From Actinomycetes bacterium (GTDB lineage Bacteria; Actinomycetota; Actinomycetes; Propionibacteriales; Propionibacteriaceae), in assembly GCA_021803025.1 (NCBI GenBank), contig JAJZQV010000008.1, positions 1 through 54,636 on the forward strand: DNA of 54,636 bases, given 5' to 3'. The notes below the pieces were generated by a model that was not told the DNA's origin, did no database searches, and was given only the letters and a program-made list of their open reading frames with translations. Made by a program: the position numbers and the translations under genes. This document shows, piece by piece, positions 1 to 54,636 of this stretch. Position 1 is the first letter of the stretch. The number at the start of each line of letters is the position of its first letter.

Positions 1-257
1 GGCTCCGTCTTGATGGTGATGTTCGGATTGGCTGCCTCGAACGCTTTGACAAGCGCGTCCGATGCCTTGATGGTGTTGGGGTTGCCTGACGTGAGGAAGG
101 TCAGGGAGACCTTTCCGCCGTCACCGGTCGCGGCGCTGTCGCCAGAACTGCTCGCGCCAGGAGTCCTGCCGCCAGAACTACATCCGGCTATGCTGAGAGC
201 GACAGCGGCGATGGAAGCAACCGTCAGTAACGTCCGCCTCGAACGCAATGCATGCAT
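1..257 (-). CDS. ABC transporter substrate-binding lipoprotein, N-terminal part cut by the window edge
   Basis: The first 85 codons of a secreted sugar-binding protein are visible. The ATG at 257 is preceded by a good GGAGG ribosome site. The protein opens with a basic n-region (MHALRSRR), a hydrophobic core and a lipobox ending LSIAGC, so it should be lipid-anchored outside the membrane. A low-complexity Ser/Gly linker follows, then the start of a periplasmic-binding fold (VSLTFLTSGNP, FEAANPNI), as in family 1 solute-binding proteins of carbohydrate ABC importers. Permease genes presumably follow beyond the left edge. It lies downstream of the GH106-like hydrolase on the same strand but has its own promoter and operator at 384-438. 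Codon use is less GC-rich than in most of the window. The substrate is unknown; a product of the neighbouring hydrolase is a reasonable inference. Confidence 0.85.
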   Translation of the reverse strand, partial: MHALRSRRTLLTVASIAAVALSIAGCSSGGRTPGASSSGDSAATGDGGKVSLTFLTSGNPNTIKASDALVKAFEAANPNITIKTE

Positions 258-383
258 CTTCTTTACCTCCATGTAAAGGGAAAAGCGGATCTATGCCCGT
301 CGGCGCATTGTGAGTCTGTGAAACAGATGCGTGGACAGGGTATGGTTCTGGTGCTGTCGAGTGTTCCAATTCATGCCTAGGCG

Positions 384-438
384 TGTGGAACGATCCACAA
401 GCGAGGGCGACGTTACACCCGGTGTCGGTTCGTGTCAA
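384..438 (-). promoter_or_regulatory. Promoter and LacI-type operator of the lipoprotein gene
   Basis: Reading the minus strand, a -35 box TTGACA (438-433) is followed after 17 bp by TAACGT (415-410). Ten bases further on is the inverted repeat TGTGGAACGATCCACA (384-399), with perfect 6-bp arms around a central CG, typical of LacI-family operators. The identical 16-mer precedes the glycoside hydrolase at 2908-2923. The -35 box overlaps the last codons of that upstream gene. Confidence 0.7.
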
Positions 439-2885
439 CTCGCTGTGGGCGTGGATTGTTCGGCGGGATCTGGCGTCTCCAGGAGCCGCACCGTCCGAGG
501 AACCGCGAACCGGCGGAATGTCCAAGCTCTCACGTGCGTGTGCATGGGAGCATCGTCGGGGTCGGCGAAGTTCTTCCCACCATGCATCTGTGCCGGGCTC
601 ACCACAACCGAGTCGCCTCGGTAGTAATGATGCGGGCCATAGTGGTTGTACCCGTTCGGTAGGATATCGAGGTGCAACACATGCCGGCCGGTCGGTTGGT
701 TCACCGGAATCATCACGACATCTTCCGGACGCCAAAGCCAGCCGGAGTCGAAGGATCCGATGCGCACCCGAACCGCGTCCGCCTGCAGGTCGTCGAAACC
801 GAGCGCCTCGAGGTCACGATCGGTTGCGAACGTGGCTGTCGCCACGAGCGCCTCGAACGCAAAGGGGAATCCATCGGTCACCAGGTCTGGTTCGAGTGCG
901 GACCGTTCGGCCTTCACCACGAACGGGCCTTCCGTCGTCAGGACGGATCCTACTCGCTGAAAACCGGAGCTGCTGTGCACGCGAAACCGTCCGTGCAGCC
1001 AGAGGAATGGCAACACCACGCCCGTGGGGCAGCGGAACTCGACAACCAATCGGGCCATCTTCAAGTCAGGAGCGAGAGTGAGGCGTGTTCCACCTTCTCC
1101 CGTGAGCGCCTCGACCGGTTCGCCATTGACGACGAGGTCTGTGACGGTGTCTGCGAAAGCGAGTTCAATACCGGGGTCTTCGCCGCGGAGATCATCGAAT
1201 TCGATGGTGCCCGCGAAACGGTTGCCGCCGAGGGGATGACATTCGACCAGGAGCGCATTTTGCGCTGGGGTTTTAAGCCGCCAAGAGATGGCGCTGACCC
1301 TTCCCCGCGGAGGTATGAGTCGAGTCGAGGCCACAGGAGTCGAAGCGTGCGCCGAGATTGTTGGAGATTCGAGTTCGAACAGCGCGGCGAGTCGCTGGCC
1401 AGCATCGCTCAAACTTGCCTGTGGATGAGAAGCGACGCGATCATACGTGGCGGCCCCCATGCGCAACCTGCCGTTGGAAGCGTATGCGGCATCTTCAAAC
1501 GTTCGCTCGTCGGTTACGTCAAATGAGACACTGGAGGCGTTGAGTTGCGCAACCATCTCGAGAAACGACCGATTGATCGCTCCTGCGCGCGAGTCGGGGT
1601 AGCTATGGGCTGTGTGGATGTTCGTCGCGACAAATTCCCAGGGTTCCATCGCCGCCATGATGCTTCTCTGCGGTGCGATGAGCAGCGTGTCGGCGGCTGG
1701 ACGAGGAGAAGCGTCGAGCCGCGCTCGAACGCGAGCGAGAACCGACTTGTACGCCGCTGACCACGTGATGTGCATCGGATGCGAGGGAGGCCAGTCGACT
1801 ATGGCGTTGCTTGTAAGCCGGTACTGGGCAAGGTGGAGGACGAAATCGGTGACCCCGTTGCCCCCCAACCAGAGCAGGTAGTTCTCGAAATCTGCGGGTG
1901 TCGCTCCCCAGCCTGCGCCGCCGAAGGCTTCGGCCATGCAGCGACCCGAGCCGAATTGGCGGCCGAGTGTCGAGACCTGGCGTGCGAAGAAGTTGTTCGA
2001 CGGCATTCGCTCGAGGGCGTCGACGCCGGGAAGCGATACGTTGCGCATCACCTGGGACACCGAACCGACGGTGAATGTCTGAAACAGCGGATGCTCTTCG
2101 CCTTTCACGTGACCGGTGAACAGCTTGTTCTGCCCGACGCACCATGTGTCGAGTGCACCAAGATAGTCGCGGCCGAATCGATCAGCGAGTGTTTGCCAGA
2201 ACATGGTTCGCGCCTCAGCCGAACGTTCATCGTTAAAGAATATGGACGGGAGGAGGTCGATCAGGTCGAGGCCGAAACGATCGTGAAAAAGCTGAGGAAG
2301 GGCGTCGGTCCACGGCAATGCGCCACCCGGCGGCAGTTTGTGCTGCGCGTGCCCTAGTCCGAACTCGGGCTCGTCGTCGAAGAATCCCTCGACGTACGCG
2401 AACGCCTCGGCGTCGAGGCCGACCCGGTAGCGCTCATAGGTCAGTTCGATGAAACGGCGGGCGAGCTCGGGGTTCAAGTAATCGACCTCAGGCCCGCGCT
2501 GAATATCGAGATACCACACACTGTCGTTGCGCTCGAAGGCCGCGATTGGATGCCGAGGCTGTCGCTCGACCAGGGCAACCCAGCTCTGGCGAAGGTGCGG
2601 ATACCGCTCGAGCATCGCACCGCCGACACCGCCACTGGGCCATCCATCCTCGTCGTAGATCCAGAATGCGAGCCCGAGAGACTTTGCATGCAGAATTGCT
2701 TCCGACACCGCTTCCATGTATTCGGGCCCCAAGTAGGCCGGCTGACCAGGGTAGAACCGAGGATGGAAAACCACCCCGTCGAGACCGGCGAGGGCGAATT
2801 CATCGAGTGCCGCACGCAGCCTGCCGCGCTCGAGCGCGCCATTGATCCCCCACAAGGAGAGAAACCTCGAACGCGGGTTCTCCAT
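435..2885 (-). CDS. GH106-like glycoside hydrolase (alpha-L-rhamnosidase-related), cytoplasmic
   Basis: 816 residues. The start chosen is the ATG at 2885, which has AAGGAG just upstream and lies downstream of a promoter and operator; an in-frame start further upstream would lie within the promoter. The N-terminal half resembles a TIM-barrel hydrolase of the GH106 type, with YDEDGWPSG at residues 77-85 and an acidic GFFDDEPEF motif near 165-172 that resembles the catalytic-carboxylate region of such enzymes. The C-terminal third looks like beta-sandwich, carbohydrate-binding domains. There is no signal peptide, so it should act on imported oligosaccharides, consistent with the ABC binding protein encoded just downstream. 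Codon use is clearly less GC-biased than in the centre of the window. Family assignment rests on motifs only; the linkage cleaved is not known. Confidence 0.6.
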   Translation of the reverse strand: MENPRSRFLSLWGINGALERGRLRAALDEFALAGLDGVVFHPRFYPGQPAYLGPEYMEAVSEAILHAKSLGLAFWIYDEDGWPSGGVGGAMLERYPHLRQSWVALVERQPRHPIAAFERNDSVWYLDIQRGPEVDYLNPELARRFIELTYERYRVGLDAEAFAYVEGFFDDEPEFGLGHAQHKLPPGGALPWTDALPQLFHDRFGLDLIDLLPSIFFNDERSAEARTMFWQTLADRFGRDYLGALDTWCVGQNKLFTGHVKGEEHPLFQTFTVGSVSQVMRNVSLPGVDALERMPSNNFFARQVSTLGRQFGSGRCMAEAFGGAGWGATPADFENYLLWLGGNGVTDFVLHLAQYRLTSNAIVDWPPSHPMHITWSAAYKSVLARVRARLDASPRPAADTLLIAPQRSIMAAMEPWEFVATNIHTAHSYPDSRAGAINRSFLEMVAQLNASSVSFDVTDERTFEDAAYASNGRLRMGAATYDRVASHPQASLSDAGQRLAALFELESPTISAHASTPVASTRLIPPRGRVSAISWRLKTPAQNALLVECHPLGGNRFAGTIEFDDLRGEDPGIELAFADTVTDLVVNGEPVEALTGEGGTRLTLAPDLKMARLVVEFRCPTGVVLPFLWLHGRFRVHSSSGFQRVGSVLTTEGPFVVKAERSALEPDLVTDGFPFAFEALVATATFATDRDLEALGFDDLQADAVRVRIGSFDSGWLWRPEDVVMIPVNQPTGRHVLHLDILPNGYNHYGPHHYYRGDSVVVSPAQMHGGKNFADPDDAPMHTHVRAWTFRRFAVPRTVRLLETPDPAEQSTPTAS

Positions 2886-2907
2886 GGTGCTCCTTCGGGG
2901 TAGTTCA

Positions 2908-2954
2908 TGTGGAACGATCCACAGGTAGAGTACGCGCGAGACCGCCCGTGTCAA
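2908..2954 (-). promoter_or_regulatory. Promoter and LacI-type operator of the glycoside hydrolase
   Basis: On the minus strand TTGACA (2954-2949) is followed after 16 bp by TACTCT (2932-2927), and the operator TGTGGAACGATCCACA (2908-2923) sits directly at the expected transcription start. A repressor bound there would block initiation. The operator is identical to the one at 384-399 and shares the core TGGA(A/T)CGATCCA with the site at 50220-50247. Confidence 0.75.
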
Positions 2955-3262
2955 ATCGACTGAGGGTCCGTGACGGAGGTTGTCCCGCGTCTCGTGGAAG
3001 TTGACGTGGAGGTCCCACCTGACAATCCCGAGACCACCAGCCGACCCAGAGAATGAGGCCGGGGCGCCAGGGGGGAGTCAGGAGAGGTCGCTCGCCGCCC
3101 AGAGGGCCACGGCTGCCTCCACAGCCTCTCGACCGAGCTCGACGATCCTCATGCCGGGATCCTAGCGAGGCTGATCGGGCAGGCCGGTCAGCACCTCGGC
3201 GAGGGACAGGGGCGATGCGCGGCAGGAGAACCTCCCCCCAGCGACCGACCGCCGGCCCGGGG
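2955..3262. other. Gap without a recognised gene between the hydrolase promoter and tRNA-Gly
   Basis: About 300 bp lie between the -35 box of the hydrolase and the tRNA. No reading frame on either strand gives a protein I recognise. GC content rises from the hydrolase side towards the tRNA, so the composition boundary falls here, which would fit an island edge next to a tRNA gene. Confidence 0.4.
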
Positions 3263-3333
3263 AGCGGATGACGGGAATCGAACCCGCATGGCCAGCTTGG
3301 AAGGCTGGGGCTCTGCCATTGAGCTACATCCGC
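3263..3333 (-). tRNA. tRNA-Gly (anticodon TCC)
   Basis: The minus strand folds as a 71-nt cloverleaf: acceptor arm GCGGATG/CATCCGC, D-arm TAGCTCAATGGCAGAGC, anticodon stem-loop CCAGCCTTCCAAGCTGG with anticodon TCC, and T-arm GCGGGTTCGATTCCCGT. The CCA end is not encoded. The neighbouring plus-strand gene (3449) is 5'-truncated, and the composition changes on the other side, so this tRNA may mark an integration site. Confidence 0.97.
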
Positions 3334-3448
3334 GTGGCCCATGGGCCGGGACGACTCTACCCGACGAACCAGCCCGGCAACGAGAAGGGCCGACGCATCG
3401 AGCGGTTCCGGATCTATGGTGAGCCAAAGGGCGTTGTCAGGAGATCCC

Positions 3449-4078
3449 ATGAGCAGCGCGGCCCACGCACCGAAGGCAGGAGCCCAGTCCTCGGTGGCAG
3501 CCGCGAACCCGTCGGCGACGGCCGACCGCATGATCGCGTGGAGCGAGGGCGTCAACGCCGCCATCGCCGACATGGTGCACGGGTGCGGCCCGTTCCCAGG
3601 TGTGCGGGAGGCGCTGGAGGCGATGTACCAGGACGTGGACGAGATGACCGTCTCGGCCACTCCGGTCGAGGCACTGCGGCGCGAGTGGTCCGAGCACGGG
3701 CTGGCGCGCTACATGAGGGTCATCGCCGGGCAGGAGATGGGCGGCAAGGCCGAGCACGTGCGGTACGCCGCCGTCGGCAAGTACCCGATGAACCACATCC
3801 TGCTCATCGGGGACGCCCCCGGCGACCGTGTCGCCGCTGCCGACGTCGGGTGTCTCTTCTACCCGATCCTCGCCGGAGACGAGACCAGGTCATGGTTCCG
3901 CTTCACCGAGGAGGCGTTGCCCGCCTTCCTCAACGAGACGTTCGACGGTGCGTACCAGGACGCGCTGATCGCCGAGTTCACCGCGAGGCTGCCCGATCAT
4001 GTGCCCTTGGAGATGATCTCGGGCCAGCGCACACTCGCCGTGCCGACAAGACCCATCGCTGAAGGGACAGCCACATGA
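3449..4078 (+). pseudogene. HAD-family hydrolase lacking its N-terminal catalytic part
   Basis: The readable protein has 209 residues from the ATG at 3449, which has CAGGAGA upstream. It matches the cap and C-terminal Rossmann half of a HAD phosphatase of about 300 residues: motif III Lys in MGGKAEHV and motif IV in IGDAPGD. The N-terminal stretch with the DxDGT nucleophile is missing, and the first 25-30 residues (Ala/Ser-rich) do not look like the family. The tRNA-Gly gene begins only 116 bp upstream, so the 5' end was probably replaced by recombination there. The stop overlaps the start of the GPH symporter (ATGA), so the remnant is still at the head of that operon. It cannot be catalytic in the usual way; whether it is translated is unknown. 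Confidence 0.7.
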
Positions 4079-5538
4079 CCAGTACGGCAGCGCCTCCCAC
4101 CGGGACCAGGCCGTTCGGTGCTCGGGACAAGATCGGATACGCCTTCGGCGACCTTGCGAACGACTTCTCGTTCATCCTGGCCGCCATCTTCCTCATGATC
4201 TTCTACACCAACGTCGTCGGCATCAGCGCGGCCGTCGCGGGCACGATCATGCTCGTGGTCCGGTTCGTGGACGCCTTCATCGACGTCGCCGTCGGCCGCC
4301 TGGTCGACCGCTCGAAGACGGGCCCCCACGGGCGGTTCCGCCCGTGGCTCGTCCGGTTCGGGATCCCCGTGGCCATTGCGTCGGTGCTCATGTACTACTA
4401 CGGAGCCTCCGGCTTCAGCTCGGGCGGGAAGGTCGCGTACGTGGCCGTGACGTACATGCTGTGGAGCGTCCTGTACTCGACGGTGAACATCCCGTACGGG
4501 TCGATGGCGGCCGTCATCTCTCCGGATCCGGTCGACCGTTCGTCGTTGTCCGTCTTCCGGACCTTCGGCGCGTTCGTGGCCAACCTGGCGCTCTCGTTCA
4601 CCGTGCCGCTGCTCATCTTCACGAAGGACACGCACGGGAAGACCCAGGTCGTGCCACAGGCGTTCTTCTACATCGCGATCGTTTGCGCTGTGCTGTCGGT
4701 CATCGCGTACTTCGCGTGCTACTCCATGTCGGTGGAGCGGGTCCACGTCGTGACGGGGCCCAGGTCGGAGACCCTCGGCATGGGCAAGACCCTCGCGAGC
4801 CTGGGCAAGAACCGTGCCATGCTCGCCATCGTCGTCGCCGCCCTCCTGCTGCTCATCGCGACCATGCTGGTCGGGGCCATGACCTCCTACCTGTGGGCCA
4901 TCTACTTCAACAACGGCGCGATGCAGAGCGCGGCGGCATCCCTGGCCCTCGTCCCCACCCTGCTGCTCCTGCCGTTCGCGACGCAGCTCGCGCGACGCTT
5001 CGGCAAGCGCGAGGTGTCGATCCTCGGTGTGGGCGCCGCCGCCGTGATCTACATCGTCCTGAGCGTCGTCCCGCTGCAGCAGTCGCCTTGGAGCTTCGTC
5101 CTCGCGACCTTCGTCGCGGGCATCGGACTGGGCGTGTTCAACATGCTGGTGTGGGCGTTCATCACCGACGTCATCGACCATCAGGAGGTCCTCACCGCGC
5201 AGCGCAACGACGGCGTCGTGTACTCGGTGTACTCCTGGGCCCGGAAGGTGGGCCAGGCGCTCGCAGCCGGCATCGGCGGCTGGGCGCTGGGCTGGGTGGG
5301 CTACAAGGCGGGGACGACCGCGCAGTCGGATGGGACGGTCCACGGCATCTACCTGCTGTCGACCTTGGTCCCGGGTGTCCTGTACGCACTCGTGGCACTC
5401 GTACTGCTCCTGTGGTACCCGCTGAGCAAGAGGCTCGTGCTGGAGAACGCGGCGACCCTGAACAAGCGTCACCAGGAGTCGGCGATCGCAGGGGACACGA
5501 TCTTCGGCGACGTCGTCGGAGAGACAGGGGGTAAGTGA
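4075..5538 (+). CDS. GPH-family (glycoside-pentoside-hexuronide:cation) symporter
   Basis: 487 residues with about 12 hydrophobic segments. Family features include the opening GARDKIGYAFGDLANDFSF, a first cytoplasmic loop with VDAFIDVAVGRLVDRSKTGPHGRFRPW (matching the MFS_2 D-x6-G-x-L-x-D-R pattern), and the later loop FITDVIDHQEVLTAQRNDG. It should import a glycoside or sugar acid with a cation through the cytoplasmic membrane. The gene overlaps the HAD remnant by 4 bp and is followed after 1 bp by the cytidylate-kinase-like gene, so the three form an operon. The substrate cannot be read from sequence. Confidence 0.88.
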   Translation: MTSTAAPPTGTRPFGARDKIGYAFGDLANDFSFILAAIFLMIFYTNVVGISAAVAGTIMLVVRFVDAFIDVAVGRLVDRSKTGPHGRFRPWLVRFGIPVAIASVLMYYYGASGFSSGGKVAYVAVTYMLWSVLYSTVNIPYGSMAAVISPDPVDRSSLSVFRTFGAFVANLALSFTVPLLIFTKDTHGKTQVVPQAFFYIAIVCAVLSVIAYFACYSMSVERVHVVTGPRSETLGMGKTLASLGKNRAMLAIVVAALLLLIATMLVGAMTSYLWAIYFNNGAMQSAAASLALVPTLLLLPFATQLARRFGKREVSILGVGAAAVIYIVLSVVPLQQSPWSFVLATFVAGIGLGVFNMLVWAFITDVIDHQEVLTAQRNDGVVYSVYSWARKVGQALAAGIGGWALGWVGYKAGTTAQSDGTVHGIYLLSTLVPGVLYALVALVLLLWYPLSKRLVLENAATLNKRHQESAIAGDTIFGDVVGETGGK

Positions 5539-5539
5539 C

Positions 5540-6157
5540 ATGACCGAGGCATCAGGTGCCCAGATCATCACGATGTGGGAGCTGTACGGATGTGGGATGG
5601 AGCAGGTCGCGGCGCAGGTCGCGAGCCGGCTGAACCTCCAGCTCCACGGACAGGCGTTCTCGAGCGAGCAGATCGAGGAGTCGATGGCACAGCGCGAGCG
5701 CGAGGGGTCCTTCGGACGCTTCCTGCGCCACCTCGTACCGGCAGCCATCCCCAACAGCAGCGCTGCTGACGCGGCGATCGAGGAGGCCAGGACAGTCGAG
5801 GACACCGCTCGCCAGGTGATCGAGGACGTCAACTCCTTCGCCGACAAGGGCGGGGTCATCCTCGGACGCAACGGGGCCTTCCTGCTCCACGAGCGGCCGA
5901 AAGCCCTGCACGTGAAGCTCGTCGGCCAGAGGGCAGCGCGGATCGCTCGCGGCGCCCAGATCTTCGGGATCTCGGAGGACCAGTCCGCGAGGAGACAGCC
6001 GCTCGAGGACGACTTCCGGCGCGAGCTGTCGCAGAAGATCTTCCGCTTCGACCCTGTCGGCGACGACTACTACGACCTCGTCATAGACACCACCCGGTTC
6101 AGCGAGGACCAGGTGGTGTCCCTGATCGTCGCCGCGGCCATCGCTCGTGCCGCGTGA
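5540..6157 (+). CDS. Cytidylate kinase-like family protein
   Basis: 205 residues beginning at the ATG just after the symporter stop. The pattern (ITMWELYGCGMEQVAAQVASRL, then GGVILGRNGAFLLHE, HVKLVGQRAARI, and a C-terminal YYDLVIDTTRF) is that of the cytidylate-kinase-like P-loop family (PF13189). The first loop reads GCGMEQ and lacks the usual GKS/GKT, which is common in this family, so nucleotide phosphorylation cannot be assumed. It is a soluble cytoplasmic protein translationally coupled to a sugar symporter; its role beside a transporter is unknown. A sugar- or nucleoside-phosphorylating role is possible but unproven. Confidence 0.75.
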   Translation: MTEASGAQIITMWELYGCGMEQVAAQVASRLNLQLHGQAFSSEQIEESMAQREREGSFGRFLRHLVPAAIPNSSAADAAIEEARTVEDTARQVIEDVNSFADKGGVILGRNGAFLLHERPKALHVKLVGQRAARIARGAQIFGISEDQSARRQPLEDDFRRELSQKIFRFDPVGDDYYDLVIDTTRFSEDQVVSLIVAAAIARAA

Positions 6158-6271
6158 CCTGTTACGAGCTGTCGCCGCGGGCCACGATGGCGCAGGAGAT
6201 GGAGCAGCTCGCTGCCCAGATCCGGGTCGAGAGGCACGTCGACGCCACCGAGGCTGCGGCGGCACGGCCTC

Positions 6272-6439
6272 GACTTCCGTGTTTTCGTGGTTATCGCGCG
6301 GGCCGCGCCGTGTCCCCTGGTTGACTCCCGTGACCTGGTGGTTATCAGCCCGGAAACCGCCCCCAGAACCACCAGGTCACGGAAGTCAGCGAGGCAGCCT
6401 CAGCGGCACCAGGCCCATAAGCACGAACTCACGGAAGTC
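6272..6439. repeat. Four-unit inverted repeat array (++--), consensus GACTTCCGTGACCTGGTGG
   Basis: Two plus-strand units (6272 and 6323) are followed by two minus-strand units (ending 6387 and 6439). Each unit is about 30 bp and begins GACTTCCGTG or GACTCCCGTG, continuing with a (C/T)GTGGTTAT-like stretch. The inner pair shares GTGACCTGGTGGTT and the outer pair shares TTCGTG-CTTAT/GGTTAT, so the array is a nested inverted repeat able to fold into two concentric hairpins. It lies between convergent genes (5540-6157 plus and 6808-8022 minus), where it could act as a transcription barrier. It may be a REP/MITE-like mobile repeat. Confidence 0.75.
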
Positions 6440-6807
6440 AACCCGGTACGGCAGCTGAGGGAGCCGTCTCGCGACCCTGGCCGGGCTCGTCGTCCGCGAC
6501 GCGTCCGCCCACCGCGGGGCCGAGGACGGCCCGGCCGTCGCGGAGAGGCAGCGCGTGCCGGCGACCGGCAACGTGAACATCGCCGGGCGTCGACCGGACG
6601 TACGGGCCGGAAGACTCCGTCGTCACCCACGTGCTGCCGCTCGAGGAGGCCGACAGCGGCTTCGCGGTGGCTCGAAGCGCCCAGGAGTCGGGGAAGGTGC
6701 TGCTGGACCTCAGGCCTGAGCACCCCTCGACCTGCTCGACCCGAAACGCTGGCGCCGGACCGAGAAGCTGGCGCTGGACACGAGGCCCGCCCGGCCCGTC
6801 GGCTCCC
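6440..6807 (+). pseudogene. Zinc-type alcohol dehydrogenase C-terminal remnant in otherwise non-coding DNA
   Basis: The plus-strand frame over about 6599-6723 reads VVTHVLPLEEADSGFAVARS followed by a short stretch ending KVLLDLRPE. This is the typical C-terminal end of medium-chain zinc alcohol/polyol dehydrogenases (THxxPLEEAxxAFxxARxxxxxKVxLD). The upstream catalytic and cofactor domains are absent, and the frame is not open far enough to hold them. The rest of 6440-6807 contains nothing else I recognise. It is a decayed fragment, next to a repeat array. Confidence 0.5.
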
Positions 6808-8022
6808 TCACCAGTCCAGGACCGAGCCGTCCACGCGTCGAGCCACGGGAAGGTAGGCCGTCTCGTACGGGTGAAGGCTCAGGATCTCCTCGTCGATGTC
6901 CACGCCGAGGCCGGGCGCGTCCCCGGGCTGCAGCACGCCGTCGTCGTAGGTCCAGGCGTGAGGGAACGCCTCGTGGACGAGGTCCGCGTAGCCCATGTAC
7001 TCCTGGACGCCGAAGTTGTGCGTCGACGCGCCCATGTGGATGCTCGCCGCGAGCGCGATGGGGGAGATGTCCGAGGGGCCGTGCGGGCCAGCCTTGACGC
7101 CGTGGACCTCAGCCAGGGCGTAGATCTTCCGGGAATGGCTGATGCCGCCCGCGTGCACCACGGCGGTGCGGATGTAGTCGATGAGCCGGTTCTCGATGAG
7201 GTACTGGCAGTCCCAGATGGTGTTGAACACCTCGCCGATCGCCAGCGGAGTGGTTGATGCCTGACGGACGAACCGCATGGCCTCCTGGTCCTCCGCGGGA
7301 GTGACGTCCTCGAGCCAGAACAGGTGGAACGGCTCGACCGCCTTGGCCAGCCGGGCGGCCTGGGTCGGCGTGAGCCGGTGGTGGGCGTCGTGAAGGAGGT
7401 GGACCTGGTCGCCGACTCTCTCACGCACGGCAGCCAGTACCTTCGGAACGTGTCGAATGTAGGCGTCGGGGTCGAAGCGCTCCTCCGACGGACGCGCGGC
7501 ACGGCCTGCAGGCTCGTAGCTCGGGTCCTTGGACACGCCGTAGACCTTGTCGAGCCCGGGCACGCCGAACTGCACACGGATGTGCGTGGCGCCTCGTGCG
7601 AGGTGCACGTCCACAGCGTCGAGGAGCGCCGGGACGTCCCAGCCGAAGGCGTGCCCGTACGTGGGGACGGCATCCCTCACGCGGCCGCCCAGCAGCTGGT
7701 AGACGGGCAGGCCGGCCCTTTTCCCGAGGATGTCCCACAGGGCCATGTCGATGGCGCCGATCGCGGCCATCATGATCGGCCCGCGGCGCCAGTAGGCCCC
7801 CCGGTAGAGGTACTGCCAGACGTCCTCGATACGACCGGGATCGAGGCCGACGAGCAGCGGTGCGACGTGGTCCCGCAGGTACGAGGCGACGGCGAGCTCG
7901 CGTCCGTTGACGGTGGCGTCGCCCAGCCCGACGAGGCCGTCGGACGTGGTCACCCGCAGCGTGACGAAGTTGCGGGTCGGGCTCGAGAGGAGCACCTCCG
8001 CCGTGACGATCCGATCAGACAT
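6808..8022 (-). CDS. manD: D-mannonate dehydratase (ManD/RspA type, enolase superfamily)
   Basis: 404 residues from the ATG at 8022, which has GAGGAG upstream. The protein has the two-domain enolase fold. By comparison with characterised ManD, Mg ligands are D212, E238 and E264, the acid/base pair is H214 with Y161 and R149 (in ATHIRV and KVYGV), and H314 lies in GPHGPSD. The Y/R dyad is the hallmark that separates ManD from other mandelate-racemase-like enzymes. It should dehydrate D-mannonate to 2-keto-3-deoxygluconate in the cytoplasm. The gene is divergent from the ABC importer at 8319. Other family members are promiscuous or have low activity, so the true substrate could be another acid sugar. 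Confidence 0.85.
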
Positions 8023-8250
8023 TGCCCGCTCCTCAGCGTTCTCGGGGCCCGCTCGGCCCGACCGTAGCAGCCGGGACCCTGAAGTGACGGGGAGGCACAT
8101 GAAAGTACGCCTACTGGCAGATCGAGTGCGGTGGGGAACGCGGAAAACGTGCCAAGCGTGTGCAATCGTAGGCATCGGCGACCTCAGACCGGCAGTATCT
8201 CGACCGCGGGGTCTGGACTGGGCTGCGATCAGACAGGACCCCCGCAAACC

Positions 8251-8301
8251 GCCCGGGCTCACCGCCGAGCCCAAGACTCGAACCCAACTGTTGGGTCCGA
8301 G
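8251..8301 (+). promoter_or_regulatory. Two hairpins in the leader of the ABC importer operon
   Basis: GGGCTC-ACCGCC-GAGCCC (8255-8272) is followed by a longer hairpin at 8277-8301, in which CTCG-A-ACCCAA, loop CTG, pairs with TTGGGT-C-CGAG. The second hairpin ends about 17 bases before the start codon of the binding protein at 8319, near the ribosome site AGAAGAAGGGA. It could be an operator (perfect core ACCCAACTGTTGGGT) or an RNA structure controlling translation. No known riboswitch is recognised in the 296-bp region between manD and 8319. Confidence 0.5.
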
Positions 8302-8318
8302 TAGAAGAAGGGACAACA

Positions 8319-9542
8319 ATGAACATTCCCCGCCGTTCCGTTTTCGCTGGGGCCTCGGCCGTGCTCGGAGCAGCCGCTCTTGGGGCCTGCGGCGCACCAG
8401 CCGCGCCAAGTGCTGGTCCGTCCGCTGATGCCAGCAGCGCCGTGCCCCTCAAGCCGAGCAAGCCGGTCACGCTGAACATCCTCGATGTCGCGGGCAACCT
8501 CCAGCTGACTCAGGGCATGATCGACGACTTCAAGGCGAACAACCCCGACATCGTGAGCTCCGTGACCACGTCCGCAGCCGGCGCGCCCGACCTGGTCGGC
8601 AAGATCAAGGCTCAGCAGAGCGCCGGCCGCGTCGACATCGCGATGGTGCTGACCGGCACTGACGGCTTGGCCGGTGGCCTCTCGCAGGGCATTTGGCAGC
8701 CGCTCCTGCCCACCAACGCCAGCGTGCTGACCGGGATGGCCAACTACCTGCCCGCCGCCGGGAAGATGCAGACGCTCGCCGGCAACTACGGCGTGTGCAT
8801 CACGTACTACCCGTCCGGCCCGCTCCTTGAGTACATGCCGAACCGGGTCCCGACGCCGCCGACCAGCGCCGACGAGCTGCTCGCCTGGGCGAAGGCCCAC
8901 CCGAACAAGCTCGAGTACGCGCAGCCCGCCAACTCGGGTCCCGGCCGCACGTTCCTCATGGGCCTGCCCTACATCCTGGGCGACAAAGACCCCATGGACC
9001 CGACGAAGGGCTGGGACAAGACCTGGGCCTACCTCAAGGAGCTCGGCTCGTACATCAGCGTCTACCCCTCCGGGACGACGCAGACGATGAAGGACCTCGC
9101 GTCCGGCTCGGTCGACATGATCGTCACCACCACCGGATGGGACATCAACCCGCGCGCCCTCGGCACGGTGCCGATCGAGGCCAAGGTCGGGACCCTGAAG
9201 AACTTCAAGTGGGTCACCGACGCGCACTACGTCGTCGTACCGAAGGGTGTCTCGCAGGACCAGCTGACAGCCGTCGTGCGCCTGATCGCCTGGATGCTCA
9301 AGCCCGACCAGCAGGCGAAGGCCTACGACAAGGGCTACTTCTACCCTGGCCCCGCCATCAAGGACGTGACGCTCGCCATGGCGCCCAAGGCCAGCCAGGA
9401 CGTCATCGCCAAGTACGGCCGTCCCGAGTACGACAGCCTGATCGCCAACAACCCGACTGTGGTTCCCCTCCCCTACGAGGCCATGGTGGCTGCGTTCGAC
9501 CTGTGGAACCGCAACATCGGCGGATCCAAGGCGGCCAAGTGA
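8319..9542 (+). CDS. ABC transporter substrate-binding lipoprotein (PotD/Fe-type fold)
   Basis: 407 residues. The N-terminus has a twin-Arg-like [11 protein letters not shown], a hydrophobic stretch and a lipobox LGAC with Cys at 24, so the mature protein should be a surface lipoprotein. A Pro/Ser/Ala linker precedes the binding domain, which begins [20 protein letters not shown] and continues with [10 protein letters not shown] and [13 protein letters not shown]; this resembles type II binding proteins of the polyamine/iron/phosphonate group rather than classical sugar binders. It heads a four-gene operon with an ATPase and two permeases, overlapping the ATPase gene by 4 bp (GTGA). The divergent manD makes a sugar acid or its derivative a possible ligand, but that is inference. 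Confidence 0.85.
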
Positions 9543-10687
9543 CAGTCGCCCCGGCCAAGGAGTTCAGCGAGCTGCGACTCGACCGCGTCGGACGCAGCTT
9601 CGGTGAGGCGAACGCGCTCACCGACCTGAGCCTGACCATCAAGCAGGGCGAGTTCATCGCCCTGCTTGGGCCGTCGGGCTGCGGGAAGTCGACGGCCTTG
9701 AACTGCCTCGCGGGCCTGCTTCCCCTGACGCACGGCTCGATCTGGGAGGACGACAGGCGCATCGACACCATGCGACCCGAGAAGCGCGGCTTCGGGATGG
9801 TCTTCCAGAACTACGCCCTCTTCCCGCACATGAGCGTCCGCAAGAACGTGGCCTTCGGGCTGGAGATGCGCAAGACCCCGCCCGCGGAGATCAAGGAGCG
9901 GGTGGCGGAGGCCATCGAGCTGGTCCACCTGGAGGACCAGGCGTCGAAGCTTCCGGGCCAGCTGTCCGGTGGCCAGCAGCAGCGGGTCGCGATCGCTCGT
10001 GCGGTCGTCCTGCGTCCGCCGCTGGTACTCATGGACGAGCCCTTGAGCAACCTGGACGCGAAGCTGCGCCTGGAGATGCGCACGCAGATCCGACGGCTCC
10101 ACCAGGCGCTCAACCTCACGACGGTCTACGTGACCCACGACCAGGAGGAGGCGCTGAGTCTCGCCGACCGCCTGGTCGTTCTGCGCCTGGGCAAGGTGCA
10201 GCAGATCGGCACCCCGCGCGAGCTGTACAGCCAGCCTGCGAACGCTTTCGTCGCCGACTTCATGGGCTACCGCAACCTCCTCAAGGCACAGGTGACCGCC
10301 GTCGAGGGCAAGCAGGTCGTCGCAGACGTCTCAGGGATCCGCGTGCGTGCGACGGCGATGACCGATCTCAAGGTGGGTGACGCCACCATCGTGGGCGTCC
10401 GACCCGACGACGTGTTGGTCGCCGGACCGGGAACCACCTCAGACGGCTTCCTCGTCGAGGGCCTGATCGAGGTGGTCGAGTACCAGGGTCGCGAGGTGGT
10501 GACCGAGGTGCGTCTGCCCAACGGGCTCAGCCTGACGCTACGGACCGACGAGGACCTTCACGCTGGCAGCCGGGTAAGCGTCGCGGCGGCGACCGGGAGA
10601 ACGCTGGCCTTCGCCGACGACAACACGGTGACCCGTGTCCCCGACCTGGGAGTGTCGGCCGAAGCGGTCGCCGCGGGGGAGTCCTGA
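9539..10687 (+). CDS. ABC transporter ATP-binding protein (PotA/MalK-like, with TOBE domain)
   Basis: 382 residues. The GTG at 9539 overlaps the stop of the binding protein; the open frame extends upstream only as an out-of-frame shadow of that gene. Walker A is GPSGCGKST (residues 44-52), followed by a Q-loop [12 protein letters not shown], signature LSGGQQQR, Walker [12 protein letters not shown] and switch His in [11 protein letters not shown]. The last 100 residues form a TOBE-like regulatory domain ([11 protein letters not shown]). It energises import through the two permeases encoded next, with which it overlaps or abuts. Confidence 0.92.
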
Positions 10688-11613
10688 TGTCCGCCGGCAC
10701 GCTGCCGGCAGCGGCCGTGCCGACGGACCCCAAGGGGGCCTGGCGACACCGCTTGGCCGACCGGGGCGTCGACCGAACCCTGTGGCTGCTGCTGCCCGCC
10801 GTCATCTTCGTCGTGGCACTGTTCGTCTACCCGTTCCTGTACGGTCTCAGCCTGTCGTTCACCCCCACCAAGGACGCCCCGGGGATCTTCGGCAACTACG
10901 CGAAGTTCTTCGCCGACTCCTACTACCGGAACACGATCTGGCTGACGCTGCGCCTGGCCATCCCGGCGACGCTGTTCAACACGCTCGCGTCGGTGCCCTT
11001 CGCGTACTGGATGAGGGGCCGCTTCCCGGGCAAGCGAGCCGTGACGACCATGCTCGTCGTGCCCATCACGCTGGGGACGGTCCTCACCGCTGAGGGCCTT
11101 CTCAACTTCCTCGGCAACGCCGGCTGGCTGAACCGGTTCCTCATGCTCATCCACGTGACGGACACGCCGCTCAAGCTCACGTACAACTACTGGGGCGTGT
11201 TCCTCTCGCTGATCCTCAGCGGGTTCCCCTTCGCGTTCCTGCTCATCCTGAGCTACACCTCGGGCATCGACCCGACGCTGGAACGAGCCGCATCGACCAT
11301 GGGCGCCTCGACCTGGCAGCGCTTCATGCGCATCACGCTGCCGCTGCTCGCCCCAGGACTGGCCACGACGTTCAGCCTCGCGTTCGTCATGGCGTTCAGC
11401 GTCTTCCCATCCGCCTTGATGCTGGGCAACCCTCAGGGCGAGGAGCACGTCATCGCCATCGCTGCGTACGAGCAGGCCTACACGTACTACAACTACAGCT
11501 ACGCCTCCGCGATCGCGATGATCATGGGTGCTGTCGAGCTTCTCGTCATCGCAGCCGTGCAGGCCATACGGCGCACGTTCTACATCGGAACGACAGGAGG
11601 CAAGGGGGCATGA
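10687..11613 (+). CDS. ABC transporter permease (PotB-like)
   Basis: 308 residues with about six transmembrane segments, beginning near residue 35 after a charged N-terminus. The cytoplasmic coupling motif is ERAASTMGASTWQRF in the loop before LLAPGLATTFSLAF. The ATG at 10687 shares a base with the ATPase stop codon (TGATG). It forms the channel with the permease at 11610. Confidence 0.9.
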   Translation: MSAGTLPAAAVPTDPKGAWRHRLADRGVDRTLWLLLPAVIFVVALFVYPFLYGLSLSFTPTKDAPGIFGNYAKFFADSYYRNTIWLTLRLAIPATLFNTLASVPFAYWMRGRFPGKRAVTTMLVVPITLGTVLTAEGLLNFLGNAGWLNRFLMLIHVTDTPLKLTYNYWGVFLSLILSGFPFAFLLILSYTSGIDPTLERAASTMGASTWQRFMRITLPLLAPGLATTFSLAFVMAFSVFPSALMLGNPQGEEHVIAIAAYEQAYTYYNYSYASAIAMIMGAVELLVIAAVQAIRRTFYIGTTGGKGA

Positions 11614-12500
11614 GCAGCGTTCCCGTCATGGGCCCGGCCCTCGACACCGTCGACACAGGTCGCCGCACCCGGAGGATCGTCGCCACCCCCACCCAGTGGG
11701 TCGTGTGGGGTGGGGTGATCGCCTTCATGATCTTCCTCCTCGGTACGGTCGGCTCCGTCCTGGTCAACTCCTTCGGCCGCACCTGGTTCAACTCGTGGTG
11801 GCCGCAGGGCTTCACCGCGCAGTGGTACGGGCAGGCCTGGACGCAGTTCAACCTCACCCAGGTGTTCCTGGTGACGCTCGAGGTGACGGGAGCAGTCCTG
11901 CTCATCTCGCTGCTGGTCGGCGTGCCGGCCAGCTACGTCCTCGCGAGGAAGAACTTCCCCGGCAAGGCCCTGTTGAACCTGCTGTTCCTCATGCCGATCA
12001 TGGTGCCGCCGATCACGTACGGCATCCCGCTCGCCACCGCGCTCTACCGGTTCGGGCTGGCCGGGAACCTGTCCGGGGTCATCCTGGCGAACCTCGTACC
12101 GTCGGTGCCGTTCGTCATCATGACGATGACGCCGTTCGTCGAGCAGCTGGACCCCTCGCTGGAGAACTCCGCCCGCATGTGCGGTGCCGGTACGGGCACC
12201 ATCTTCCGGCGCATCCTCATGCCGCTGCTCATCCCCGGCATGCTGGCGGCGGGGATCCTCGTGCTGGTGCGCACCGTGGGCATGTTCGAGCTCACGTTCC
12301 TGACCAGCGGCAACAGCTCCCAGACGATCGTCGTGGCCCTGTTCAACTCGATGAACGCGGCCGGCATCCGAGCCCAGCAGTCCGTGGACGCCATGGCGGT
12401 CATGTACATGCTCATGATGCTGGTCATCCTGCTGGTCGCACTGAGGTTCGTGAACCCCACCCAGCTGGTGGCACGGGTGAAAGAGGCGCCCCAGGACTGA
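11610..12500 (+). CDS. ABC transporter permease (PotC-like)
   Basis: 296 residues with about six transmembrane segments. The ATPase-coupling motif reads ENSARMCGAGTGTIFRRILM. The start overlaps the preceding permease stop by 4 bp (ATGA). It is the last gene of the importer operon begun at 8319; no clear terminator follows, and 35 bp downstream a gene remnant on the other strand begins. Confidence 0.9.
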   Translation: MSSVPVMGPALDTVDTGRRTRRIVATPTQWVVWGGVIAFMIFLLGTVGSVLVNSFGRTWFNSWWPQGFTAQWYGQAWTQFNLTQVFLVTLEVTGAVLLISLLVGVPASYVLARKNFPGKALLNLLFLMPIMVPPITYGIPLATALYRFGLAGNLSGVILANLVPSVPFVIMTMTPFVEQLDPSLENSARMCGAGTGTIFRRILMPLLIPGMLAAGILVLVRTVGMFELTFLTSGNSSQTIVVALFNSMNAAGIRAQQSVDAMAVMYMLMMLVILLVALRFVNPTQLVARVKEAPQD

Positions 12501-12534
12501 CGATCCCGAGCCCCTCCGGGTATCCGGGTGAACG

Positions 12535-12687
12535 CTCAGCGAGGCCGACCACACCGACGGCCAGCAGGGCGAGCACGGCTGAGCGACGGCGCAGGGCCAC
12601 GAGGCCGGGCAGAAGCGCTGCCTCGACGACGAGACGACCGGGCTGGGCGAAGTCGTCGTAGGCCTGGCGGACCCGCTGGCTCACGAC
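12535..12687 (-). pseudogene. Glycosyltransferase C-terminal remnant
   Basis: The minus-strand frame reads VSQRVRQAYDDFAQPGRLVV and continues with a hydrophobic stretch (LLPGLVALRRRSAVLALLAV). This resembles the last, membrane-associated part of actinobacterial family 2 glycosyltransferases. The catalytic domain is absent: upstream of the fragment is intergenic DNA next to the aldo/keto reductase end, and downstream it runs into the 3' end of the permease gene. Identification is by eye and only moderately secure. Confidence 0.35.
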
Positions 12688-12772
12688 GTGCACCTCGCTT
12701 TGCGACGAAGTCACTCTCTTTCCGCCGGGCTCCGACGCCGGAGCGTGGGTCTGCGTCGCGTGGCGGAGTCTC

Positions 12773-13600
12773 TCAGAATGTCGCTGTCGCCGGGTCCGGG
12801 CCGATCCGGTTCCCGGAGTCCAGGCCGTCGATGGTCGCCATCTGGTCGGGGCTGAGCTCGAACGAGAACACGTCGGCGTTCTCCGCGATGCGGCTGGGGG
12901 TGACCGACTTGGGGATGACGATGTTCCCCTTCTGAAGGTGCCAGCGGATGACCACCTGCGCCGCCGTACGGCCCAGGTCAGCCGCGATCGCGCCGATCGC
13001 GCCGTCCTGGAGATCCCGGGCCTGGCCCAGCGGGCTCCACGCCTCCAGGGCGATGCCGCGGCGTGCGAGCTCCGGAGCGAGGTCAGTGCGCGAGAAGGTG
13101 GGGTGGCACTCGACCTGGTCCACCGACGGCACCGTGTCGCTCACGGTGAGCAGCCGGTCGAGGTGGTCGGGGTTGAAGTTCGAGACGCCGATCGATCGTA
13201 CGAGCCCCTCGGCCTTGACCTCGTTGAGGACCTCCCAGGCCTCGAGGTACGTCTCGCCGTACCTGATCACAGCCGGCCAGTGGATGAGGTACAGGTCGAT
13301 GTAGTCGAGGCCCAGCTTCTCGAGGCTGGCCTCCGTGGCCCGTCGGGCGTCGTCGCGCTTGTGGAACTCGTTCGTGAGCTTCGTCGTGAGGAAGATCTGG
13401 TCGCGCGGCAGCCCCGACCGCGCGATGGCACGGCCTACACCGGCCTCGTTCGCGTACCCCTGTGCGGAGTCGACGTGACGGTAGCCGGCCTCGAACGCGG
13501 TGAGCACGACATCCGTCGCCTCCTCGTCTCCGACCTGCCAGACACCGAGTCCGAGCTGGGGGATCTCGACACCGTCGTTGAGCCTGATGGCTGCGGGCAT
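12773..13600 (-). CDS. Aldo/keto reductase (2,5-diketo-D-gluconate reductase-like)
   Basis: 275 residues from the ATG at 13600, preceded by AGAGGAG. The AKR tetrad is visible: Asp in GYRHVDSAQGY, Tyr in the same motif (SAQGYANE), Lys in FLTTKLTN, and His in YLIHWPA. Further family motifs are VRSIGVSNF and the NADPH-binding IVIPKSVTPSRI. Length is normal for the AKR5 group. It should reduce a sugar ketone or aldehyde with NADPH in the cytoplasm. It is a single-gene unit, surrounded on both sides by gene remnants, so its former pathway partners are not visible. Confidence 0.9.
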   Translation of the reverse strand: MPAAIRLNDGVEIPQLGLGVWQVGDEEATDVVLTAFEAGYRHVDSAQGYANEAGVGRAIARSGLPRDQIFLTTKLTNEFHKRDDARRATEASLEKLGLDYIDLYLIHWPAVIRYGETYLEAWEVLNEVKAEGLVRSIGVSNFNPDHLDRLLTVSDTVPSVDQVECHPTFSRTDLAPELARRGIALEAWSPLGQARDLQDGAIGAIAADLGRTAAQVVIRWHLQKGNIVIPKSVTPSRIAENADVFSFELSPDQMATIDGLDSGNRIGPDPATATF

Positions 13601-13692
13601 AGCTGCTCCTCTGGGAACCTGGGACGTTTCAGTCGACTGTAGTCGCGACCATCGGCGTCCACATAGTGTCCCGGTCGACGCGAAGGAGTGAC

Positions 13693-13920
13693 ATGGCACT
13701 GCCATTCGTGGTGGACGCGCACCACCGGAACCTGCACGGATCGATCCGGTATCCCTGGCTGCAGGATCCCGTTCGACCCGGTTCACGGGCGACGACAGCC
13801 CGATCCGCGTCGACTACGGGAGTTCCTCGCCGACGGTTGTCGTGGCGAGCTGCGACCTCGCCGAGCGCACCGCATTCGCGAGTAACTTCCCCGTCGACAG
13901 CCTGTACTCCCCGTACGAGG
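13693..13920 (+). pseudogene. Amidohydrolase (fuconolactonase-like) with a large internal deletion
   Basis: The ATG at 13693 has a good GAAGGAG site and encodes MALPFVVDAHHRNLHGSIRY followed by PWLQDP, the N-terminus of an amidohydrolase_2 protein (usual pattern DxHxHxW...YPWL). About 60 bp later, in another frame (about 13853-13920), comes AERTAFASNFPVDSLYSPYE, the conserved C-terminal FASNFPVD motif of the same family. The central 200 or so residues are gone and the two ends are out of frame. The C-terminal piece is fused directly to an opposing AraC fragment. The gene is dead. Confidence 0.65.
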
Positions 13921-14092
13921 GTGAGCTCGACGGACGGCGGAAGTGCCGGGGGCTGGAACCGGTCACGGCCTGGAACTGGCGTGAGAAGTAGAACTGGTCG
14001 GGGTAGCCGACCTCCTCGGCGATGTCCGCGATGCTGCGGTCCGTCGTGAGCAGCAGCTCACGGGCCCGCGCCATCCGGAGACGCTTCACGTA
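13921..14092 (-). pseudogene. AraC-family regulator, C-terminal helix-turn-helix remnant
   Basis: The minus-strand frame reads YVKRLRMARARELLLTTDRS and IADIAEEVGYPDQFYFSRQF, then QAVTGSSPRHFR. This is the second helix-turn-helix of an AraC/XylS DNA-binding domain. The effector-binding domain and the first helix are missing; the sequence upstream belongs to the end of the MFS remnant. Downstream the frame runs into the amidohydrolase fragment on the other strand, so both ends are deletion junctions. Confidence 0.7.
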
Positions 14093-14143
14093 CTCGGTGG
14101 TCGGCCATGACCGCGGCGGTCCTTCGTCGTTTGCTCGGAGCCC

Positions 14144-15013
14144 TCACGACGCGGTGTCCACGCGTGGTCGGATGCGGAGACTGTTGAGGGCAGCCAGAAG
14201 GATCAGCATCGCGAAGAAGGCGGAGGGCAGGAACACGAGCCCGGCACTCAGCGGGGACAGGCCGAGATGCTGCTGCAGGTAGAGGGCAACGACGAAGACG
14301 TTTCCGAAGTTGCCCACCATGAACGCGAAGCCGACGGGCAGCGCCAGCCGGAACCCGTGCGCACCGAACAGGTCCAGCGGCATCATCGGGTGGGCGACCC
14401 GGGACTGAACGACGACGAAGCCGACGAGCGCGACCACGGCGACGGTCAGGGCGAGCAGCGCGAGTCCTGACCCGAAACCGGCGTGCCCGCCTTCGATGAG
14501 CCCGTACACCAGTCCGGTCAGCCCGACCACGGCCAGCGCCTGTCCCGCCCAGTCGAAGGGCTGGGGCCTCCTCGGCGACGCCGCGACCCAGGCCAGGAAG
14601 AACAGCATCGCGATCCCCACAGGGAGGTTGATCGTGAACACCAGGCGCCAGTCGTACGAGGTGAGCAGGCCGAGGGCACGTTTCGCCCCGACGCGGTCCG
14701 AGAGGTTCCCCGCGAACAGCAGCAGGCACGCGAACAGAAGCGTGTACGCGTCGATGATCCACTGCTGCCCGGTCGTGCCGCCTCCCAGGTCAGCCTTGAT
14801 CCTCGCCAGGGCCACGTTCACGATGCCGATGTCGAGGGTGATGAGGAAAAACCCCATCGACGCGAGCGTGATGACGATCCCCGAGTGGGGCGCGTTCGGC
14901 AGGCCCTCCTCGCTCGCAAGGTCCACGTCGTCCACGAGCCCTTCCCTGGCCAGAGGGTCCACGCCCTCGCGGAGCTCGGCGGCGGTGTGGGGCTCATGGT
15001 CAGAAGGAGTCAT
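14144..15013 (-). pseudogene. DHA2-type MFS drug exporter with internal and C-terminal deletions
   Basis: An open frame of 289 codons from the ATG at 15013 (a start at 15034 is also possible). The N-terminus has the expected first segments (VITLASMGFFLITLDIGIVN, QQWIIDAYTLLFA, LFAGNLSDRVGAKRALG), but then jumps straight to SYDWRLVFTINLPVG. In intact 14-TM exporters about 80-90 residues, including several membrane segments, lie between these points. The protein also ends at LRIRPRVDTAS, well short of the usual C-terminus. The frame is still open, but a working transporter is unlikely. Confidence 0.7.
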
Positions 15014-15193
15014 GGACTCACCGTAGGAGGGCATCGCGGGGCCTGGGGTTCCCTGTCGTGACACCCCTCACCCGGGGCATGGGGCAGGCCCTGACCCAGG
15101 CCGCCCCGGCGATGCGGACGACCCCCATGCGCGCGTCCACACCATGCTTCGGGCACGCGTGAGGGTCCGCTGAGACGGCGATGACCGGGCTCG

Positions 15194-16327
15194 TCAGCCC
15201 GTGGGGCGTGCCGAGCCGGCCGGGATGGTGAGGGTGAAGCGGGCGCCTTGCCCGGGCCCGCCGCTGTGTGCGGTGAGGGTTCCGTGATGCGCTTCGACGA
15301 TGGCGCGGGCGATCGTCAGCCCGAGGCCGGATCCCGTACTGGTCGACGCCCTCTCGAACCTCTCGAAGATCCGTTGCGCATCGGCCGGGGAGAATCCGGA
15401 CCCCGAGTCGGCGACCTCGATGACAGCCGTGGCGTGCTTCGGGTCGTCGCCGTGCCGTGCTGTCACGGCGACCGTCCCGCCGGCCGGGGTGTGTCGCAGC
15501 GCGTTGTCGAGGAGGTTCCCGAGGACTTCCTGGATCCGGTCGGGATCGACCATGACCTCAGGGGTCGTGTCCTCGACCGCCGACGAGAGGTCGACCCCCG
15601 CCACGCGGAACCGCTCTCGGTGTGCTGCCAGCGCCGCATTGACGAGACTGGCGACGGTGACCGGCGCGGGGTGGATGAGGAGCTGGCGTTCCTGTGCTCG
15701 GGACACGACCTCCAGGTCGTCCACGAGTCGCCCGAGGCGACGGCTCTGCCCTTCGAGCGTGGCCAGGCTCTCCTCGTCGACCGGCAGCACCCCCTCCCGT
15801 ACGGCCTCGATGGTCGCGCTCAGGGAGGCGACGGGCGTGCGCAGCTGGTGGGCGAGCTCGCCGGTGAGCTGTCGCCTCGTCTGCTCGCTCGACTCGAGCC
15901 GATGCGCCAGCTCGTTGATCGAGCTGGCGAGAGTCGTGAACTCGGGTCCCATCCCGGGATCGACGAGGCGCGCGTGCAGGCGCCCGTCTGCCAGACGGCT
16001 GGCGACCTCGGCTGCTTCGGCCACAGGAGCCGCGAGCCGCCGCGCGGCCAGCCAGCTGATGGCGGCGCCCGTCAACCCCGCCATGAGGATCCCCACTCCG
16101 AGAGAGACGAGGATCGACTCGTCGAACGCGCGGGCGACATGCTCGTGGACGAGCTGGTCCGGGATCGGCCGGACGCTCTCGAGATGCGCCTCGAAGACTG
16201 CCGGGCCGACGAGGAGGGCAGTGACGAGGACGGTACCTGCGCCCGCCGCGATGACGAGGATGTTGTTGAGCAGGAGCCGGGAGGCAAGGCCCAGTCCCGC
16301 GAGCCGCGGCCCGGTGCTGCGTGTCAT
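15194..16327 (-). CDS. Sensor histidine kinase of a two-component system
   Basis: 377 residues. Two membrane segments (about 19-41 and 72-95) enclose a short extracellular loop of roughly 30 residues, so any signal is likely sensed in or near the membrane. A HAMP domain (about 95-147) leads to the phosphoacceptor H160 in ELAHQLRTP, then N-box NLLDNALRHTP, G1 DSGSGF, F-box FERFERAS and G2 GSGLGLTIA. The start overlaps the response regulator stop by 4 bp. It is the last gene of the operon that starts with the SHOCT protein at 18067. Confidence 0.93.
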   Translation of the reverse strand: MTRSTGPRLAGLGLASRLLLNNILVIAAGAGTVLVTALLVGPAVFEAHLESVRPIPDQLVHEHVARAFDESILVSLGVGILMAGLTGAAISWLAARRLAAPVAEAAEVASRLADGRLHARLVDPGMGPEFTTLASSINELAHRLESSEQTRRQLTGELAHQLRTPVASLSATIEAVREGVLPVDEESLATLEGQSRRLGRLVDDLEVVSRAQERQLLIHPAPVTVASLVNAALAAHRERFRVAGVDLSSAVEDTTPEVMVDPDRIQEVLGNLLDNALRHTPAGGTVAVTARHGDDPKHATAVIEVADSGSGFSPADAQRIFERFERASTSTGSGLGLTIARAIVEAHHGTLTAHSGGPGQGARFTLTIPAGSARPTG

Positions 16328-17037
16328 CCCGATCCCATCCGGTAGCCGACGCCTCGGATCGTGAGGATGTACCGCGCGGCTCTGGGATCGTCGCCGAGCT
16401 TCCGCCTCAGGTGGCCGATGTGGATGTCGACGAGGTGCTCGTCGCTGGCAATGCCTGAGGTGTCGTCCCAGACGGCGTCGAGAAGCTGCTGGCGGCTGAA
16501 GACCACGCGGGGGCGGCTACTCAGCACGTCCAGCAGGTCGTACTCCATGCGGGTCAGCGGGACCACCGACGCGCCGACGCGGACCTCGTGCGCGGCTGGG
16601 TCGATGACCAGGTCCCCGAACGTCCGCTGGGCCTCGCCGTCGTTCTCGGCGGAGAGCCCGGTACGAGGACGTCTGAGCAGCACGCCGACCCGGGCCATCA
16701 GCTGGCGCGGAGAGAACGGCTTCGTCACGTAGTCGTCGGCGCCGACGCCGAGCCCGATGAGGACATCCACCTCGTCGGCGCGGGCGGTGAGCATGAGGAT
16801 GTAGCACCGGCTGAACGTACGGAGCTGGCGGCAGACCTCGACGCCGTCCATGCCGGGCAGGCCGAGGTCTAGCACCACCAGGTCGGGTTCCGACGCGCGG
16901 GCGAGTGCGAGCGCTGTCTCGCCGTCGCCGGCCGTCCGCACGTCGAAGCCGTCCTTGGCCAGGTAGCCCTCGACGACACGTACGAGACTGGGCTCGTCAT
17001 CGACGACCAGCGCGTTCAGCTTCCGCGTCGGACCCAC
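16324..17037 (-). CDS. OmpR-family response regulator
   Basis: 237 residues from the GTG at 17037, two bases after the stop of the PepSY-like gene and with GGAGGG upstream. The receiver domain has the acidic pocket D13-D14-E15, phosphoacceptor D57 (VVLDLGLPGMDG), T84 (LMLTARAD) and K106 (VTKPFSP). The C-terminal winged helix is of the OmpR/PhoB type (LTRMEYDLLDVL, DIHIGHLRRKL, IRGVGYRM). It is the partner of the kinase at 15194 and likely controls its own operon. Confidence 0.93.
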   Translation of the reverse strand: MGPTRKLNALVVDDEPSLVRVVEGYLAKDGFDVRTAGDGETALALARASEPDLVVLDLGLPGMDGVEVCRQLRTFSRCYILMLTARADEVDVLIGLGVGADDYVTKPFSPRQLMARVGVLLRRPRTGLSAENDGEAQRTFGDLVIDPAAHEVRVGASVVPLTRMEYDLLDVLSSRPRVVFSRQQLLDAVWDDTSGIASDEHLVDIHIGHLRRKLGDDPRAARYILTIRGVGYRMGSG

Positions 17038-17039
17038 GG

Positions 17040-17798
17040 TCAGACGCCCTCCTTCGCGATGAACGTGCCGTGCCACGTGTGGTACCACACGGCGCCGGTC
17101 GTGGCGTTCACCGACAGCATGCCCACGGTATTGCCTCCAGCGGCCGTGTCCATCGTGTAGTGGCCGGGGAACGCCTCCGTCATGCCGGCGACGGTCTGCC
17201 CCGCCGCGTTGGCCTGCAACCACGCGTTCGCGATCGCCGTCGCGCGCTCCGAAGAGACCGCGTACGGAGCGGTGCCGGTCGTCCACATCATCGCCGGCCC
17301 GAACTCGGTGAAGACCGCACCCGTCGCCGGATCCACCAGCACCTCGGCCACGGAAGCGCCGCTGGCGTCCTTCAGCCCGACGTAGAAGTTCTGGCTGAAC
17401 TGCATCACCTCACCGGTGTGCAGACCGTACGGAGTCGCGGCCGTGTCGGCTCGTCTCCGCGCCGCCGCGATGGTCGTCACCTGGACACCGTTCCCGGACA
17501 GCCAGGCCCGCGTATCCATCATCGAGCCGCCGCCGGCGCCCATCAAGCCGCCCCCACCAGCCCTGCGGCTCAGTCCGGGAGCAGCCGAGGGGACTGCGTA
17601 CGAGGTCGGCACACCCGCAGCCGGACCCGGCGCGGTGCCCCTCGCTGCGAGCCGGCCGCTGGAACTTCCCGGGGCGGTGGCCGACTGCCACGTGCTCGAT
17701 GCGCCGTATGCGACCGAACCGACGAGAAGCAGACCGGCCGTGACCAGCACCGTCCACGGCAGCCAGCGCGACGTCAGTGTGAGGAAGTGGCTACTCAT
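17040..17798 (-). CDS. Membrane-anchored PepSY-like envelope protein
   Basis: 252 residues. An N-terminal membrane segment (about 13-32) anchors a Gly/Ala/Pro/Ser-rich linker (35-90) and a folded C-terminal domain outside the cell. That domain shows two PepSY-like patterns: FYVGLKDASGASVAEVLVDP/ATGAVFTE, and HYTMDTAAGG with VGMLSVNATTGAVWYHTWHG. The Gly/Met-rich stretch GGGGLMGAGGGSMM is shared in style with the SHOCT protein next door. It overlaps that gene by 4 bp and is 2 bp from the response regulator, so it is part of one transcript and may sense or modulate envelope conditions for the kinase. Confidence 0.7.
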   Translation of the reverse strand: MSSHFLTLTSRWLPWTVLVTAGLLLVGSVAYGASSTWQSATAPGSSSGRLAARGTAPGPAAGVPTSYAVPSAAPGLSRRAGGGGLMGAGGGSMMDTRAWLSGNGVQVTTIAAARRRADTAATPYGLHTGEVMQFSQNFYVGLKDASGASVAEVLVDPATGAVFTEFGPAMMWTTGTAPYAVSSERATAIANAWLQANAAGQTVAGMTEAFPGHYTMDTAAGGNTVGMLSVNATTGAVWYHTWHGTFIAKEGV

Positions 17799-18067
17799 CG
17801 CTTGCCCTCACCGCGGGCGGAGACCAGCGCCGCGCGCTGCACCTGGTAGGTCTCCACGTCGATCTCGCCACGTGCGAACCTCCGGTCGAGGATCTCCTCG
17901 GGCGTCTCCTGGCCGGACTCCGACTGACCCTGCCGTGCCTGACGACCCGGTAGCAGCCGACTCACCGCCCACACGATCGCCGCGATCAGCAGCAACCAGA
18001 TCACGATCATCCCGATCATGCCGCCAATGCCCAAGCCGCCCCAACCCATACCGCCGTAACCCATCAT
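17795..18067 (-). CDS. Small SHOCT-domain membrane protein
   Basis: 90 residues. A Gly/Met-rich N-terminus (MMGYGGMGWGGLGIGGMIGM) runs into a single membrane segment (about 15-42), then a linker and a SHOCT motif near residues 57-83 (PEEILDRRFARGEIDVETYQ). SHOCT domains are short oligomerisation modules at the end of membrane proteins. It is the first gene of the SHOCT/PepSY-like/RR/HK operon. The start chosen is the first of two adjacent ATGs, with GAGAGG upstream. Confidence 0.85.
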   Translation of the reverse strand: MMGYGGMGWGGLGIGGMIGMIVIWLLLIAAIVWAVSRLLPGRQARQGQSESGQETPEEILDRRFARGEIDVETYQVQRAALVSARGEGKR

Positions 18068-18180
18068 CTCTGTGCCTCTCGTTCTCAGGGGCCTGTAGCG
18101 ACCCGATACCAAGAGCGTTCCAGACGCGCGTAAACCAGAACCGGCGGCGAAAGTAAAGAGTGACTAAACCGCAGTTCGGG

Positions 18181-19278
18181 TCAGGCGGGCCAGGGCGGTT
18201 GACCATTGGTCGACGCGACGGCGGTGGTCGTGACCGTCCGGAAGACCATGTCGTCGACGTTCGGCATGGCGTGGGCGAGGTTCTGCTCGGCCTCGTGTGC
18301 GATGGCTTCCGCTTCCGATACCCGCATGTCAGCGAGCTGGAGGGTGGCGGCGCCGTGGAGGCGATGCCCTACCCAGCGCAGCTGGATCGTGGGTACGGAC
18401 ACGACGCCGTGGGTCTCCTCGAGCACCTGACGCGCCTTGTCGACGAGGTCAGGTTCGATGCCGTCCATGAGCCGCCGCCCGATGCTTCGGATGGTGCCCC
18501 AGAGAAGGACCATGATCGCGGCCGAGATGAGGATGCCGATGATCGGGTCCGCGAGGGGGATGCCGGCCATGACACCCAGGGCGCCCAGGACCACGGCGAG
18601 TGAGGTGAAGCCGTCGAGGCGCGCGTGGACGCCGTCGGCGACGAGGGCAGCAGAGCCGATGCGCTGCCCGACCCTGATCCGGTAGATTGCCACGATCTCG
18701 TTGCCGGCGAAGCCGATGACCCCGGCCGCCACCACCCACCACAGGTTGTGCAGCGTCTGGGGGTGGAAGAAGCGGCTGATCGACTCGGCCGCGGCGATGA
18801 CAGCCGACAGAGCGACGACGGCGACGATGAACAGGCCGGCCAGGTCCTCGGCCCTCCCGAACCCGTAGGTGTAGCGGCGGCTGGCCCCGCGGCGTCCGAG
18901 GATGAACGCGATCCACAGGGGGACTGCGGTCAGTGCGTCGGAGAAGTTGTGGATCGTGTCGGCCAGGAGCGCGACCGACCCGCTGGCCAGGAAGATCAGG
19001 AGCTGCAGCACCGTGGTGCCCAGCAGGATGAACAGGCTGATCTTCAGCGCGCGGACACCGTGCGTACTGGCCTCCAGCGCGTCGTCGATCGAGTCCGCGG
19101 CGTCGTGCGTGTGAGGTACGAACAGCCCGTACAGGAATCCCTTCACCCCGGTGGGGTGGGAGTGGCCGCCGTGTGGGTGACCGTGCTCGTGGTCGTGGTG
19201 GTGCTCGTGGTCGTGGTCGTGCGGATGGCCGACCTCGTGGTCGTGGTGAGGCGTCGAACCGTGGGTAGGCGTGCTCAT
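18181..19278 (-). CDS. Cation diffusion facilitator metal efflux transporter with His-rich N-terminus
   Basis: 365 residues. The first 42 residues hold more than a dozen His in HD/HE repeats, a typical zinc- or nickel-binding tail. Six membrane segments follow. The transport site is of the HxxxD type in both TM2 (DTIHNFSDAL) and TM5 (DGVHARLDGF), which fits Zn-type CDF proteins. The cytoplasmic C-terminal domain (HGVVSVPTIQLRWVGHRLHG) is present. The gene overlaps the ArsR-family sensor gene by 4 bp, so metal-responsive expression of the exporter is likely. It exports divalent metal against protons at the cytoplasmic membrane. Confidence 0.92.
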   Translation of the reverse strand: MSTPTHGSTPHHDHEVGHPHDHDHEHHHDHEHGHPHGGHSHPTGVKGFLYGLFVPHTHDAADSIDDALEASTHGVRALKISLFILLGTTVLQLLIFLASGSVALLADTIHNFSDALTAVPLWIAFILGRRGASRRYTYGFGRAEDLAGLFIVAVVALSAVIAAAESISRFFHPQTLHNLWWVVAAGVIGFAGNEIVAIYRIRVGQRIGSAALVADGVHARLDGFTSLAVVLGALGVMAGIPLADPIIGILISAAIMVLLWGTIRSIGRRLMDGIEPDLVDKARQVLEETHGVVSVPTIQLRWVGHRLHGAATLQLADMRVSEAEAIAHEAEQNLAHAMPNVDDMVFRTVTTTAVASTNGQPPWPA

Positions 19279-19634
19279 CGGTCGGACTCTCCGTGGTGGT
19301 GGGCGGGCTGACCGCCGAGGGAGTGCTCCGCCTGGAAGATGGCGTCGGAGACGAGCTGCTGCGCGTGCTCGTTCTCCAGCCGGTAGAACACGCGTTGACC
19401 GTCTTGACGGGCGGCCACGATCCGAGCCAGCCGAAGCTTCGCAAGGTGCTGCGACACAGAAGCCGGCGACTTGTGCAGGAGCTCGGCCAGGCGGTTCACC
19501 GACAGGTCCTCATCTCGCAGGGCGAGGATGATGCGGACACGGGTCGCATCGGCCAGCATCGAGAAGATCTCGACAGCCAGCTCCACGTACTGGCTCTCCG
19601 AGCTCGGCCGTGCTGTCCCATCGTCTGCATTCAT
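19275..19634 (-). CDS. ArsR/SmtB-family metal-responsive repressor
   Basis: 119 residues with a winged helix-turn-helix (LAELLHKSPASVSQHLAKLRLA) and wing RQDGQRVFYRLEN. The last helix has ENEHAQQLVSDAIFQAEH, giving His/Asp/Glu ligands in the position of the alpha5 metal site of SmtB/CzrA-type sensors, and the C-terminus adds HHH. It lies directly upstream of and overlaps the CDF exporter. It should repress both genes and release DNA on binding Zn or a similar metal. Confidence 0.9.
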   Translation of the reverse strand: MNADDGTARPSSESQYVELAVEIFSMLADATRVRIILALRDEDLSVNRLAELLHKSPASVSQHLAKLRLARIVAARQDGQRVFYRLENEHAQQLVSDAIFQAEHSLGGQPAHHHGESDR

Positions 19635-19637
19635 GCG

Positions 19638-19668
19638 CAGACCTTAGCAAGTCGGTCTGGCAGGACAA
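19638..19668 (-). promoter_or_regulatory. Leaderless promoter with inverted repeat for the ArsR-CDF operon
   Basis: On the minus strand TTGTCC (19668-19663), 16 bp, TAAGGT (19646-19641), then only six bases to the ATG at 19634, so the transcript probably starts at or next to the start codon. The inverted repeat CAGACC-N10-GGTCTG (19638-19659) covers the -10 box and is the likely ArsR binding site. Confidence 0.6.
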
Positions 19669-19695
19669 CCGGAGTGATCATAGATCAGCGTTCGC

Positions 19696-19858
19696 GTCCT
19701 CCAAAGTGGTCGCCATTCGGAGGTGCCCGACCCCTCTCCGCCTCGCATCCTCGAAAGTTGTCGTCATTCAGCCCGGATGGACCGGTTTGGCGACAACTTC
19801 GGAGGACGACCGCCCATCCGTCGCCAGACCGCTCCGAATGGCGACAACTTCGGAGGAC
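19696..19858. repeat. Second four-unit inverted repeat array (++--), consensus CCTCCGAAGTTGTCGCCATT
   Basis: Units at 19696 and 19747 (plus strand) are followed by units at 19783-19807 and 19831-19858 (minus strand). Each is 25-30 bp, beginning GTCCTCC(G/A)AAGT and continuing GTCGCCATTCGGAG. The outer pair shares CCATTCGGAG, and the inner pair shares AGTTGTCG. The order plus, plus, minus, minus is the same as in the unrelated array at 6272-6439. It lies between divergent genes (ArsR and the ThDP enzyme). The rest of 19635-20082 holds the ArsR promoter and, near 20070, the ribosome site of the next gene. Confidence 0.75.
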
Positions 19859-20082
19859 GGTCAGGTGACGAATCCCGGGTGTCGCCGACTGGTCCGGCCA
19901 GACCTGGGTATGTGGACTTCGTCTCGGGGGAGTCCGAAGGCGTGCGCTTCCACGCAGCCCGGTGAGGCCCGCTGAGACGGCGTGGGCGCCTGCACGTGCA
20001 GTCCCCACAGAGACCAGGGGGCGGGAGCGCGAGCTCTTGCCGGGAAACGCTCCGTCCCCAGCTGCTCGCGGAGGAGAAACTC

Positions 20083-21894
20083 ATGTACACCGTCAGTGAC
20101 TTTGTCGTAGACCGACTCATCGAGTGGGGCCTTCACCGCTTCTTCGGCTTCCCCGGAGACGGGATCGGCGGCTTCGACGGTGCGCTCGGCCGGGCGCAGG
20201 AGGAAGGCAAGGACTTCCAGTACATCCGCCCCACCCACGAGGAGGTGGCCGCGCTGATGGCGTCCGCCCACGCGAAGTTCACAGGCGAGGTGGGGGTGTG
20301 CATCGCCACCTCGGGACCGGGCGCGGTCCACCTGATGAACGGTCTGTACGACGCTCGTGGCGACAACCAGCCCGTCGTCGCGATCGTAGGTCAGCAGGCC
20401 CGGGTCGCCATGGGCAGCGACTTCCAGCAGGAGCTGAACATGGAGCGGCTCTTCGGGGACGTAGCGGAGTTCGTCAAGACGGTCACCACACCGATGCAGG
20501 CTCAGATGGTTCTCGACAAGGCGATCCGTGTGGCAGAGACGTCCCGGCAGCCCTGCGTCGTCATCCTGCCGGGCGACGTCCAGGACCTGGAGATGGAGAA
20601 GCCCGGTGTTGCGCACTTCGTCTCTCGTTCGGGGGCGGGACACACCTCGACGAGGATCTGCCCGCCCATGGACGAGCTGCAGCGTGCCGCGGACGTCCTC
20701 AACGCGGGCAAGAAGGTCACGATGCTCGTCGGAGAGGGCGCGATGGGAGCCAAGGACGAGGTGCTCCAGGTGGCCGAGAGGCTCGGAGCGGGCATCATCA
20801 CGGCACTGCTGGGCAAGGCGGTCGTGCCCGGCGACATCCCGTACCACTCTCAGCAGCTCGGCCTGCTCGGTACGAAGCCGAGCTGGGACCAGATGCAGGA
20901 CTGCGACACGCTGCTGATGGTCGGGTCCAACTTCCCGTACTCGGAGTTCCTGCCGCCCACGGGACAGGCTCGCGGCGTACAGATCGACCTGCGACCGCCT
21001 CACCTCGGGATCCGCTACCCCATGGAGGTCAACCTCTGGGGAGATTCCCGGGCCACGCTGGGCGCGCTGATCCCCCTCCTCCGCCAGACGGACGACCTGA
21101 GCTGGCAGGAGGGCGTCGCCAAGGGCATGAAGACCTGGGAGAGGATGATCCAGAACGCTGCCATGGTGGATGCCCACCCGATCAACCCACGGCTGGTCTT
21201 CCACCACCTCAATGCCCAGCTTCCGTCCGACGCGATCATCACGGCGGATGCGGGAAGCACGGCCGACTGGTACGGGCACCACATCCGGCTCGGCCGCAAC
21301 CAGATGGGAAGTCTGTCCGGAAGCCTGGCCACGATGCTCGGCGCGATGCCGTACGCGCTCGCTGCGAAGTTCGCCTACCCCGACCGGCCCGTCGTCTGCA
21401 CGATCGGAGACGGTGCGTTCCAGATGCTCGGCATGAACGAGCTGATCACGATCAAGCGCCACTGGCACGAATGGCCAAACGCGTCCTTCATCGTCCTCGT
21501 CCTGCACAACAGCGACCTCAACCAGGTCTCGTGGGAGATGCGTGAGGCAGGGAACCCGCGCTGGGACACCGCGCAGCTGGTCGAGGACATGGACTACGCC
21601 AGGTACGCCGAAGGGCTGGGGCTGAAGGGCATCCGCGTCGACGAGCCGGGCCAGGTCGAGGACGCGTGGCGGGAGGCGTTCGCGGCGGACCGGCCGGTCC
21701 TTCTCGATGTGGTCACGGACAAGAACATCCCGCCGCTGCCCCCGCATGTCACCTACGAGCAGGCCAAGAGCGTCGCGAAGTCGGTCATCCATGGCGACCC
21801 CGACTCCCGCGAGGTCATCACCAACAGCGCGCGGGCCGTGGCCTCCGAGCTGTTCGCCCGCGTCGGCGGCACGCTGGAGCGCGACGATGACTGA
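20083..21894 (+). CDS. Thiamine-diphosphate-dependent pyruvate oxidase/acetolactate synthase-like enzyme
   Basis: 603 residues from the ATG at 20083 with GGAGGAG upstream. The three ThDP-enzyme domains are in order: Pyr domain with FFGFPGDGIGGFDGAL and the catalytic Glu in THEEVAALMA (residue 53/54); a central domain (VLNAGKKVTMLVGEGAM); and a PP domain with the ThDP/Mg motif GDGAFQMLGMNE near 443, ending in HNSDLNQVSWEM. The family includes pyruvate oxidase (PoxB) and related thiamine-requiring proteins. It probably decarboxylates a 2-keto acid in the cytoplasm or at the membrane. A C-terminal membrane-binding helix like that of E. coli PoxB is not evident. It is a single gene with an SDR remnant fused at its 3' end. 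Confidence 0.85.
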   Translation: MYTVSDFVVDRLIEWGLHRFFGFPGDGIGGFDGALGRAQEEGKDFQYIRPTHEEVAALMASAHAKFTGEVGVCIATSGPGAVHLMNGLYDARGDNQPVVAIVGQQARVAMGSDFQQELNMERLFGDVAEFVKTVTTPMQAQMVLDKAIRVAETSRQPCVVILPGDVQDLEMEKPGVAHFVSRSGAGHTSTRICPPMDELQRAADVLNAGKKVTMLVGEGAMGAKDEVLQVAERLGAGIITALLGKAVVPGDIPYHSQQLGLLGTKPSWDQMQDCDTLLMVGSNFPYSEFLPPTGQARGVQIDLRPPHLGIRYPMEVNLWGDSRATLGALIPLLRQTDDLSWQEGVAKGMKTWERMIQNAAMVDAHPINPRLVFHHLNAQLPSDAIITADAGSTADWYGHHIRLGRNQMGSLSGSLATMLGAMPYALAAKFAYPDRPVVCTIGDGAFQMLGMNELITIKRHWHEWPNASFIVLVLHNSDLNQVSWEMREAGNPRWDTAQLVEDMDYARYAEGLGLKGIRVDEPGQVEDAWREAFAADRPVLLDVVTDKNIPPLPPHVTYEQAKSVAKSVIHGDPDSREVITNSARAVASELFARVGGTLERDDD

Positions 21895-22068
21895 GCCTTC
21901 CGGCGAGAGCCGCCGGGCGCTGGCGGTCCCGATCGACGTCGCCGACGAGCACCAGGTCTTCGCCGCCGCGCAGCAGGTCGAGAGCGAGCTGGCGAGATCG
22001 ACGTGTGGGTGAACGACGCGATGACCACTGCGATTGCCTGGGACATCGCTCCCGACGACTTCCGGCGA
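21887..22068 (+). pseudogene. Short-chain dehydrogenase remnant with a frameshift
   Basis: After overlapping the preceding stop, one frame reads RRALAVPIDVADEHQVFAAA and QQVESEL; the next frame continues EIDVWVNDAMTTAIAWDIAP and DDFRRA. Together these match residues about 55-110 of SDR proteins (VDVADEAQVxAAxxxxxxxLGxIDVWVNNA). Loss of one G near 21997 (GCTGGCGAG for GCTGGGCGAG) explains the frame change. Both the Rossmann GxxxGIG start and the YxxxK catalytic region are missing. Confidence 0.65.
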
Positions 22069-22555
22069 GCATGCCTTCTCGGTCGCTCGACGCAACCTTT
22101 GCGATCCCGCCGGCGGGGTCTGACGCGACGGGGCATCGCTCTCGCACATGGGCTGACGGCGGTCGATGTCATGGGAGCCTCTCAGCTGCTCGGACACCTC
22201 GGCATGCGCACCGAAGTCGTCGTCGACCAGGCTTCCCGACAATCCAGCCCTCAACATAGCCCCGACGGTCACAGGTGCGGGCCCATGGGGGGTGATGTTC
22301 ACCAGCCGCCACGAGGAGACGACGCTGCGCATGAAGACGTCGCCACAGAAGGACGCGCGTCCTCTCGGCGGTGCGAGCGGTCCCAGTCCTGCGGGCCCAA
22401 GTTCATCTGTGCCGCCTCGTCCCGGTCGACGTCATCGTCCGGGAGGTCCGCATCCGTCGGGGCTGACTGCCTCAGCGCCGGCAATGCGACGCACCTTTTA
22501 GGTCACCCGGGCTCAACAACCTGAACGTGTCAGTTCTGGTCCAGATCGGCTCTTC
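22069..22555. other. Gap of about 490 bp without a recognised gene
   Basis: No frame on either strand gives a protein family I recognise. Several short open frames exist on both strands, as expected in GC-rich DNA. The stretch follows an SDR remnant and precedes the operator and promoter region of the symporter operon, so it is probably decayed coding DNA. Confidence 0.4.
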
Positions 22556-22575
22556 ACATGCAAACGTTTGCATGT
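22556..22575. promoter_or_regulatory. Perfect 20-bp palindromic operator of the amino-sugar operon
   Basis: ACATGCAAACGTTTGCATGT is perfectly self-complementary with a central CG and the AAACGTTT core typical of LacI/CcpA-family operators. It ends 38 bp before the symporter start codon. The LacI-type protein encoded as the last gene of this operon (29279) is the obvious candidate to bind it, giving autoregulation. Confidence 0.8.
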
Positions 22576-22613
22576 CAGTGTGGCGCGCACAAACATCAAG
22601 CGTAGGAGTTCCC

Positions 22614-24143
22614 ATGGGGCTGCTGGACTGGGTTGTCGTCGCCGCTTACTTCCTGGCGATGGTCGGAATCGGGTTCTGGGCGCGTAGCCGCATCAAGAAC
22701 ACGAGCGACTACTTCGTGGCCGGCGGGAAGATCCCGTGGTGGCTGACGGGAATCTCCCATCACATGTCGGGCTACTCAGCGGCCGTGTTCGTCGGCTATG
22801 CCGCGCTCGCGTACACCGCCGGTTTCGCCGTGTACGTGTGGTGGGCCCTGTCGATCACCTTCGCCTGCGTGGTGGGTGCCTTTCTGTTCGCTCCGCGATG
22901 GCCACGGCTTCGTAAGCGACTCGGGATCATCTCGCCCCTGGAGTTTCTTGCCGACCGGTTCAATGTCCCCACCCAGCAGGTTCTCGCGTGGTCCGGGGCC
23001 GCGCTGAAGGTGTTCGACGTGGCCGCGAAGTGGACGGCGTCTGCGATTCTGCTCAATGTCTTCGCAGGCGTCCCGGCGGCTGTCGGGATCCTCATCGTCG
23101 GCGGCGTGACGATGATCTACTCCACGGTGGGCGGTATCTGGGCCGACGTGCTCACCGACTTCGGTCAGTTCCTGATCCAGTTCGTGGCCGCGATCGCGAT
23201 GGCCGTGATCGTGATGGCGAAGCTCGGTGGGGTCTCGTCGATCTGGACGATCTGGTCTCAGCTCCCTCCGGCCAACTCGCATCCGTTCAACAGCAGCCTG
23301 ACGCTGTGGTTCTTCCTGGCGTACTGCGTGATCGCGACCCTCTCGTACAACGGCGGAACCTGGAACCTCGCGATGCGGTTCCTCTCGACCTCCGACGGGG
23401 TCGTCGCCCGCCGCTCGATGCTGCTGTCCGCGGTGCTGTACCTCGCCTGGCCCCTGGTGCTCTTCTTCCCGATGTGGGCTGCCCCCATCCTGCTGCCGGG
23501 CCTGGCGAAGCCGGACCAGTCGTACGCGCTCCTGGCCACGCACCTACTGCCGGCCGGTCTGATCGGACTCGTTCTTGCGGGGATGTTCTCGCACACGATG
23601 GCGATGACGTCTTCCGACGCGAACGCCATCTCTGCAGTCGTCATCCGCGACATCATTCCCTTCTTCCGCAAGGGCAAGGGATTCCTGCCGCCTCGCTCCG
23701 AGCTTCTCTGGTCACGGCTGACCACTTTCCTGTTCATCGTGCTGTCGATGTCCATCGCGCTCAAGGCCGACAGCTTCGGCGGAGTTCTCGGCCTGCTGAT
23801 CCTGTGGTTCGGCGCGTTGGTCGGACCGATCGCCGTGCCCATGCTTCTGGGAATGCTCCCGTGGTTCAAGAAGTCCGGTCCAAGTGCCGCCATCATCTCG
23901 TGGGCGGTCGGGCTCGTCATCTTCGCGGTGAACAAGTATGTGATTCCCGGACAGGTGGCCGCGATGGGAACCAACGCCCAGGCCTTCACCGTCGCATCGC
24001 CGGTGATCGGCTCGATGGTCGTGTTCATCGTCCTGGGCTTCATCAAGCCGGAGAACACTCCGGAAAGGGACGCCATCGTCGACGCCTTGAACATCGACAC
24101 GGATGAAGAGGTCGCTGTGCGTGAGTACAAAGCGGTGTCATGA
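22614..24143 (+). CDS. Sodium:solute symporter (SSS family)
   Basis: 509 residues from the ATG at 22614 with TAGGAG upstream; more distal in-frame starts would lie across the operator. About 13 membrane segments are visible. Family features include the opening WVVVAAYFLAMVGIGFWARS, TSDYFVAGGKIPWWLTGIS, the SSS motif with GGIWADVLTDFGQFLIQF, and LVLAGMFSHTMAMTSSDANAIS. It should import a neutral or acidic sugar with Na+. It heads a seven-gene operon in which every junction overlaps. Given the partners (AGE epimerase, NagA/NagB-like), an N-acetylated amino sugar is the likely substrate. Confidence 0.9.
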   Translation: MGLLDWVVVAAYFLAMVGIGFWARSRIKNTSDYFVAGGKIPWWLTGISHHMSGYSAAVFVGYAALAYTAGFAVYVWWALSITFACVVGAFLFAPRWPRLRKRLGIISPLEFLADRFNVPTQQVLAWSGAALKVFDVAAKWTASAILLNVFAGVPAAVGILIVGGVTMIYSTVGGIWADVLTDFGQFLIQFVAAIAMAVIVMAKLGGVSSIWTIWSQLPPANSHPFNSSLTLWFFLAYCVIATLSYNGGTWNLAMRFLSTSDGVVARRSMLLSAVLYLAWPLVLFFPMWAAPILLPGLAKPDQSYALLATHLLPAGLIGLVLAGMFSHTMAMTSSDANAISAVVIRDIIPFFRKGKGFLPPRSELLWSRLTTFLFIVLSMSIALKADSFGGVLGLLILWFGALVGPIAVPMLLGMLPWFKKSGPSAAIISWAVGLVIFAVNKYVIPGQVAAMGTNAQAFTVASPVIGSMVVFIVLGFIKPENTPERDAIVDALNIDTDEEVAVREYKAVS

Positions 24144-25387
24144 GCGAGGCCCATACCGGTTCCCCCACAGAACATCTTCTCGAGCATGTACTGCCATGGT
24201 GGGTCTCGCACGGCCTCGACGACGCGCCAGGAGTCCTCACGGGTTTCGACAACGACGGGCACCTTGTCACCTCCGACCGCTTCACCTGGTCGCAAGGGCG
24301 TTGGGCATGGCTCTGCAGCGAGCTGGCTGATGATGCGGCGGCGGGCCGGCTTGCGCTCGACCCGACGGAATGGAGGAGCCGCTGCCGTTCCACCGTGGAG
24401 TTCCTCCTCCGGTTCGCTGTGCGCGACGACGGGAGGACGGTCTTCCGGACCACGAAGGAGGGCGTTCCGGTCCCGGATGCGGACGGCGCTGTGGCGACGA
24501 GCGTGTTCGCTGACTTGTTCGTGGTCCTCGGAATCGCCGGTGCTCTCCGCACCGGCCCGGAGGCGCCCGCCGAGTGGCTGGATGTGGCCGAGCGTATCCT
24601 CGCCACGGCCGAGCGGTCGATCGCCGATCGTACGGCCCTCTCTGAGCCCTATCCCGTACCGGTCGGGTTCCGCGACCTGGCAGGGCCGATGAACCTGCTG
24701 CACGCGTCGGCGGAGCTCCTGCGCTCAGCCCCGTCGACGCTCGCGACAGGGGTGCGGGACCGAGCGCTCGCGACCCTGAACAGGGACTTCCTGGGCGAAG
24801 ACTCGTGGGTGGAGTTCAGAGCAGAGCCGTCCGTCTCGACGCAGACTCTGCTGGCGCGCCACCGGACGCCGGGCCATCTCCTGGAGCTGCTCTGGATGCT
24901 CGTCCTCGCAGAGGAGACGGGCGGGTTGCCGACTGACCTGCACCGCTACTCGGGCCTCGCCCTGCGGGCTCTCGAGCTCGCCTGGGACCGCGAGTACGGC
25001 GGGCTGCTGCGCTACGTGGACGAGGAGGGAGGGCGTCCGACCGGGCGTCTCCTCGGAGAGGAGCCGACCAGGTACGAAGCCTTGGTGACCGAGACCTGGG
25101 ACACGAAGCTGTGGTGGGTGCACGCGGACACGATGGTTGCCACCGCGCTGCTGGCAGACCGGACCGGCTCGCATGCCCTCGAGGAGTGGAACACGAGGGT
25201 CAGGGACTACACCTTGACGACCTTCCCCAGCCCGTCAGGAGAATGGCTGCAGGTCCGGGACCGCCGAGGCAACCCGCTCAGTACGGTTGTCGCACTGCCG
25301 GTGAAGGACCCCTTCCACATCATCCGAGCCCTCATCCTGCTCGCTCGGCTCGATGCCTGCGTACCTCTCGAGGGAGCTGCTGCATGA
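24140..25387 (+). CDS. AGE-family N-acylglucosamine 2-epimerase
   Basis: 415 residues, overlapping the symporter stop by 4 bp. The pattern is an (alpha/alpha)6 barrel of the AGE family: RFTWSQGRWAWLCSEL near the N-terminus, RTPGHLLELLWMLVLAEE with the catalytic His/Glu region, WDTKLWWVHADTMVATALL, and PVKDPFHIIRALI close to the C-terminus. Known members interconvert free N-acetylglucosamine and N-acetylmannosamine, or act on unsubstituted sugars. No phosphate is needed, which fits import by a symporter. The exact sugar cannot be set from sequence. Confidence 0.8.
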   Translation: MSEAHTGSPTEHLLEHVLPWWVSHGLDDAPGVLTGFDNDGHLVTSDRFTWSQGRWAWLCSELADDAAAGRLALDPTEWRSRCRSTVEFLLRFAVRDDGRTVFRTTKEGVPVPDADGAVATSVFADLFVVLGIAGALRTGPEAPAEWLDVAERILATAERSIADRTALSEPYPVPVGFRDLAGPMNLLHASAELLRSAPSTLATGVRDRALATLNRDFLGEDSWVEFRAEPSVSTQTLLARHRTPGHLLELLWMLVLAEETGGLPTDLHRYSGLALRALELAWDREYGGLLRYVDEEGGRPTGRLLGEEPTRYEALVTETWDTKLWWVHADTMVATALLADRTGSHALEEWNTRVRDYTLTTFPSPSGEWLQVRDRRGNPLSTVVALPVKDPFHIIRALILLARLDACVPLEGAAA

Positions 25388-26109
25388 TCACCCTGCACTC
25401 ATGTCCCGATGCGCGTGCGCTCGGCCGAGCAGCAGGTGCGCACGCTGCGTCCGTGCTGCGCGAGGCCGACAGCGACCGGCTGCGCGTCATGCTCGCGGCA
25501 GCCCCGAGCCAGCTCGAGACCCTCACGGCGCTCGCCCAGAGCGACGGCATCGACTGGTCGCGCATCGACTTCTTCCACATGGACGACTACGTCGGCCTTG
25601 CGCCAGATAGCCCGCGTGGCTTCGCGAACTGGCTCGAGCGTCATTTCCTGTCGCTGCTCGGTCCGCACGTCTCGTTCTCGCGGATGGACATCTCGCTGTC
25701 CCCGGAACAGGCGGCGCACGCCTACGGGAAGGTACTCGGTGACGAGCCCTTCGACCTTTCGCTGTGCGGCCTGGGCATCAACGGCCACCTGGCGTTCAAC
25801 GACCCTCCGGCGGACTTCTCCGACCCGGAGCCCACCAGGGTCGTCGAGCTCGCCCACGCGTCGCGCAAGCAGCAAGTCGACGAGGGGCTCTTCCCACGGC
25901 TGGACGACGTCCCGACGCACGCGGTGACGGTGACGATTCCGCGTCTGCTCAACGCGCGGGTCGTCATCTGCAGCGTGCCGGGCGCCGAGAAGCGGCAAGC
26001 GGTCCGCGACACCCTGGACCGCGAGCCCGGTCCCGACTACCCCGGGACGGCGCTGCGGAGCCACCCGGATGCGCATCTGTACGTCGACGCGGAGAGCGGG
26101 AAGACATGA
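25384..26109 (+). CDS. NagB-like glucosamine-6-phosphate deaminase/isomerase family protein
   Basis: 241 residues, starting at the ATG that overlaps the epimerase stop. The family motifs are FFHMDDYVGL (D67/D68) and GLGINGHLAFNDPP. In E. coli NagB the latter region is DGHxxFNE with D141, H143 and E148 as catalytic residues; here the equivalents are N133, H135 and D140. So His is kept while the proton-shuttling Asp is Asn and the Glu is Asp. This suggests a different NagB-like subgroup that may act on another amino sugar phosphate. It is soluble and cytoplasmic, in the amino-sugar operon. Confidence 0.8.
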   Translation: MITLHSCPDARALGRAAGAHAASVLREADSDRLRVMLAAAPSQLETLTALAQSDGIDWSRIDFFHMDDYVGLAPDSPRGFANWLERHFLSLLGPHVSFSRMDISLSPEQAAHAYGKVLGDEPFDLSLCGLGINGHLAFNDPPADFSDPEPTRVVELAHASRKQQVDEGLFPRLDDVPTHAVTVTIPRLLNARVVICSVPGAEKRQAVRDTLDREPGPDYPGTALRSHPDAHLYVDAESGKT

Positions 26110-26864
26110 GCACGGAGCTGGGCGGACGGTACCTGGACACAGTCACCGACCTGCTGCGCCGGATTCACGACACCCAGGCCCCGGCGATCGACGCGGCGGC
26201 ACGTCTCCTCGCCGACCAGATCGCCGCTGACAAGCTCGTCCACGTGTACGCGCCCGGCGGGCACTCGAACCTCGCGGCACAGGAGGTCTTCTTCCGGGCC
26301 GGCGGGCTGATGCACGTCTCCGCCATCCTCGACTCCGGAACCCTGTTGTCGGACGGCGCCCTACGGTCCATGGCGGTCGAAAGGCTGCCCGGCTACGGTC
26401 GGATCGTCATCGACAACGCCGGTCTCGCTTCCGGTGACGTGCTCATTCTCGTCAACGCCTATGGGATCAACGCGGCACTCATCGACGCGGCACTGGCGGC
26501 GCACGACAGGGGCGTGGTGACGATCGGTGTCTCGTCTCGGACGCATGCGAGCCAGACGTCACCGGAGCATCCGGCTCGGCACCCGTCGAAGAAGAACCTG
26601 TACGAGGTGGTGGACCACCACATCGACACGTTCGTACCGGTCGGCGACGCCGTCATCCAGGTCGGCGATGCAGTCGAGAAGAGCGGGTCGGTGTCCACGT
26701 TCGCGAACGCGTACACCATGAACTGGCTGATGCTGGCCACGATCCAGCTGCTGGATCGGCAGGGGGTCGAGGTCCCCATCTGGCGCAGCGGCAACGCCCC
26801 CGGCGGCGACGAGGCGAATGCGCGGTTCCTCGACAGGTTCCGGGGGAGGGTGAAGTGGCTGTGA
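26106..26864 (+). CDS. SIS-domain protein of the UPF0309 type
   Basis: 252 residues, overlapping its neighbours on both sides. A single SIS (sugar isomerase) fold is visible: HVYAPGGHSNLAAQEVFFRA at about 46-65 for phosphosugar binding, DVLILVNAYGIN, and VVTIGVSSRTH. UPF0309 proteins are related to MurQ/GmhA-like SIS proteins, but their activity is not established. The C-terminal half is rich in His (DHHIDTFVPVGDAV). Placed between NagB-like and NagA-like genes, it probably handles a phosphorylated amino sugar, perhaps an isomerase or an etherase-like step. Confidence 0.75.
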   Translation: MSTELGGRYLDTVTDLLRRIHDTQAPAIDAAARLLADQIAADKLVHVYAPGGHSNLAAQEVFFRAGGLMHVSAILDSGTLLSDGALRSMAVERLPGYGRIVIDNAGLASGDVLILVNAYGINAALIDAALAAHDRGVVTIGVSSRTHASQTSPEHPARHPSKKNLYEVVDHHIDTFVPVGDAVIQVGDAVEKSGSVSTFANAYTMNWLMLATIQLLDRQGVEVPIWRSGNAPGGDEANARFLDRFRGRVKWL

Positions 26865-27997
26865 CCACCGTCGAGGGACTGGACCCGAGCACCGGTGAGG
26901 TGCTCGAGATCGACTGTCGCCAGGACGTGGTCGCTGACGTCCGTCGTCGGGGCCGGACTGGTGACCTGACGCTTCCCTACGTGTCGCCCGGCCTCGTCGA
27001 CCTGCAGGTCAACGGGTACGCAGGGCACGACGTCAACGCGGAGGGCGTCACCGTTGACGATCTGACCGCCATCACTTTCGCGCTCGCAGAAGAGGGTGTG
27101 ACCACCTGGGTGCCCACGATCGTGACGGCACCCGAGGATCGGATCCGGCAGGCACTGCACGTCGTGAGAGAGGCGCGAAAGGATGTGGTCCTTGCCGCTG
27201 CCATCCCGTTCGCGTCGGTGGAGGGGCCGTTCCTCTCGGACCTCGACGGCCCGCGCGGGGTGCATGACCTGAGATCGATACGGCCGATCGACAGCGACGA
27301 GGTCGAGCGCTGGGCGGCTGAGGGACCCCTCGGCATCGTGACGGTGTCACCGCACTGGCCCGACAGCCCGGGCGCGATCAGACGGATCGTGGCAGCCCGG
27401 ATAGCCGTCGCGATCGGCCACACTCACGCCGACAACACTCAGATCAGAGCGGCCGTGGATGCGGGCGCGAGCCTGTCGACTCATCTGGGCAACGGCATCT
27501 TCCCGGACCTGCCACGTCATCCGAACCCCATTTGGAGCCAGCTCGCCGAGGACCGCCTCGCCGCCGGCTTCATCGCGGACGGGCATCACCTGCCCGCGGA
27601 GACGCTCAAGGTCATGCTGCGGGCGAAGCCGGCCGGCGGCGCCTTCGTCGTGTCGGACGCCACAGCCCTCGCCGGAATGCCTCCAGGAAGGTATCGCACC
27701 CCTGTCGGAGGCGACGTGGAGCTCAGCGAGGACGGCCGTCTGAGCCCGGTAGGGACGAAGATCCTCGCCGGGGCGGCGAGGAGCCTCGCCCATGCCCTGC
27801 CCTTCCTGATCGGCAGTGTCGGGTTGTCGTTGGCCCACGCGGTCAGCCTGGCCACTTCGGTCCCGGGCGGCGTCGTGACCAAGGTGTCCGGTGCCACCCC
27901 TGGCCGCCTCGCAGTGGGTAGCCGGGCGGATCTCGTCCTGATCGAGCGCAGCGGCGTCGTCGTCGGTGTCGTTGCCCGCGGACACGTACGACCGTGA
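26855..27997 (+). CDS. N-acetylglucosamine-6-phosphate deacetylase-like amidohydrolase (NagA family)
   Basis: 380 residues from the GTG at 26855 with GGGGGAGG upstream. The amidohydrolase barrel begins PGLVDLQVNGYAGHDVN. Metal and catalytic residues of NagA are present: E123 (VEGPF), H189 (IGHTHAD), H210 (STHLGNGI) and D268 (SDATALAGM). The usual THxYNAM motif is replaced by THLGNGI followed by PDLPRHPNPIWSQLAEDRL, marking a divergent subfamily. It should remove the acetyl group from an N-acetylated amino sugar phosphate. No sugar kinase is encoded in the operon to supply the phosphate. Confidence 0.85.
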   Translation: MAVTTVEGLDPSTGEVLEIDCRQDVVADVRRRGRTGDLTLPYVSPGLVDLQVNGYAGHDVNAEGVTVDDLTAITFALAEEGVTTWVPTIVTAPEDRIRQALHVVREARKDVVLAAAIPFASVEGPFLSDLDGPRGVHDLRSIRPIDSDEVERWAAEGPLGIVTVSPHWPDSPGAIRRIVAARIAVAIGHTHADNTQIRAAVDAGASLSTHLGNGIFPDLPRHPNPIWSQLAEDRLAAGFIADGHHLPAETLKVMLRAKPAGGAFVVSDATALAGMPPGRYRTPVGGDVELSEDGRLSPVGTKILAGAARSLAHALPFLIGSVGLSLAHAVSLATSVPGGVVTKVSGATPGRLAVGSRADLVLIERSGVVVGVVARGHVRP

Positions 27998-29286
27998 GGG
28001 TGGGGATCGCCCGGCGAGAGGTGGCGGTGCCGCGTGGGACGCCCATGGCCGGGTACGCGGCGCGGGAAGGTGCCTCGACTGGGGTGCATGACCCACTGAC
28101 CGTGCGGGCGCTGGTGCTCGACGACACTGCCCTGGTGTCCGCCGACGTGTGTGCGCTCCACGAACGTACGGCCGCGGAGATCCGGCACCTCACCGCCGAC
28201 CTCGTGCAGGACGTCGTGGTGCTCGCCACCCACACCCATTCCGGGCCGTGTCTGGCTTTCGGCCGGCTGGGGCCCCACGCGGCATCCGTCCACGATGAGC
28301 TTGTACGGGTGGCCGTGTCCGCGGTCGAAGGGGCCTGCCGCTCCCAGGTGGAGTGCGCGCTGGACTATGCTTCGGCGACCGGCTCCGGAGTGGCGAAGAA
28401 CCGGCGCCACCCTGATCGTCCCATCGACCCGCCGATCGAGGCGTTGCGGTTCAGGCGCGGGGCCTACGCTGTGGCGACCCTCGTCACCTATCCCTGTCAC
28501 CCGGTCGTCCTCGATGGGGCCAACCGAGAGATCTCCGGCGACTATCCCTCATACGTGAGGGACGCCATCGAGAGGGACGGAGGTGTGTCCCTCTGGGCGA
28601 CGGGCTGCGCCGGTGACGTGAACACGGGGCACTCGGCGGAGGCGTCGTTCCGCAGCGACATGAGCGGACGCCGGACGTTCGCCGAAGCTGAGCGCATCGG
28701 CACCCTGTTGGCAGACACGCTGCACCAGGCGGCGTTCCGGACCCTCACGACACGGCCGGTGACGTTCCAGCGAACGGAGGTCGTGCTGCCCCTGTCACCT
28801 TTCGACCCGGTGCAGACCGTGCGTGACCGCGAGAGCTGGGCACAGTCCGCATCCTCGTCGCCACCGCCCCTGGCGGCGCTCTACCGGGCCTGGATGGCGT
28901 GGGCCGACGAGATGCTGGAGCAGGGCCCGGGCGAGCGACGCGAGGCGCGTCTCCCCCCCGCCGATCCGCAAGGAAGCACGGACGAGGACGGGTGGCACGG
29001 GTTCGTGTCCCGGCTCGACCTGGGCGGTGTCGCCGTCGTGACCCTTCCCGGGGAGCCGTTCCTGGCGGTCGCCGAAGCGGTCAAGGCTGCTGCCGAGAAG
29101 CCCGTCCTCGTCCTGGGCTACGCCGACGGCGTGCCCGGCTACCTGCCGACGGTGGATGAGTACCCGTACGGCGGCTACGAGGTCGTCGACGCCCATCGCT
29201 ACTACGGCATGAAAGCGGCATTCGCACCGGGAGCGGCGGAGCGAATGACCTCCGTCGCCGTCGGGTTAGTCTCGAGAAATGGCTAA
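27994..29286 (+). CDS. Neutral/alkaline ceramidase-like protein
   Basis: 430 residues from a GTG that overlaps the NagA-like stop. The sequence has the hallmarks of the ceramidase N-terminal family (PF04734): an opening RVGIARREVAVPRGTPMAGY, ATHTHSGPC with metal-binding His, TYPCHPVVL, and WATGCAGDVN. Family members that act on lipids are secreted; this one has no signal peptide and sits in a sugar operon, so it more likely cleaves an amide or ester in a sugar derivative in the cytoplasm. It overlaps the regulator gene by 8 bp. The function in this pathway is unknown. Confidence 0.75.
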   Translation: MRVGIARREVAVPRGTPMAGYAAREGASTGVHDPLTVRALVLDDTALVSADVCALHERTAAEIRHLTADLVQDVVVLATHTHSGPCLAFGRLGPHAASVHDELVRVAVSAVEGACRSQVECALDYASATGSGVAKNRRHPDRPIDPPIEALRFRRGAYAVATLVTYPCHPVVLDGANREISGDYPSYVRDAIERDGGVSLWATGCAGDVNTGHSAEASFRSDMSGRRTFAEAERIGTLLADTLHQAAFRTLTTRPVTFQRTEVVLPLSPFDPVQTVRDRESWAQSASSSPPPLAALYRAWMAWADEMLEQGPGERREARLPPADPQGSTDEDGWHGFVSRLDLGGVAVVTLPGEPFLAVAEAVKAAAEKPVLVLGYADGVPGYLPTVDEYPYGGYEVVDAHRYYGMKAAFAPGAAERMTSVAVGLVSRNG

Positions 29287-30238
29287 ACCGCCGACCATCG
29301 TCGACGTCGCTCACATGTTGGGGGTGGCTCCGTCGACGGTCTCGCGAGCGTTCAACAACCCACGGATACTGAAGCCGGACACGGTGGCGCGCGTCCTCGC
29401 CAAGGCCGCCGAGCTGGGTTACGTGCCCAACCGCCACGCCCAGGCTCTCACCACCGGCCGGTCCGGGCTCGTCGGCCTCGTCATCCGCGACGTCTCCAAC
29501 CCGTTCTTCGCGCGGGCCATCCGTGCCACCCAACGCGAGGCCGAGCGACTGTCGTTGAATGCCATCGTCGTCGAGTGCGACAGCGACGCCGACCGCGAAC
29601 AGCGTCTGATCGACCGCGTCCTTCCGCAGGTGGAAGGTCTCGTCCTGGCATCCACCCGCCTGTCGGCCGCCAGGCTCACGGAGCTTTCCCGAAGAACCCG
29701 CGTCGTCCTCGTCAACAGTGACCTGGCAGGCTTCACCAGGGTGCTCGCCTCCGCTTCCGAGGCCCTCGACCAGGGAATCCGGCTTCTTGCAGGCGCGGGC
29801 GCCCGCAAGCTGGCGTACGTCGGCGGACCGCCGTACTCCTGGTCTGAGGCCGAGCGCTGGGGAACTGTGCGCAGGGTCGCGGCTGAGCGAGGGCTTGCAG
29901 TCACCTACGTGAGCGCGAACATGGGCACGTACGGAGAGGGCCGTGCTGCGGCGGTCTCGATCGCGGAAGCAGAGGTCGATGCGGTGGTCGCCTTCGACGA
30001 TGTCATCGCCCACGGGGTTCTGGACGGCCTCACGATCCTGGGCGTACGAGTTCCCGAGGATGTCCGCCTGCTCGGCTGCGACGACGCCTTGCCGATCGAG
30101 ACCCACCCCCGGTTGTCAACGGTTCGGCTCGACATCGAACAAGCCTTCGTGACTGCGGTGCGCGCGCTGGCCGAGGGTAGCGTCTCCGGCCAACGGATCC
30201 TCGTACCAGGCGTCCTCACAGTGCGCGAGACGACGTAG
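29279..30238 (+). CDS. LacI-family repressor of the amino-sugar operon
   Basis: 319 residues. The N-terminal helix-turn-helix reads TIVDVAHMLGVAPSTVSRAF with hinge helix NRHAQALTTGRS, followed by a periplasmic-binding-protein-like effector domain (VGLVIRDVSNPFFARAI, YVGGPPYSWSEAERW, VVAFDDVIAHGVL). It is the last gene of the operon and overlaps the ceramidase-like gene. The perfect palindrome at 22556-22575 is the likely binding site. The effector is probably an amino sugar or its phosphate. Confidence 0.9.
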   Translation: MAKPPTIVDVAHMLGVAPSTVSRAFNNPRILKPDTVARVLAKAAELGYVPNRHAQALTTGRSGLVGLVIRDVSNPFFARAIRATQREAERLSLNAIVVECDSDADREQRLIDRVLPQVEGLVLASTRLSAARLTELSRRTRVVLVNSDLAGFTRVLASASEALDQGIRLLAGAGARKLAYVGGPPYSWSEAERWGTVRRVAAERGLAVTYVSANMGTYGEGRAAAVSIAEAEVDAVVAFDDVIAHGVLDGLTILGVRVPEDVRLLGCDDALPIETHPRLSTVRLDIEQAFVTAVRALAEGSVSGQRILVPGVLTVRETT

Positions 30239-30245
30239 CCGAGGG

Positions 30246-30269
30246 GGCCGAGCGAGGGTGGCCTCGGCC
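30246..30269. terminator. Hairpin between convergent genes
   Basis: GGCCGAG (30246-30252) pairs perfectly with CTCGGCC (30263-30269) around a 10-base loop. It lies 8 bp after the LacI stop and 19 bp before the end of the convergent aldo/keto reductase. There is no T-run, as is common in high-GC actinomycetes. Confidence 0.5.
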
Positions 30270-30287
30270 GCGCCATGCACGGGCGGG

Positions 30288-31223
30288 TCAGGGGACGATG
30301 TGTCCGGCGGCGCGGTACAGCTCGTACCACTCGACCTTCGTGAGGACGACGTCGGCGCCCTTGGCGGCGTCGGTCACGCGCTGGGGGTTCGTGGTGCCGG
30401 TGACGACCTGCATCTGGGCGGGGTGCCGGGTGATCCACGCGGTGGCGATCGCCTCGGTCGGCACGTCGTACGCGGCTGCGAGCCGGTCGATCACGGCGTT
30501 GAGCTCGGGGTAGTCAGGGTTGCCGAGGAACGGGCCGTTGAAGAAGCCGGCCTGGAACGGCGACCACGCCTGGATCGTGATGTCGTGGAGGCGGCAGTAG
30601 TCGAGCGTGCCGAGCGTGCGGTCGACCGACTGGTCGAGAGCGCCCATGTTGATCGACATCCCCTGGGTGATGAGGTTGGCGTGTGTGATCGACAGCTGCA
30701 GCTGGTTCGCGACGAGGGGCTGCCTCACGTACTTCTTGAGCAGCTCGACCTGAGCGGGGGAGTGGTTGGACACCCCGAAGTAGCGGACCTTTCCCTGGCT
30801 CTCGAGCTCGTCGAACGCCTTGGCCACCTCCTCCGGCTCGACCAGCGCGTCCGGGCGGTGCAGCAGGAGGATGTCGATGTGGTCGGTGCGGAGCGCCGCC
30901 AGCGAGCCGTCTACGGAGGAGATGATCTCCTCGTACGAGAAGTCGAAGTACGGACCGTCCTCCTTCACGATGCCGGCCTTCGTCTGGAGCGTGATCTCGT
31001 CGCGCTGTGAGGGGGTCAGGGCGAGTGCCTCGGCGAAGCGTCGTTCGCAGCCGTGGGGCGCCGACCCGTACACCGAGGCGTGGTCGAAGAAGTTGATGCC
31101 CGCCTCGAGGGACGCGTCGAACAGGGCGCGGACCTCGGCGTCCGACTTGTCCTGGATGCGCATCATGCCGGTCACGATGGCGGGCGCCACGATGTCGGTG
31201 CCTGGCAGGTCGAACGTCTTCAT
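30288..31223 (-). CDS. Aldo/keto reductase (YdhF-like)
   Basis: 311 residues. AKR features: Asp and Tyr in NFFDHASVYGS, Lys in LQTKAGI, His in DILLLHRPDAL, then VRYFGVSNHSPAQVELL and a C-terminal VVTGTTNPQRVTDA cofactor motif. The His in place of the more usual Thr/Ala in DHASVY is seen in the YdhF group. It should be an NADPH-dependent reductase of a small carbonyl or sugar. It is divergent from the LysR regulator at 31351, which probably controls it. Confidence 0.9.
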   Translation of the reverse strand: MKTFDLPGTDIVAPAIVTGMMRIQDKSDAEVRALFDASLEAGINFFDHASVYGSAPHGCERRFAEALALTPSQRDEITLQTKAGIVKEDGPYFDFSYEEIISSVDGSLAALRTDHIDILLLHRPDALVEPEEVAKAFDELESQGKVRYFGVSNHSPAQVELLKKYVRQPLVANQLQLSITHANLITQGMSINMGALDQSVDRTLGTLDYCRLHDITIQAWSPFQAGFFNGPFLGNPDYPELNAVIDRLAAAYDVPTEAIATAWITRHPAQMQVVTGTTNPQRVTDAAKGADVVLTKVEWYELYRAAGHIVP

Positions 31224-31350
31224 GGTGGCTCTCTCTCACCTCACGGTCATCCGCGAACCTCGTGTCGCGGGGCTCGCCCACACGATAGGCGGCCGATAAT
31301 CTAGAAGTCCAACAAGTGCGAGTCATGTGTTCTATGAGGAGAGGCGCTCA

Positions 31351-32226
31351 ATGGACCTGCGTCAGATGGAGTACCTGGTGGCCCTCGCCGACGAGCAGCA
31401 TTTCACGCGGGCGGCGGCGGTGTGCGGCGTCTCCCAGTCCGGCCTGTCCGCCGCGATCCGCGGTCTCGAAGCCGAGCTGGGGAGCGTGCTCTTCAGCCGT
31501 ACGACGCGCCGCGTCGAGCCGACCGACGCCGGGCTCGCACTGCTTCCGTACGCACGAGAGCTGCTCAGCCAGGCCAGTGCCGGCCGTGACGCGGTCGTCC
31601 GGGTCACCCGGGAGCTCTCGGGACAGCTCCGGGTGGGAGCCGAGCAGTGCCTCGGAGTCGTGGACGTGCCGGCGCTGCTCGAGCGCTTCCATCGCCGCTA
31701 TCCCCAGGTGACGATCCACTTCACGCAGGCCGGCTCGTACGACCTTCTCGACATGGTCCGTGCCGGTGATCTGGAGGCGGCCTTCGTCGCGAGCACTGAC
31801 CACCTGGGCGCGCTGGACCGGACGGAGATCGGGCGGCGGCCCATCCTCCTGTTGTGCCCGCCCGACTATCCCCTGGCCGGCAAGGCGAGGGCGGACTGGA
31901 CCGACCTCGACGGCCTGGACTACATCGACTTCCACGACTCGTGGGCGGTCCGCGCGATCAACGACGAGGTGTGCCGGTCGCACGGCGTCCACCGTCGGGT
32001 GAGCTGTACGGTCGACGACATCCACACCCTCCTCGATCTCGTCCACCGAGGCCTCGGTGTGGCGCTGGTGCCGCAGACGATCGCCGCCAAGCCGCAGGCA
32101 GCCGGTCTCGGCGTCGTCCAGCTCCCCTCCGACAGCGGCGCCGAGTGGGTCGTCTCGGTGGTCACCGCCCCGAGTAGCCCGGAGACGGCGGCAGCGGTGC
32201 ACCTGCTGGAGCTGCTCTCGCAGTGA
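31351..32226 (+). CDS. LysR-family transcriptional regulator
   Basis: 291 residues; the start chosen (MDLRQMEYLVALADEQHF) is the normal LysR beginning, with GAGGAGAGG upstream. The helix-turn-helix is FTRAAAVCGVSQSGLSAAIR, and the effector domain follows (LRVGAEQCLGVVDVPALL, DLEAAFV, LLDLVHRGLGVALVPQ). It is transcribed away from the aldo/keto reductase at 31223, the usual LysR arrangement with its target gene. Confidence 0.93.
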   Translation: MDLRQMEYLVALADEQHFTRAAAVCGVSQSGLSAAIRGLEAELGSVLFSRTTRRVEPTDAGLALLPYARELLSQASAGRDAVVRVTRELSGQLRVGAEQCLGVVDVPALLERFHRRYPQVTIHFTQAGSYDLLDMVRAGDLEAAFVASTDHLGALDRTEIGRRPILLLCPPDYPLAGKARADWTDLDGLDYIDFHDSWAVRAINDEVCRSHGVHRRVSCTVDDIHTLLDLVHRGLGVALVPQTIAAKPQAAGLGVVQLPSDSGAEWVVSVVTAPSSPETAAAVHLLELLSQ

Positions 32227-32245
32227 CGGCGGCCGGGCCGGCCTG

Positions 32246-32640
32246 CTAGACGTTTTTCATCGTCGCCGGGTGCGAGCCCACGCGCTTGCCACTCTCCAGG
32301 GCGTCGATCGCCGCCACCTCCGCAGGCTCCAGGCCGAAGTCGAACAGGTCGAAGTTCTCAACCATGCGCTCCTTGTGCACTGTCCGAGGATGATGATGCG
32401 CCCGTGCTCGATGTGCCAGCGCAGGGTGACCTGTGCGACGGTCTTGCCGTACTTGGCCGCGATGGCGTCGACTTCGGGCGTTGCGACGAGACCCCCCGCG
32501 CGATCGGGCTCCATGCCTCCACGCGGATGCCTGCGACCAGGCAGCGCTCCTCGAGCCCCTCCTCGGCGAATCGCTCCAGCGCCTGCCAGCTGAGGAATCT
32601 TCGCGCCGCTGTTCAGGTCGATGAGGGGCACACTGCTCAT
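32246..32640 (-). pseudogene. Aldo/keto reductase pseudogene with deletion and frameshifts
   Basis: The minus strand carries pieces of an AKR5-type reductase in three frames. The start is MSSVPLIDLNSGAKIPQLAG. A jump over most of the barrel leads to a central piece around 32460-32570 (EAWSPIARGG-type sequence, then VATPEVDAIAAKYGKTVAQV). The C-terminus reads ERMVENFDLFDFGLEPAEVA and AIDALESGKRVGSHPAT, shifted in frame near 32385. About half of the gene is lost. The catalytic Asp/Tyr/Lys/His region is absent. Confidence 0.75.
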
Positions 32641-32667
32641 TCGCTTCTCCTTGGCGAGCCGCTGAGT

Positions 32668-33711
32668 CTAGGGAGGTGGTTCCTCGCCGGACACGGCGTG
32701 CTGCGGGGCCGGCCCGGTAGATCCGCGTACGACAAGGGTGGTACTGAGCTCCATCGGAGGCGCGGCAGGTCGTCCGGAGCGCAGCGCCGAGATACAGCTG
32801 CGCACGGCGTGGCGTCCCATCTCCACCAGGGGCTGTCGAACAGTGGTGAGGTGAGGCCAGACGAGCTCTCCGCCCAGGCCGTCGTCGAACCCCACCACGG
32901 AGATGTCTTCGGGGATTCGCACGCCGAGCTCGTGGCACGCATCGTAGAAGCCGAACGCCACGCTGTCGGAGGCAGCGAACACCGCCGTCGGCGGGTCTGG
33001 GAGCTTCAGCAGCTGCGCAGCAGCGTGGCCGTCCTCGCTGGTGAAGCGACCCGGCACGATCAGTCGTGGGTCGACGTCCAGGCTCGCCCGGCGAAGGGCG
33101 TCCAGGTACCCCGCCAGACGGTCGCCGCCCGGGGTCGACTCGCTCTTGGCGCCGACGTAGGCGATACGCCGGTGGCCCAGGCTGATCAGGTGGTCCACCG
33201 CGTCGTGTCCGCCGCGAAAGTTCGTCGCGCCCACCGTGACAACCCCATCCGGTACGCGGTTCACGGGGTCGACCACCACGAGAGGGGTATCCAGCTGGTT
33301 CGCGGCCGCCAGGGTCTTCGCGTCGATCACCGTGGTGAGGAAGACAAAGGCTTGTGCGCCCGATCGGTGGGCGTCCACCAGCCACTTCTTCGTCCACGGG
33401 GGGTTCGGACTGGCGCTGTCCACTTGGCAGATCGTGATGGTGGCATTCCCGGCCGTGGCCTCGAGGAGCATGCCGCTGAGTACTTCAGGTGCGTAGAGGT
33501 TGTTGATCGAATCCACGACGACCCATACCGGGACCTTGCCGCTGGGCGCCTTGCGCGACGGTACCCGGTACCCCAGCTCGAGCGCTGACTGCCTGACCTT
33601 ACGGATCGTCTCGGGACCGACGTCCGCGCGGTCGTTGAAGACTTTGGACGCTGACGACTGGGACACCCCCGCGTGCAAGGCCACCTGGTTCAAGGTCACT
33701 CGCCGACTCAT
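32668..33711 (-). CDS. LacI-family transcriptional regulator
   Basis: 347 residues from the ATG at 33711; no clear ribosome site precedes it, so translation may be leaderless or weak. The helix-turn-helix reads LNQVALHAGVSQSSASKVFN, then a hinge VPSRKAPSGKVPVW that is shorter and less canonical than usual, and a sugar-binding-type effector domain (PEVLSGMLLEATAG, VVVDPVNRVP, YVGAKSESTPGGDRLAGY, VFAASDSVAFGFYDA). It is divergent from the ABC importer at 33915 and most likely represses it, through the CGAAA-TTTCG motifs at 33728 and 33828. Confidence 0.9.
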   Translation of the reverse strand: MSRRVTLNQVALHAGVSQSSASKVFNDRADVGPETIRKVRQSALELGYRVPSRKAPSGKVPVWVVVDSINNLYAPEVLSGMLLEATAGNATITICQVDSASPNPPWTKKWLVDAHRSGAQAFVFLTTVIDAKTLAAANQLDTPLVVVDPVNRVPDGVVTVGATNFRGGHDAVDHLISLGHRRIAYVGAKSESTPGGDRLAGYLDALRRASLDVDPRLIVPGRFTSEDGHAAAQLLKLPDPPTAVFAASDSVAFGFYDACHELGVRIPEDISVVGFDDGLGGELVWPHLTTVRQPLVEMGRHAVRSCISALRSGRPAAPPMELSTTLVVRGSTGPAPQHAVSGEEPPP

Positions 33712-33727
33712 GGTCGAAGCGTACACC

Positions 33728-33839
33728 CGAAACTTTCGAGATCAATTCGTAACATCATCATGTTTGGCATTGCCCTTGTGCCTCCATTGCCGACGGCGTA
33801 CTCTCCCGAAAGAACCACGAATATCGACGAAAGGTTTCG
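33728..33839 (+). promoter_or_regulatory. Promoter with two CGAAA-TTTCG operators for the carbohydrate ABC operon
   Basis: CGAAACTTTCG (33728-33738) and CGAAAGGTTTCG (33828-33839) are inverted repeats that start exactly 100 bp apart. Between them lies a possible promoter: TTGTGC (33776-33781), 17 bp, TACTCT (33799-33804). One site lies upstream of the promoter and close to the divergent LacI gene start, the other downstream of the expected transcription start. This layout would allow repression by looping and autoregulation. Confidence 0.55.
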
Positions 33840-33914
33840 CAACTCAGCGACGTGCCGCCGGTATTCACGCTCCACGCACGCGGTGTGCGGGACGCGACCT
33901 AAGGAGAGTCAAAG

Positions 33915-35240
33915 ATGACGCAACTGTCAGGTGTTACGCGCCGTGGGTTCCTCGTGGCAGGCGCCGGACTGGCGGCCGCCTCAGTGGTGGGCTGCAGCAG
34001 CACGTCCACCACGGCCGCCGCTTCCGGCGGGACAACAGCAGGCAAGGCCACCATGTGGGGGTTGTCGGGTAAGCCCAATGAGCAGATCTTGACGGACTGC
34101 GTCGCCGCCTTCAACAAGCTGGGCAAGGGCACGGTCGACGTGACGTTCTTCCAGAACGACGCGTACAAGCAGAAGATCCGCACCGCGGTGGGCGCCGGCG
34201 AGGCCCCCACACTGATCTACGGCTGGGGCGGCGGCATCCTCAAGGGCTACGCCGACGCCGGACAAGTTCTCGACCTCACCGACTGGGTCAAGGGTCACGC
34301 GGCGTGGAAGGCCACGTTCTTCGACTCCCCATGGGGCGCCGGAACCATCAACGGCAAGATCTTCGGCGTTCCGACGAACAACACCCAGCCGATCGTCATG
34401 TACTACAACAAGAAGCTGTTCGACCAGGTCGGTGCGAGCCTGCCGACGACATGGGACGACGTGATGAACCTTGTCAGCACCTTCAACAGCAAGGGCATCG
34501 CACCGTTCTCTCTCGGCGGCGGCTCCAAGTGGACCTCGATGATGTGGCTGGAGTACCTCTTCGACCGGATCGGCGGCCCTGAGGTCTTCAACAACATCTA
34601 CGCCGGCAAGAAGGGCTCGTGGGGCGACCCTTCGGCACTGAAGGCGTACAAGATGGTGCAGGACCTCGTCGATGCAGGCGGCTTCATCAAGGGCTTCATG
34701 AGTATCACGGCCGACAGCAACGCCGACCAGGCCCTCCTGTACACGGGCAAGGCCGCCATGATGCTGCACGGCGGCTGGGCCTACGGTGGCATGAAGTCCG
34801 CCCAGGCCGACTTCGTGAAGAACAACCTGGCCTTCGGCGGCTTCCCGTCGATCTCGGGCGGCAAGGGTGACGCGAAGAACGTCGTCGGCAACCCGGCCAA
34901 CTACTGGTCGATCTCGGCCAAGGCATCTGCGGCCGAGCAGGCCGTGGCGAAGGCGTGGCTCGTCGACGGCATGTTCACCGACACCGTGGTCGATGCGTTC
35001 ATCGCCAGTGGCGGCGTCCCGGTCGTCAAGTCGGCTCAGACCAAGATCGCGAGCTCGGCGGACAAGGACTTCCTCACTTTCGTGTTCAATCTGGCAACGG
35101 CAGCTCCGAACTTCCAGCAGTCATGGGACCAGGCCCTGAGCGCGACCCAGGCGGAGGCGCTGCTGAACAACATCTCCCAGCTGTTCAGCAAGCAGATCGG
35201 CCCCGACCAGTTCGCCTCGAACATGAACGCCACGCTCTGA
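33915..35240 (+). CDS. Carbohydrate ABC transporter substrate-binding lipoprotein
   Basis: 441 residues with AAGGAG upstream. The N-terminus has TRRGFLVAG (twin-Arg-like), a hydrophobic core and lipobox VVGC with Cys at 27. The mature part is a family 1 solute-binding protein: APTLIYGWGGGILKGYADAG, FGVPTNNTQPIVMYYNKKLF, PTTWDDVMNLV, and KAAMMLHGGWAYGGM. These match oligosaccharide binders. It starts the four-gene operon 33915-39091 and shares one base with the next start codon. Confidence 0.92.
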   Translation: MTQLSGVTRRGFLVAGAGLAAASVVGCSSTSTTAAASGGTTAGKATMWGLSGKPNEQILTDCVAAFNKLGKGTVDVTFFQNDAYKQKIRTAVGAGEAPTLIYGWGGGILKGYADAGQVLDLTDWVKGHAAWKATFFDSPWGAGTINGKIFGVPTNNTQPIVMYYNKKLFDQVGASLPTTWDDVMNLVSTFNSKGIAPFSLGGGSKWTSMMWLEYLFDRIGGPEVFNNIYAGKKGSWGDPSALKAYKMVQDLVDAGGFIKGFMSITADSNADQALLYTGKAAMMLHGGWAYGGMKSAQADFVKNNLAFGGFPSISGGKGDAKNVVGNPANYWSISAKASAAEQAVAKAWLVDGMFTDTVVDAFIASGGVPVVKSAQTKIASSADKDFLTFVFNLATAAPNFQQSWDQALSATQAEALLNNISQLFSKQIGPDQFASNMNATL

Positions 35241-36124
35241 TGGCTACGGCATCACGGCCACGGGACACCCCTCTCGCCGTGCTCGTGCTGCCGTCGCTGC
35301 TGATGTTCGTCACCTTCGCTGTCGTGCCGCTGTTCGGTGTTGTGGTCTTGAGCTTCACCAAGTGGGACGGCATCGGGGCGATCTTGCCGAACGGTCTGGG
35401 GAGCTGGCAGCAGGTGCTCGCCGATCCCCAGACCTGGCGGTCGCTGTGGCTGACACTCCTGACGATGGTCATCACGTGGGCGGTGCAGACACCGCTGAGC
35501 ATCCTGCTGGGGACGTTCATCGCCGGCCACCAGCGCTATCGCGCAGTGCTCGCGGTCCTCTACTTCCTTCCGCTACTGCTGAGCTCCGCGGCACTGGCGA
35601 TCGCCTTCAAGGCGCTGTTCGACCCCAACTTCGGTCTCGGGGCGGGCCTGCACATCCCGTTGCTGAGCCAGGACTGGTTGGGCGTGCAACTGGCGTTCCC
35701 GGTGGTCCTGGCCGTCATCGCCTGGCAGTTCATCCCGTTCCACACGCTGCTCTACCAGGGAGGCGTGCGACAGATCCCCGTGCAGCTGTACGAGGCGGCG
35801 CAGATCGACGGGGCCGGCAGGTTCCAGCAGTTCCTCCGCATCACGCTGCCCCAGCTGAAGTACACGATCATCACGAGCTCGACGCTCATGCTGGTCGGCT
35901 CGCTGACGTACTTCGACCTGGTCTTCGTGATGACCGAGGGCGGACCTGGCAACGCCACCCGCATCCTCGCGCTCGACATGTACATCCGCGGCTTCAAGGC
36001 CAACCAGATGGGCGCCGCGAGCGTGATCGCGGTCTTCCTCGTGGTACTGGGTCTCGGCATGGCCCTCGGAGTGCAGCGGCTCGGTGGCCGCGACAAGAAC
36101 GCTAGCCAGCTGGAGGGGTTGTGA
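35240..36124 (+). CDS. Carbohydrate ABC transporter permease (MalF/UgpA-like)
   Basis: 294 residues with six membrane segments. The coupling motif is LYEAAQIDGAGRFQQFLRIT, and the C-terminal half has the typical FVMTEGGPGNATRIL. The start is the ATG at 35240 overlapping the binding protein stop (TGATG). It pairs with the next gene to form the channel. Confidence 0.93.
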   Translation: MATASRPRDTPLAVLVLPSLLMFVTFAVVPLFGVVVLSFTKWDGIGAILPNGLGSWQQVLADPQTWRSLWLTLLTMVITWAVQTPLSILLGTFIAGHQRYRAVLAVLYFLPLLLSSAALAIAFKALFDPNFGLGAGLHIPLLSQDWLGVQLAFPVVLAVIAWQFIPFHTLLYQGGVRQIPVQLYEAAQIDGAGRFQQFLRITLPQLKYTIITSSTLMLVGSLTYFDLVFVMTEGGPGNATRILALDMYIRGFKANQMGAASVIAVFLVVLGLGMALGVQRLGGRDKNASQLEGL

Positions 36125-37005
36125 CGACCGACACCATGCGGGCATCTACAAAGAAGACCGTGGACGTCAGAGACACCGGCAGCCGTGGCGTCGGGAAGCC
36201 GAACTACCTCGCCGGGTTCTTCGGCTGGTTCTGGCTCGCCGTAGTGATCATCCCGATCTACTACGTCGTCGTCACCTCCCTGAAGAACCAGGGCGACTAC
36301 TTCACCGCCAACCCGCTGGCGCTGCCCATCCCGCCGACGTTCCACCCCTATCAAGAAGTCATCGCGAACAACATCGGCACGTACTTCCTGAACAGCGTCA
36401 TCGTGGCGGTGGGTGCGGTCATCCCGATCGTGATCTTCGCCTTCATGGCTGCCTACGCACTCGTGCGGGGCCAGGGCCGGTTCCTGAGATTCTGCAACGG
36501 CCTGTTCCTCATGGGCCTCGCCATCCCGGTCCAGGCCACGATCGTGCCGATCTACCTCATGATCACCAAGATGGGCCTGTACGACACACTGCCGGCCATC
36601 ATCCTGCCCGCCGTCGCGTTCGGCCAGCCGCTGTCGATCCTGATCGTCTCGAACTTCGTCCGCGACATCCCGAAAGAGCTGTTCGAGTCGATGCGGCTCG
36701 ACGGGCTCACGGACTGGCGGATCATGTGGCGCCTGGCGTTCCCGCTGACCAGCCCGGCGCTGGTCACGGTGGCGATCTACCAGGGACTCAACGTCTGGAA
36801 CGGGTTCCTGTTCCCCCTGATCCTCACCCAGTCGCCAGACAAGCGCACGATGCCGCTCGGGCTGTGGGCGTTCCAGGGCGAGTACACGGTCAATATCCCT
36901 GCCATCCTCGCGGCAGTGATCGTGTCCACCGTGCCGATCCTGGTCCTCTACGTGATCGGACGACGCCAGCTGCTCAGCGGCCTCACCGCGGGCATAGGGA
37001 AGTAG
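36121..37005 (+). CDS. Carbohydrate ABC transporter permease (MalG/UgpE-like)
   Basis: 294 residues from the GTG at 36121, overlapping the upstream stop by 4 bp. Six membrane segments, coupling motif LFESMRLDGLTDWRIMWRLA, and the usual WNGFLFPLILTQSPDKRTMPLGL near the C-terminus. No ATPase gene follows; such importers often share a common MsiK-type ATPase encoded elsewhere. Confidence 0.93.
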   Translation: MTTDTMRASTKKTVDVRDTGSRGVGKPNYLAGFFGWFWLAVVIIPIYYVVVTSLKNQGDYFTANPLALPIPPTFHPYQEVIANNIGTYFLNSVIVAVGAVIPIVIFAFMAAYALVRGQGRFLRFCNGLFLMGLAIPVQATIVPIYLMITKMGLYDTLPAIILPAVAFGQPLSILIVSNFVRDIPKELFESMRLDGLTDWRIMWRLAFPLTSPALVTVAIYQGLNVWNGFLFPLILTQSPDKRTMPLGLWAFQGEYTVNIPAILAAVIVSTVPILVLYVIGRRQLLSGLTAGIGK

Positions 37006-37111
37006 AACACCGACACCGACGCCTCGACGAGCCCGCACCCGACCCCCTTCTGCGACCCTCCTCTTCTGCACACCCCTCAGCCTCTGCACACCATCAACCC
37101 GAAAGAGCCCG

Positions 37112-39091
37112 ATGACCATCTTCCATGTCGCCACGACCGGCGACGACGCCGCCGCCGGCACCGAGTCCGCCCCGTTCCGCACGGTCAACCACGCCGCGCA
37201 GTTCGCCTTGCCAGGCGACACCGTCCTCGTGCACGAAGGTCTGTACCGCGAGTGGGTCAAGCCCGCGAATGGCGGCCTCAGCGACACCAGACGGATCACG
37301 TACGCGGCGGCGCCCGGTGAGCACGTCAAGATCACCGGCGCCGAGCAGGTGACCGGCTGGACGCACGAGTCCGGTCCGGTGTGGACGGTGACGGTGCCGA
37401 ACGCGATGTTCGGCGACCACAACCCGTTCTCACTGACGATCGAGGGTGACTGGGTCGTACGGGAGACCGAGGACGAGCCGCGCAAGCACCTGGGCGACGT
37501 GTACCTCAACGGGCGCAGCTTCTACGAGGCGCTGTCGCGCGACGAGCTCACGGCGCCGGCGCGGACCGAGGTTCGGGACCACTGGACCGGCCGGATGGTG
37601 CGGGTGCCGGACGTGGTTCAGACCACGCATCGCTGGTACGCGGAGGTCGGGGCGGATACCACGACGATCTGGGCCGCGTTCGGCCAGGCCGACCCGAATG
37701 CCGAGCTGGTCGAGATCAACGTGCGCCGCTCGGTGTTCTACCCAGCGGTGGTGGGCCTGAACTACATCACCGTCCGTGGTTTCGAGCTGGCGCAGGCCGC
37801 GTGCCCGTGGACCCCGCCGACTGCGGACCAGCCGGGCCTCGTCGGCCCGAACTGGGCCAAGGGCTGGATCATCGAGGACAACGACATCCATGACGCGAAG
37901 TGCTCGGCGATCTCCATCGGCAAGGAGGCCTCGACCGGCAACAACAACTTCACCCGCCGTCATGACAAGCCGGGCTACCAGTACCAGCTCGAATCTGTCT
38001 TCAACGCGCTCGAGATCGGGTGGAGCAAGGAGCTCATCGGCTCGCACGTGATCCGCAACAACCACATCCACGACTGCGGCCAGAACGGCGTCGTCGGCCA
38101 CCTCGGCTGCATCTTCTCGCGGATCCACGACAACCACATCCACGCGATCGCGACCAAACGGGAGTTCTTCGGCCACGAGATCGCCGGGATCAAGCTGCAC
38201 GCCGCGATCGACGTCGAGATCGCTCACAACCACATCCACGACTGCTCGCTGGGGATCTGGCTGGACTGGCAGACCCAGGGCACGCGCGTGACCCGGAACG
38301 TGCTGCATGACAACTGCCGCGACCTGTTCGTCGAGGTCAGCCACGGCCCGTACGTGGTCGACCACAATGTCTTCGCCTCGAACGCGTCCATCGAGACCGT
38401 CTGCGAAGGCGGCGCCTACGTCGGGAACCTCGTCGCCGGAACCGTCCGGGTCGAGGACGTGATGAACCGCGCCACCCCGTACCACCGTGCCCACTCGACG
38501 AAGGTCGCCGGCTACGGCGTCATCTACTCCGGCGACGACCGGTGGATCGGCAACATCTTCTGCGGTACCGGTGGCGATCCCACCGACTTCTCTGCCGCCT
38601 ACGGCCGGGCGCTTCCGGACATGACCCGGACCGGCTACGGCACGTTGGCCTACGACGGCTATCCCGCCTCGTACGACGAGTACCTCGCAACCATCGAGGC
38701 CGCCCTCCCGGGCGACCTGAACATCTTCCTGCCGGTCAAGAACCCGGTGATGATCAGGAGCAACGTCTACCTCGACGGCGCCCGGCCCTTCGACAGGGAG
38801 ACAGGCGCGCTCGTCTCCGAGACGGCCTCACACGTCACGGTGGCGACCGATGGCGACCGGGTCACCGTCGAGCTGACCCTCCCCGACGACTTCGCCTCGC
38901 ACACCGTAGCGGTCCCGACAACTGCGGACCTCGGTCACGTGCGCTTCCCCGACCTGGAGTTCGAGGCACCGGACGGCACCGGGATCCAGCTCGGCACGGA
39001 CCTCCTGGGTTGCGTCGCGGACGGACTCACGGCCGCCGGCCCGGTTCACTCCCTCGTGGCGGGGCGCAACTCCGTCGTCGCCTGGGGGTGA
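37112..39091 (+). CDS. Cytoplasmic right-handed beta-helix protein, probable glycan-active enzyme (GH141-like)
   Basis: 659 residues with no signal peptide. The N-terminus reads DDAAAGTESAPFRTVNHAAQ and ITYAAAPGEHVKITGAEQVT, a pattern seen in right-handed parallel beta-helix carbohydrate enzymes. Repeated coils with IEDNDIHDAKCSAISIG, IRNNHIHDCGQNGVVGHLG, IHDNHIHAI and IAHNHIHDCSLGIWLDWQTQ cover residues about 245-400. A later FVEVSHGPYVVDHNVFASN resembles the active-site face of GH141 proteins. It is the last gene of a carbohydrate-import operon, so it probably cleaves an imported oligosaccharide. The linkage is unknown and the family call tentative. Confidence 0.65.
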   Translation: MTIFHVATTGDDAAAGTESAPFRTVNHAAQFALPGDTVLVHEGLYREWVKPANGGLSDTRRITYAAAPGEHVKITGAEQVTGWTHESGPVWTVTVPNAMFGDHNPFSLTIEGDWVVRETEDEPRKHLGDVYLNGRSFYEALSRDELTAPARTEVRDHWTGRMVRVPDVVQTTHRWYAEVGADTTTIWAAFGQADPNAELVEINVRRSVFYPAVVGLNYITVRGFELAQAACPWTPPTADQPGLVGPNWAKGWIIEDNDIHDAKCSAISIGKEASTGNNNFTRRHDKPGYQYQLESVFNALEIGWSKELIGSHVIRNNHIHDCGQNGVVGHLGCIFSRIHDNHIHAIATKREFFGHEIAGIKLHAAIDVEIAHNHIHDCSLGIWLDWQTQGTRVTRNVLHDNCRDLFVEVSHGPYVVDHNVFASNASIETVCEGGAYVGNLVAGTVRVEDVMNRATPYHRAHSTKVAGYGVIYSGDDRWIGNIFCGTGGDPTDFSAAYGRALPDMTRTGYGTLAYDGYPASYDEYLATIEAALPGDLNIFLPVKNPVMIRSNVYLDGARPFDRETGALVSETASHVTVATDGDRVTVELTLPDDFASHTVAVPTTADLGHVRFPDLEFEAPDGTGIQLGTDLLGCVADGLTAAGPVHSLVAGRNSVVAWG

Positions 39092-39131
39092 GGACCGGTT
39101 CCGGTGTGGTGTCGCCCCGAAGGTCCTCACC
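39087..39131. terminator. Bidirectional hairpin terminator between convergent genes
   Basis: GGTGAGGACC (39087-39096), which contains the stop codon of the beta-helix gene, is perfectly complementary to GGTCCTCACC (39122-39131); the loop is 25 bases. It separates that operon from the convergent sulfatase-maturase gene that ends at 39227. Confidence 0.55.
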
Positions 39132-39226
39132 GGCAGAGCAGTCTGGCCCAGCTCGCTCCCACGAGGCGTCAATGTCTGCGTGAGGAGCGGGCTGGGAGCC
39201 AGGGGCCACGATCCCCGGGCCTGATC

Positions 39227-40459
39227 TCACACGGTGGCCGTCTTCTTCATGATGTCTCGTGCGGGCTTCCCGCTGCGGATCAGGTCACCCATGATGTCCA
39301 TCGCTGGCCAGACGTGGGTGAAGAAGCTGTAGTAGCCGGCGCACAGGTAGTTGAGCCCTGGCTCACCGTCCGCCGTGGTCGCAAAGCGGTCCTTCGGGCA
39401 GCCTCCGTTGCACGCCCAGCGGACCGGGCACTCCTGGCACTGGGTGGGCAGGGTGGTCCGCTTGGCCCTCCCGAACGCGCGTTGGGCGGGCTGAGTCAGG
39501 AGCTCTGTGAACGAAGCGGTAGCGATGTTCCCGAGCCTGAAGTCCGGCTCGACGTAGTGGTCGCACGAGTAGACGTCGCCGTTGTGCTCCATGGCGATAG
39601 CACTGCCGCACTCGGGGGCGTGGACGCACAGGCTGTACTGGCCGAACAAGGCGCCGAGAGTGACGTCGAAGTGCTGCACGAACACCTCGCCCACGTCGCG
39701 GGTGACCCACTCGTCGAAGATCGCGGTCAGGAACATCCCCCAGGCCTCGGGATCGACCGTACGGGAGGTGACCCCCTCCCCGGCCTGCCGGTACAGGACG
39801 TGGTCGCCCTGCTCGTCACGGAAACCTCGTTCGGCCTCGTCCTCGTGACCGGCCTCGACTCTCTCCACGATCGGGATGAACTGGAGGAACTGGGCCCCCA
39901 GCTCGTCACGGAAGTGGCGGTACACCTCCAGAGGGCGGTCCGCGTTGGCCGCGTTCACCGTGCACAGGATGTTGGTCTCCACCTGGTGGCGCCGCAGCAC
40001 GTCCCAGCCGCGGCGTACCTGGTCGTAGGTCCCGCGACCGGCCTTGTTGACCCGGTAGGCGTCGTGCAGCTCGGCGGGTCCGTCCATGCTGAGCCCGACC
40101 AGGAAGTCGTTCGCCCCCAGGAACTCGCCCCACTCGTCGTCCAGCAACGTCCCATTGGTCTGGAGCGCGTGCTGCACCTGCTGCCGAGGCCGCCGGTACT
40201 GCTCGGCCAGTCGTACGGCCTCCTTGAAGAACGCGAGCCCTCGCATCGTCGGCTCGCCGCCCTGCCAGCCGATCGTCACCGCGCCGTCGGGCTGTGCCTC
40301 CAGGTAGCTCGCGACGAAGCGGTCGAGCGTCTCGGCGCTCATCCGCTGCGAGTCGTGCCCCCAGAGGACCTCCTTGGACAGGAAGAAGCAGTACGAGCAG
40401 TCCAGGTTGCAGGCCGCACCCGTCGGCTTCGTGATCAACGAGAACGGAAGGGTCCTCAT
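39227..40459 (-). CDS. Anaerobic sulfatase-maturating enzyme (radical SAM, SPASM domain)
   Basis: 410 residues. The radical SAM cluster motif is CNLDCSYC (C17, C21, C24), followed by GWQGGEPTMRGLAFF and QTNGTLLDDEW. The C-terminal SPASM region has the expected Cys in SLCVHAPECGSAIAMEHNGD, VYSCDHYVEP, CQECPVRWACNGGCPKDR and YLCAGYY, enough for two auxiliary [4Fe-4S] clusters. It should oxidise the active-site Cys of sulfatases to formylglycine. The start overlaps the stop of the sulfatase gene by 4 bp. All three sulfatases in the window have Cys at that position and could be its clients. Fe-S chemistry suggests use in low-oxygen conditions. Confidence 0.92.
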   Translation of the reverse strand: MRTLPFSLITKPTGAACNLDCSYCFFLSKEVLWGHDSQRMSAETLDRFVASYLEAQPDGAVTIGWQGGEPTMRGLAFFKEAVRLAEQYRRPRQQVQHALQTNGTLLDDEWGEFLGANDFLVGLSMDGPAELHDAYRVNKAGRGTYDQVRRGWDVLRRHQVETNILCTVNAANADRPLEVYRHFRDELGAQFLQFIPIVERVEAGHEDEAERGFRDEQGDHVLYRQAGEGVTSRTVDPEAWGMFLTAIFDEWVTRDVGEVFVQHFDVTLGALFGQYSLCVHAPECGSAIAMEHNGDVYSCDHYVEPDFRLGNIATASFTELLTQPAQRAFGRAKRTTLPTQCQECPVRWACNGGCPKDRFATTADGEPGLNYLCAGYYSFFTHVWPAMDIMGDLIRSGKPARDIMKKTATV

Positions 40460-41916
40460 GAGAACTCCTGCTCCCCTTCACCCCATGCGGGATGAGGGGT
40501 GTCCGGACCCCGGTACGGCTCGTCGCCGTAGACGTCCTGCAGCCGTGCGAGCTCGGACTCGAGGAACCCGCGCACCTCTGCATAGGCCGGGTCGTCGATC
40601 ACGCTGGTCAGCTCAAGGGGGTCGGTCTCCAGGTCGAACATCTCCCACTCGTCCGGCGTGACCACGTCGGAGGCTCCCGGAACGCCCAAGCCCGCCCCGT
40701 AGTAGCGGATGAGCTTGTAGCGCTCGGTGCGTACCCCGTAGTGAGCCGGGACGTGGTGGAACGGGTCGTTGTGCTCCCAGTACCGGTAGTACATCGACCG
40801 CGGCCAGTCCTCCAGCTCCTCTCCTCGCAGCAAGGGCCGAAACGAGCGTCCCTGCTGCGCGGGGAGAGCGGAGGCGTCGATCCCGCACATGTCGAGGAAG
40901 GTGGCGGCGAAGTCGACGTTGGTGATCATGGCCTCACACCGGGAGCCCGCCGGGATCTCCGCCGGCCAGCGGAGCACCATGGGCATCTGCAGCGACTGCT
41001 CGAACATGAGCCGCTTGTCGAACCAGCCGTGGTCGCCCAGGAAGAAGCCCTGGTCGGAGCAGTAGACGACGACCGTGTTCTCCGACAGTCCCGTCGCGTC
41101 GAGGTGGTCGAGCACGCGCCCGACGTTGTCGTCGACGGACTGGATGCACTGCAGGTAGTCGCGCATGTAGCGCTGGTACTTCCATCGGGCGCGGGCCTCC
41201 GTCCGCTCGGGCCCTTCCAGCTCGGGAGGCGTCGGCTCCTTCACGTCCTGCTCGTTGAGGTCGTCCGCGATGCTCATCGTCACGTGGCGTACTGCCTCGC
41301 TCAGCCCGGCGTGGTCGTCGAGGAACGTCTCGGGCTCAGGGATCGTGCCCACCGCGTACAGGTCCTTGTGCTTGTCGTCCGGGATCCATGGCCGGTGCGG
41401 CGCCTTGTGGTGGATCATCAGTGCGAACGGCCGGCCGGGGTCCCTGCGGTCGAGCCAGTCGATGGCCAGGTCCGTGACGATGTCCGTCGCGTACCCCGGG
41501 ATCACCCGCTTGCCGTTCGGCCCGATCATCACGGGGTCGATGTAGGCGCCCTGTCCGGGGAACACGAGCCACTCGTCGAAGCTGCGGGGCCTGGCGAAGT
41601 CGGCTTCGCCCAGGTGCCACTTGCCGAAGACGGCCGTCTGGTAGCCGGCGTCGTGCATCGCGTCGACGTAGGTGGGAACCCGGTAGTCCATCTCGGCGTA
41701 GATGCCCGGCACACCGTTGATGTGGCTGTACGTGCCGGTGAGGATGGTCGCCCGCGACGGTGAGCAGATGGAGTTCGTGCAGTACGTCGCCGAGAGCAGG
41801 ACCCCTTCGCGAGCGAGACGGTCGATGTGGGGCGTCTGGTTGACCGTGCTGCCGTACGCCGAGATGGCATGCGGGGCATGGTCGTCGGACATGATGAAGA
41901 TGAGGTTGGTCCCCAC
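40456..41916 (-). CDS. Type I sulfatase, cytoplasmic (sulfatase 1)
   Basis: 486 residues from the GTG at 41916, with AAGGAG upstream. Formylglycine motif CSPSR with Cys at 51 (NSICSPSRATILTG), metal-binding DD at 11-12, FGKWHLGE, and the second metal site in VYCSDQGFFLGDHGWFDKR. No signal peptide, so it hydrolyses sulfate esters inside the cell. It is co-transcribed and overlapping with its maturase and is divergent from the ROK regulator gene and ABC importer. The organic part of the substrate is unknown; extra aromatic or sugar specificity cannot be read from these motifs. Confidence 0.92.
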   Translation of the reverse strand: MGTNLIFIMSDDHAPHAISAYGSTVNQTPHIDRLAREGVLLSATYCTNSICSPSRATILTGTYSHINGVPGIYAEMDYRVPTYVDAMHDAGYQTAVFGKWHLGEADFARPRSFDEWLVFPGQGAYIDPVMIGPNGKRVIPGYATDIVTDLAIDWLDRRDPGRPFALMIHHKAPHRPWIPDDKHKDLYAVGTIPEPETFLDDHAGLSEAVRHVTMSIADDLNEQDVKEPTPPELEGPERTEARARWKYQRYMRDYLQCIQSVDDNVGRVLDHLDATGLSENTVVVYCSDQGFFLGDHGWFDKRLMFEQSLQMPMVLRWPAEIPAGSRCEAMITNVDFAATFLDMCGIDASALPAQQGRSFRPLLRGEELEDWPRSMYYRYWEHNDPFHHVPAHYGVRTERYKLIRYYGAGLGVPGASDVVTPDEWEMFDLETDPLELTSVIDDPAYAEVRGFLESELARLQDVYGDEPYRGPDTPHPAWGEGEQEFS

Positions 41917-42043
41917 AGGGAGCTCCTTCGTAACGTACTGCTGTCGGTGACTCGGGCGGCGAACGCTGCGACGCGCATCAATGTACGTCCTCCTGCTTGC
42001 CCATCCGTCAGTGATTCTGCCCCCGCCCCCGGAGACGGCGGAA

Positions 42044-42097
42044 GAATAATTCTGTCGCGTTCTTGACGGAATAATTCGGCCTTCATAGGTTCCCGCC
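42044..42097 (+). promoter_or_regulatory. Leaderless promoter with twin GAATAATTC operators for the ROK-ABC-sulfatase operon
   Basis: TTGACG (42063-42068), a 17-bp spacer and TAGGTT (42086-42091) place the transcription start at or next to the ATG at 42098, so the mRNA is probably leaderless. Two copies of the palindrome-like GAATAATTC (42044-42052 and 42069-42077) lie 25 bp apart, the second inside the promoter spacer. They are A/T islands in GC-rich DNA and resemble the AT-rich half-sites of ROK regulators. Both may control the divergent sulfatase gene as well. Confidence 0.65.
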
Positions 42098-43264
42098 ATG
42101 AGATCGGCGATGGGGCCGGGAGTCCGCCGCGAGCACGAGGAACGGGTGCTCGCCGCGCTACGGGACAACGGCGCGCGAAGCCGGGCGGAGCTGGGCGAGC
42201 TCGTGGGCCTGTCGCGTTCCAGCCTGTCGGAGGTGACCACCTCGCTTCTCGATCGTGGTGTCATCGTCGTGCTCGACAAGGGCACCGCCCGGCGTGGCGC
42301 TGGGCGCCCCGCGGAGCGTCTGGCGCTCGACCCGAGCTCGGGGCAGTACATCGGGCTCGACTTCCAGCACGCTCGGGTCGAGGTGGTTGTCGCCGATGCC
42401 ACCCACGAGGTTCTCGGGGCCGGCCGGGCGACGTACGAGCTCGGCTCGCCCTGGCACGAGCGCATGCAGGTGGCGTTCGACCTCATCGACGGCGTGGCAG
42501 AGAAGGCGAACGCGCACTTCGGCGCCCTCGCCTGGATCTACGCCGGGGTCCCCGGCCCGTACGTCCCACCCAGCGCTCGCGTCAAGCTGCCCGCCTTCTG
42601 GGAACGCTCGCGGATCAACGGCTATGGGGTGCGCGAGGCGCTCTCCGGCAGGTACGGAGCGCCGACGAGCATCGACAACAACACGCGCCTTGCGGCACTC
42701 GCGGAGGCGAAGGAGAGCGGCGTCCAGGACCTCGTGTACATCCGGCTCGGCCAGGGCGTCGGCGGCGGCCTGGTTCAGGCGGGCCGGTTGACGCGGGGGA
42801 CCCACTCGCTCGCCGGTGAGCTGGGACATGCGCCCGTGCCCGGGAAGCAGGGTCTGTGTCGGTGCGGCAAGCGCGGCTGCCTGGAGACCGTCGCGGCGCT
42901 CCCCGAGGTGGTCAAGGCCTGCCAGGAGGCCGGGGTGCCTGCGGCAGGCTCGGCCACACCCCTCGACGAAGGGGCCCTGGCCGCTGTGGACGAGGTCACC
43001 ACTGAGGTCGCGGCGGCGATGTGCATGGTCCTGCGACCGGTCGTCATGGCGCTCGACCCCGAAGAGGTGGTCGTCGCGGGCCCCGTTCTCGATCTCCTCC
43101 CGGGCCTGCTCCTCCGTGTCCAGGAGGCACTGATGGCGGAGAGATTCACCGGACTGGACGTCCCACGGGTGCGCGGGCCGCTGGTCACTGCGCACGAGGG
43201 GGCCCTCGGCGCCCTTCAGGCCGGCTACGACGCGCAGGCGCTCGAATCGAAAGGAACGACATGA
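42098..43264 (+). CDS. ROK-family transcriptional regulator
   Basis: 388 residues. An N-terminal winged helix-turn-helix ([20 protein letters not shown]) precedes the ROK fold. The family zinc motif is complete in [12 protein letters not shown] after GELGHAP. The sequence [14 protein letters not shown] stands where ROK kinases have NDAN with the catalytic Asp, so this is a regulator and probably not a kinase. It is the first gene of an operon with an SsuABC-type importer and a sulfatase. It should sense a sugar, or a desulfated product, and control both directions of the divergent locus. Confidence 0.9.
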
Positions 43265-44076
43265 GTCTTGTGGGCGTCGGGGCAGACGCTCCGGCGACAC
43301 CCGATGCACGACAGAAGGCGGGGACGAAGCGACGCCCGCCGAGCATCACCCTTCTGAACACGGCCTCGATCGTGTTCGGGATCGCGCTCTGGTGGGGACT
43401 GTCGTTGGCGGGCTTCAAGCTGCCCACCCCGCCCGAGGTCGTGAAGTCGGCGGTGAGGCTGCTGTCGGACGGCACGTTGGAGGGTGACATCCTCGCGAGC
43501 CTGCGCCGCGTTCTCACGGGGTTCGTCCTGGGCACGGCGCTGGCGATCCCGGTCGGCTTCCTGATGGGCTGGTACACCATTGCCAGGGCGCTGATCGAGC
43601 CCTGGGTGCAGTTCTTCCGGACGATCCCCCCGCTGGCGATCATCCCGCTCGCGATCGTGCTGCTGGGCATCGAGGAGACGCCGAAGATCTTCGTCATCTT
43701 CCTCGCCGCATTCCTCGCCTGCGTGATCTCGACCTTTCAGGGCGTCGTCAACGTGGACAAGACGCTGATCAACGCTGCCCGTGTCCTCGGGGCCAAGGAC
43801 GGCCGGATCTTCCTCAAGGTCGTCATCCCCGCGTCGACCCCGTTCATCCTGGTCGGGATGCGCGTCGGTCTGGGCTCAGCGTGGGCGACGTTGGTCGCCG
43901 CCGAGCTGATCGCGGCCCAGGAGGGGCTCGGCTACCGGATGCAGGCCGCGCAGCTCTACTACGACCTCCCGACGATCTTCGTTGGGCTCATCACGATCGG
44001 CGTGCTCGGGCTGCTCATGGACCGCCTCCTGCTCTTCGCCGAGCGCCGACTCACGGGATGGCAGGAACGCCGATGA
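43261..44076 (+). CDS. ABC transporter permease (SsuC/TauC-like)
   Basis: 271 residues, six membrane segments. It overlaps the regulator gene by 4 bp. The coupling motif is [20 protein letters not shown], and [20 protein letters not shown] is typical of nitrate/sulfonate/taurine-type permeases. Partner of the ATPase at 44073 and the binding protein at 44875. Confidence 0.92.
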
Positions 44077-44837
44077 CCAGCTCGCCCAAGATTCAGGTGA
44101 TGGACGTCAGCAAGACGTTCAAGCTGGGAGGCGAGGACTTCGTCGCGCTCGACCATGTCTCGATCGACATCGCCGACAGGGAGTTCGTCACCGTCGTGGG
44201 ACCCTCAGGCTGCGGCAAGACGACCCTGATGAACATTCTCGCGGGGCTCGAGGAGCCCAGCTCGGGCAGGGCCCTGGTTGACGGCAAGCCGGTCGAGGGC
44301 CCCGGACCCGAGAGAGGCGTCATCTTCCAGCAGTACGCGCTCTTCCCCTGGCTGAGCGTGCGCAAGAACGTCGAGTTCGGCTTGGAGACGGCCGGCGTGG
44401 GCCGCAGGGAACGCCATGAGGTCGCCGAGAAGTACATCGCGATGGTCGGCCTGGAGCAGTTCGCGGACGCGCTGCCCAAGATGCTGTCCGGCGGCATGCG
44501 GCAGCGGTGCGCGATCGCGAGGGCGTACGCAGTGAACCCCTCGATCCTGCTCATGGACGAGCCGTTCGGGGCTCTCGATGCACTGACGCGCGTACGACTT
44601 CAGGAGCAGCTGCTCGAGACCTGGAGCCAGGACCGGCGCACTGTCGTGTTCATCACCCACGACGTCGACGAGGCCGTCTTCCTCGCCAACCGCGTGGTCG
44701 TCATGGCCGCCCGGCCAGGGCGCATCTTCACCACGATCGACGTCCCGGCTGTCACCCGGGACGAGGCATTCAGGATGTCCGACCAGTACGCCCACCTGCG
44801 CAACCAGGTCTGGTCAGCAGTGCACCACCAGTCCTGA
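44073..44837 (+). CDS. ABC transporter ATP-binding protein (SsuB/TauB-like)
   Basis: 254 residues, overlapping the permease by 4 bp. Walker [11 protein letters not shown]-loop [12 protein letters not shown], signature LSGGMRQR, Walker [12 protein letters not shown], and switch His in [11 protein letters not shown]. The PWLSV after the Q-loop and absence of a long C-terminal domain mark it as the sulfonate/nitrate/taurine class. Confidence 0.93.
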
Positions 44838-44874
44838 CGAACACCACACAACCCACACCAACAAAGGAAAGCTC

Positions 44875-45891
44875 ATGTCACTGTCACGTCGCGGCCTCCT
44901 GGCCGCCTCATTGGGCGCCGCCACTGCAGGGCTGGTTGGCTGCTCGTCCTCGATGCCCACGGCGACGACCAAGGGGGGCTCGTCAGCCTCGCTGCCGGCC
45001 GCTTCCATCACGTTCGGCTACATCGGCGACTTCAACGGGACGTCCCTGCTCGCCATCGCCGACGCCAAGGGCATGTGGGCCGAGCAGAACATCAAGGCCA
45101 CGACCAAGGTGTTCACCAACGGGCCCCTCCAGATCACCGCTCTGGGCACTGGCGACCTGCATTTCGGCTACATCGGCCCGGGAGCCTTCTGGCTGCCCGC
45201 GTCAGGACAGGCGAAGATCGTCGCGATGAACACCCTGGGCACGGCGGACCGCGTCATCGCTCAACCGGGCATCACGTCCATGGAGCAGCTCAAGGGCAAG
45301 AAGGTCGGCGTCCCCGAGGGCACCTCGGGCGACATGATCCTCACGCTGGCGCTCCAGAAAGCCGGGATGACGAAGGCCGACATCCAGGTCACGCCAATGG
45401 ACGCCTCGACGGTGGTCGCGGCCTTCTCGTCCAAGGCCATCGACGGCGCCGGCATCTGGTACCCGAACATCGCGACCATCAAGAAGTCCGTCCCCAACCT
45501 CGTCGAACTCGCCAAGAACCAGGACTTCGTGAGCAAGGTCGCCTTCCCCAACGCGTTCGTGGCCGGGAACAAGGTCGTCACCGACCAGAAGGACGTCACG
45601 ATCCGCGTCCTGAAGGTGCTGCGGAAGGCCATGCAGTTCCGCAAGGACAACCTCACCGAGACCATCAGCCTCACGGCCAAGATGCTCAAGCTGGACGAGG
45701 CAGCGGTGAGGGCGGACTCGGAGAACTGCGAGATCTTCTCCCCGGCTGAGTGGGACGCCAAGACGATGGACGGTACGACGACGAGCTGGCTCAAGGGCAT
45801 GGGTGACTACTTCCTGTCCGCGAAGAAGATCACGTCCAACCCGGCACCCAGCGAGTGGTATCTCGGCGACCTCTTCACGAGCGCCAAGTGA
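44875..45891 (+). CDS. ABC transporter substrate-binding lipoprotein (NMT1/SsuA-like)
   Basis: 338 residues, with AAAGGAAAG upstream. Signal with SLSRRGLLAASLG and lipobox GLVGC (Cys 23). The mature protein has the SsuA/NMT1 pattern: ITFGYIGDFNGTSLLAIADA, MWAEQNIKATTKVFTNGP, LKGKKVGVPEGTSGDMIL and IDGAGIWYPNIATI. Binding proteins of this class recognise sulfonates, sulfate esters, nitrate or thiamine precursors. Being linked to sulfatases, it likely binds an organic sulfate ester. The stop overlaps the start of the next sulfatase gene. Confidence 0.9.
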   Translation: MSLSRRGLLAASLGAATAGLVGCSSSMPTATTKGGSSASLPAASITFGYIGDFNGTSLLAIADAKGMWAEQNIKATTKVFTNGPLQITALGTGDLHFGYIGPGAFWLPASGQAKIVAMNTLGTADRVIAQPGITSMEQLKGKKVGVPEGTSGDMILTLALQKAGMTKADIQVTPMDASTVVAAFSSKAIDGAGIWYPNIATIKKSVPNLVELAKNQDFVSKVAFPNAFVAGNKVVTDQKDVTIRVLKVLRKAMQFRKDNLTETISLTAKMLKLDEAAVRADSENCEIFSPAEWDAKTMDGTTTSWLKGMGDYFLSAKKITSNPAPSEWYLGDLFTSAK

Positions 45892-47396
45892 CGAAGCGAC
45901 GCAGGAACATCCTGTTCCTCATGACCGACCAGCACCGTCGGGACACGCTGGGCTGCTACGGCGGTCCGGGGGCGCATACGCCGGTCCTGGACGGTCTGGC
46001 CGCGACCGGGGTGCGGTTCGACCAGTGGTACACACCCACGGCGATCTGCACACCGGCGCGGGCGTCGCTCCTGACCGGAAAGCTGCCGTTCCGCCACCGG
46101 CTGCTGGCGAACGCGGAACGCAACGTCGGCTACATCGAGGACCTGCCGCGGGACGCCTTCTCCTTCTCCCGGACGCTGCGCGATGCCGGGTACAACGTCG
46201 GGCTGATGGGGAAGTGGCACGCCGGCGAGCACCTCACCGCCCGCGACTTCGGGTTCGAGGGACCGCACTTCGTCGGATGGCACAACCAGATCGACCACCC
46301 CGAGTACCTGGCGTACCTGCAGCAGGGCGGCCACCCTCCGTACGAGATCCACGACCGGATCCGCGGGACGCTGCCGAACGGCGGTCCGGGCAACCTTCTC
46401 GCGGCACGTCTCAAGCAGCCCACGGAGGCCACGTTCGAGCACTTCCTGGCCACACGGACCATCGAGATGCTCCGGGAGTACGCGGTCGCCGTGGAGCGGG
46501 GCACTCCGTTCTACCTCGCCCTGCACTTCTCCGGGCCACACCTGCCGTACATCCTTCCGGACGAGTGGTTCGACCTCGTCGACCCGGCGACGGTGGAGCT
46601 GCCACGCTCGACGCTGGAGACCTTCGAGGGCAAGCCGCCGGTGCAGAAGAACTACTCCGCCCACTGGACGTACGACACGCTGACGCCGGAGGAGTCCCGC
46701 ACGCTGATCGCGGTGTACCGGGGTTATGTGGCGCTTCTTGACTTCGAGCTCGGACGAGTGCTGGCGGCGCTCGACGAGCTGGGCCTCACCGACGACACTG
46801 CTGTCTTCTTCACCTCCGATCATGGCGAGTTCACCGGCTCGCACCGGCTGCACGACAAGGGGCCGGCCATGTACGACGACATCTACCGCACCTGCGGTCT
46901 GCTGCGCGTCCCCGGTGAGGCGTCCGGCGAGGTGCGCGAGCAGTTCGTGAGCCTCGTCGACTGCACCGCGACGATCCTCGACCTGGCCGGGCTCGACCCG
47001 TCGGCCGCGGTCGACTCACGTAGCCTGCTGCCGCTCATGTCACCCGGCAACGACCAGGCGCCCTGGGACCCGGCGATCGTGGGCGAGTTCCACGGCCACC
47101 ATTTCCCGTACCCTCAGCGGATGCTCCGGACCCGTACGCACAAGCTCGTCGTCAACCCCGAGTCGGTGAACGAGCTGTACGACCTGGTGCGCGACCCGGA
47201 CGAGATGGTCAACGTCTACAGGCTGCCGGAGTACGAGGAGGTCAGGAACGGCCTGCTCCGTGACCTGTACGAGCGGCTGCGGGCCCGCGGCGACAACTTC
47301 TACCACTGGATGACGTCGGCGTACCCGGTCGGCGACCTCTCGTACGACCCGTCCATGGGGGGCCTGGACGACGATTCGTACCCTGTGCGTGCTTGA
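45888..47396 (+). CDS. Type I sulfatase, cytoplasmic (sulfatase 2)
   Basis: 502 residues from the GTG at 45888, which overlaps the binding protein stop (GTGA). The formylglycine motif is CTPAR with Cys at 54 (TAICTPARASLLTG); DQH at 14-16 starts the metal site, with GKWHAGEH and FTSDHGEFTGSH further on. No signal peptide. It is the last gene of the ROK-ABC operon and the functional match of an importer for sulfate esters. It can be activated by the maturase encoded at 39227 on the other arm of the locus. Confidence 0.92.
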   Translation: MTKRRRNILFLMTDQHRRDTLGCYGGPGAHTPVLDGLAATGVRFDQWYTPTAICTPARASLLTGKLPFRHRLLANAERNVGYIEDLPRDAFSFSRTLRDAGYNVGLMGKWHAGEHLTARDFGFEGPHFVGWHNQIDHPEYLAYLQQGGHPPYEIHDRIRGTLPNGGPGNLLAARLKQPTEATFEHFLATRTIEMLREYAVAVERGTPFYLALHFSGPHLPYILPDEWFDLVDPATVELPRSTLETFEGKPPVQKNYSAHWTYDTLTPEESRTLIAVYRGYVALLDFELGRVLAALDELGLTDDTAVFFTSDHGEFTGSHRLHDKGPAMYDDIYRTCGLLRVPGEASGEVREQFVSLVDCTATILDLAGLDPSAAVDSRSLLPLMSPGNDQAPWDPAIVGEFHGHHFPYPQRMLRTRTHKLVVNPESVNELYDLVRDPDEMVNVYRLPEYEEVRNGLLRDLYERLRARGDNFYHWMTSAYPVGDLSYDPSMGGLDDDSYPVRA

Positions 47397-47413
47397 GCAA
47401 GGCCTGATGCTCC

Positions 47414-47494
47414 GACCGGTCGGGTGACCACGTCGAGCCGCTGGCGCCGCTGTACGCCGCGCGCCGAGGCGAGTACTGCCTGATCTACCGCGCC
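47414..47494 (+). pseudogene. RelE-type toxin fragment
   Basis: The frame reads VEPLAPLYAARRGEYCLIYR, the central part of a RelE/ParE toxin. The intact toxin at 51863-52123 has EPLAPLYAARRGEYRVIYR, and over 57 bases from 47435 the two DNA sequences differ at about six positions by eye. The rest of the gene is lost on both sides. It has the same orientation as the intact gene and lies just outside the lower-GC sulfatase/MFS/LacI block. Confidence 0.8.
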
Positions 47495-47519
47495 ACCGCC
47501 CCGGGTGGTAGCGAGGCAC

Positions 47520-48926
47520 TCAACGAACGAGCTTCCTGCCACTGGTCAGCTGATCGACGATCCAGTCGTTCGCGACCAGGCTGTCGCCGTCGCGCTGGAG
47601 CTGCTGGAGCAGCTCCAGCCGCAGTTCCTGCACGATGTCATGGAGCGATACGTCCGCGATTCGGTTGGTGATCTCGTTCGGATCGTTGCGCATGTCGTAG
47701 AGCTCATCCGTGTCGGTGAGGTTCCATACGTATTTCCAGGCGTTCGTGCGAATCATCCGCTGGGAGAAGAGTCCGAACTGCTGACCATTGTAGGTGGATA
47801 CGACATGTCGCCGCCGTGCAATGTCTGGGGACTCCTCAAACTGGAGTTTGTCCCGTGACGTCAAGAGCTCCACCCCGTGGCTGATAGGGGGCGGTGGGAA
47901 GCCGATGATCGACGCGATGGTAGGAGGAAGATCGAGTGTGTTGTAGGCGAAGCTCTCGCTGCGAGAACCGGCTGGGATCCGTCCTGGCCAACGAAGGATC
48001 AACGGTACCCGCACTACGTCGTCGTACATGATGTAATGCTTGTCCATCATGCCGTGGGCTCCGCACATATCACCATGGTCGGAGGTGTAGACCACAAGAG
48101 TGTCCTCTGCGCCACCGACCTCGTCCAGGGTCTTCAGAACCGTTCCGATCGCAGCGTCCATCTGGCAGATCACCGCATAGTACCGTGCGACCACGGGGGC
48201 CCAATCCGACCATGTGTAGTTCTCGACGCCCCAGTTGACTCTCTGCTGTCTCTGGATGTAGGGCTTTCCCTCCAGCGCATCGGAGAAGTCGAGCCACTCT
48301 GGGATTCCGTCTTCCGGGAACAACGCTGCGAACTCCGCCGTGGGAAGGCACGGCAGGTGCGGCTCGAGGAAATCCAGTCGCGCATGCCATGGTCTGCCGG
48401 ACGTCGTCATCTCTTGGATGAACTCGGATGTTTGTCTCGCCAGCCAGTGCGTTCGGCTGTCCTCGGTCGGCACCGGGTCGACGGCCCCGAACCAGTCGGT
48501 CGACATCGGATGCTCGGGATAGCGCTCGAGCCTCCACGCCTCGTACTGCTCTAGCTGAATCCATCGATCGTATCCAAACTCGGTCGGACCGTGGTCGGGG
48601 TTGACATGCCACTTGCCGACGTACTGTGTCGCGTAGTCGGCCCGCTGGAGCTCGCGTGCCCACGAATACTCGTCCGGGCGCAGGGCAGGGATCCGGGAGC
48701 CCAGGTCATAGTTCCACAGGCCTCCGTGGGTTTCCGGCCGCCGCCCGGTGAGTAGCGACTGACGGGCCGGGGTACACAGCGGGATCGGTGTGAAGGCGTG
48801 GCCGAACCACATCCCGCCCGCGGCGAGCGCGTCCAGGTGTGGTGTCGAGACGGGGTAGGCGCCACTCGCGCCGACGCAGTCAAGTCGGTGCTGGTCGGAG
48901 ACGATCAGGAGGATGTTGGGTGTCAT
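47520..48926 (-). CDS. Type I sulfatase, cytoplasmic (sulfatase 3)
   Basis: 468 residues. Formylglycine motif CTPAR with Cys at 51 (IPLCTPARQSLLTG), metal site DQH at 11-13, VGKWHVNPDHG, and YTSDHGDMCGAHGMMDKH. No signal peptide. Codon choice is less GC-biased than for sulfatases 1 and 2, so it is not a recent local duplicate of them. The start overlaps the MFS transporter stop by 4 bp, so transporter and sulfatase are made together. It should desulfate a compound brought in by the MFS protein, and relies on a maturase encoded elsewhere (39227 is a candidate). Confidence 0.92.
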   Translation of the reverse strand: MTPNILLIVSDQHRLDCVGASGAYPVSTPHLDALAAGGMWFGHAFTPIPLCTPARQSLLTGRRPETHGGLWNYDLGSRIPALRPDEYSWARELQRADYATQYVGKWHVNPDHGPTEFGYDRWIQLEQYEAWRLERYPEHPMSTDWFGAVDPVPTEDSRTHWLARQTSEFIQEMTTSGRPWHARLDFLEPHLPCLPTAEFAALFPEDGIPEWLDFSDALEGKPYIQRQQRVNWGVENYTWSDWAPVVARYYAVICQMDAAIGTVLKTLDEVGGAEDTLVVYTSDHGDMCGAHGMMDKHYIMYDDVVRVPLILRWPGRIPAGSRSESFAYNTLDLPPTIASIIGFPPPPISHGVELLTSRDKLQFEESPDIARRRHVVSTYNGQQFGLFSQRMIRTNAWKYVWNLTDTDELYDMRNDPNEITNRIADVSLHDIVQELRLELLQQLQRDGDSLVANDWIVDQLTSGRKLVR

Positions 48927-50191
48927 GCTCGCTCCGCTGCGATCTCCTCAAGGCTCTTTCCCGCTGTGTTCGGCATGAACACGACTCCGATGAGCCCGCT
49001 GATGACCAGGAAGCCCGTGAGCAGCCACCCAAGGGTTGCGACTCCGACCGATGCGATCACCGGCACGGCCAGGCTCCAGAAGAACAGCACGACCCGAACG
49101 CTCCCGTACACCAGTCCCTGGCCCGTGGCTCGCACGCTTGTCGGGAACAGCTCGTTCAGCCAGACCCTGATCATGGGGTACTGAGCCATGCCCTGACCGA
49201 CCCCGAAGAGAACCACGTTGGCGATGGCCACCGGCGTGGTCAGGGGCAACACCGCGAAGAGGAGGAACGCGATGGCTTGCAGCGCGGCGCCCACCGCGAA
49301 CATCAGCCGCCTGTGGCTCGTGTCCCCGAGCGGCATGAAGATCAAAGCGACCGACAACAGCCCGCAGAGGAAGCCCAGTCCTTGGATGGCAACCGACCCG
49401 GCTTGGCTCTGGGCGCCGAGCGTTCGTAGAAGGAATGGCAAGAAGACTCCGTTGGTCCCCGCTGCCAAGTTCCAGAAGAGGAACACGCCTCCCGTGAAAG
49501 CGATCGCCTTGCCGCTGGCCCTGTGGAAGAGCTCCCGGATGGCTCGTATGGACAGGGCGTTACCCCCATCGGATCCAGCCTTTTCCTTCCAGCGAAGCGA
49601 CTCACCCATTCCACGTCGCAGGGCCCAGGTGAGCATGGCGAGGACGAACAGGTGCCCGAAGATGATTCTCGGTCCCCACGACCCGAGGGGCGCAACGGCG
49701 ACGGCTATTGCGAGGACGCCAACAGGGCCGAGGTTCCACAGAATATTGGTGACACCCATCATCCGGCTCCGCGACCGTTTCGGTGAGCTTTCGCTCAGGA
49801 GCGCCCAGGAGGTGGGGATGTCGATCCCGACTGCGACGCCGACCACGAGCGATCCGATGATGAGCATGGGCACGCTGCCGGCAAAGACGAACAGCAGTGT
49901 TCCCACTGCGTAGACGAGAAGGTCGAACTGGTAGATGGTCTTACGCCCGATAGCATCACCCAGCCTGCCTCCCACAATGGCGCCGATACCAGCGGCCAAG
50001 GCGTTCGGACCAAGGGCGGTGATCAGTCCTATGGTTGATGAGGCTAGGCCGAACTGCGTCTTCCATACTGCCAACGAGGCACCGATGGCGACGATGGAAC
50101 CGGCATCGATATAGTCGGCCATCGATGTGAGGAAGGCGAGTTTCCAGGGATTCCGTCCCTGCTCAACGATTACTTCTGCCTGGCTGCTCAT
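48923..50191 (-). CDS. MFS transporter (sugar-porter-like)
   Basis: 422 residues from the ATG at 50191, with AAAGG eight bases upstream. About 12 membrane segments; loop 2-3 reads GGRLGDAIGRKTIYQFDLLV, the MFS signature, and the matching loop in the second half is PLGDTSHRRLMF. The PTSWALLSESSPKRSRSRM stretch resembles sugar/organic-acid porters. Coupled to sulfatase 3 by a 4-bp overlap, it likely imports a sulfated sugar or aromatic. Its promoter carries the double operator at 50220-50247. Confidence 0.88.
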   Translation of the reverse strand: MSSQAEVIVEQGRNPWKLAFLTSMADYIDAGSIVAIGASLAVWKTQFGLASSTIGLITALGPNALAAGIGAIVGGRLGDAIGRKTIYQFDLLVYAVGTLLFVFAGSVPMLIIGSLVVGVAVGIDIPTSWALLSESSPKRSRSRMMGVTNILWNLGPVGVLAIAVAVAPLGSWGPRIIFGHLFVLAMLTWALRRGMGESLRWKEKAGSDGGNALSIRAIRELFHRASGKAIAFTGGVFLFWNLAAGTNGVFLPFLLRTLGAQSQAGSVAIQGLGFLCGLLSVALIFMPLGDTSHRRLMFAVGAALQAIAFLLFAVLPLTTPVAIANVVLFGVGQGMAQYPMIRVWLNELFPTSVRATGQGLVYGSVRVVLFFWSLAVPVIASVGVATLGWLLTGFLVISGLIGVVFMPNTAGKSLEEIAAERA

Positions 50192-50219
50192 ATGACACAC
50201 CTTTGTGAGAGTCGTCGCC

Positions 50220-50279
50220 GGTGGATCGATCCATGCATCGATCCACCGATACTATAGAGTTCGTCTGAGTGGGCGTCAA
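50220..50279 (-). promoter_or_regulatory. Strong promoter with extended LacI-type operator for the MFS-sulfatase operon
   Basis: On the minus strand TTGACG (50279-50274), 17 bp, TATAGT (50256-50251) form a near-consensus promoter. Directly at the start site lies a 28-bp inverted repeat (50220-50247) with perfect arms GGTGGATCGAT and ATCGATCCACC. It can also be read as two abutting 12-mers, TGGATCGATCCA (50222-50233) and TGCATCGATCCA (50234-50245). The core matches the operators at 384 and 2908 with one change. The divergent LacI gene (50301) is the probable source of the repressor. Confidence 0.8.
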
Positions 50280-50300
50280 CGGGCGAGTATCCTCATCTGC

Positions 50301-51344
50301 GTGACTGTGGGCAGTAGCAACAGGAATCGGCGTCCCGTGAAGATGCTCGACATCGCTGCGGCCGCGGGCGTGTCGCGATCCACAGTGTCGAACGTGATGC
50401 GAGATCTCCCGAGTGTGGCTCCCGAGGTTCGAGCACGGGTCGTCCGCGAGGCCGAGAGGCTGGGGTACCTGTACAACCGTGGGGCCGCCACCTTGCGGAT
50501 GCAGCAGTCGCACCTCATTGGCCTGGTGATTCCGGACCTGGCCAACCCGTTCATCGCCGAGGCCCTGCGCGGCGCCGAAGATGCTCTCGTGCCTCATGGA
50601 TACCTCGTCGTGTCAGCGCGGACGAACGATGAGGTCGACCGCCAAACCCAGATCCTCAGGAACCTGGCTGAGCACCGGGTCGACGGCGTGATGCTTCTCC
50701 CCGCTGTGAAAACCGACGGCGCGGCGATCTCGAAGGCGCTCAACGCCCTCCCCACCGTCTTCCTGAACCGCGACGTCCCGGGCTGCGGCGTGGAGTATGT
50801 CGGGCCGGACGAGGCGTCCATCGGCCGACTCGGCGCGGCCCACCTTGTCGGAGTCCATCAGTGCGAGACGGTCGCCTACTTCGGAGGCCCCGAGCTGGCG
50901 TCGCCGCGGGCTATTCGCAGGGAGCAGTTCATCGACGTCGCCACGGCCGCGGGGGCCACGGTTGTCGAGGAGTGGTCGGTGCCGTGCGAGCCGACCCCGA
51001 ATGCCGCGTACGTCGCCGCGCAACGCCTGATGAAGGCCTCGACCCTTCCCACGGGCATCCACTGTCACAGTGACGAGATCGCTTACGGCGTTCTCCGCGC
51101 GCTCCGCGAGAACTTCGTTCCGATCTCCAGGTGCCGCATCCTCGGTACAGACAACGTGCCGAATTCAGCCTTCGCGAGTCCCAGCCTCACTACCATCTCC
51201 GTCGATGCGTTCGCCATCGGCCGAGTCGCGGCCGAACGAATGCTGCGGCAGTTGGGAGAGGCTCCGGACAGTCGCATGATGGTGCCTCCGGCTCGCCTAG
51301 TCGAACGCGAGTCCTGTGGATGCCGGGTGTGCGAACCCGGCTAG
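50301..51344 (+). CDS. LacI-family repressor of the MFS-sulfatase operon
   Basis: 347 residues if the GTG at 50301 is used; a GTG at 50307 is also possible, and no ribosome site is obvious. The helix-turn-helix is VKMLDIAAAAGVSRSTVSNV with hinge YNRGAATLRMQQSHLIG, then the effector domain (PDLANPFIAEALRGAEDAL, VDGVMLLPAV, AYFGGPELASPRAIRREQF). The C-terminus is Cys-rich (ESCGCRVC). It is divergent from the operon at 50191, with the operator between. The same core sequence at the left end of the window suggests it may also control those genes. Confidence 0.9.
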   Translation: MTVGSSNRNRRPVKMLDIAAAAGVSRSTVSNVMRDLPSVAPEVRARVVREAERLGYLYNRGAATLRMQQSHLIGLVIPDLANPFIAEALRGAEDALVPHGYLVVSARTNDEVDRQTQILRNLAEHRVDGVMLLPAVKTDGAAISKALNALPTVFLNRDVPGCGVEYVGPDEASIGRLGAAHLVGVHQCETVAYFGGPELASPRAIRREQFIDVATAAGATVVEEWSVPCEPTPNAAYVAAQRLMKASTLPTGIHCHSDEIAYGVLRALRENFVPISRCRILGTDNVPNSAFASPSLTTISVDAFAIGRVAAERMLRQLGEAPDSRMMVPPARLVERESCGCRVCEPG

Positions 51345-51580
51345 GAAGGCGAGGTTGCCGAGCGCGGCTTCATCAACGCATCAACGCGGACGCAGCAAAC
51401 CTCTGCAAGAAGCACGGCCCGACCAGCGGACACCCCCATGAGTGGAGTTCCCCTCGCCGGGGTCGTACCGGTCGCGGGGGAACAGTCATCCGTGAGCAGA
51501 GAGTCGATGCGAGCGGCTGGAAACGAGGAAGTAGTCGAGCCAGGGGTGGCGAGCAGTCGAAGCGCGCTAGAATTCTGTAC
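51345..51580 (+). promoter_or_regulatory. Intergenic region with a probable leaderless promoter for the toxin-antitoxin pair
   Basis: No gene is recognised in these 236 bp. Near the end, TAGAAT (51568-51573) lies seven bases before the antitoxin ATG at 51581, so transcription would start at or next to the start codon. The -35 region is not conserved, as is usual in actinomycetes with a good -10 box. Confidence 0.45.
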
Positions 51581-51856
51581 ATGACCACTCTGTCGTTGGC
51601 TGAAGCTCGGGCGAACCTTTCGAAGCTCGTGGAGTCGGCAGTCACCACCCACGAGCGGTTCGAGGTAACCCGCAACGGCGATCGGGTGGCCGTTTTGCTG
51701 GGGGCGGATGACTACGACGCACTGCTGGAGACCCTCGACATCCTGAGCAACCCCGACGAGGTGGAAGCGGTACGGGTCGGCCTGTCCGAGCTGGAGGCGG
51801 GGGAGACCAGTACTGCTGACGAGGTCCGGGCGGCGTTGGCTGCGCGCGGCCTGTAG
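51581..51856 (+). CDS. Phd/YefM-family antitoxin
   Basis: 91 residues. The N-terminal half reads LSLAEARANLSKLVESAVTT and FEVTRNGDRVAVLLGADDYD, the DNA-binding domain of Phd/YefM antitoxins. The acidic C-terminus (LSELEAGETSTADEVRAAL) is expected to wrap around and neutralise the toxin encoded 6 bp downstream. The pair should autorepress its own promoter. Confidence 0.9.
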   Translation: MTTLSLAEARANLSKLVESAVTTHERFEVTRNGDRVAVLLGADDYDALLETLDILSNPDEVEAVRVGLSELEAGETSTADEVRAALAARGL

Positions 51857-51862
51857 TCCCGG

Positions 51863-52123
51863 ATGCCCAGCCCGTACGACGTCGTCTTCACCCGCTCGGC
51901 GCGACGCGCTTTGGAGGTAGAGCTGCCGGAGAAGGTCGCCGCGGCAGCCTTCGAGTTCATCATGGGACCGTTGCGGGAGAACCCCCGACGGGTCGGGAAG
52001 CCGCTACGCGAGCCGCTGGCACCGCTGTACGCCGCCCGCCGAGGGGAGTACCGCGTGATCTATCGCATTGTCGACGAACGCCTGGTTATCGAAGTCGTCT
52101 CCATCGTCCACCGGACCCCCTGA
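51863..52123 (+). CDS. RelE/ParE-family toxin
   Basis: 86 residues. Typical RelE sequence: YDVVFTRSARRALEVELPEK, GKPLREPLAPLYAARRGEYR and VIYRIVDERLVIEVVSIVHR. Basic residues in the central strands and the C-terminal Arg/His fit a ribosome-dependent mRNA interferase. It is made together with the antitoxin upstream. A broken copy of its middle part lies at 47414-47494. Confidence 0.9.
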   Translation: MPSPYDVVFTRSARRALEVELPEKVAAAAFEFIMGPLRENPRRVGKPLREPLAPLYAARRGEYRVIYRIVDERLVIEVVSIVHRTP

Positions 52124-52355
52124 CCACCCGCCGCACCCGCACGAGCAAGAAACCCAGTGGAGAAGCCGGGCACACCGGCGGCCACCCACACCCTCACGCC
52201 GAATCCCTACTCAACTCAGTCCCGAAATGCAGAAACGGTCACCTACGAATACGCATCGGCGGATCGACGATCTGGGAGGTGTTGCTGTGAGTCACCCGAC
52301 CCCGACAGCGTCGGGCCCGCACCTCGTCTCGCAGACACCGGCCTTCCCGGGCGGC

Positions 52356-53741
52356 TCAGTCGGTCTCGATGGCGTCACCGGGCAGTGCGAGGGCGGCGAG
52401 GACACCGCGGGCCACGGCGCCTCGGAGTGCGTGGGGGACCACGAAGTCGCTCTCGGCACCCGACGCGAGGACGCCGACCCGTACGAGGCGCTGCAGGTGG
52501 TGCGTCGCCCGGACTTGGAGGAGCCGGTCGATTCCGTCCTCGTCGAGACGGAGCTCCATCTGCTGAGGGTCCAACGCACAGAGCAGTCGAGCGATGGCGA
52601 TCGCGGCCACCTCATCCGCGTAGAACGCCGAACGGATGTCCCGGTCCTCGCGGAGGTACTCGCACACGGTCAGGGCGACCACCTCCTCGGCAAGCTCCGT
52701 CGGGGGTAGCGACTCGGCTGTCCACTCCGCCGTGGATGGTCCCGGCACCACCCGTGACCCCGTCACCTCGATGAGTTCGGCCGCAGCCAGGGCTCGCCAC
52801 CAGGAAGGCAGGAGAGGGACGTCCTTCATCGAACGGGCGCGGATGACATTCGATGGCGAGTGATCGGGCTCGATCTCGATCAGTGCCGGGGAATCGGCGG
52901 CGGACGGCGGCAGCCGATCCACACCGACCGCAGCGATTCCCAGGAGCCCGGCGGCGTGGGCGATGTCGACCCGCCGGACGCCTCCGGACGGGGCCACCTT
53001 CCGTCCGGATCGGATCCAGCCCAACAGCTCCGCCACGTTCGCGACGAGCTGCGTGCCGGCGAGTGCGGCCCGACGCACGTCCGGAGCCAGCTGTTCGCTC
53101 TCGACGATGGCGGCCTGCAGAATGTCAGCCCCCGGGAGCGGGTCGTCGAAGAGGTCGTGGATCTCCTCCCAGGCGGACACGTCGCCGCCCGTCTCCACCC
53201 GGAAGTGGACGTAGTCGTGGAGCGTGTCGACAGCCGCCGCGAGGGTATCGTCCAGCTCCTGCTCGTGGTCCACACCGAGGAGCAGGGCGATCAGGTCCTC
53301 GACGCCGCCGGGGGTGCGCAGATGGAAGCCATGGTGCCGGGCCACCTTGAACAGTTCGGTGAGCATGCCGGACTCATCCGCCGGGCTCGGGGCAGCGATC
53401 TCGGGCTGCCAGCGGAGCCAGAGCTCGAACTCGCGGACGACAGAGCGATCGGAGTTTGACAGCTTGGGCTGGCCGGACGAGCCACTGGCGGGCCTGTCCG
53501 ACGACCCCTGAAGAACCTGGCGTACAGGCGGGAGACCCTGGTTGTACCGCGAAGCCGCCCGCGCGAACGCGGCATTGAGGGTCTCCAGGTTGGCATCGCC
53601 CGGGTCGCTCAGGTCGATGCCCTCCTCGGCGAGGAAGGGCGCCAGGTCGCGCAGTACCTCCTGCGCGATTCCCGGCCTGTGGACGACACCGGCCGCCGCC
53701 ATGGCCGCCTTGACCTCAGGATCATCGAAGATATTGGGCAC
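52356..53741 (-). CDS. Protein of unknown function, 461 residues
   Basis: The frame starts at a GTG (53741) reading VPNIFDDPEVKAAMAAAGVV, with a weak ribosome site. The protein is soluble, acidic and rich in Ala, Leu, Asp and Glu, with no membrane segment or signal. Mostly helical patterns are seen. A possible helix-turn-helix-like part lies at about 225-265 (GTQLVANVAELLGWIRSGRK, VDIAHAAGLLGIAAVGVDRL), and a wing-like end follows LDEDGIDRLLQVRATHHLQR. I recognise no family. Codon use is typical of a real high-GC gene. It stands alone between the toxin-antitoxin pair and a tRNA-like remnant. Confidence 0.7.
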   Translation of the reverse strand: MPNIFDDPEVKAAMAAAGVVHRPGIAQEVLRDLAPFLAEEGIDLSDPGDANLETLNAAFARAASRYNQGLPPVRQVLQGSSDRPASGSSGQPKLSNSDRSVVREFELWLRWQPEIAAPSPADESGMLTELFKVARHHGFHLRTPGGVEDLIALLLGVDHEQELDDTLAAAVDTLHDYVHFRVETGGDVSAWEEIHDLFDDPLPGADILQAAIVESEQLAPDVRRAALAGTQLVANVAELLGWIRSGRKVAPSGGVRRVDIAHAAGLLGIAAVGVDRLPPSAADSPALIEIEPDHSPSNVIRARSMKDVPLLPSWWRALAAAELIEVTGSRVVPGPSTAEWTAESLPPTELAEEVVALTVCEYLREDRDIRSAFYADEVAAIAIARLLCALDPQQMELRLDEDGIDRLLQVRATHHLQRLVRVGVLASGAESDFVVPHALRGAVARGVLAALALPGDAIETD

Positions 53742-53910
53742 GCAGGCAGCCTACGACGACCGGACACTATGCCTTCGCGCCCTTCCACGGCACTCCCTTG
53801 GCGAACGAGGAGGAGCCCGAGCGTCCCAGCGTCGGCACGGCACATTCCCGACGTCGCGTCGAGGACACTCCCAGTACTGTGACCCCCGAACCCTGTTGAA
53901 CTACCATTCA

Positions 53911-53981
53911 GTCGGGGCGACAGGACTCGAACCGGCGGCTGGTGGATGCCCGACATGCCGTTCACTAGGGGTGATGTCGGG
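53911..53981 (-). other. tRNA-Pro-like 3' end remnant with adjoining inverted repeat (possible attachment site)
   Basis: On the minus strand 53941-53911 reads as a T-arm and acceptor strand (GCCGGTTCGAGTCCTGT followed by CGCCCCGACT), close to the 3' end of actinobacterial tRNA-Pro. One T-stem pair is mismatched, and no anticodon or D-arm can be folded upstream, so it is not a whole tRNA. Just beyond lies CCCGACAT (53949-53956) and its complement ATGTCGGG (53974-53981). Such truncated 3' ends are left by integrases that target tRNA genes. Confidence 0.4.
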
Positions 53982-54516
53982 ATTCGGGTGACTTTCCCAC
54001 TCACGTGGGGGCTATTCGGGGTTAGCGTTCCGGAGCTAGCCCTGTCGCCCTTCCGTGCCCCCGCTGAGTACGGCCCACTGCGGCTGTTCGTAGCTGATTG
54101 GGGGAGTGGCGGGCCGAGGACAAAGGGTGGACGATCAGGGGCGTACCAGGCTGCGATGAACCCAAGATCGCGAGGGCCACGTGGCCGGTCAGGTGGGCCC
54201 TCGCATCGTTCGGTCCGCGTACAACGACTCCACCACGTACATCGACGCGATCGCGGCAGCGGCCAACCGCGACATCACCGGCGTGACCAACGGCGACCTC
54301 CTCTCGGTAAGCCGTGGAGCGTCGCGTCCTCCACGAGCTCCGAGCCCTGCTGCTGCCTGCTTCGGGTCGACCTCTGCTCGTGGTCCCGACAAAGGATCCT
54401 CTGGGCCGCTCAAGCGAGGTGCGCGCGAACGGCGCCTTCATCCCTGCAGGGTGTACCACCGCCACGGGCGCGCCCTCGCTTCCGTTGAGGCGTGATGACA
54501 GGGCTGCTAGTGAGTA
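53982..54516. other. Gap of about 530 bp without a recognised gene
   Basis: Short open frames exist on both strands (for example plus-strand peptides beginning MAGQVGPRIVRSAYNDSTTY and ERRVLHELRALLLPASGRPL), but none extends far or matches a family I know. It lies between the tRNA-like remnant and an IS element, so it is probably scrambled island DNA. Confidence 0.4.
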
Positions 54517-54636
54517 TGTCAACTCGACTTGGCCCCACCATGGCGGTTTGAGTTGGCCCCACCCGCGCGGGTGTGGGCGAGGCGGTAGCTGGTAGTGCCG
54601 GTCTCGATGATGGTGGCGTCGTAGGTGAGCCGGTCG
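54517..54636 (-). mobile_element. End of an IS21-family insertion sequence (continues beyond the window)
   Basis: The sequence TGTCAACTCGACTTGGCC begins at 54517 and is followed by repeated GA(C/G)TTGGCCCCACC at about 54525 and 54549. IS21-type elements have TG/CA tips and several internal repeats at each end. The gene for the helper ATPase ends just inside. The element is inserted at the edge of an already scrambled region. Confidence 0.75.
54519..54636 (-). CDS. istB: IS21-family helper ATPase IstB, C-terminal part cut by the window edge
   Basis: The last 38 codons are seen on the minus strand: DRLTYDATIIETGTTSYRLA followed by HTRAGGANSNRHGGAKSS and a stop at 54519. The pattern DRLxxxxxxIExxxxSYRLA is the usual C-terminus of IstB-type ATPases, which help the IstA transposase choose target DNA. 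The final residues are encoded by the repeats of the IS end itself. Confidence 0.8.
   Translation of the reverse strand, partial: DRLTYDATIIETGTTSYRLAHTRAGGANSNRHGGAKSS

Follow-up and report, generated by a model that had tools for sequence, protein, structure and literature searches.

A conserved actinobacterial gene cassette that probably imports small sulfated sugars through a sulfonate-type transporter and desulfates them inside the cell

Introduction

Desulfation of sulfated glycans has been studied best outside the cytoplasm. Importers of the SsuABC class are best known for supplying sulfur, and the ats and ssu systems of Pseudomonas are examples of scavenging under sulfate shortage. 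In the atsRBC-atsA system of Pseudomonas putida an SsuABC-class sulfate-ester importer is linked to an intracellular sulfatase, as in the cassette described here; the system differs in acting on aryl sulfates, in being controlled by sulfur starvation and in using aerobic maturation. Regulators of the NagC/XylR type are ROK-type proteins.

In the ats2 locus of Bifidobacterium breve UCC2003 (Bbr_0846-0853) genes for a regulator, a sulfatase, a maturase and a transporter adjoin, and excerpts of the relevant papers report an intracellular sulfatase (PMC5144078, PMC6045583, PMC7326374). The neighbours named are a NagC/XylR-type regulator, atsA2, atsB2 and a glucose/fructose transport protein (PMC5144078), and the same strain grows on GlcNAc-6-sulfate (PMC6045583, PMC7326374). 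The cassette described here shares with ats2 the neighbourhood of a ROK-type regulator, an intracellular sulfatase and an anaerobic sulfatase-maturing enzyme (anSME). It lacks the glucose/fructose-type transporter, whose place, as judged by gene descriptions, is taken by SsuCBA, and it contains two sulfatase genes, whereas ats2 has one, with nagA/nagB alongside. The cassette varies a plan already described in gut bifidobacteria and uses a different transporter. An earlier note on this DNA had regarded the combination of ROK protein, anaerobic maturase and intracellular sulfatase as undescribed, a view that is not supported, given the similar B. breve neighbours (PMC5144078) and an excerpt of PMC9239261 that mentions ats clusters in which a maturase, a transporter and a regulator occur.

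In Rhodococcus qingshengii IGTS8 (peg5938-5940: ROK, choline sulfatase AtsA1, TauD) a ROK gene adjoins a sulfatase gene, as here, and, relative to cultures on sulfate, growth on dibenzothiophene either strongly increased the three proteins or was the sole condition in which they were found (PMC8557817). The setting there is sulfur limitation, one of the proteins is a TauD-type dioxygenase, and the excerpted text names no importer or maturase together with the ROK-sulfatase pair (PMC8557817).

Results

Layout of the locus

The window, i.e. the whole stretch of DNA analysed (54,636 nucleotides), contains all the genes described in the earlier note: two sulfatases, an anSME, a ROK regulator and SsuCBA, arranged in two tight arms around one region (Table 1). 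Four-nucleotide overlaps occur at four junctions (sulfatase 1/anSME, ROK/SsuC, SsuC/SsuB and SsuA/sulfatase 2), SsuB and SsuA are 37 nt apart, and 181 bp (41917-42097) separate the divergent arms. A promoter and terminator scan gave about as many hits as shuffled sequences (1 versus 0.9; 5 versus 3.7, s.d. 2.0).

Table 1. Features of the sulfatase locus, with positions in the window
Feature	Position	Strand	Evidence or remark
anSME (anaerobic sulfatase-maturing enzyme, radical SAM/SPASM)	39227-40459	-	TIGR03942 453 bits, cut-off 349
Sulfatase 1, Cys-type (CSPSR), S1_11-like, cytoplasmic by N-terminus	40456-41916	-	GTG start at 41916
Putative ROK operator TTCTGTC-N8-GACGGAA	42050-42071	.	overlaps predicted -35 box TTGACG (42063) of ROK promoter
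ROK-family transcriptional regulator (HTH + ROK domain)	42098-43264	+	PF00480 106 bits + winged HTH
SsuC/TauC-type permease	43261-44076	+	PF00528; SaoP, TauC and SsuC models below equivalog cut-offs
SsuB/TauB-type ATPase	44073-44837	+	PF00005; best models TauB and SaoA, below equivalog cut-offs
SsuA-family substrate-binding lipoprotein	44875-45891	+	TIGR01728 198 bits, cut-off 163.5
Sulfatase 2, Cys-type (CTPAR), cytoplasmic by N-terminus	45888-47396	+	PF00884 156 bits
Sulfatase 3, adjoining unit, probably outside cassette	47520-48926	-	PF00884 141 bits; GC3 0.78

The translated anSME carries the CxxxCxxC motif as CNLDCSYC. Searches of the genome gave no second full-length anSME match and no match to FGE. 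On the right the cassette is adjoined by a unit absent from the earlier account, consisting of sulfatase 3, an MFS transporter and a LacI regulator. Its GC3 is 0.77-0.79, compared with 0.86-0.92 in the other genes measured (all but SsuB). Sulfatase 3 was rejected as a cassette member: the 22 related loci described below gave just 28-29% matches in five and a 77-residue piece of 45% in one.

Conservation in related genomes

Related loci were found by a contig scan with six peptide patterns, which picks up close relatives only. Of the 24 loci that it yielded, two from a single Bacillota MAG (L030 and L031, 29-30%) do not enter any count, which leaves 22. Gene counts for these relatives rest on tblastn, because the gene caller chose wrong frames in places. 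The earlier note had suggested looking for conserved linkage in other genomes, and it was found: all 22 related actinobacterial loci share the order ROK-SsuC-SsuB-SsuA, and in 21 of them sulfatase 2 comes directly after it. In a sample of the taxonomic order, this SsuA occurred in at least 23 of 391 genomes (own included), with an adjoining sulfatase in 23/23; the figure from the phylum search was at least 3 of 396. Both searches scored no more than five candidates per genome, so that both figures are lower bounds. A chance neighbourhood is ruled out by the same gene order in all 22 loci and by the 23/23 adjoining sulfatases.

The genes around the importer are less constant. FGE was encoded within the locus in 15 of the 22 relatives: the maturase is exchangeable, and the anaerobic enzyme is not a defining part. 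Six loci have a PadR form. L067, which is of the ROK form, carries a sulfatase 1 piece 67% like that of the window, which blurs the picture of two forms. A sulfatase-1-like gene was not found in 14 of the 22 related loci. L008, one of these, ends inside sulfatase 2, and L016 has neither sulfatase 1 nor sulfatase 2. Two NagA queries and one NagB query found no match in the flanks of the relatives.

The sulfatases and their likely substrates

Most searches with sulfatase 1 (PF00884, 170 bits) were run on 40456-41904, i.e. without the first four residues. The best PDB match was 5g2v, an N-acetylglucosamine-6-sulfatase (E = 3.5e-113). The best eight chains, which scored 320-382 bits (next chain 156 bits), include GlcNAc-6-sulfatase, mucin-desulfating sulfatase and L-galactose-6-sulfatase (7lha); two of the eight (7snj, 7sno) are named arylsulfatase. 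In an alignment of 17 sequences in all, which took in 8 of the 22 related loci, the C, P and R of the active-site motif were invariant (17/17), as were the Asp and Arg of FDKR and the His of AHYG, which aligned with 5g2v. These last three residues may be the S1_11 recognition triad; we take 5g2v and 7p24 to be BT4656 and BT3177, respectively, and the remaining best-match chains to be S1_11 members. In the excerpted part of a review BT4656 and BT3177 are placed in S1_11, and the triad for 6S-GlcNAc is given as His and Asp/Arg (PMC10154612). By sequence comparison, sulfatase 1 is closer to these presumed S1_11 members than to other S1 subfamilies, the S1_11 status of BT4656 and BT3177 being taken from the review. 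Its closest solved relatives, 5g2v, 7p24 and 7lha, have the Asp/Arg and His positions in common with it, whereas its Cys corresponds to Ser in the chains of 5g2v and 7p24. BT4656 is described as periplasmic (PMC10154612), in contrast to sulfatase 1, which has no apparent signal peptide. The first-strand metal motif lies at residue 11 in sulfatase 1 and at residue 14 in sulfatase 2, leaving no room for a signal peptide, as the earlier note had read both N-termini. The same note had preferred sulfated sugars to aryl sulfates; since the nearest relatives of sulfatase 1 are carbohydrate sulfatases, an aryl-sulfate system was rejected.

The nearest structure to sulfatase 2 was 6pt4, an exo-2S-iota-carrageenan sulfatase, a remote match (159 bits in a single-sequence search, 210 bits by profile); structure prediction for sulfatase 2 gave a poor model (pLDDT 65). 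The absence of a sulfatase-1-like gene from 14/22 loci means that GlcNAc-6-sulfate cannot be the whole story, and GH43-type genes in the relatives' loci hint at other sugars. The substrate might be a sulfated sugar from plants or algae, either L-galactose-6-sulfate or sulfated oligomers of pentose or galactose, set free by secreted GH43-type enzymes: 7/22 related loci have a GH43-like gene and 4/22 a gene of a second GH43 type, the structures closest to sulfatase 1 include an L-galactose-6-sulfatase, the same triad serves L-galactose in S1_11 enzymes of aquatic bacteria (excerpt of PMC10154612), sulfatase 2 is nearest to the carrageenan enzyme, and a GH120 xylosidase operon (33.9-39.1 kb) lies next door in the window. 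We consider such a substrate quite improbable, as sulfatase 1 matches a GlcNAc-6-sulfatase best, sulfatase 2 is only remotely similar to the carrageenan sulfatase, solved arabinanases resemble the GH43-like protein only weakly, and the GH120 operon is separate. Being convergent and having no match in the relatives' loci, that operon was also rejected as part of the cassette.

The regulator and its putative operator

The ROK protein scored 68 of 650 bits with the NagC model. The dyad in the intergenic region (Table 1) recurred with at most two mismatches in 14 positions in 22/25 loci, although it was chosen from the same sequences on which its recurrence was scored; the genome contains one such site. 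Locus conservation and the dyad agree with the earlier assignment of the ROK regulator to this gene cluster. Its further reading of ROK as a sign of sugar sensing is weakened by the IGTS8 protein, encoded beside a sulfatase and raised on dibenzothiophene as sulfur source (PMC8557817). A bifidobacterial ROK repressor, in the excerpted report, responds to GlcNAc and GlcNAc-6P (PMC9599254).

The importer

In SsuA an RR motif is followed by a lipobox (LVGC). The protein exceeds the cut-off of the SsuA-family subfamily model (Table 1), and its predicted structure (pLDDT 90) has TauA (6ssy) and SsuA (2x26) as best folds, which upholds the assignment to the sulfonate class. All three subunits belong to the same families as those of Escherichia coli SsuABC/TauABC, from which the importer differs in its linkage to sulfatases and in scoring below the SsuC, SsuB, TauA, TauB and TauC equivalog cut-offs. 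The narrower aliphatic-sulfonate models were missed by SsuA (NF008588, 44/299 bits), SsuB (176/395) and SsuC (122/347).

The SsuA tree included 23 cassette proteins (14 of the 22 related loci, the window and eight family relatives). They formed one group with support 100/100, and a sulfatase adjoins all but one. In the flanks (~1.5 kb) of 20 more distant SsuA genes no match to the three window sulfatases was found. In two genomes the nearest sulfatase-free SsuCBA has nagA and a nagB-like gene as neighbours; nagA exceeded the TIGR00221 cut-off in L087 (255 bits) and was judged by eye in L088. This nagA-linked group comprises two genomes of one family and was joined at 97/86, with a warning from the tree program of long-branch meeting.

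These data raise the possibility, which we put forward tentatively, that a distinct group of SsuABC transporters with a patchy distribution in Actinomycetota has specialized in sulfated (amino) sugars, not sulfonates, and is coupled to cytosolic carbohydrate sulfatases. The regulator (ROK or PadR), the sulfatase (type 1, type 2 or both) and the maturase (FGE or anSME) would be exchangeable around a constant importer, and the sulfatase-free sister would import amino-sugar-6-phosphates or amino sugars for nagA/nagB.

Discussion

The data directly support the gene content, its order and conservation, the single group of importers, the recurrence of the dyad and sulfatase N-termini too short to hold a signal peptide. 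The gene set probably imports small sulfated sugars through a sulfonate-type pump, the sulfate being removed inside the cell; that it is a ROK-controlled import-then-desulfate cassette for such sugars seems to us somewhat the likelier case. The substrates are perhaps small sulfated (amino) sugars such as GlcNAc-6-sulfate. Judging from family, fold and linkage, the surface lipoprotein SsuA would bind the sulfate group of a sulfated mono- or disaccharide, and SsuC/SsuB would import the whole molecule. In the cytoplasm the anSME would convert the active-site Cys of both sulfatases into formylglycine, a reaction established for the family and assigned here to both enzymes because no FGE was found in the genome. 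Sulfatase 1 would then take off a 6-O-sulfate, most likely from GlcNAc, and sulfatase 2 would desulfate a different position or a different sugar. The freed sugar would enter ordinary catabolism. ROK would bind the dyad that covers the -35 box of its own promoter and repress until the freed sugar or its phosphate rises; since the dyad is located between the arms, it may control both.

The genes could instead serve sulfur scavenging: sulfate esters would be imported as a source of sulfate during shortage of the inorganic form, with the carbon part as a by-product. Such a role would suit the general reputation of the SsuABC class, an SsuA model closest to TauA and SsuA, and the six PadR loci, which have no sugar-type regulator. 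The rise under sulfur limitation of the IGTS8 ROK, encoded beside choline sulfatase and a TauD-family dioxygenase, keeps it a live rival (PMC8557817). We nevertheless think it less likely, because sulfatase 1 resembles carbohydrate sulfatases most, the nearest sulfatase-free transporters lie in an amino-sugar catabolic operon, and the B. breve sulfatase genes adjoin a NagC-type regulator (PMC5144078).

The interpretation in the earlier note is, as a whole, partly supported. If import followed by cytoplasmic desulfation is true, this group of importers, linked to carbohydrate sulfatases of the cytosol, would be a genome marker for actinobacteria that import sulfated sugars whole, and SsuABC-type transport would be extended from sulfonates to sugars.

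Gene content and conservation of the cassette

All genes named in the earlier note, those for the anaerobic sulfatase maturase (anSME), sulfatase 1, ROK, SsuC, SsuB, SsuA and sulfatase 2, were found in the window. The window has a G+C content of 66.7%; the host genome comprises 3.37 Mb in 191 contigs, is 98.5% complete and has seven sulfatase matches. Among the genomes of its order, one shares an identical 4-kb locus with Kribbella steppae and another with Nocardioides sp. Iso805N, which places it in the Propionibacteriales; the family is probably Propionibacteriaceae. The two arms of the cassette diverge from one region (see table), and genes overlap by 4 nt at four junctions. Both sulfatases 1 and 2 have the CxPxR Cys motif. 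Judged by sequence inspection, their N-termini lie so close to the first strand of the fold that a signal peptide would not fit. SsuA has a lipobox.

Scanning species genomes with SsuA yielded 24 loci, of which two (29-30%, both from one Bacillota MAG) were dropped. According to their record titles the 22 kept loci include Micromonospora, Motilibacter, Kribbella, Streptomyces, Actinacidiphila, Pseudonocardia, Nonomuraea, Sphaerisporangium, Cellulomonas, Labedella, Nocardioides and Microbacterium. The order ROK-SsuC-SsuB-SsuA on a single strand was found in all 22 (the ROK match of L025 is split in two pieces), and sulfatase 2 comes next in 21 (64-72% identity; in L008 interrupted by the contig end). 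Only in L016 was sulfatase 2 not found. A sulfatase-1-like gene (49-52%) was found in eight.

An SsuA match of some kind (E 0.001) occurs in 93 of 197 genomes of the own family. Close SsuA proteins were restricted to the own genome and nine others (43-55% identity), these nine all from one other genus, g28, and in all ten genomes a sulfatase gene adjoins SsuA. Two of the nine g28 loci (L067, L068) have the ROK form. In six (L069-L074) a PadR gene is present, ROK is unmatched and sulfatase 1 (66-71% to the window's) comes directly after SsuA; the ninth, L075, is interrupted by the contig end. In a sample of genomes from the order, a profile search (E 1e-50) detected close SsuA in at least 23 of 391, including the own genome, the nine g28 genomes and those of L010 and L024; a sulfatase gene adjoined it in all 23 (type 2 in 16, type 1 in 7). 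In a phylum sample E 1e-30 was reached by at least 3/396 genomes, the own one counted. On these counts the cassette is conserved, though rare.

Coordinates of features in the window and in related loci
Feature	Location	Remarks
Region from which the two arms diverge	window 41917-42097	
Putative ROK operator, TTCTGTC-N8-GACGGAA	window 42050-42071	overlaps predicted -35 box TTGACG
Sulfatase 3 and MFS transporter, divergent LacI regulator	window 47520-51344	sulfatase and MFS genes overlap; GC3 lower, 0.77-0.79; similar trio on contig C19 of the own genome (L077), 28/42/39% identity
Amino-sugar-like cluster	window 22527-30238	sodium symporter, GlcNAc 2-epimerase-like, ceramidase-like, LacI, NagB-like, NagA-like
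NagB-like gene	window 25384-26109	under model cut-off
NagA-like gene	window 26855-27997	under model cut-off
Sugar ABC transporter genes, then GH120 beta-xylosidase	window 33915-39091	convergent with anSME gene; beta-xylosidase 785 bits to 3vst, signal peptide not apparent
Second anSME of the own genome	L078 (contig C143) 1681-2235	matched in pieces only; near sulfatase, PadR-like gene and sugar ABC transporter (last two by similarity/by eye)
SsuCBA in operon with nagB-like gene and nagA	L087 5864-10919; L088 6738-11909	by eye, amino-sugar kinase not seen alongside
Sulfatase-1-like gene of genome G183	L067 11190	no open start in own frame, as if frame-shifted

The importer forms a group of its own

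A maximum-likelihood tree was built from 45 SsuA proteins. A branch supported at 100/100 separates the 23 cassette proteins (those of the window, of 14 titled loci out of 22 and of L067-L074) from all others. L016 SsuA falls inside this group, although no sulfatase was found downstream. Near 20 more distant SsuA genes of the own family the window's three sulfatases were unmatched within about 1.5 kb. The nearest SsuA proteins outside the group, L085 and L086, form a pair, both from a single other family, and are joined at 97/86; this join is among the places where, by a warning of the tree program, long branches meet. The window's sulfatases were unmatched across 18 kb in both loci. In both genomes a nagB-like gene and nagA come after SsuC-SsuB-SsuA, a link between the importer's closest relatives and amino sugars that stands on these two genomes; a divergent LacI gene, a ketose-bisphosphate aldolase and a phosphofructokinase-like gene are also there. 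Model searches, run on L087, gave 255 bits for nagA (cut-off 226) and 89 of 237 bits for the nagB-like gene. The SsuCBA of L087 and L088 possibly serves uptake of an amino-sugar phosphate.

The maturase varies

The own genome has one full-length anSME, that of the window, and no match to FGE, the other sulfatase maturase type. FGE was present in all 21 titled genomes searched (L008's was left out of the 22), with its gene inside the locus in 15/22, and none of the 21 had a good anSME (12 matched weakly, with 86 bits as the highest score, and nine did not match). All nine g28 genomes have anSME (589-660 bits). Thus the maturase differs between loci while the importer stays constant. Six g28 genomes have an FGE match as well, five above 250 bits, so the two maturases are not mutually exclusive. 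In G133 sulfatase 1 adjoins anSME as in the window.

The arrangement in the window resembles the ROK-SsuCBA-sulfatase 2 form with the paired sulfatase 1 and anSME genes of the PadR form added, because its sulfatase 1 is closer in sequence to L069-L075 (66-71% identity) than to nine ROK-form loci (49-54%). However, the sulfatase 1 piece of L067, a ROK form, is 67% like the window's.

A putative operator upstream of ROK

The predicted ROK promoter consists of TTGACG, a 17-nt spacer and TAGGTT. The search for the operator dyad, with up to 2 mismatches in 14 positions and a gap of 8-12 allowed, covered 25 loci: the window, the 22 titled ones, L067 and L068. The dyad precedes ROK in 22 of them, in 20 beginning 42-60 nt ahead of the estimated ROK start; L025, L026 and L027 lack it at these limits. 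At most 5/200 shuffles per locus equalled the dyad in the 22 loci, figures that overstate its case since the pattern was chosen from these same, related sequences. Promoter function alone could account for conservation of the half at the -35 box. A 28-nt pattern based on the window site (at most 3 mismatches) occurs once in the own genome, at the site itself.

Bifidobacterial NagR, a ROK repressor, reportedly binds palindromes, with GlcNAc and GlcNAc-6P as effectors (PMC9599254). In Rhodococcus IGTS8 a ROK regulator, whose gene adjoins choline sulfatase and TauD-family dioxygenase genes, rose 18- to 33-fold on dibenzothiophene versus sulfate (PMC8557817), so the presence of a ROK regulator does not by itself imply that a sugar is sensed.

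Substrates and known systems

Sulfatase 1 matched the N-acetylglucosamine-6-sulfatase 5g2v with E 3.5e-113. Its eight best chains scored 320-382 bits, the next match only 156; they are named N-acetylglucosamine-6-sulfatase, mucin-desulfating sulfatase, exo-L-galactose-6-sulfatase, arylsulfatase (two) and plain or putative sulfatase (three). In 17/17 aligned sequences the FDKR Asp and Arg and a His of AHYG, which we take to be the S1_11 triad residues, are unchanged, and they align with 5g2v. According to a review, recognition of 6S-GlcNAc by S1_11 enzymes involves a His together with an Asp/Arg pair, while members from aquatic environments recognise L-galactose by the same triad (PMC10154612). 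Our best guess for the substrate of the sulfatase 1 part is GlcNAc-6-sulfate. Sulfatase 2 had no close solved relative (best, exo-2S-iota-carrageenan sulfatase, 159 bits, 210 by profile), and its predicted structure was too weak for use. Substrates may vary among relatives, as some have sulfatase 2 alone and some GH43-type genes (two types, in 7/22 and 4/22 titled loci); the GH43-type protein of L010-L015 and L017 is only remotely like solved arabinanases.

Conservation, importer group, sulfatases, maturase and control taken together, we favour ROK-controlled import of small sulfated sugars, which would be desulfated inside the cell. The closest described system is Bifidobacterium breve ats2, in which genes for a NagC/XylR-type regulator and a glucose/fructose transport protein lie with atsA2 and atsB2, near nagA1 and nagB2 (PMC5144078). 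Growth of that strain on GlcNAc-6-sulfate is reported to be impaired or lost once both nagA genes are missing (PMC6045583), and the strain reportedly produces intracellular sulfatases (PMC7326374). Literature searches for a ROK-sulfatase-sulfonate importer and for uptake of GlcNAc-6-sulfate gave no description of this cassette among the open-licence papers listed. The novelty here lies in the class of importer and in the group it forms.
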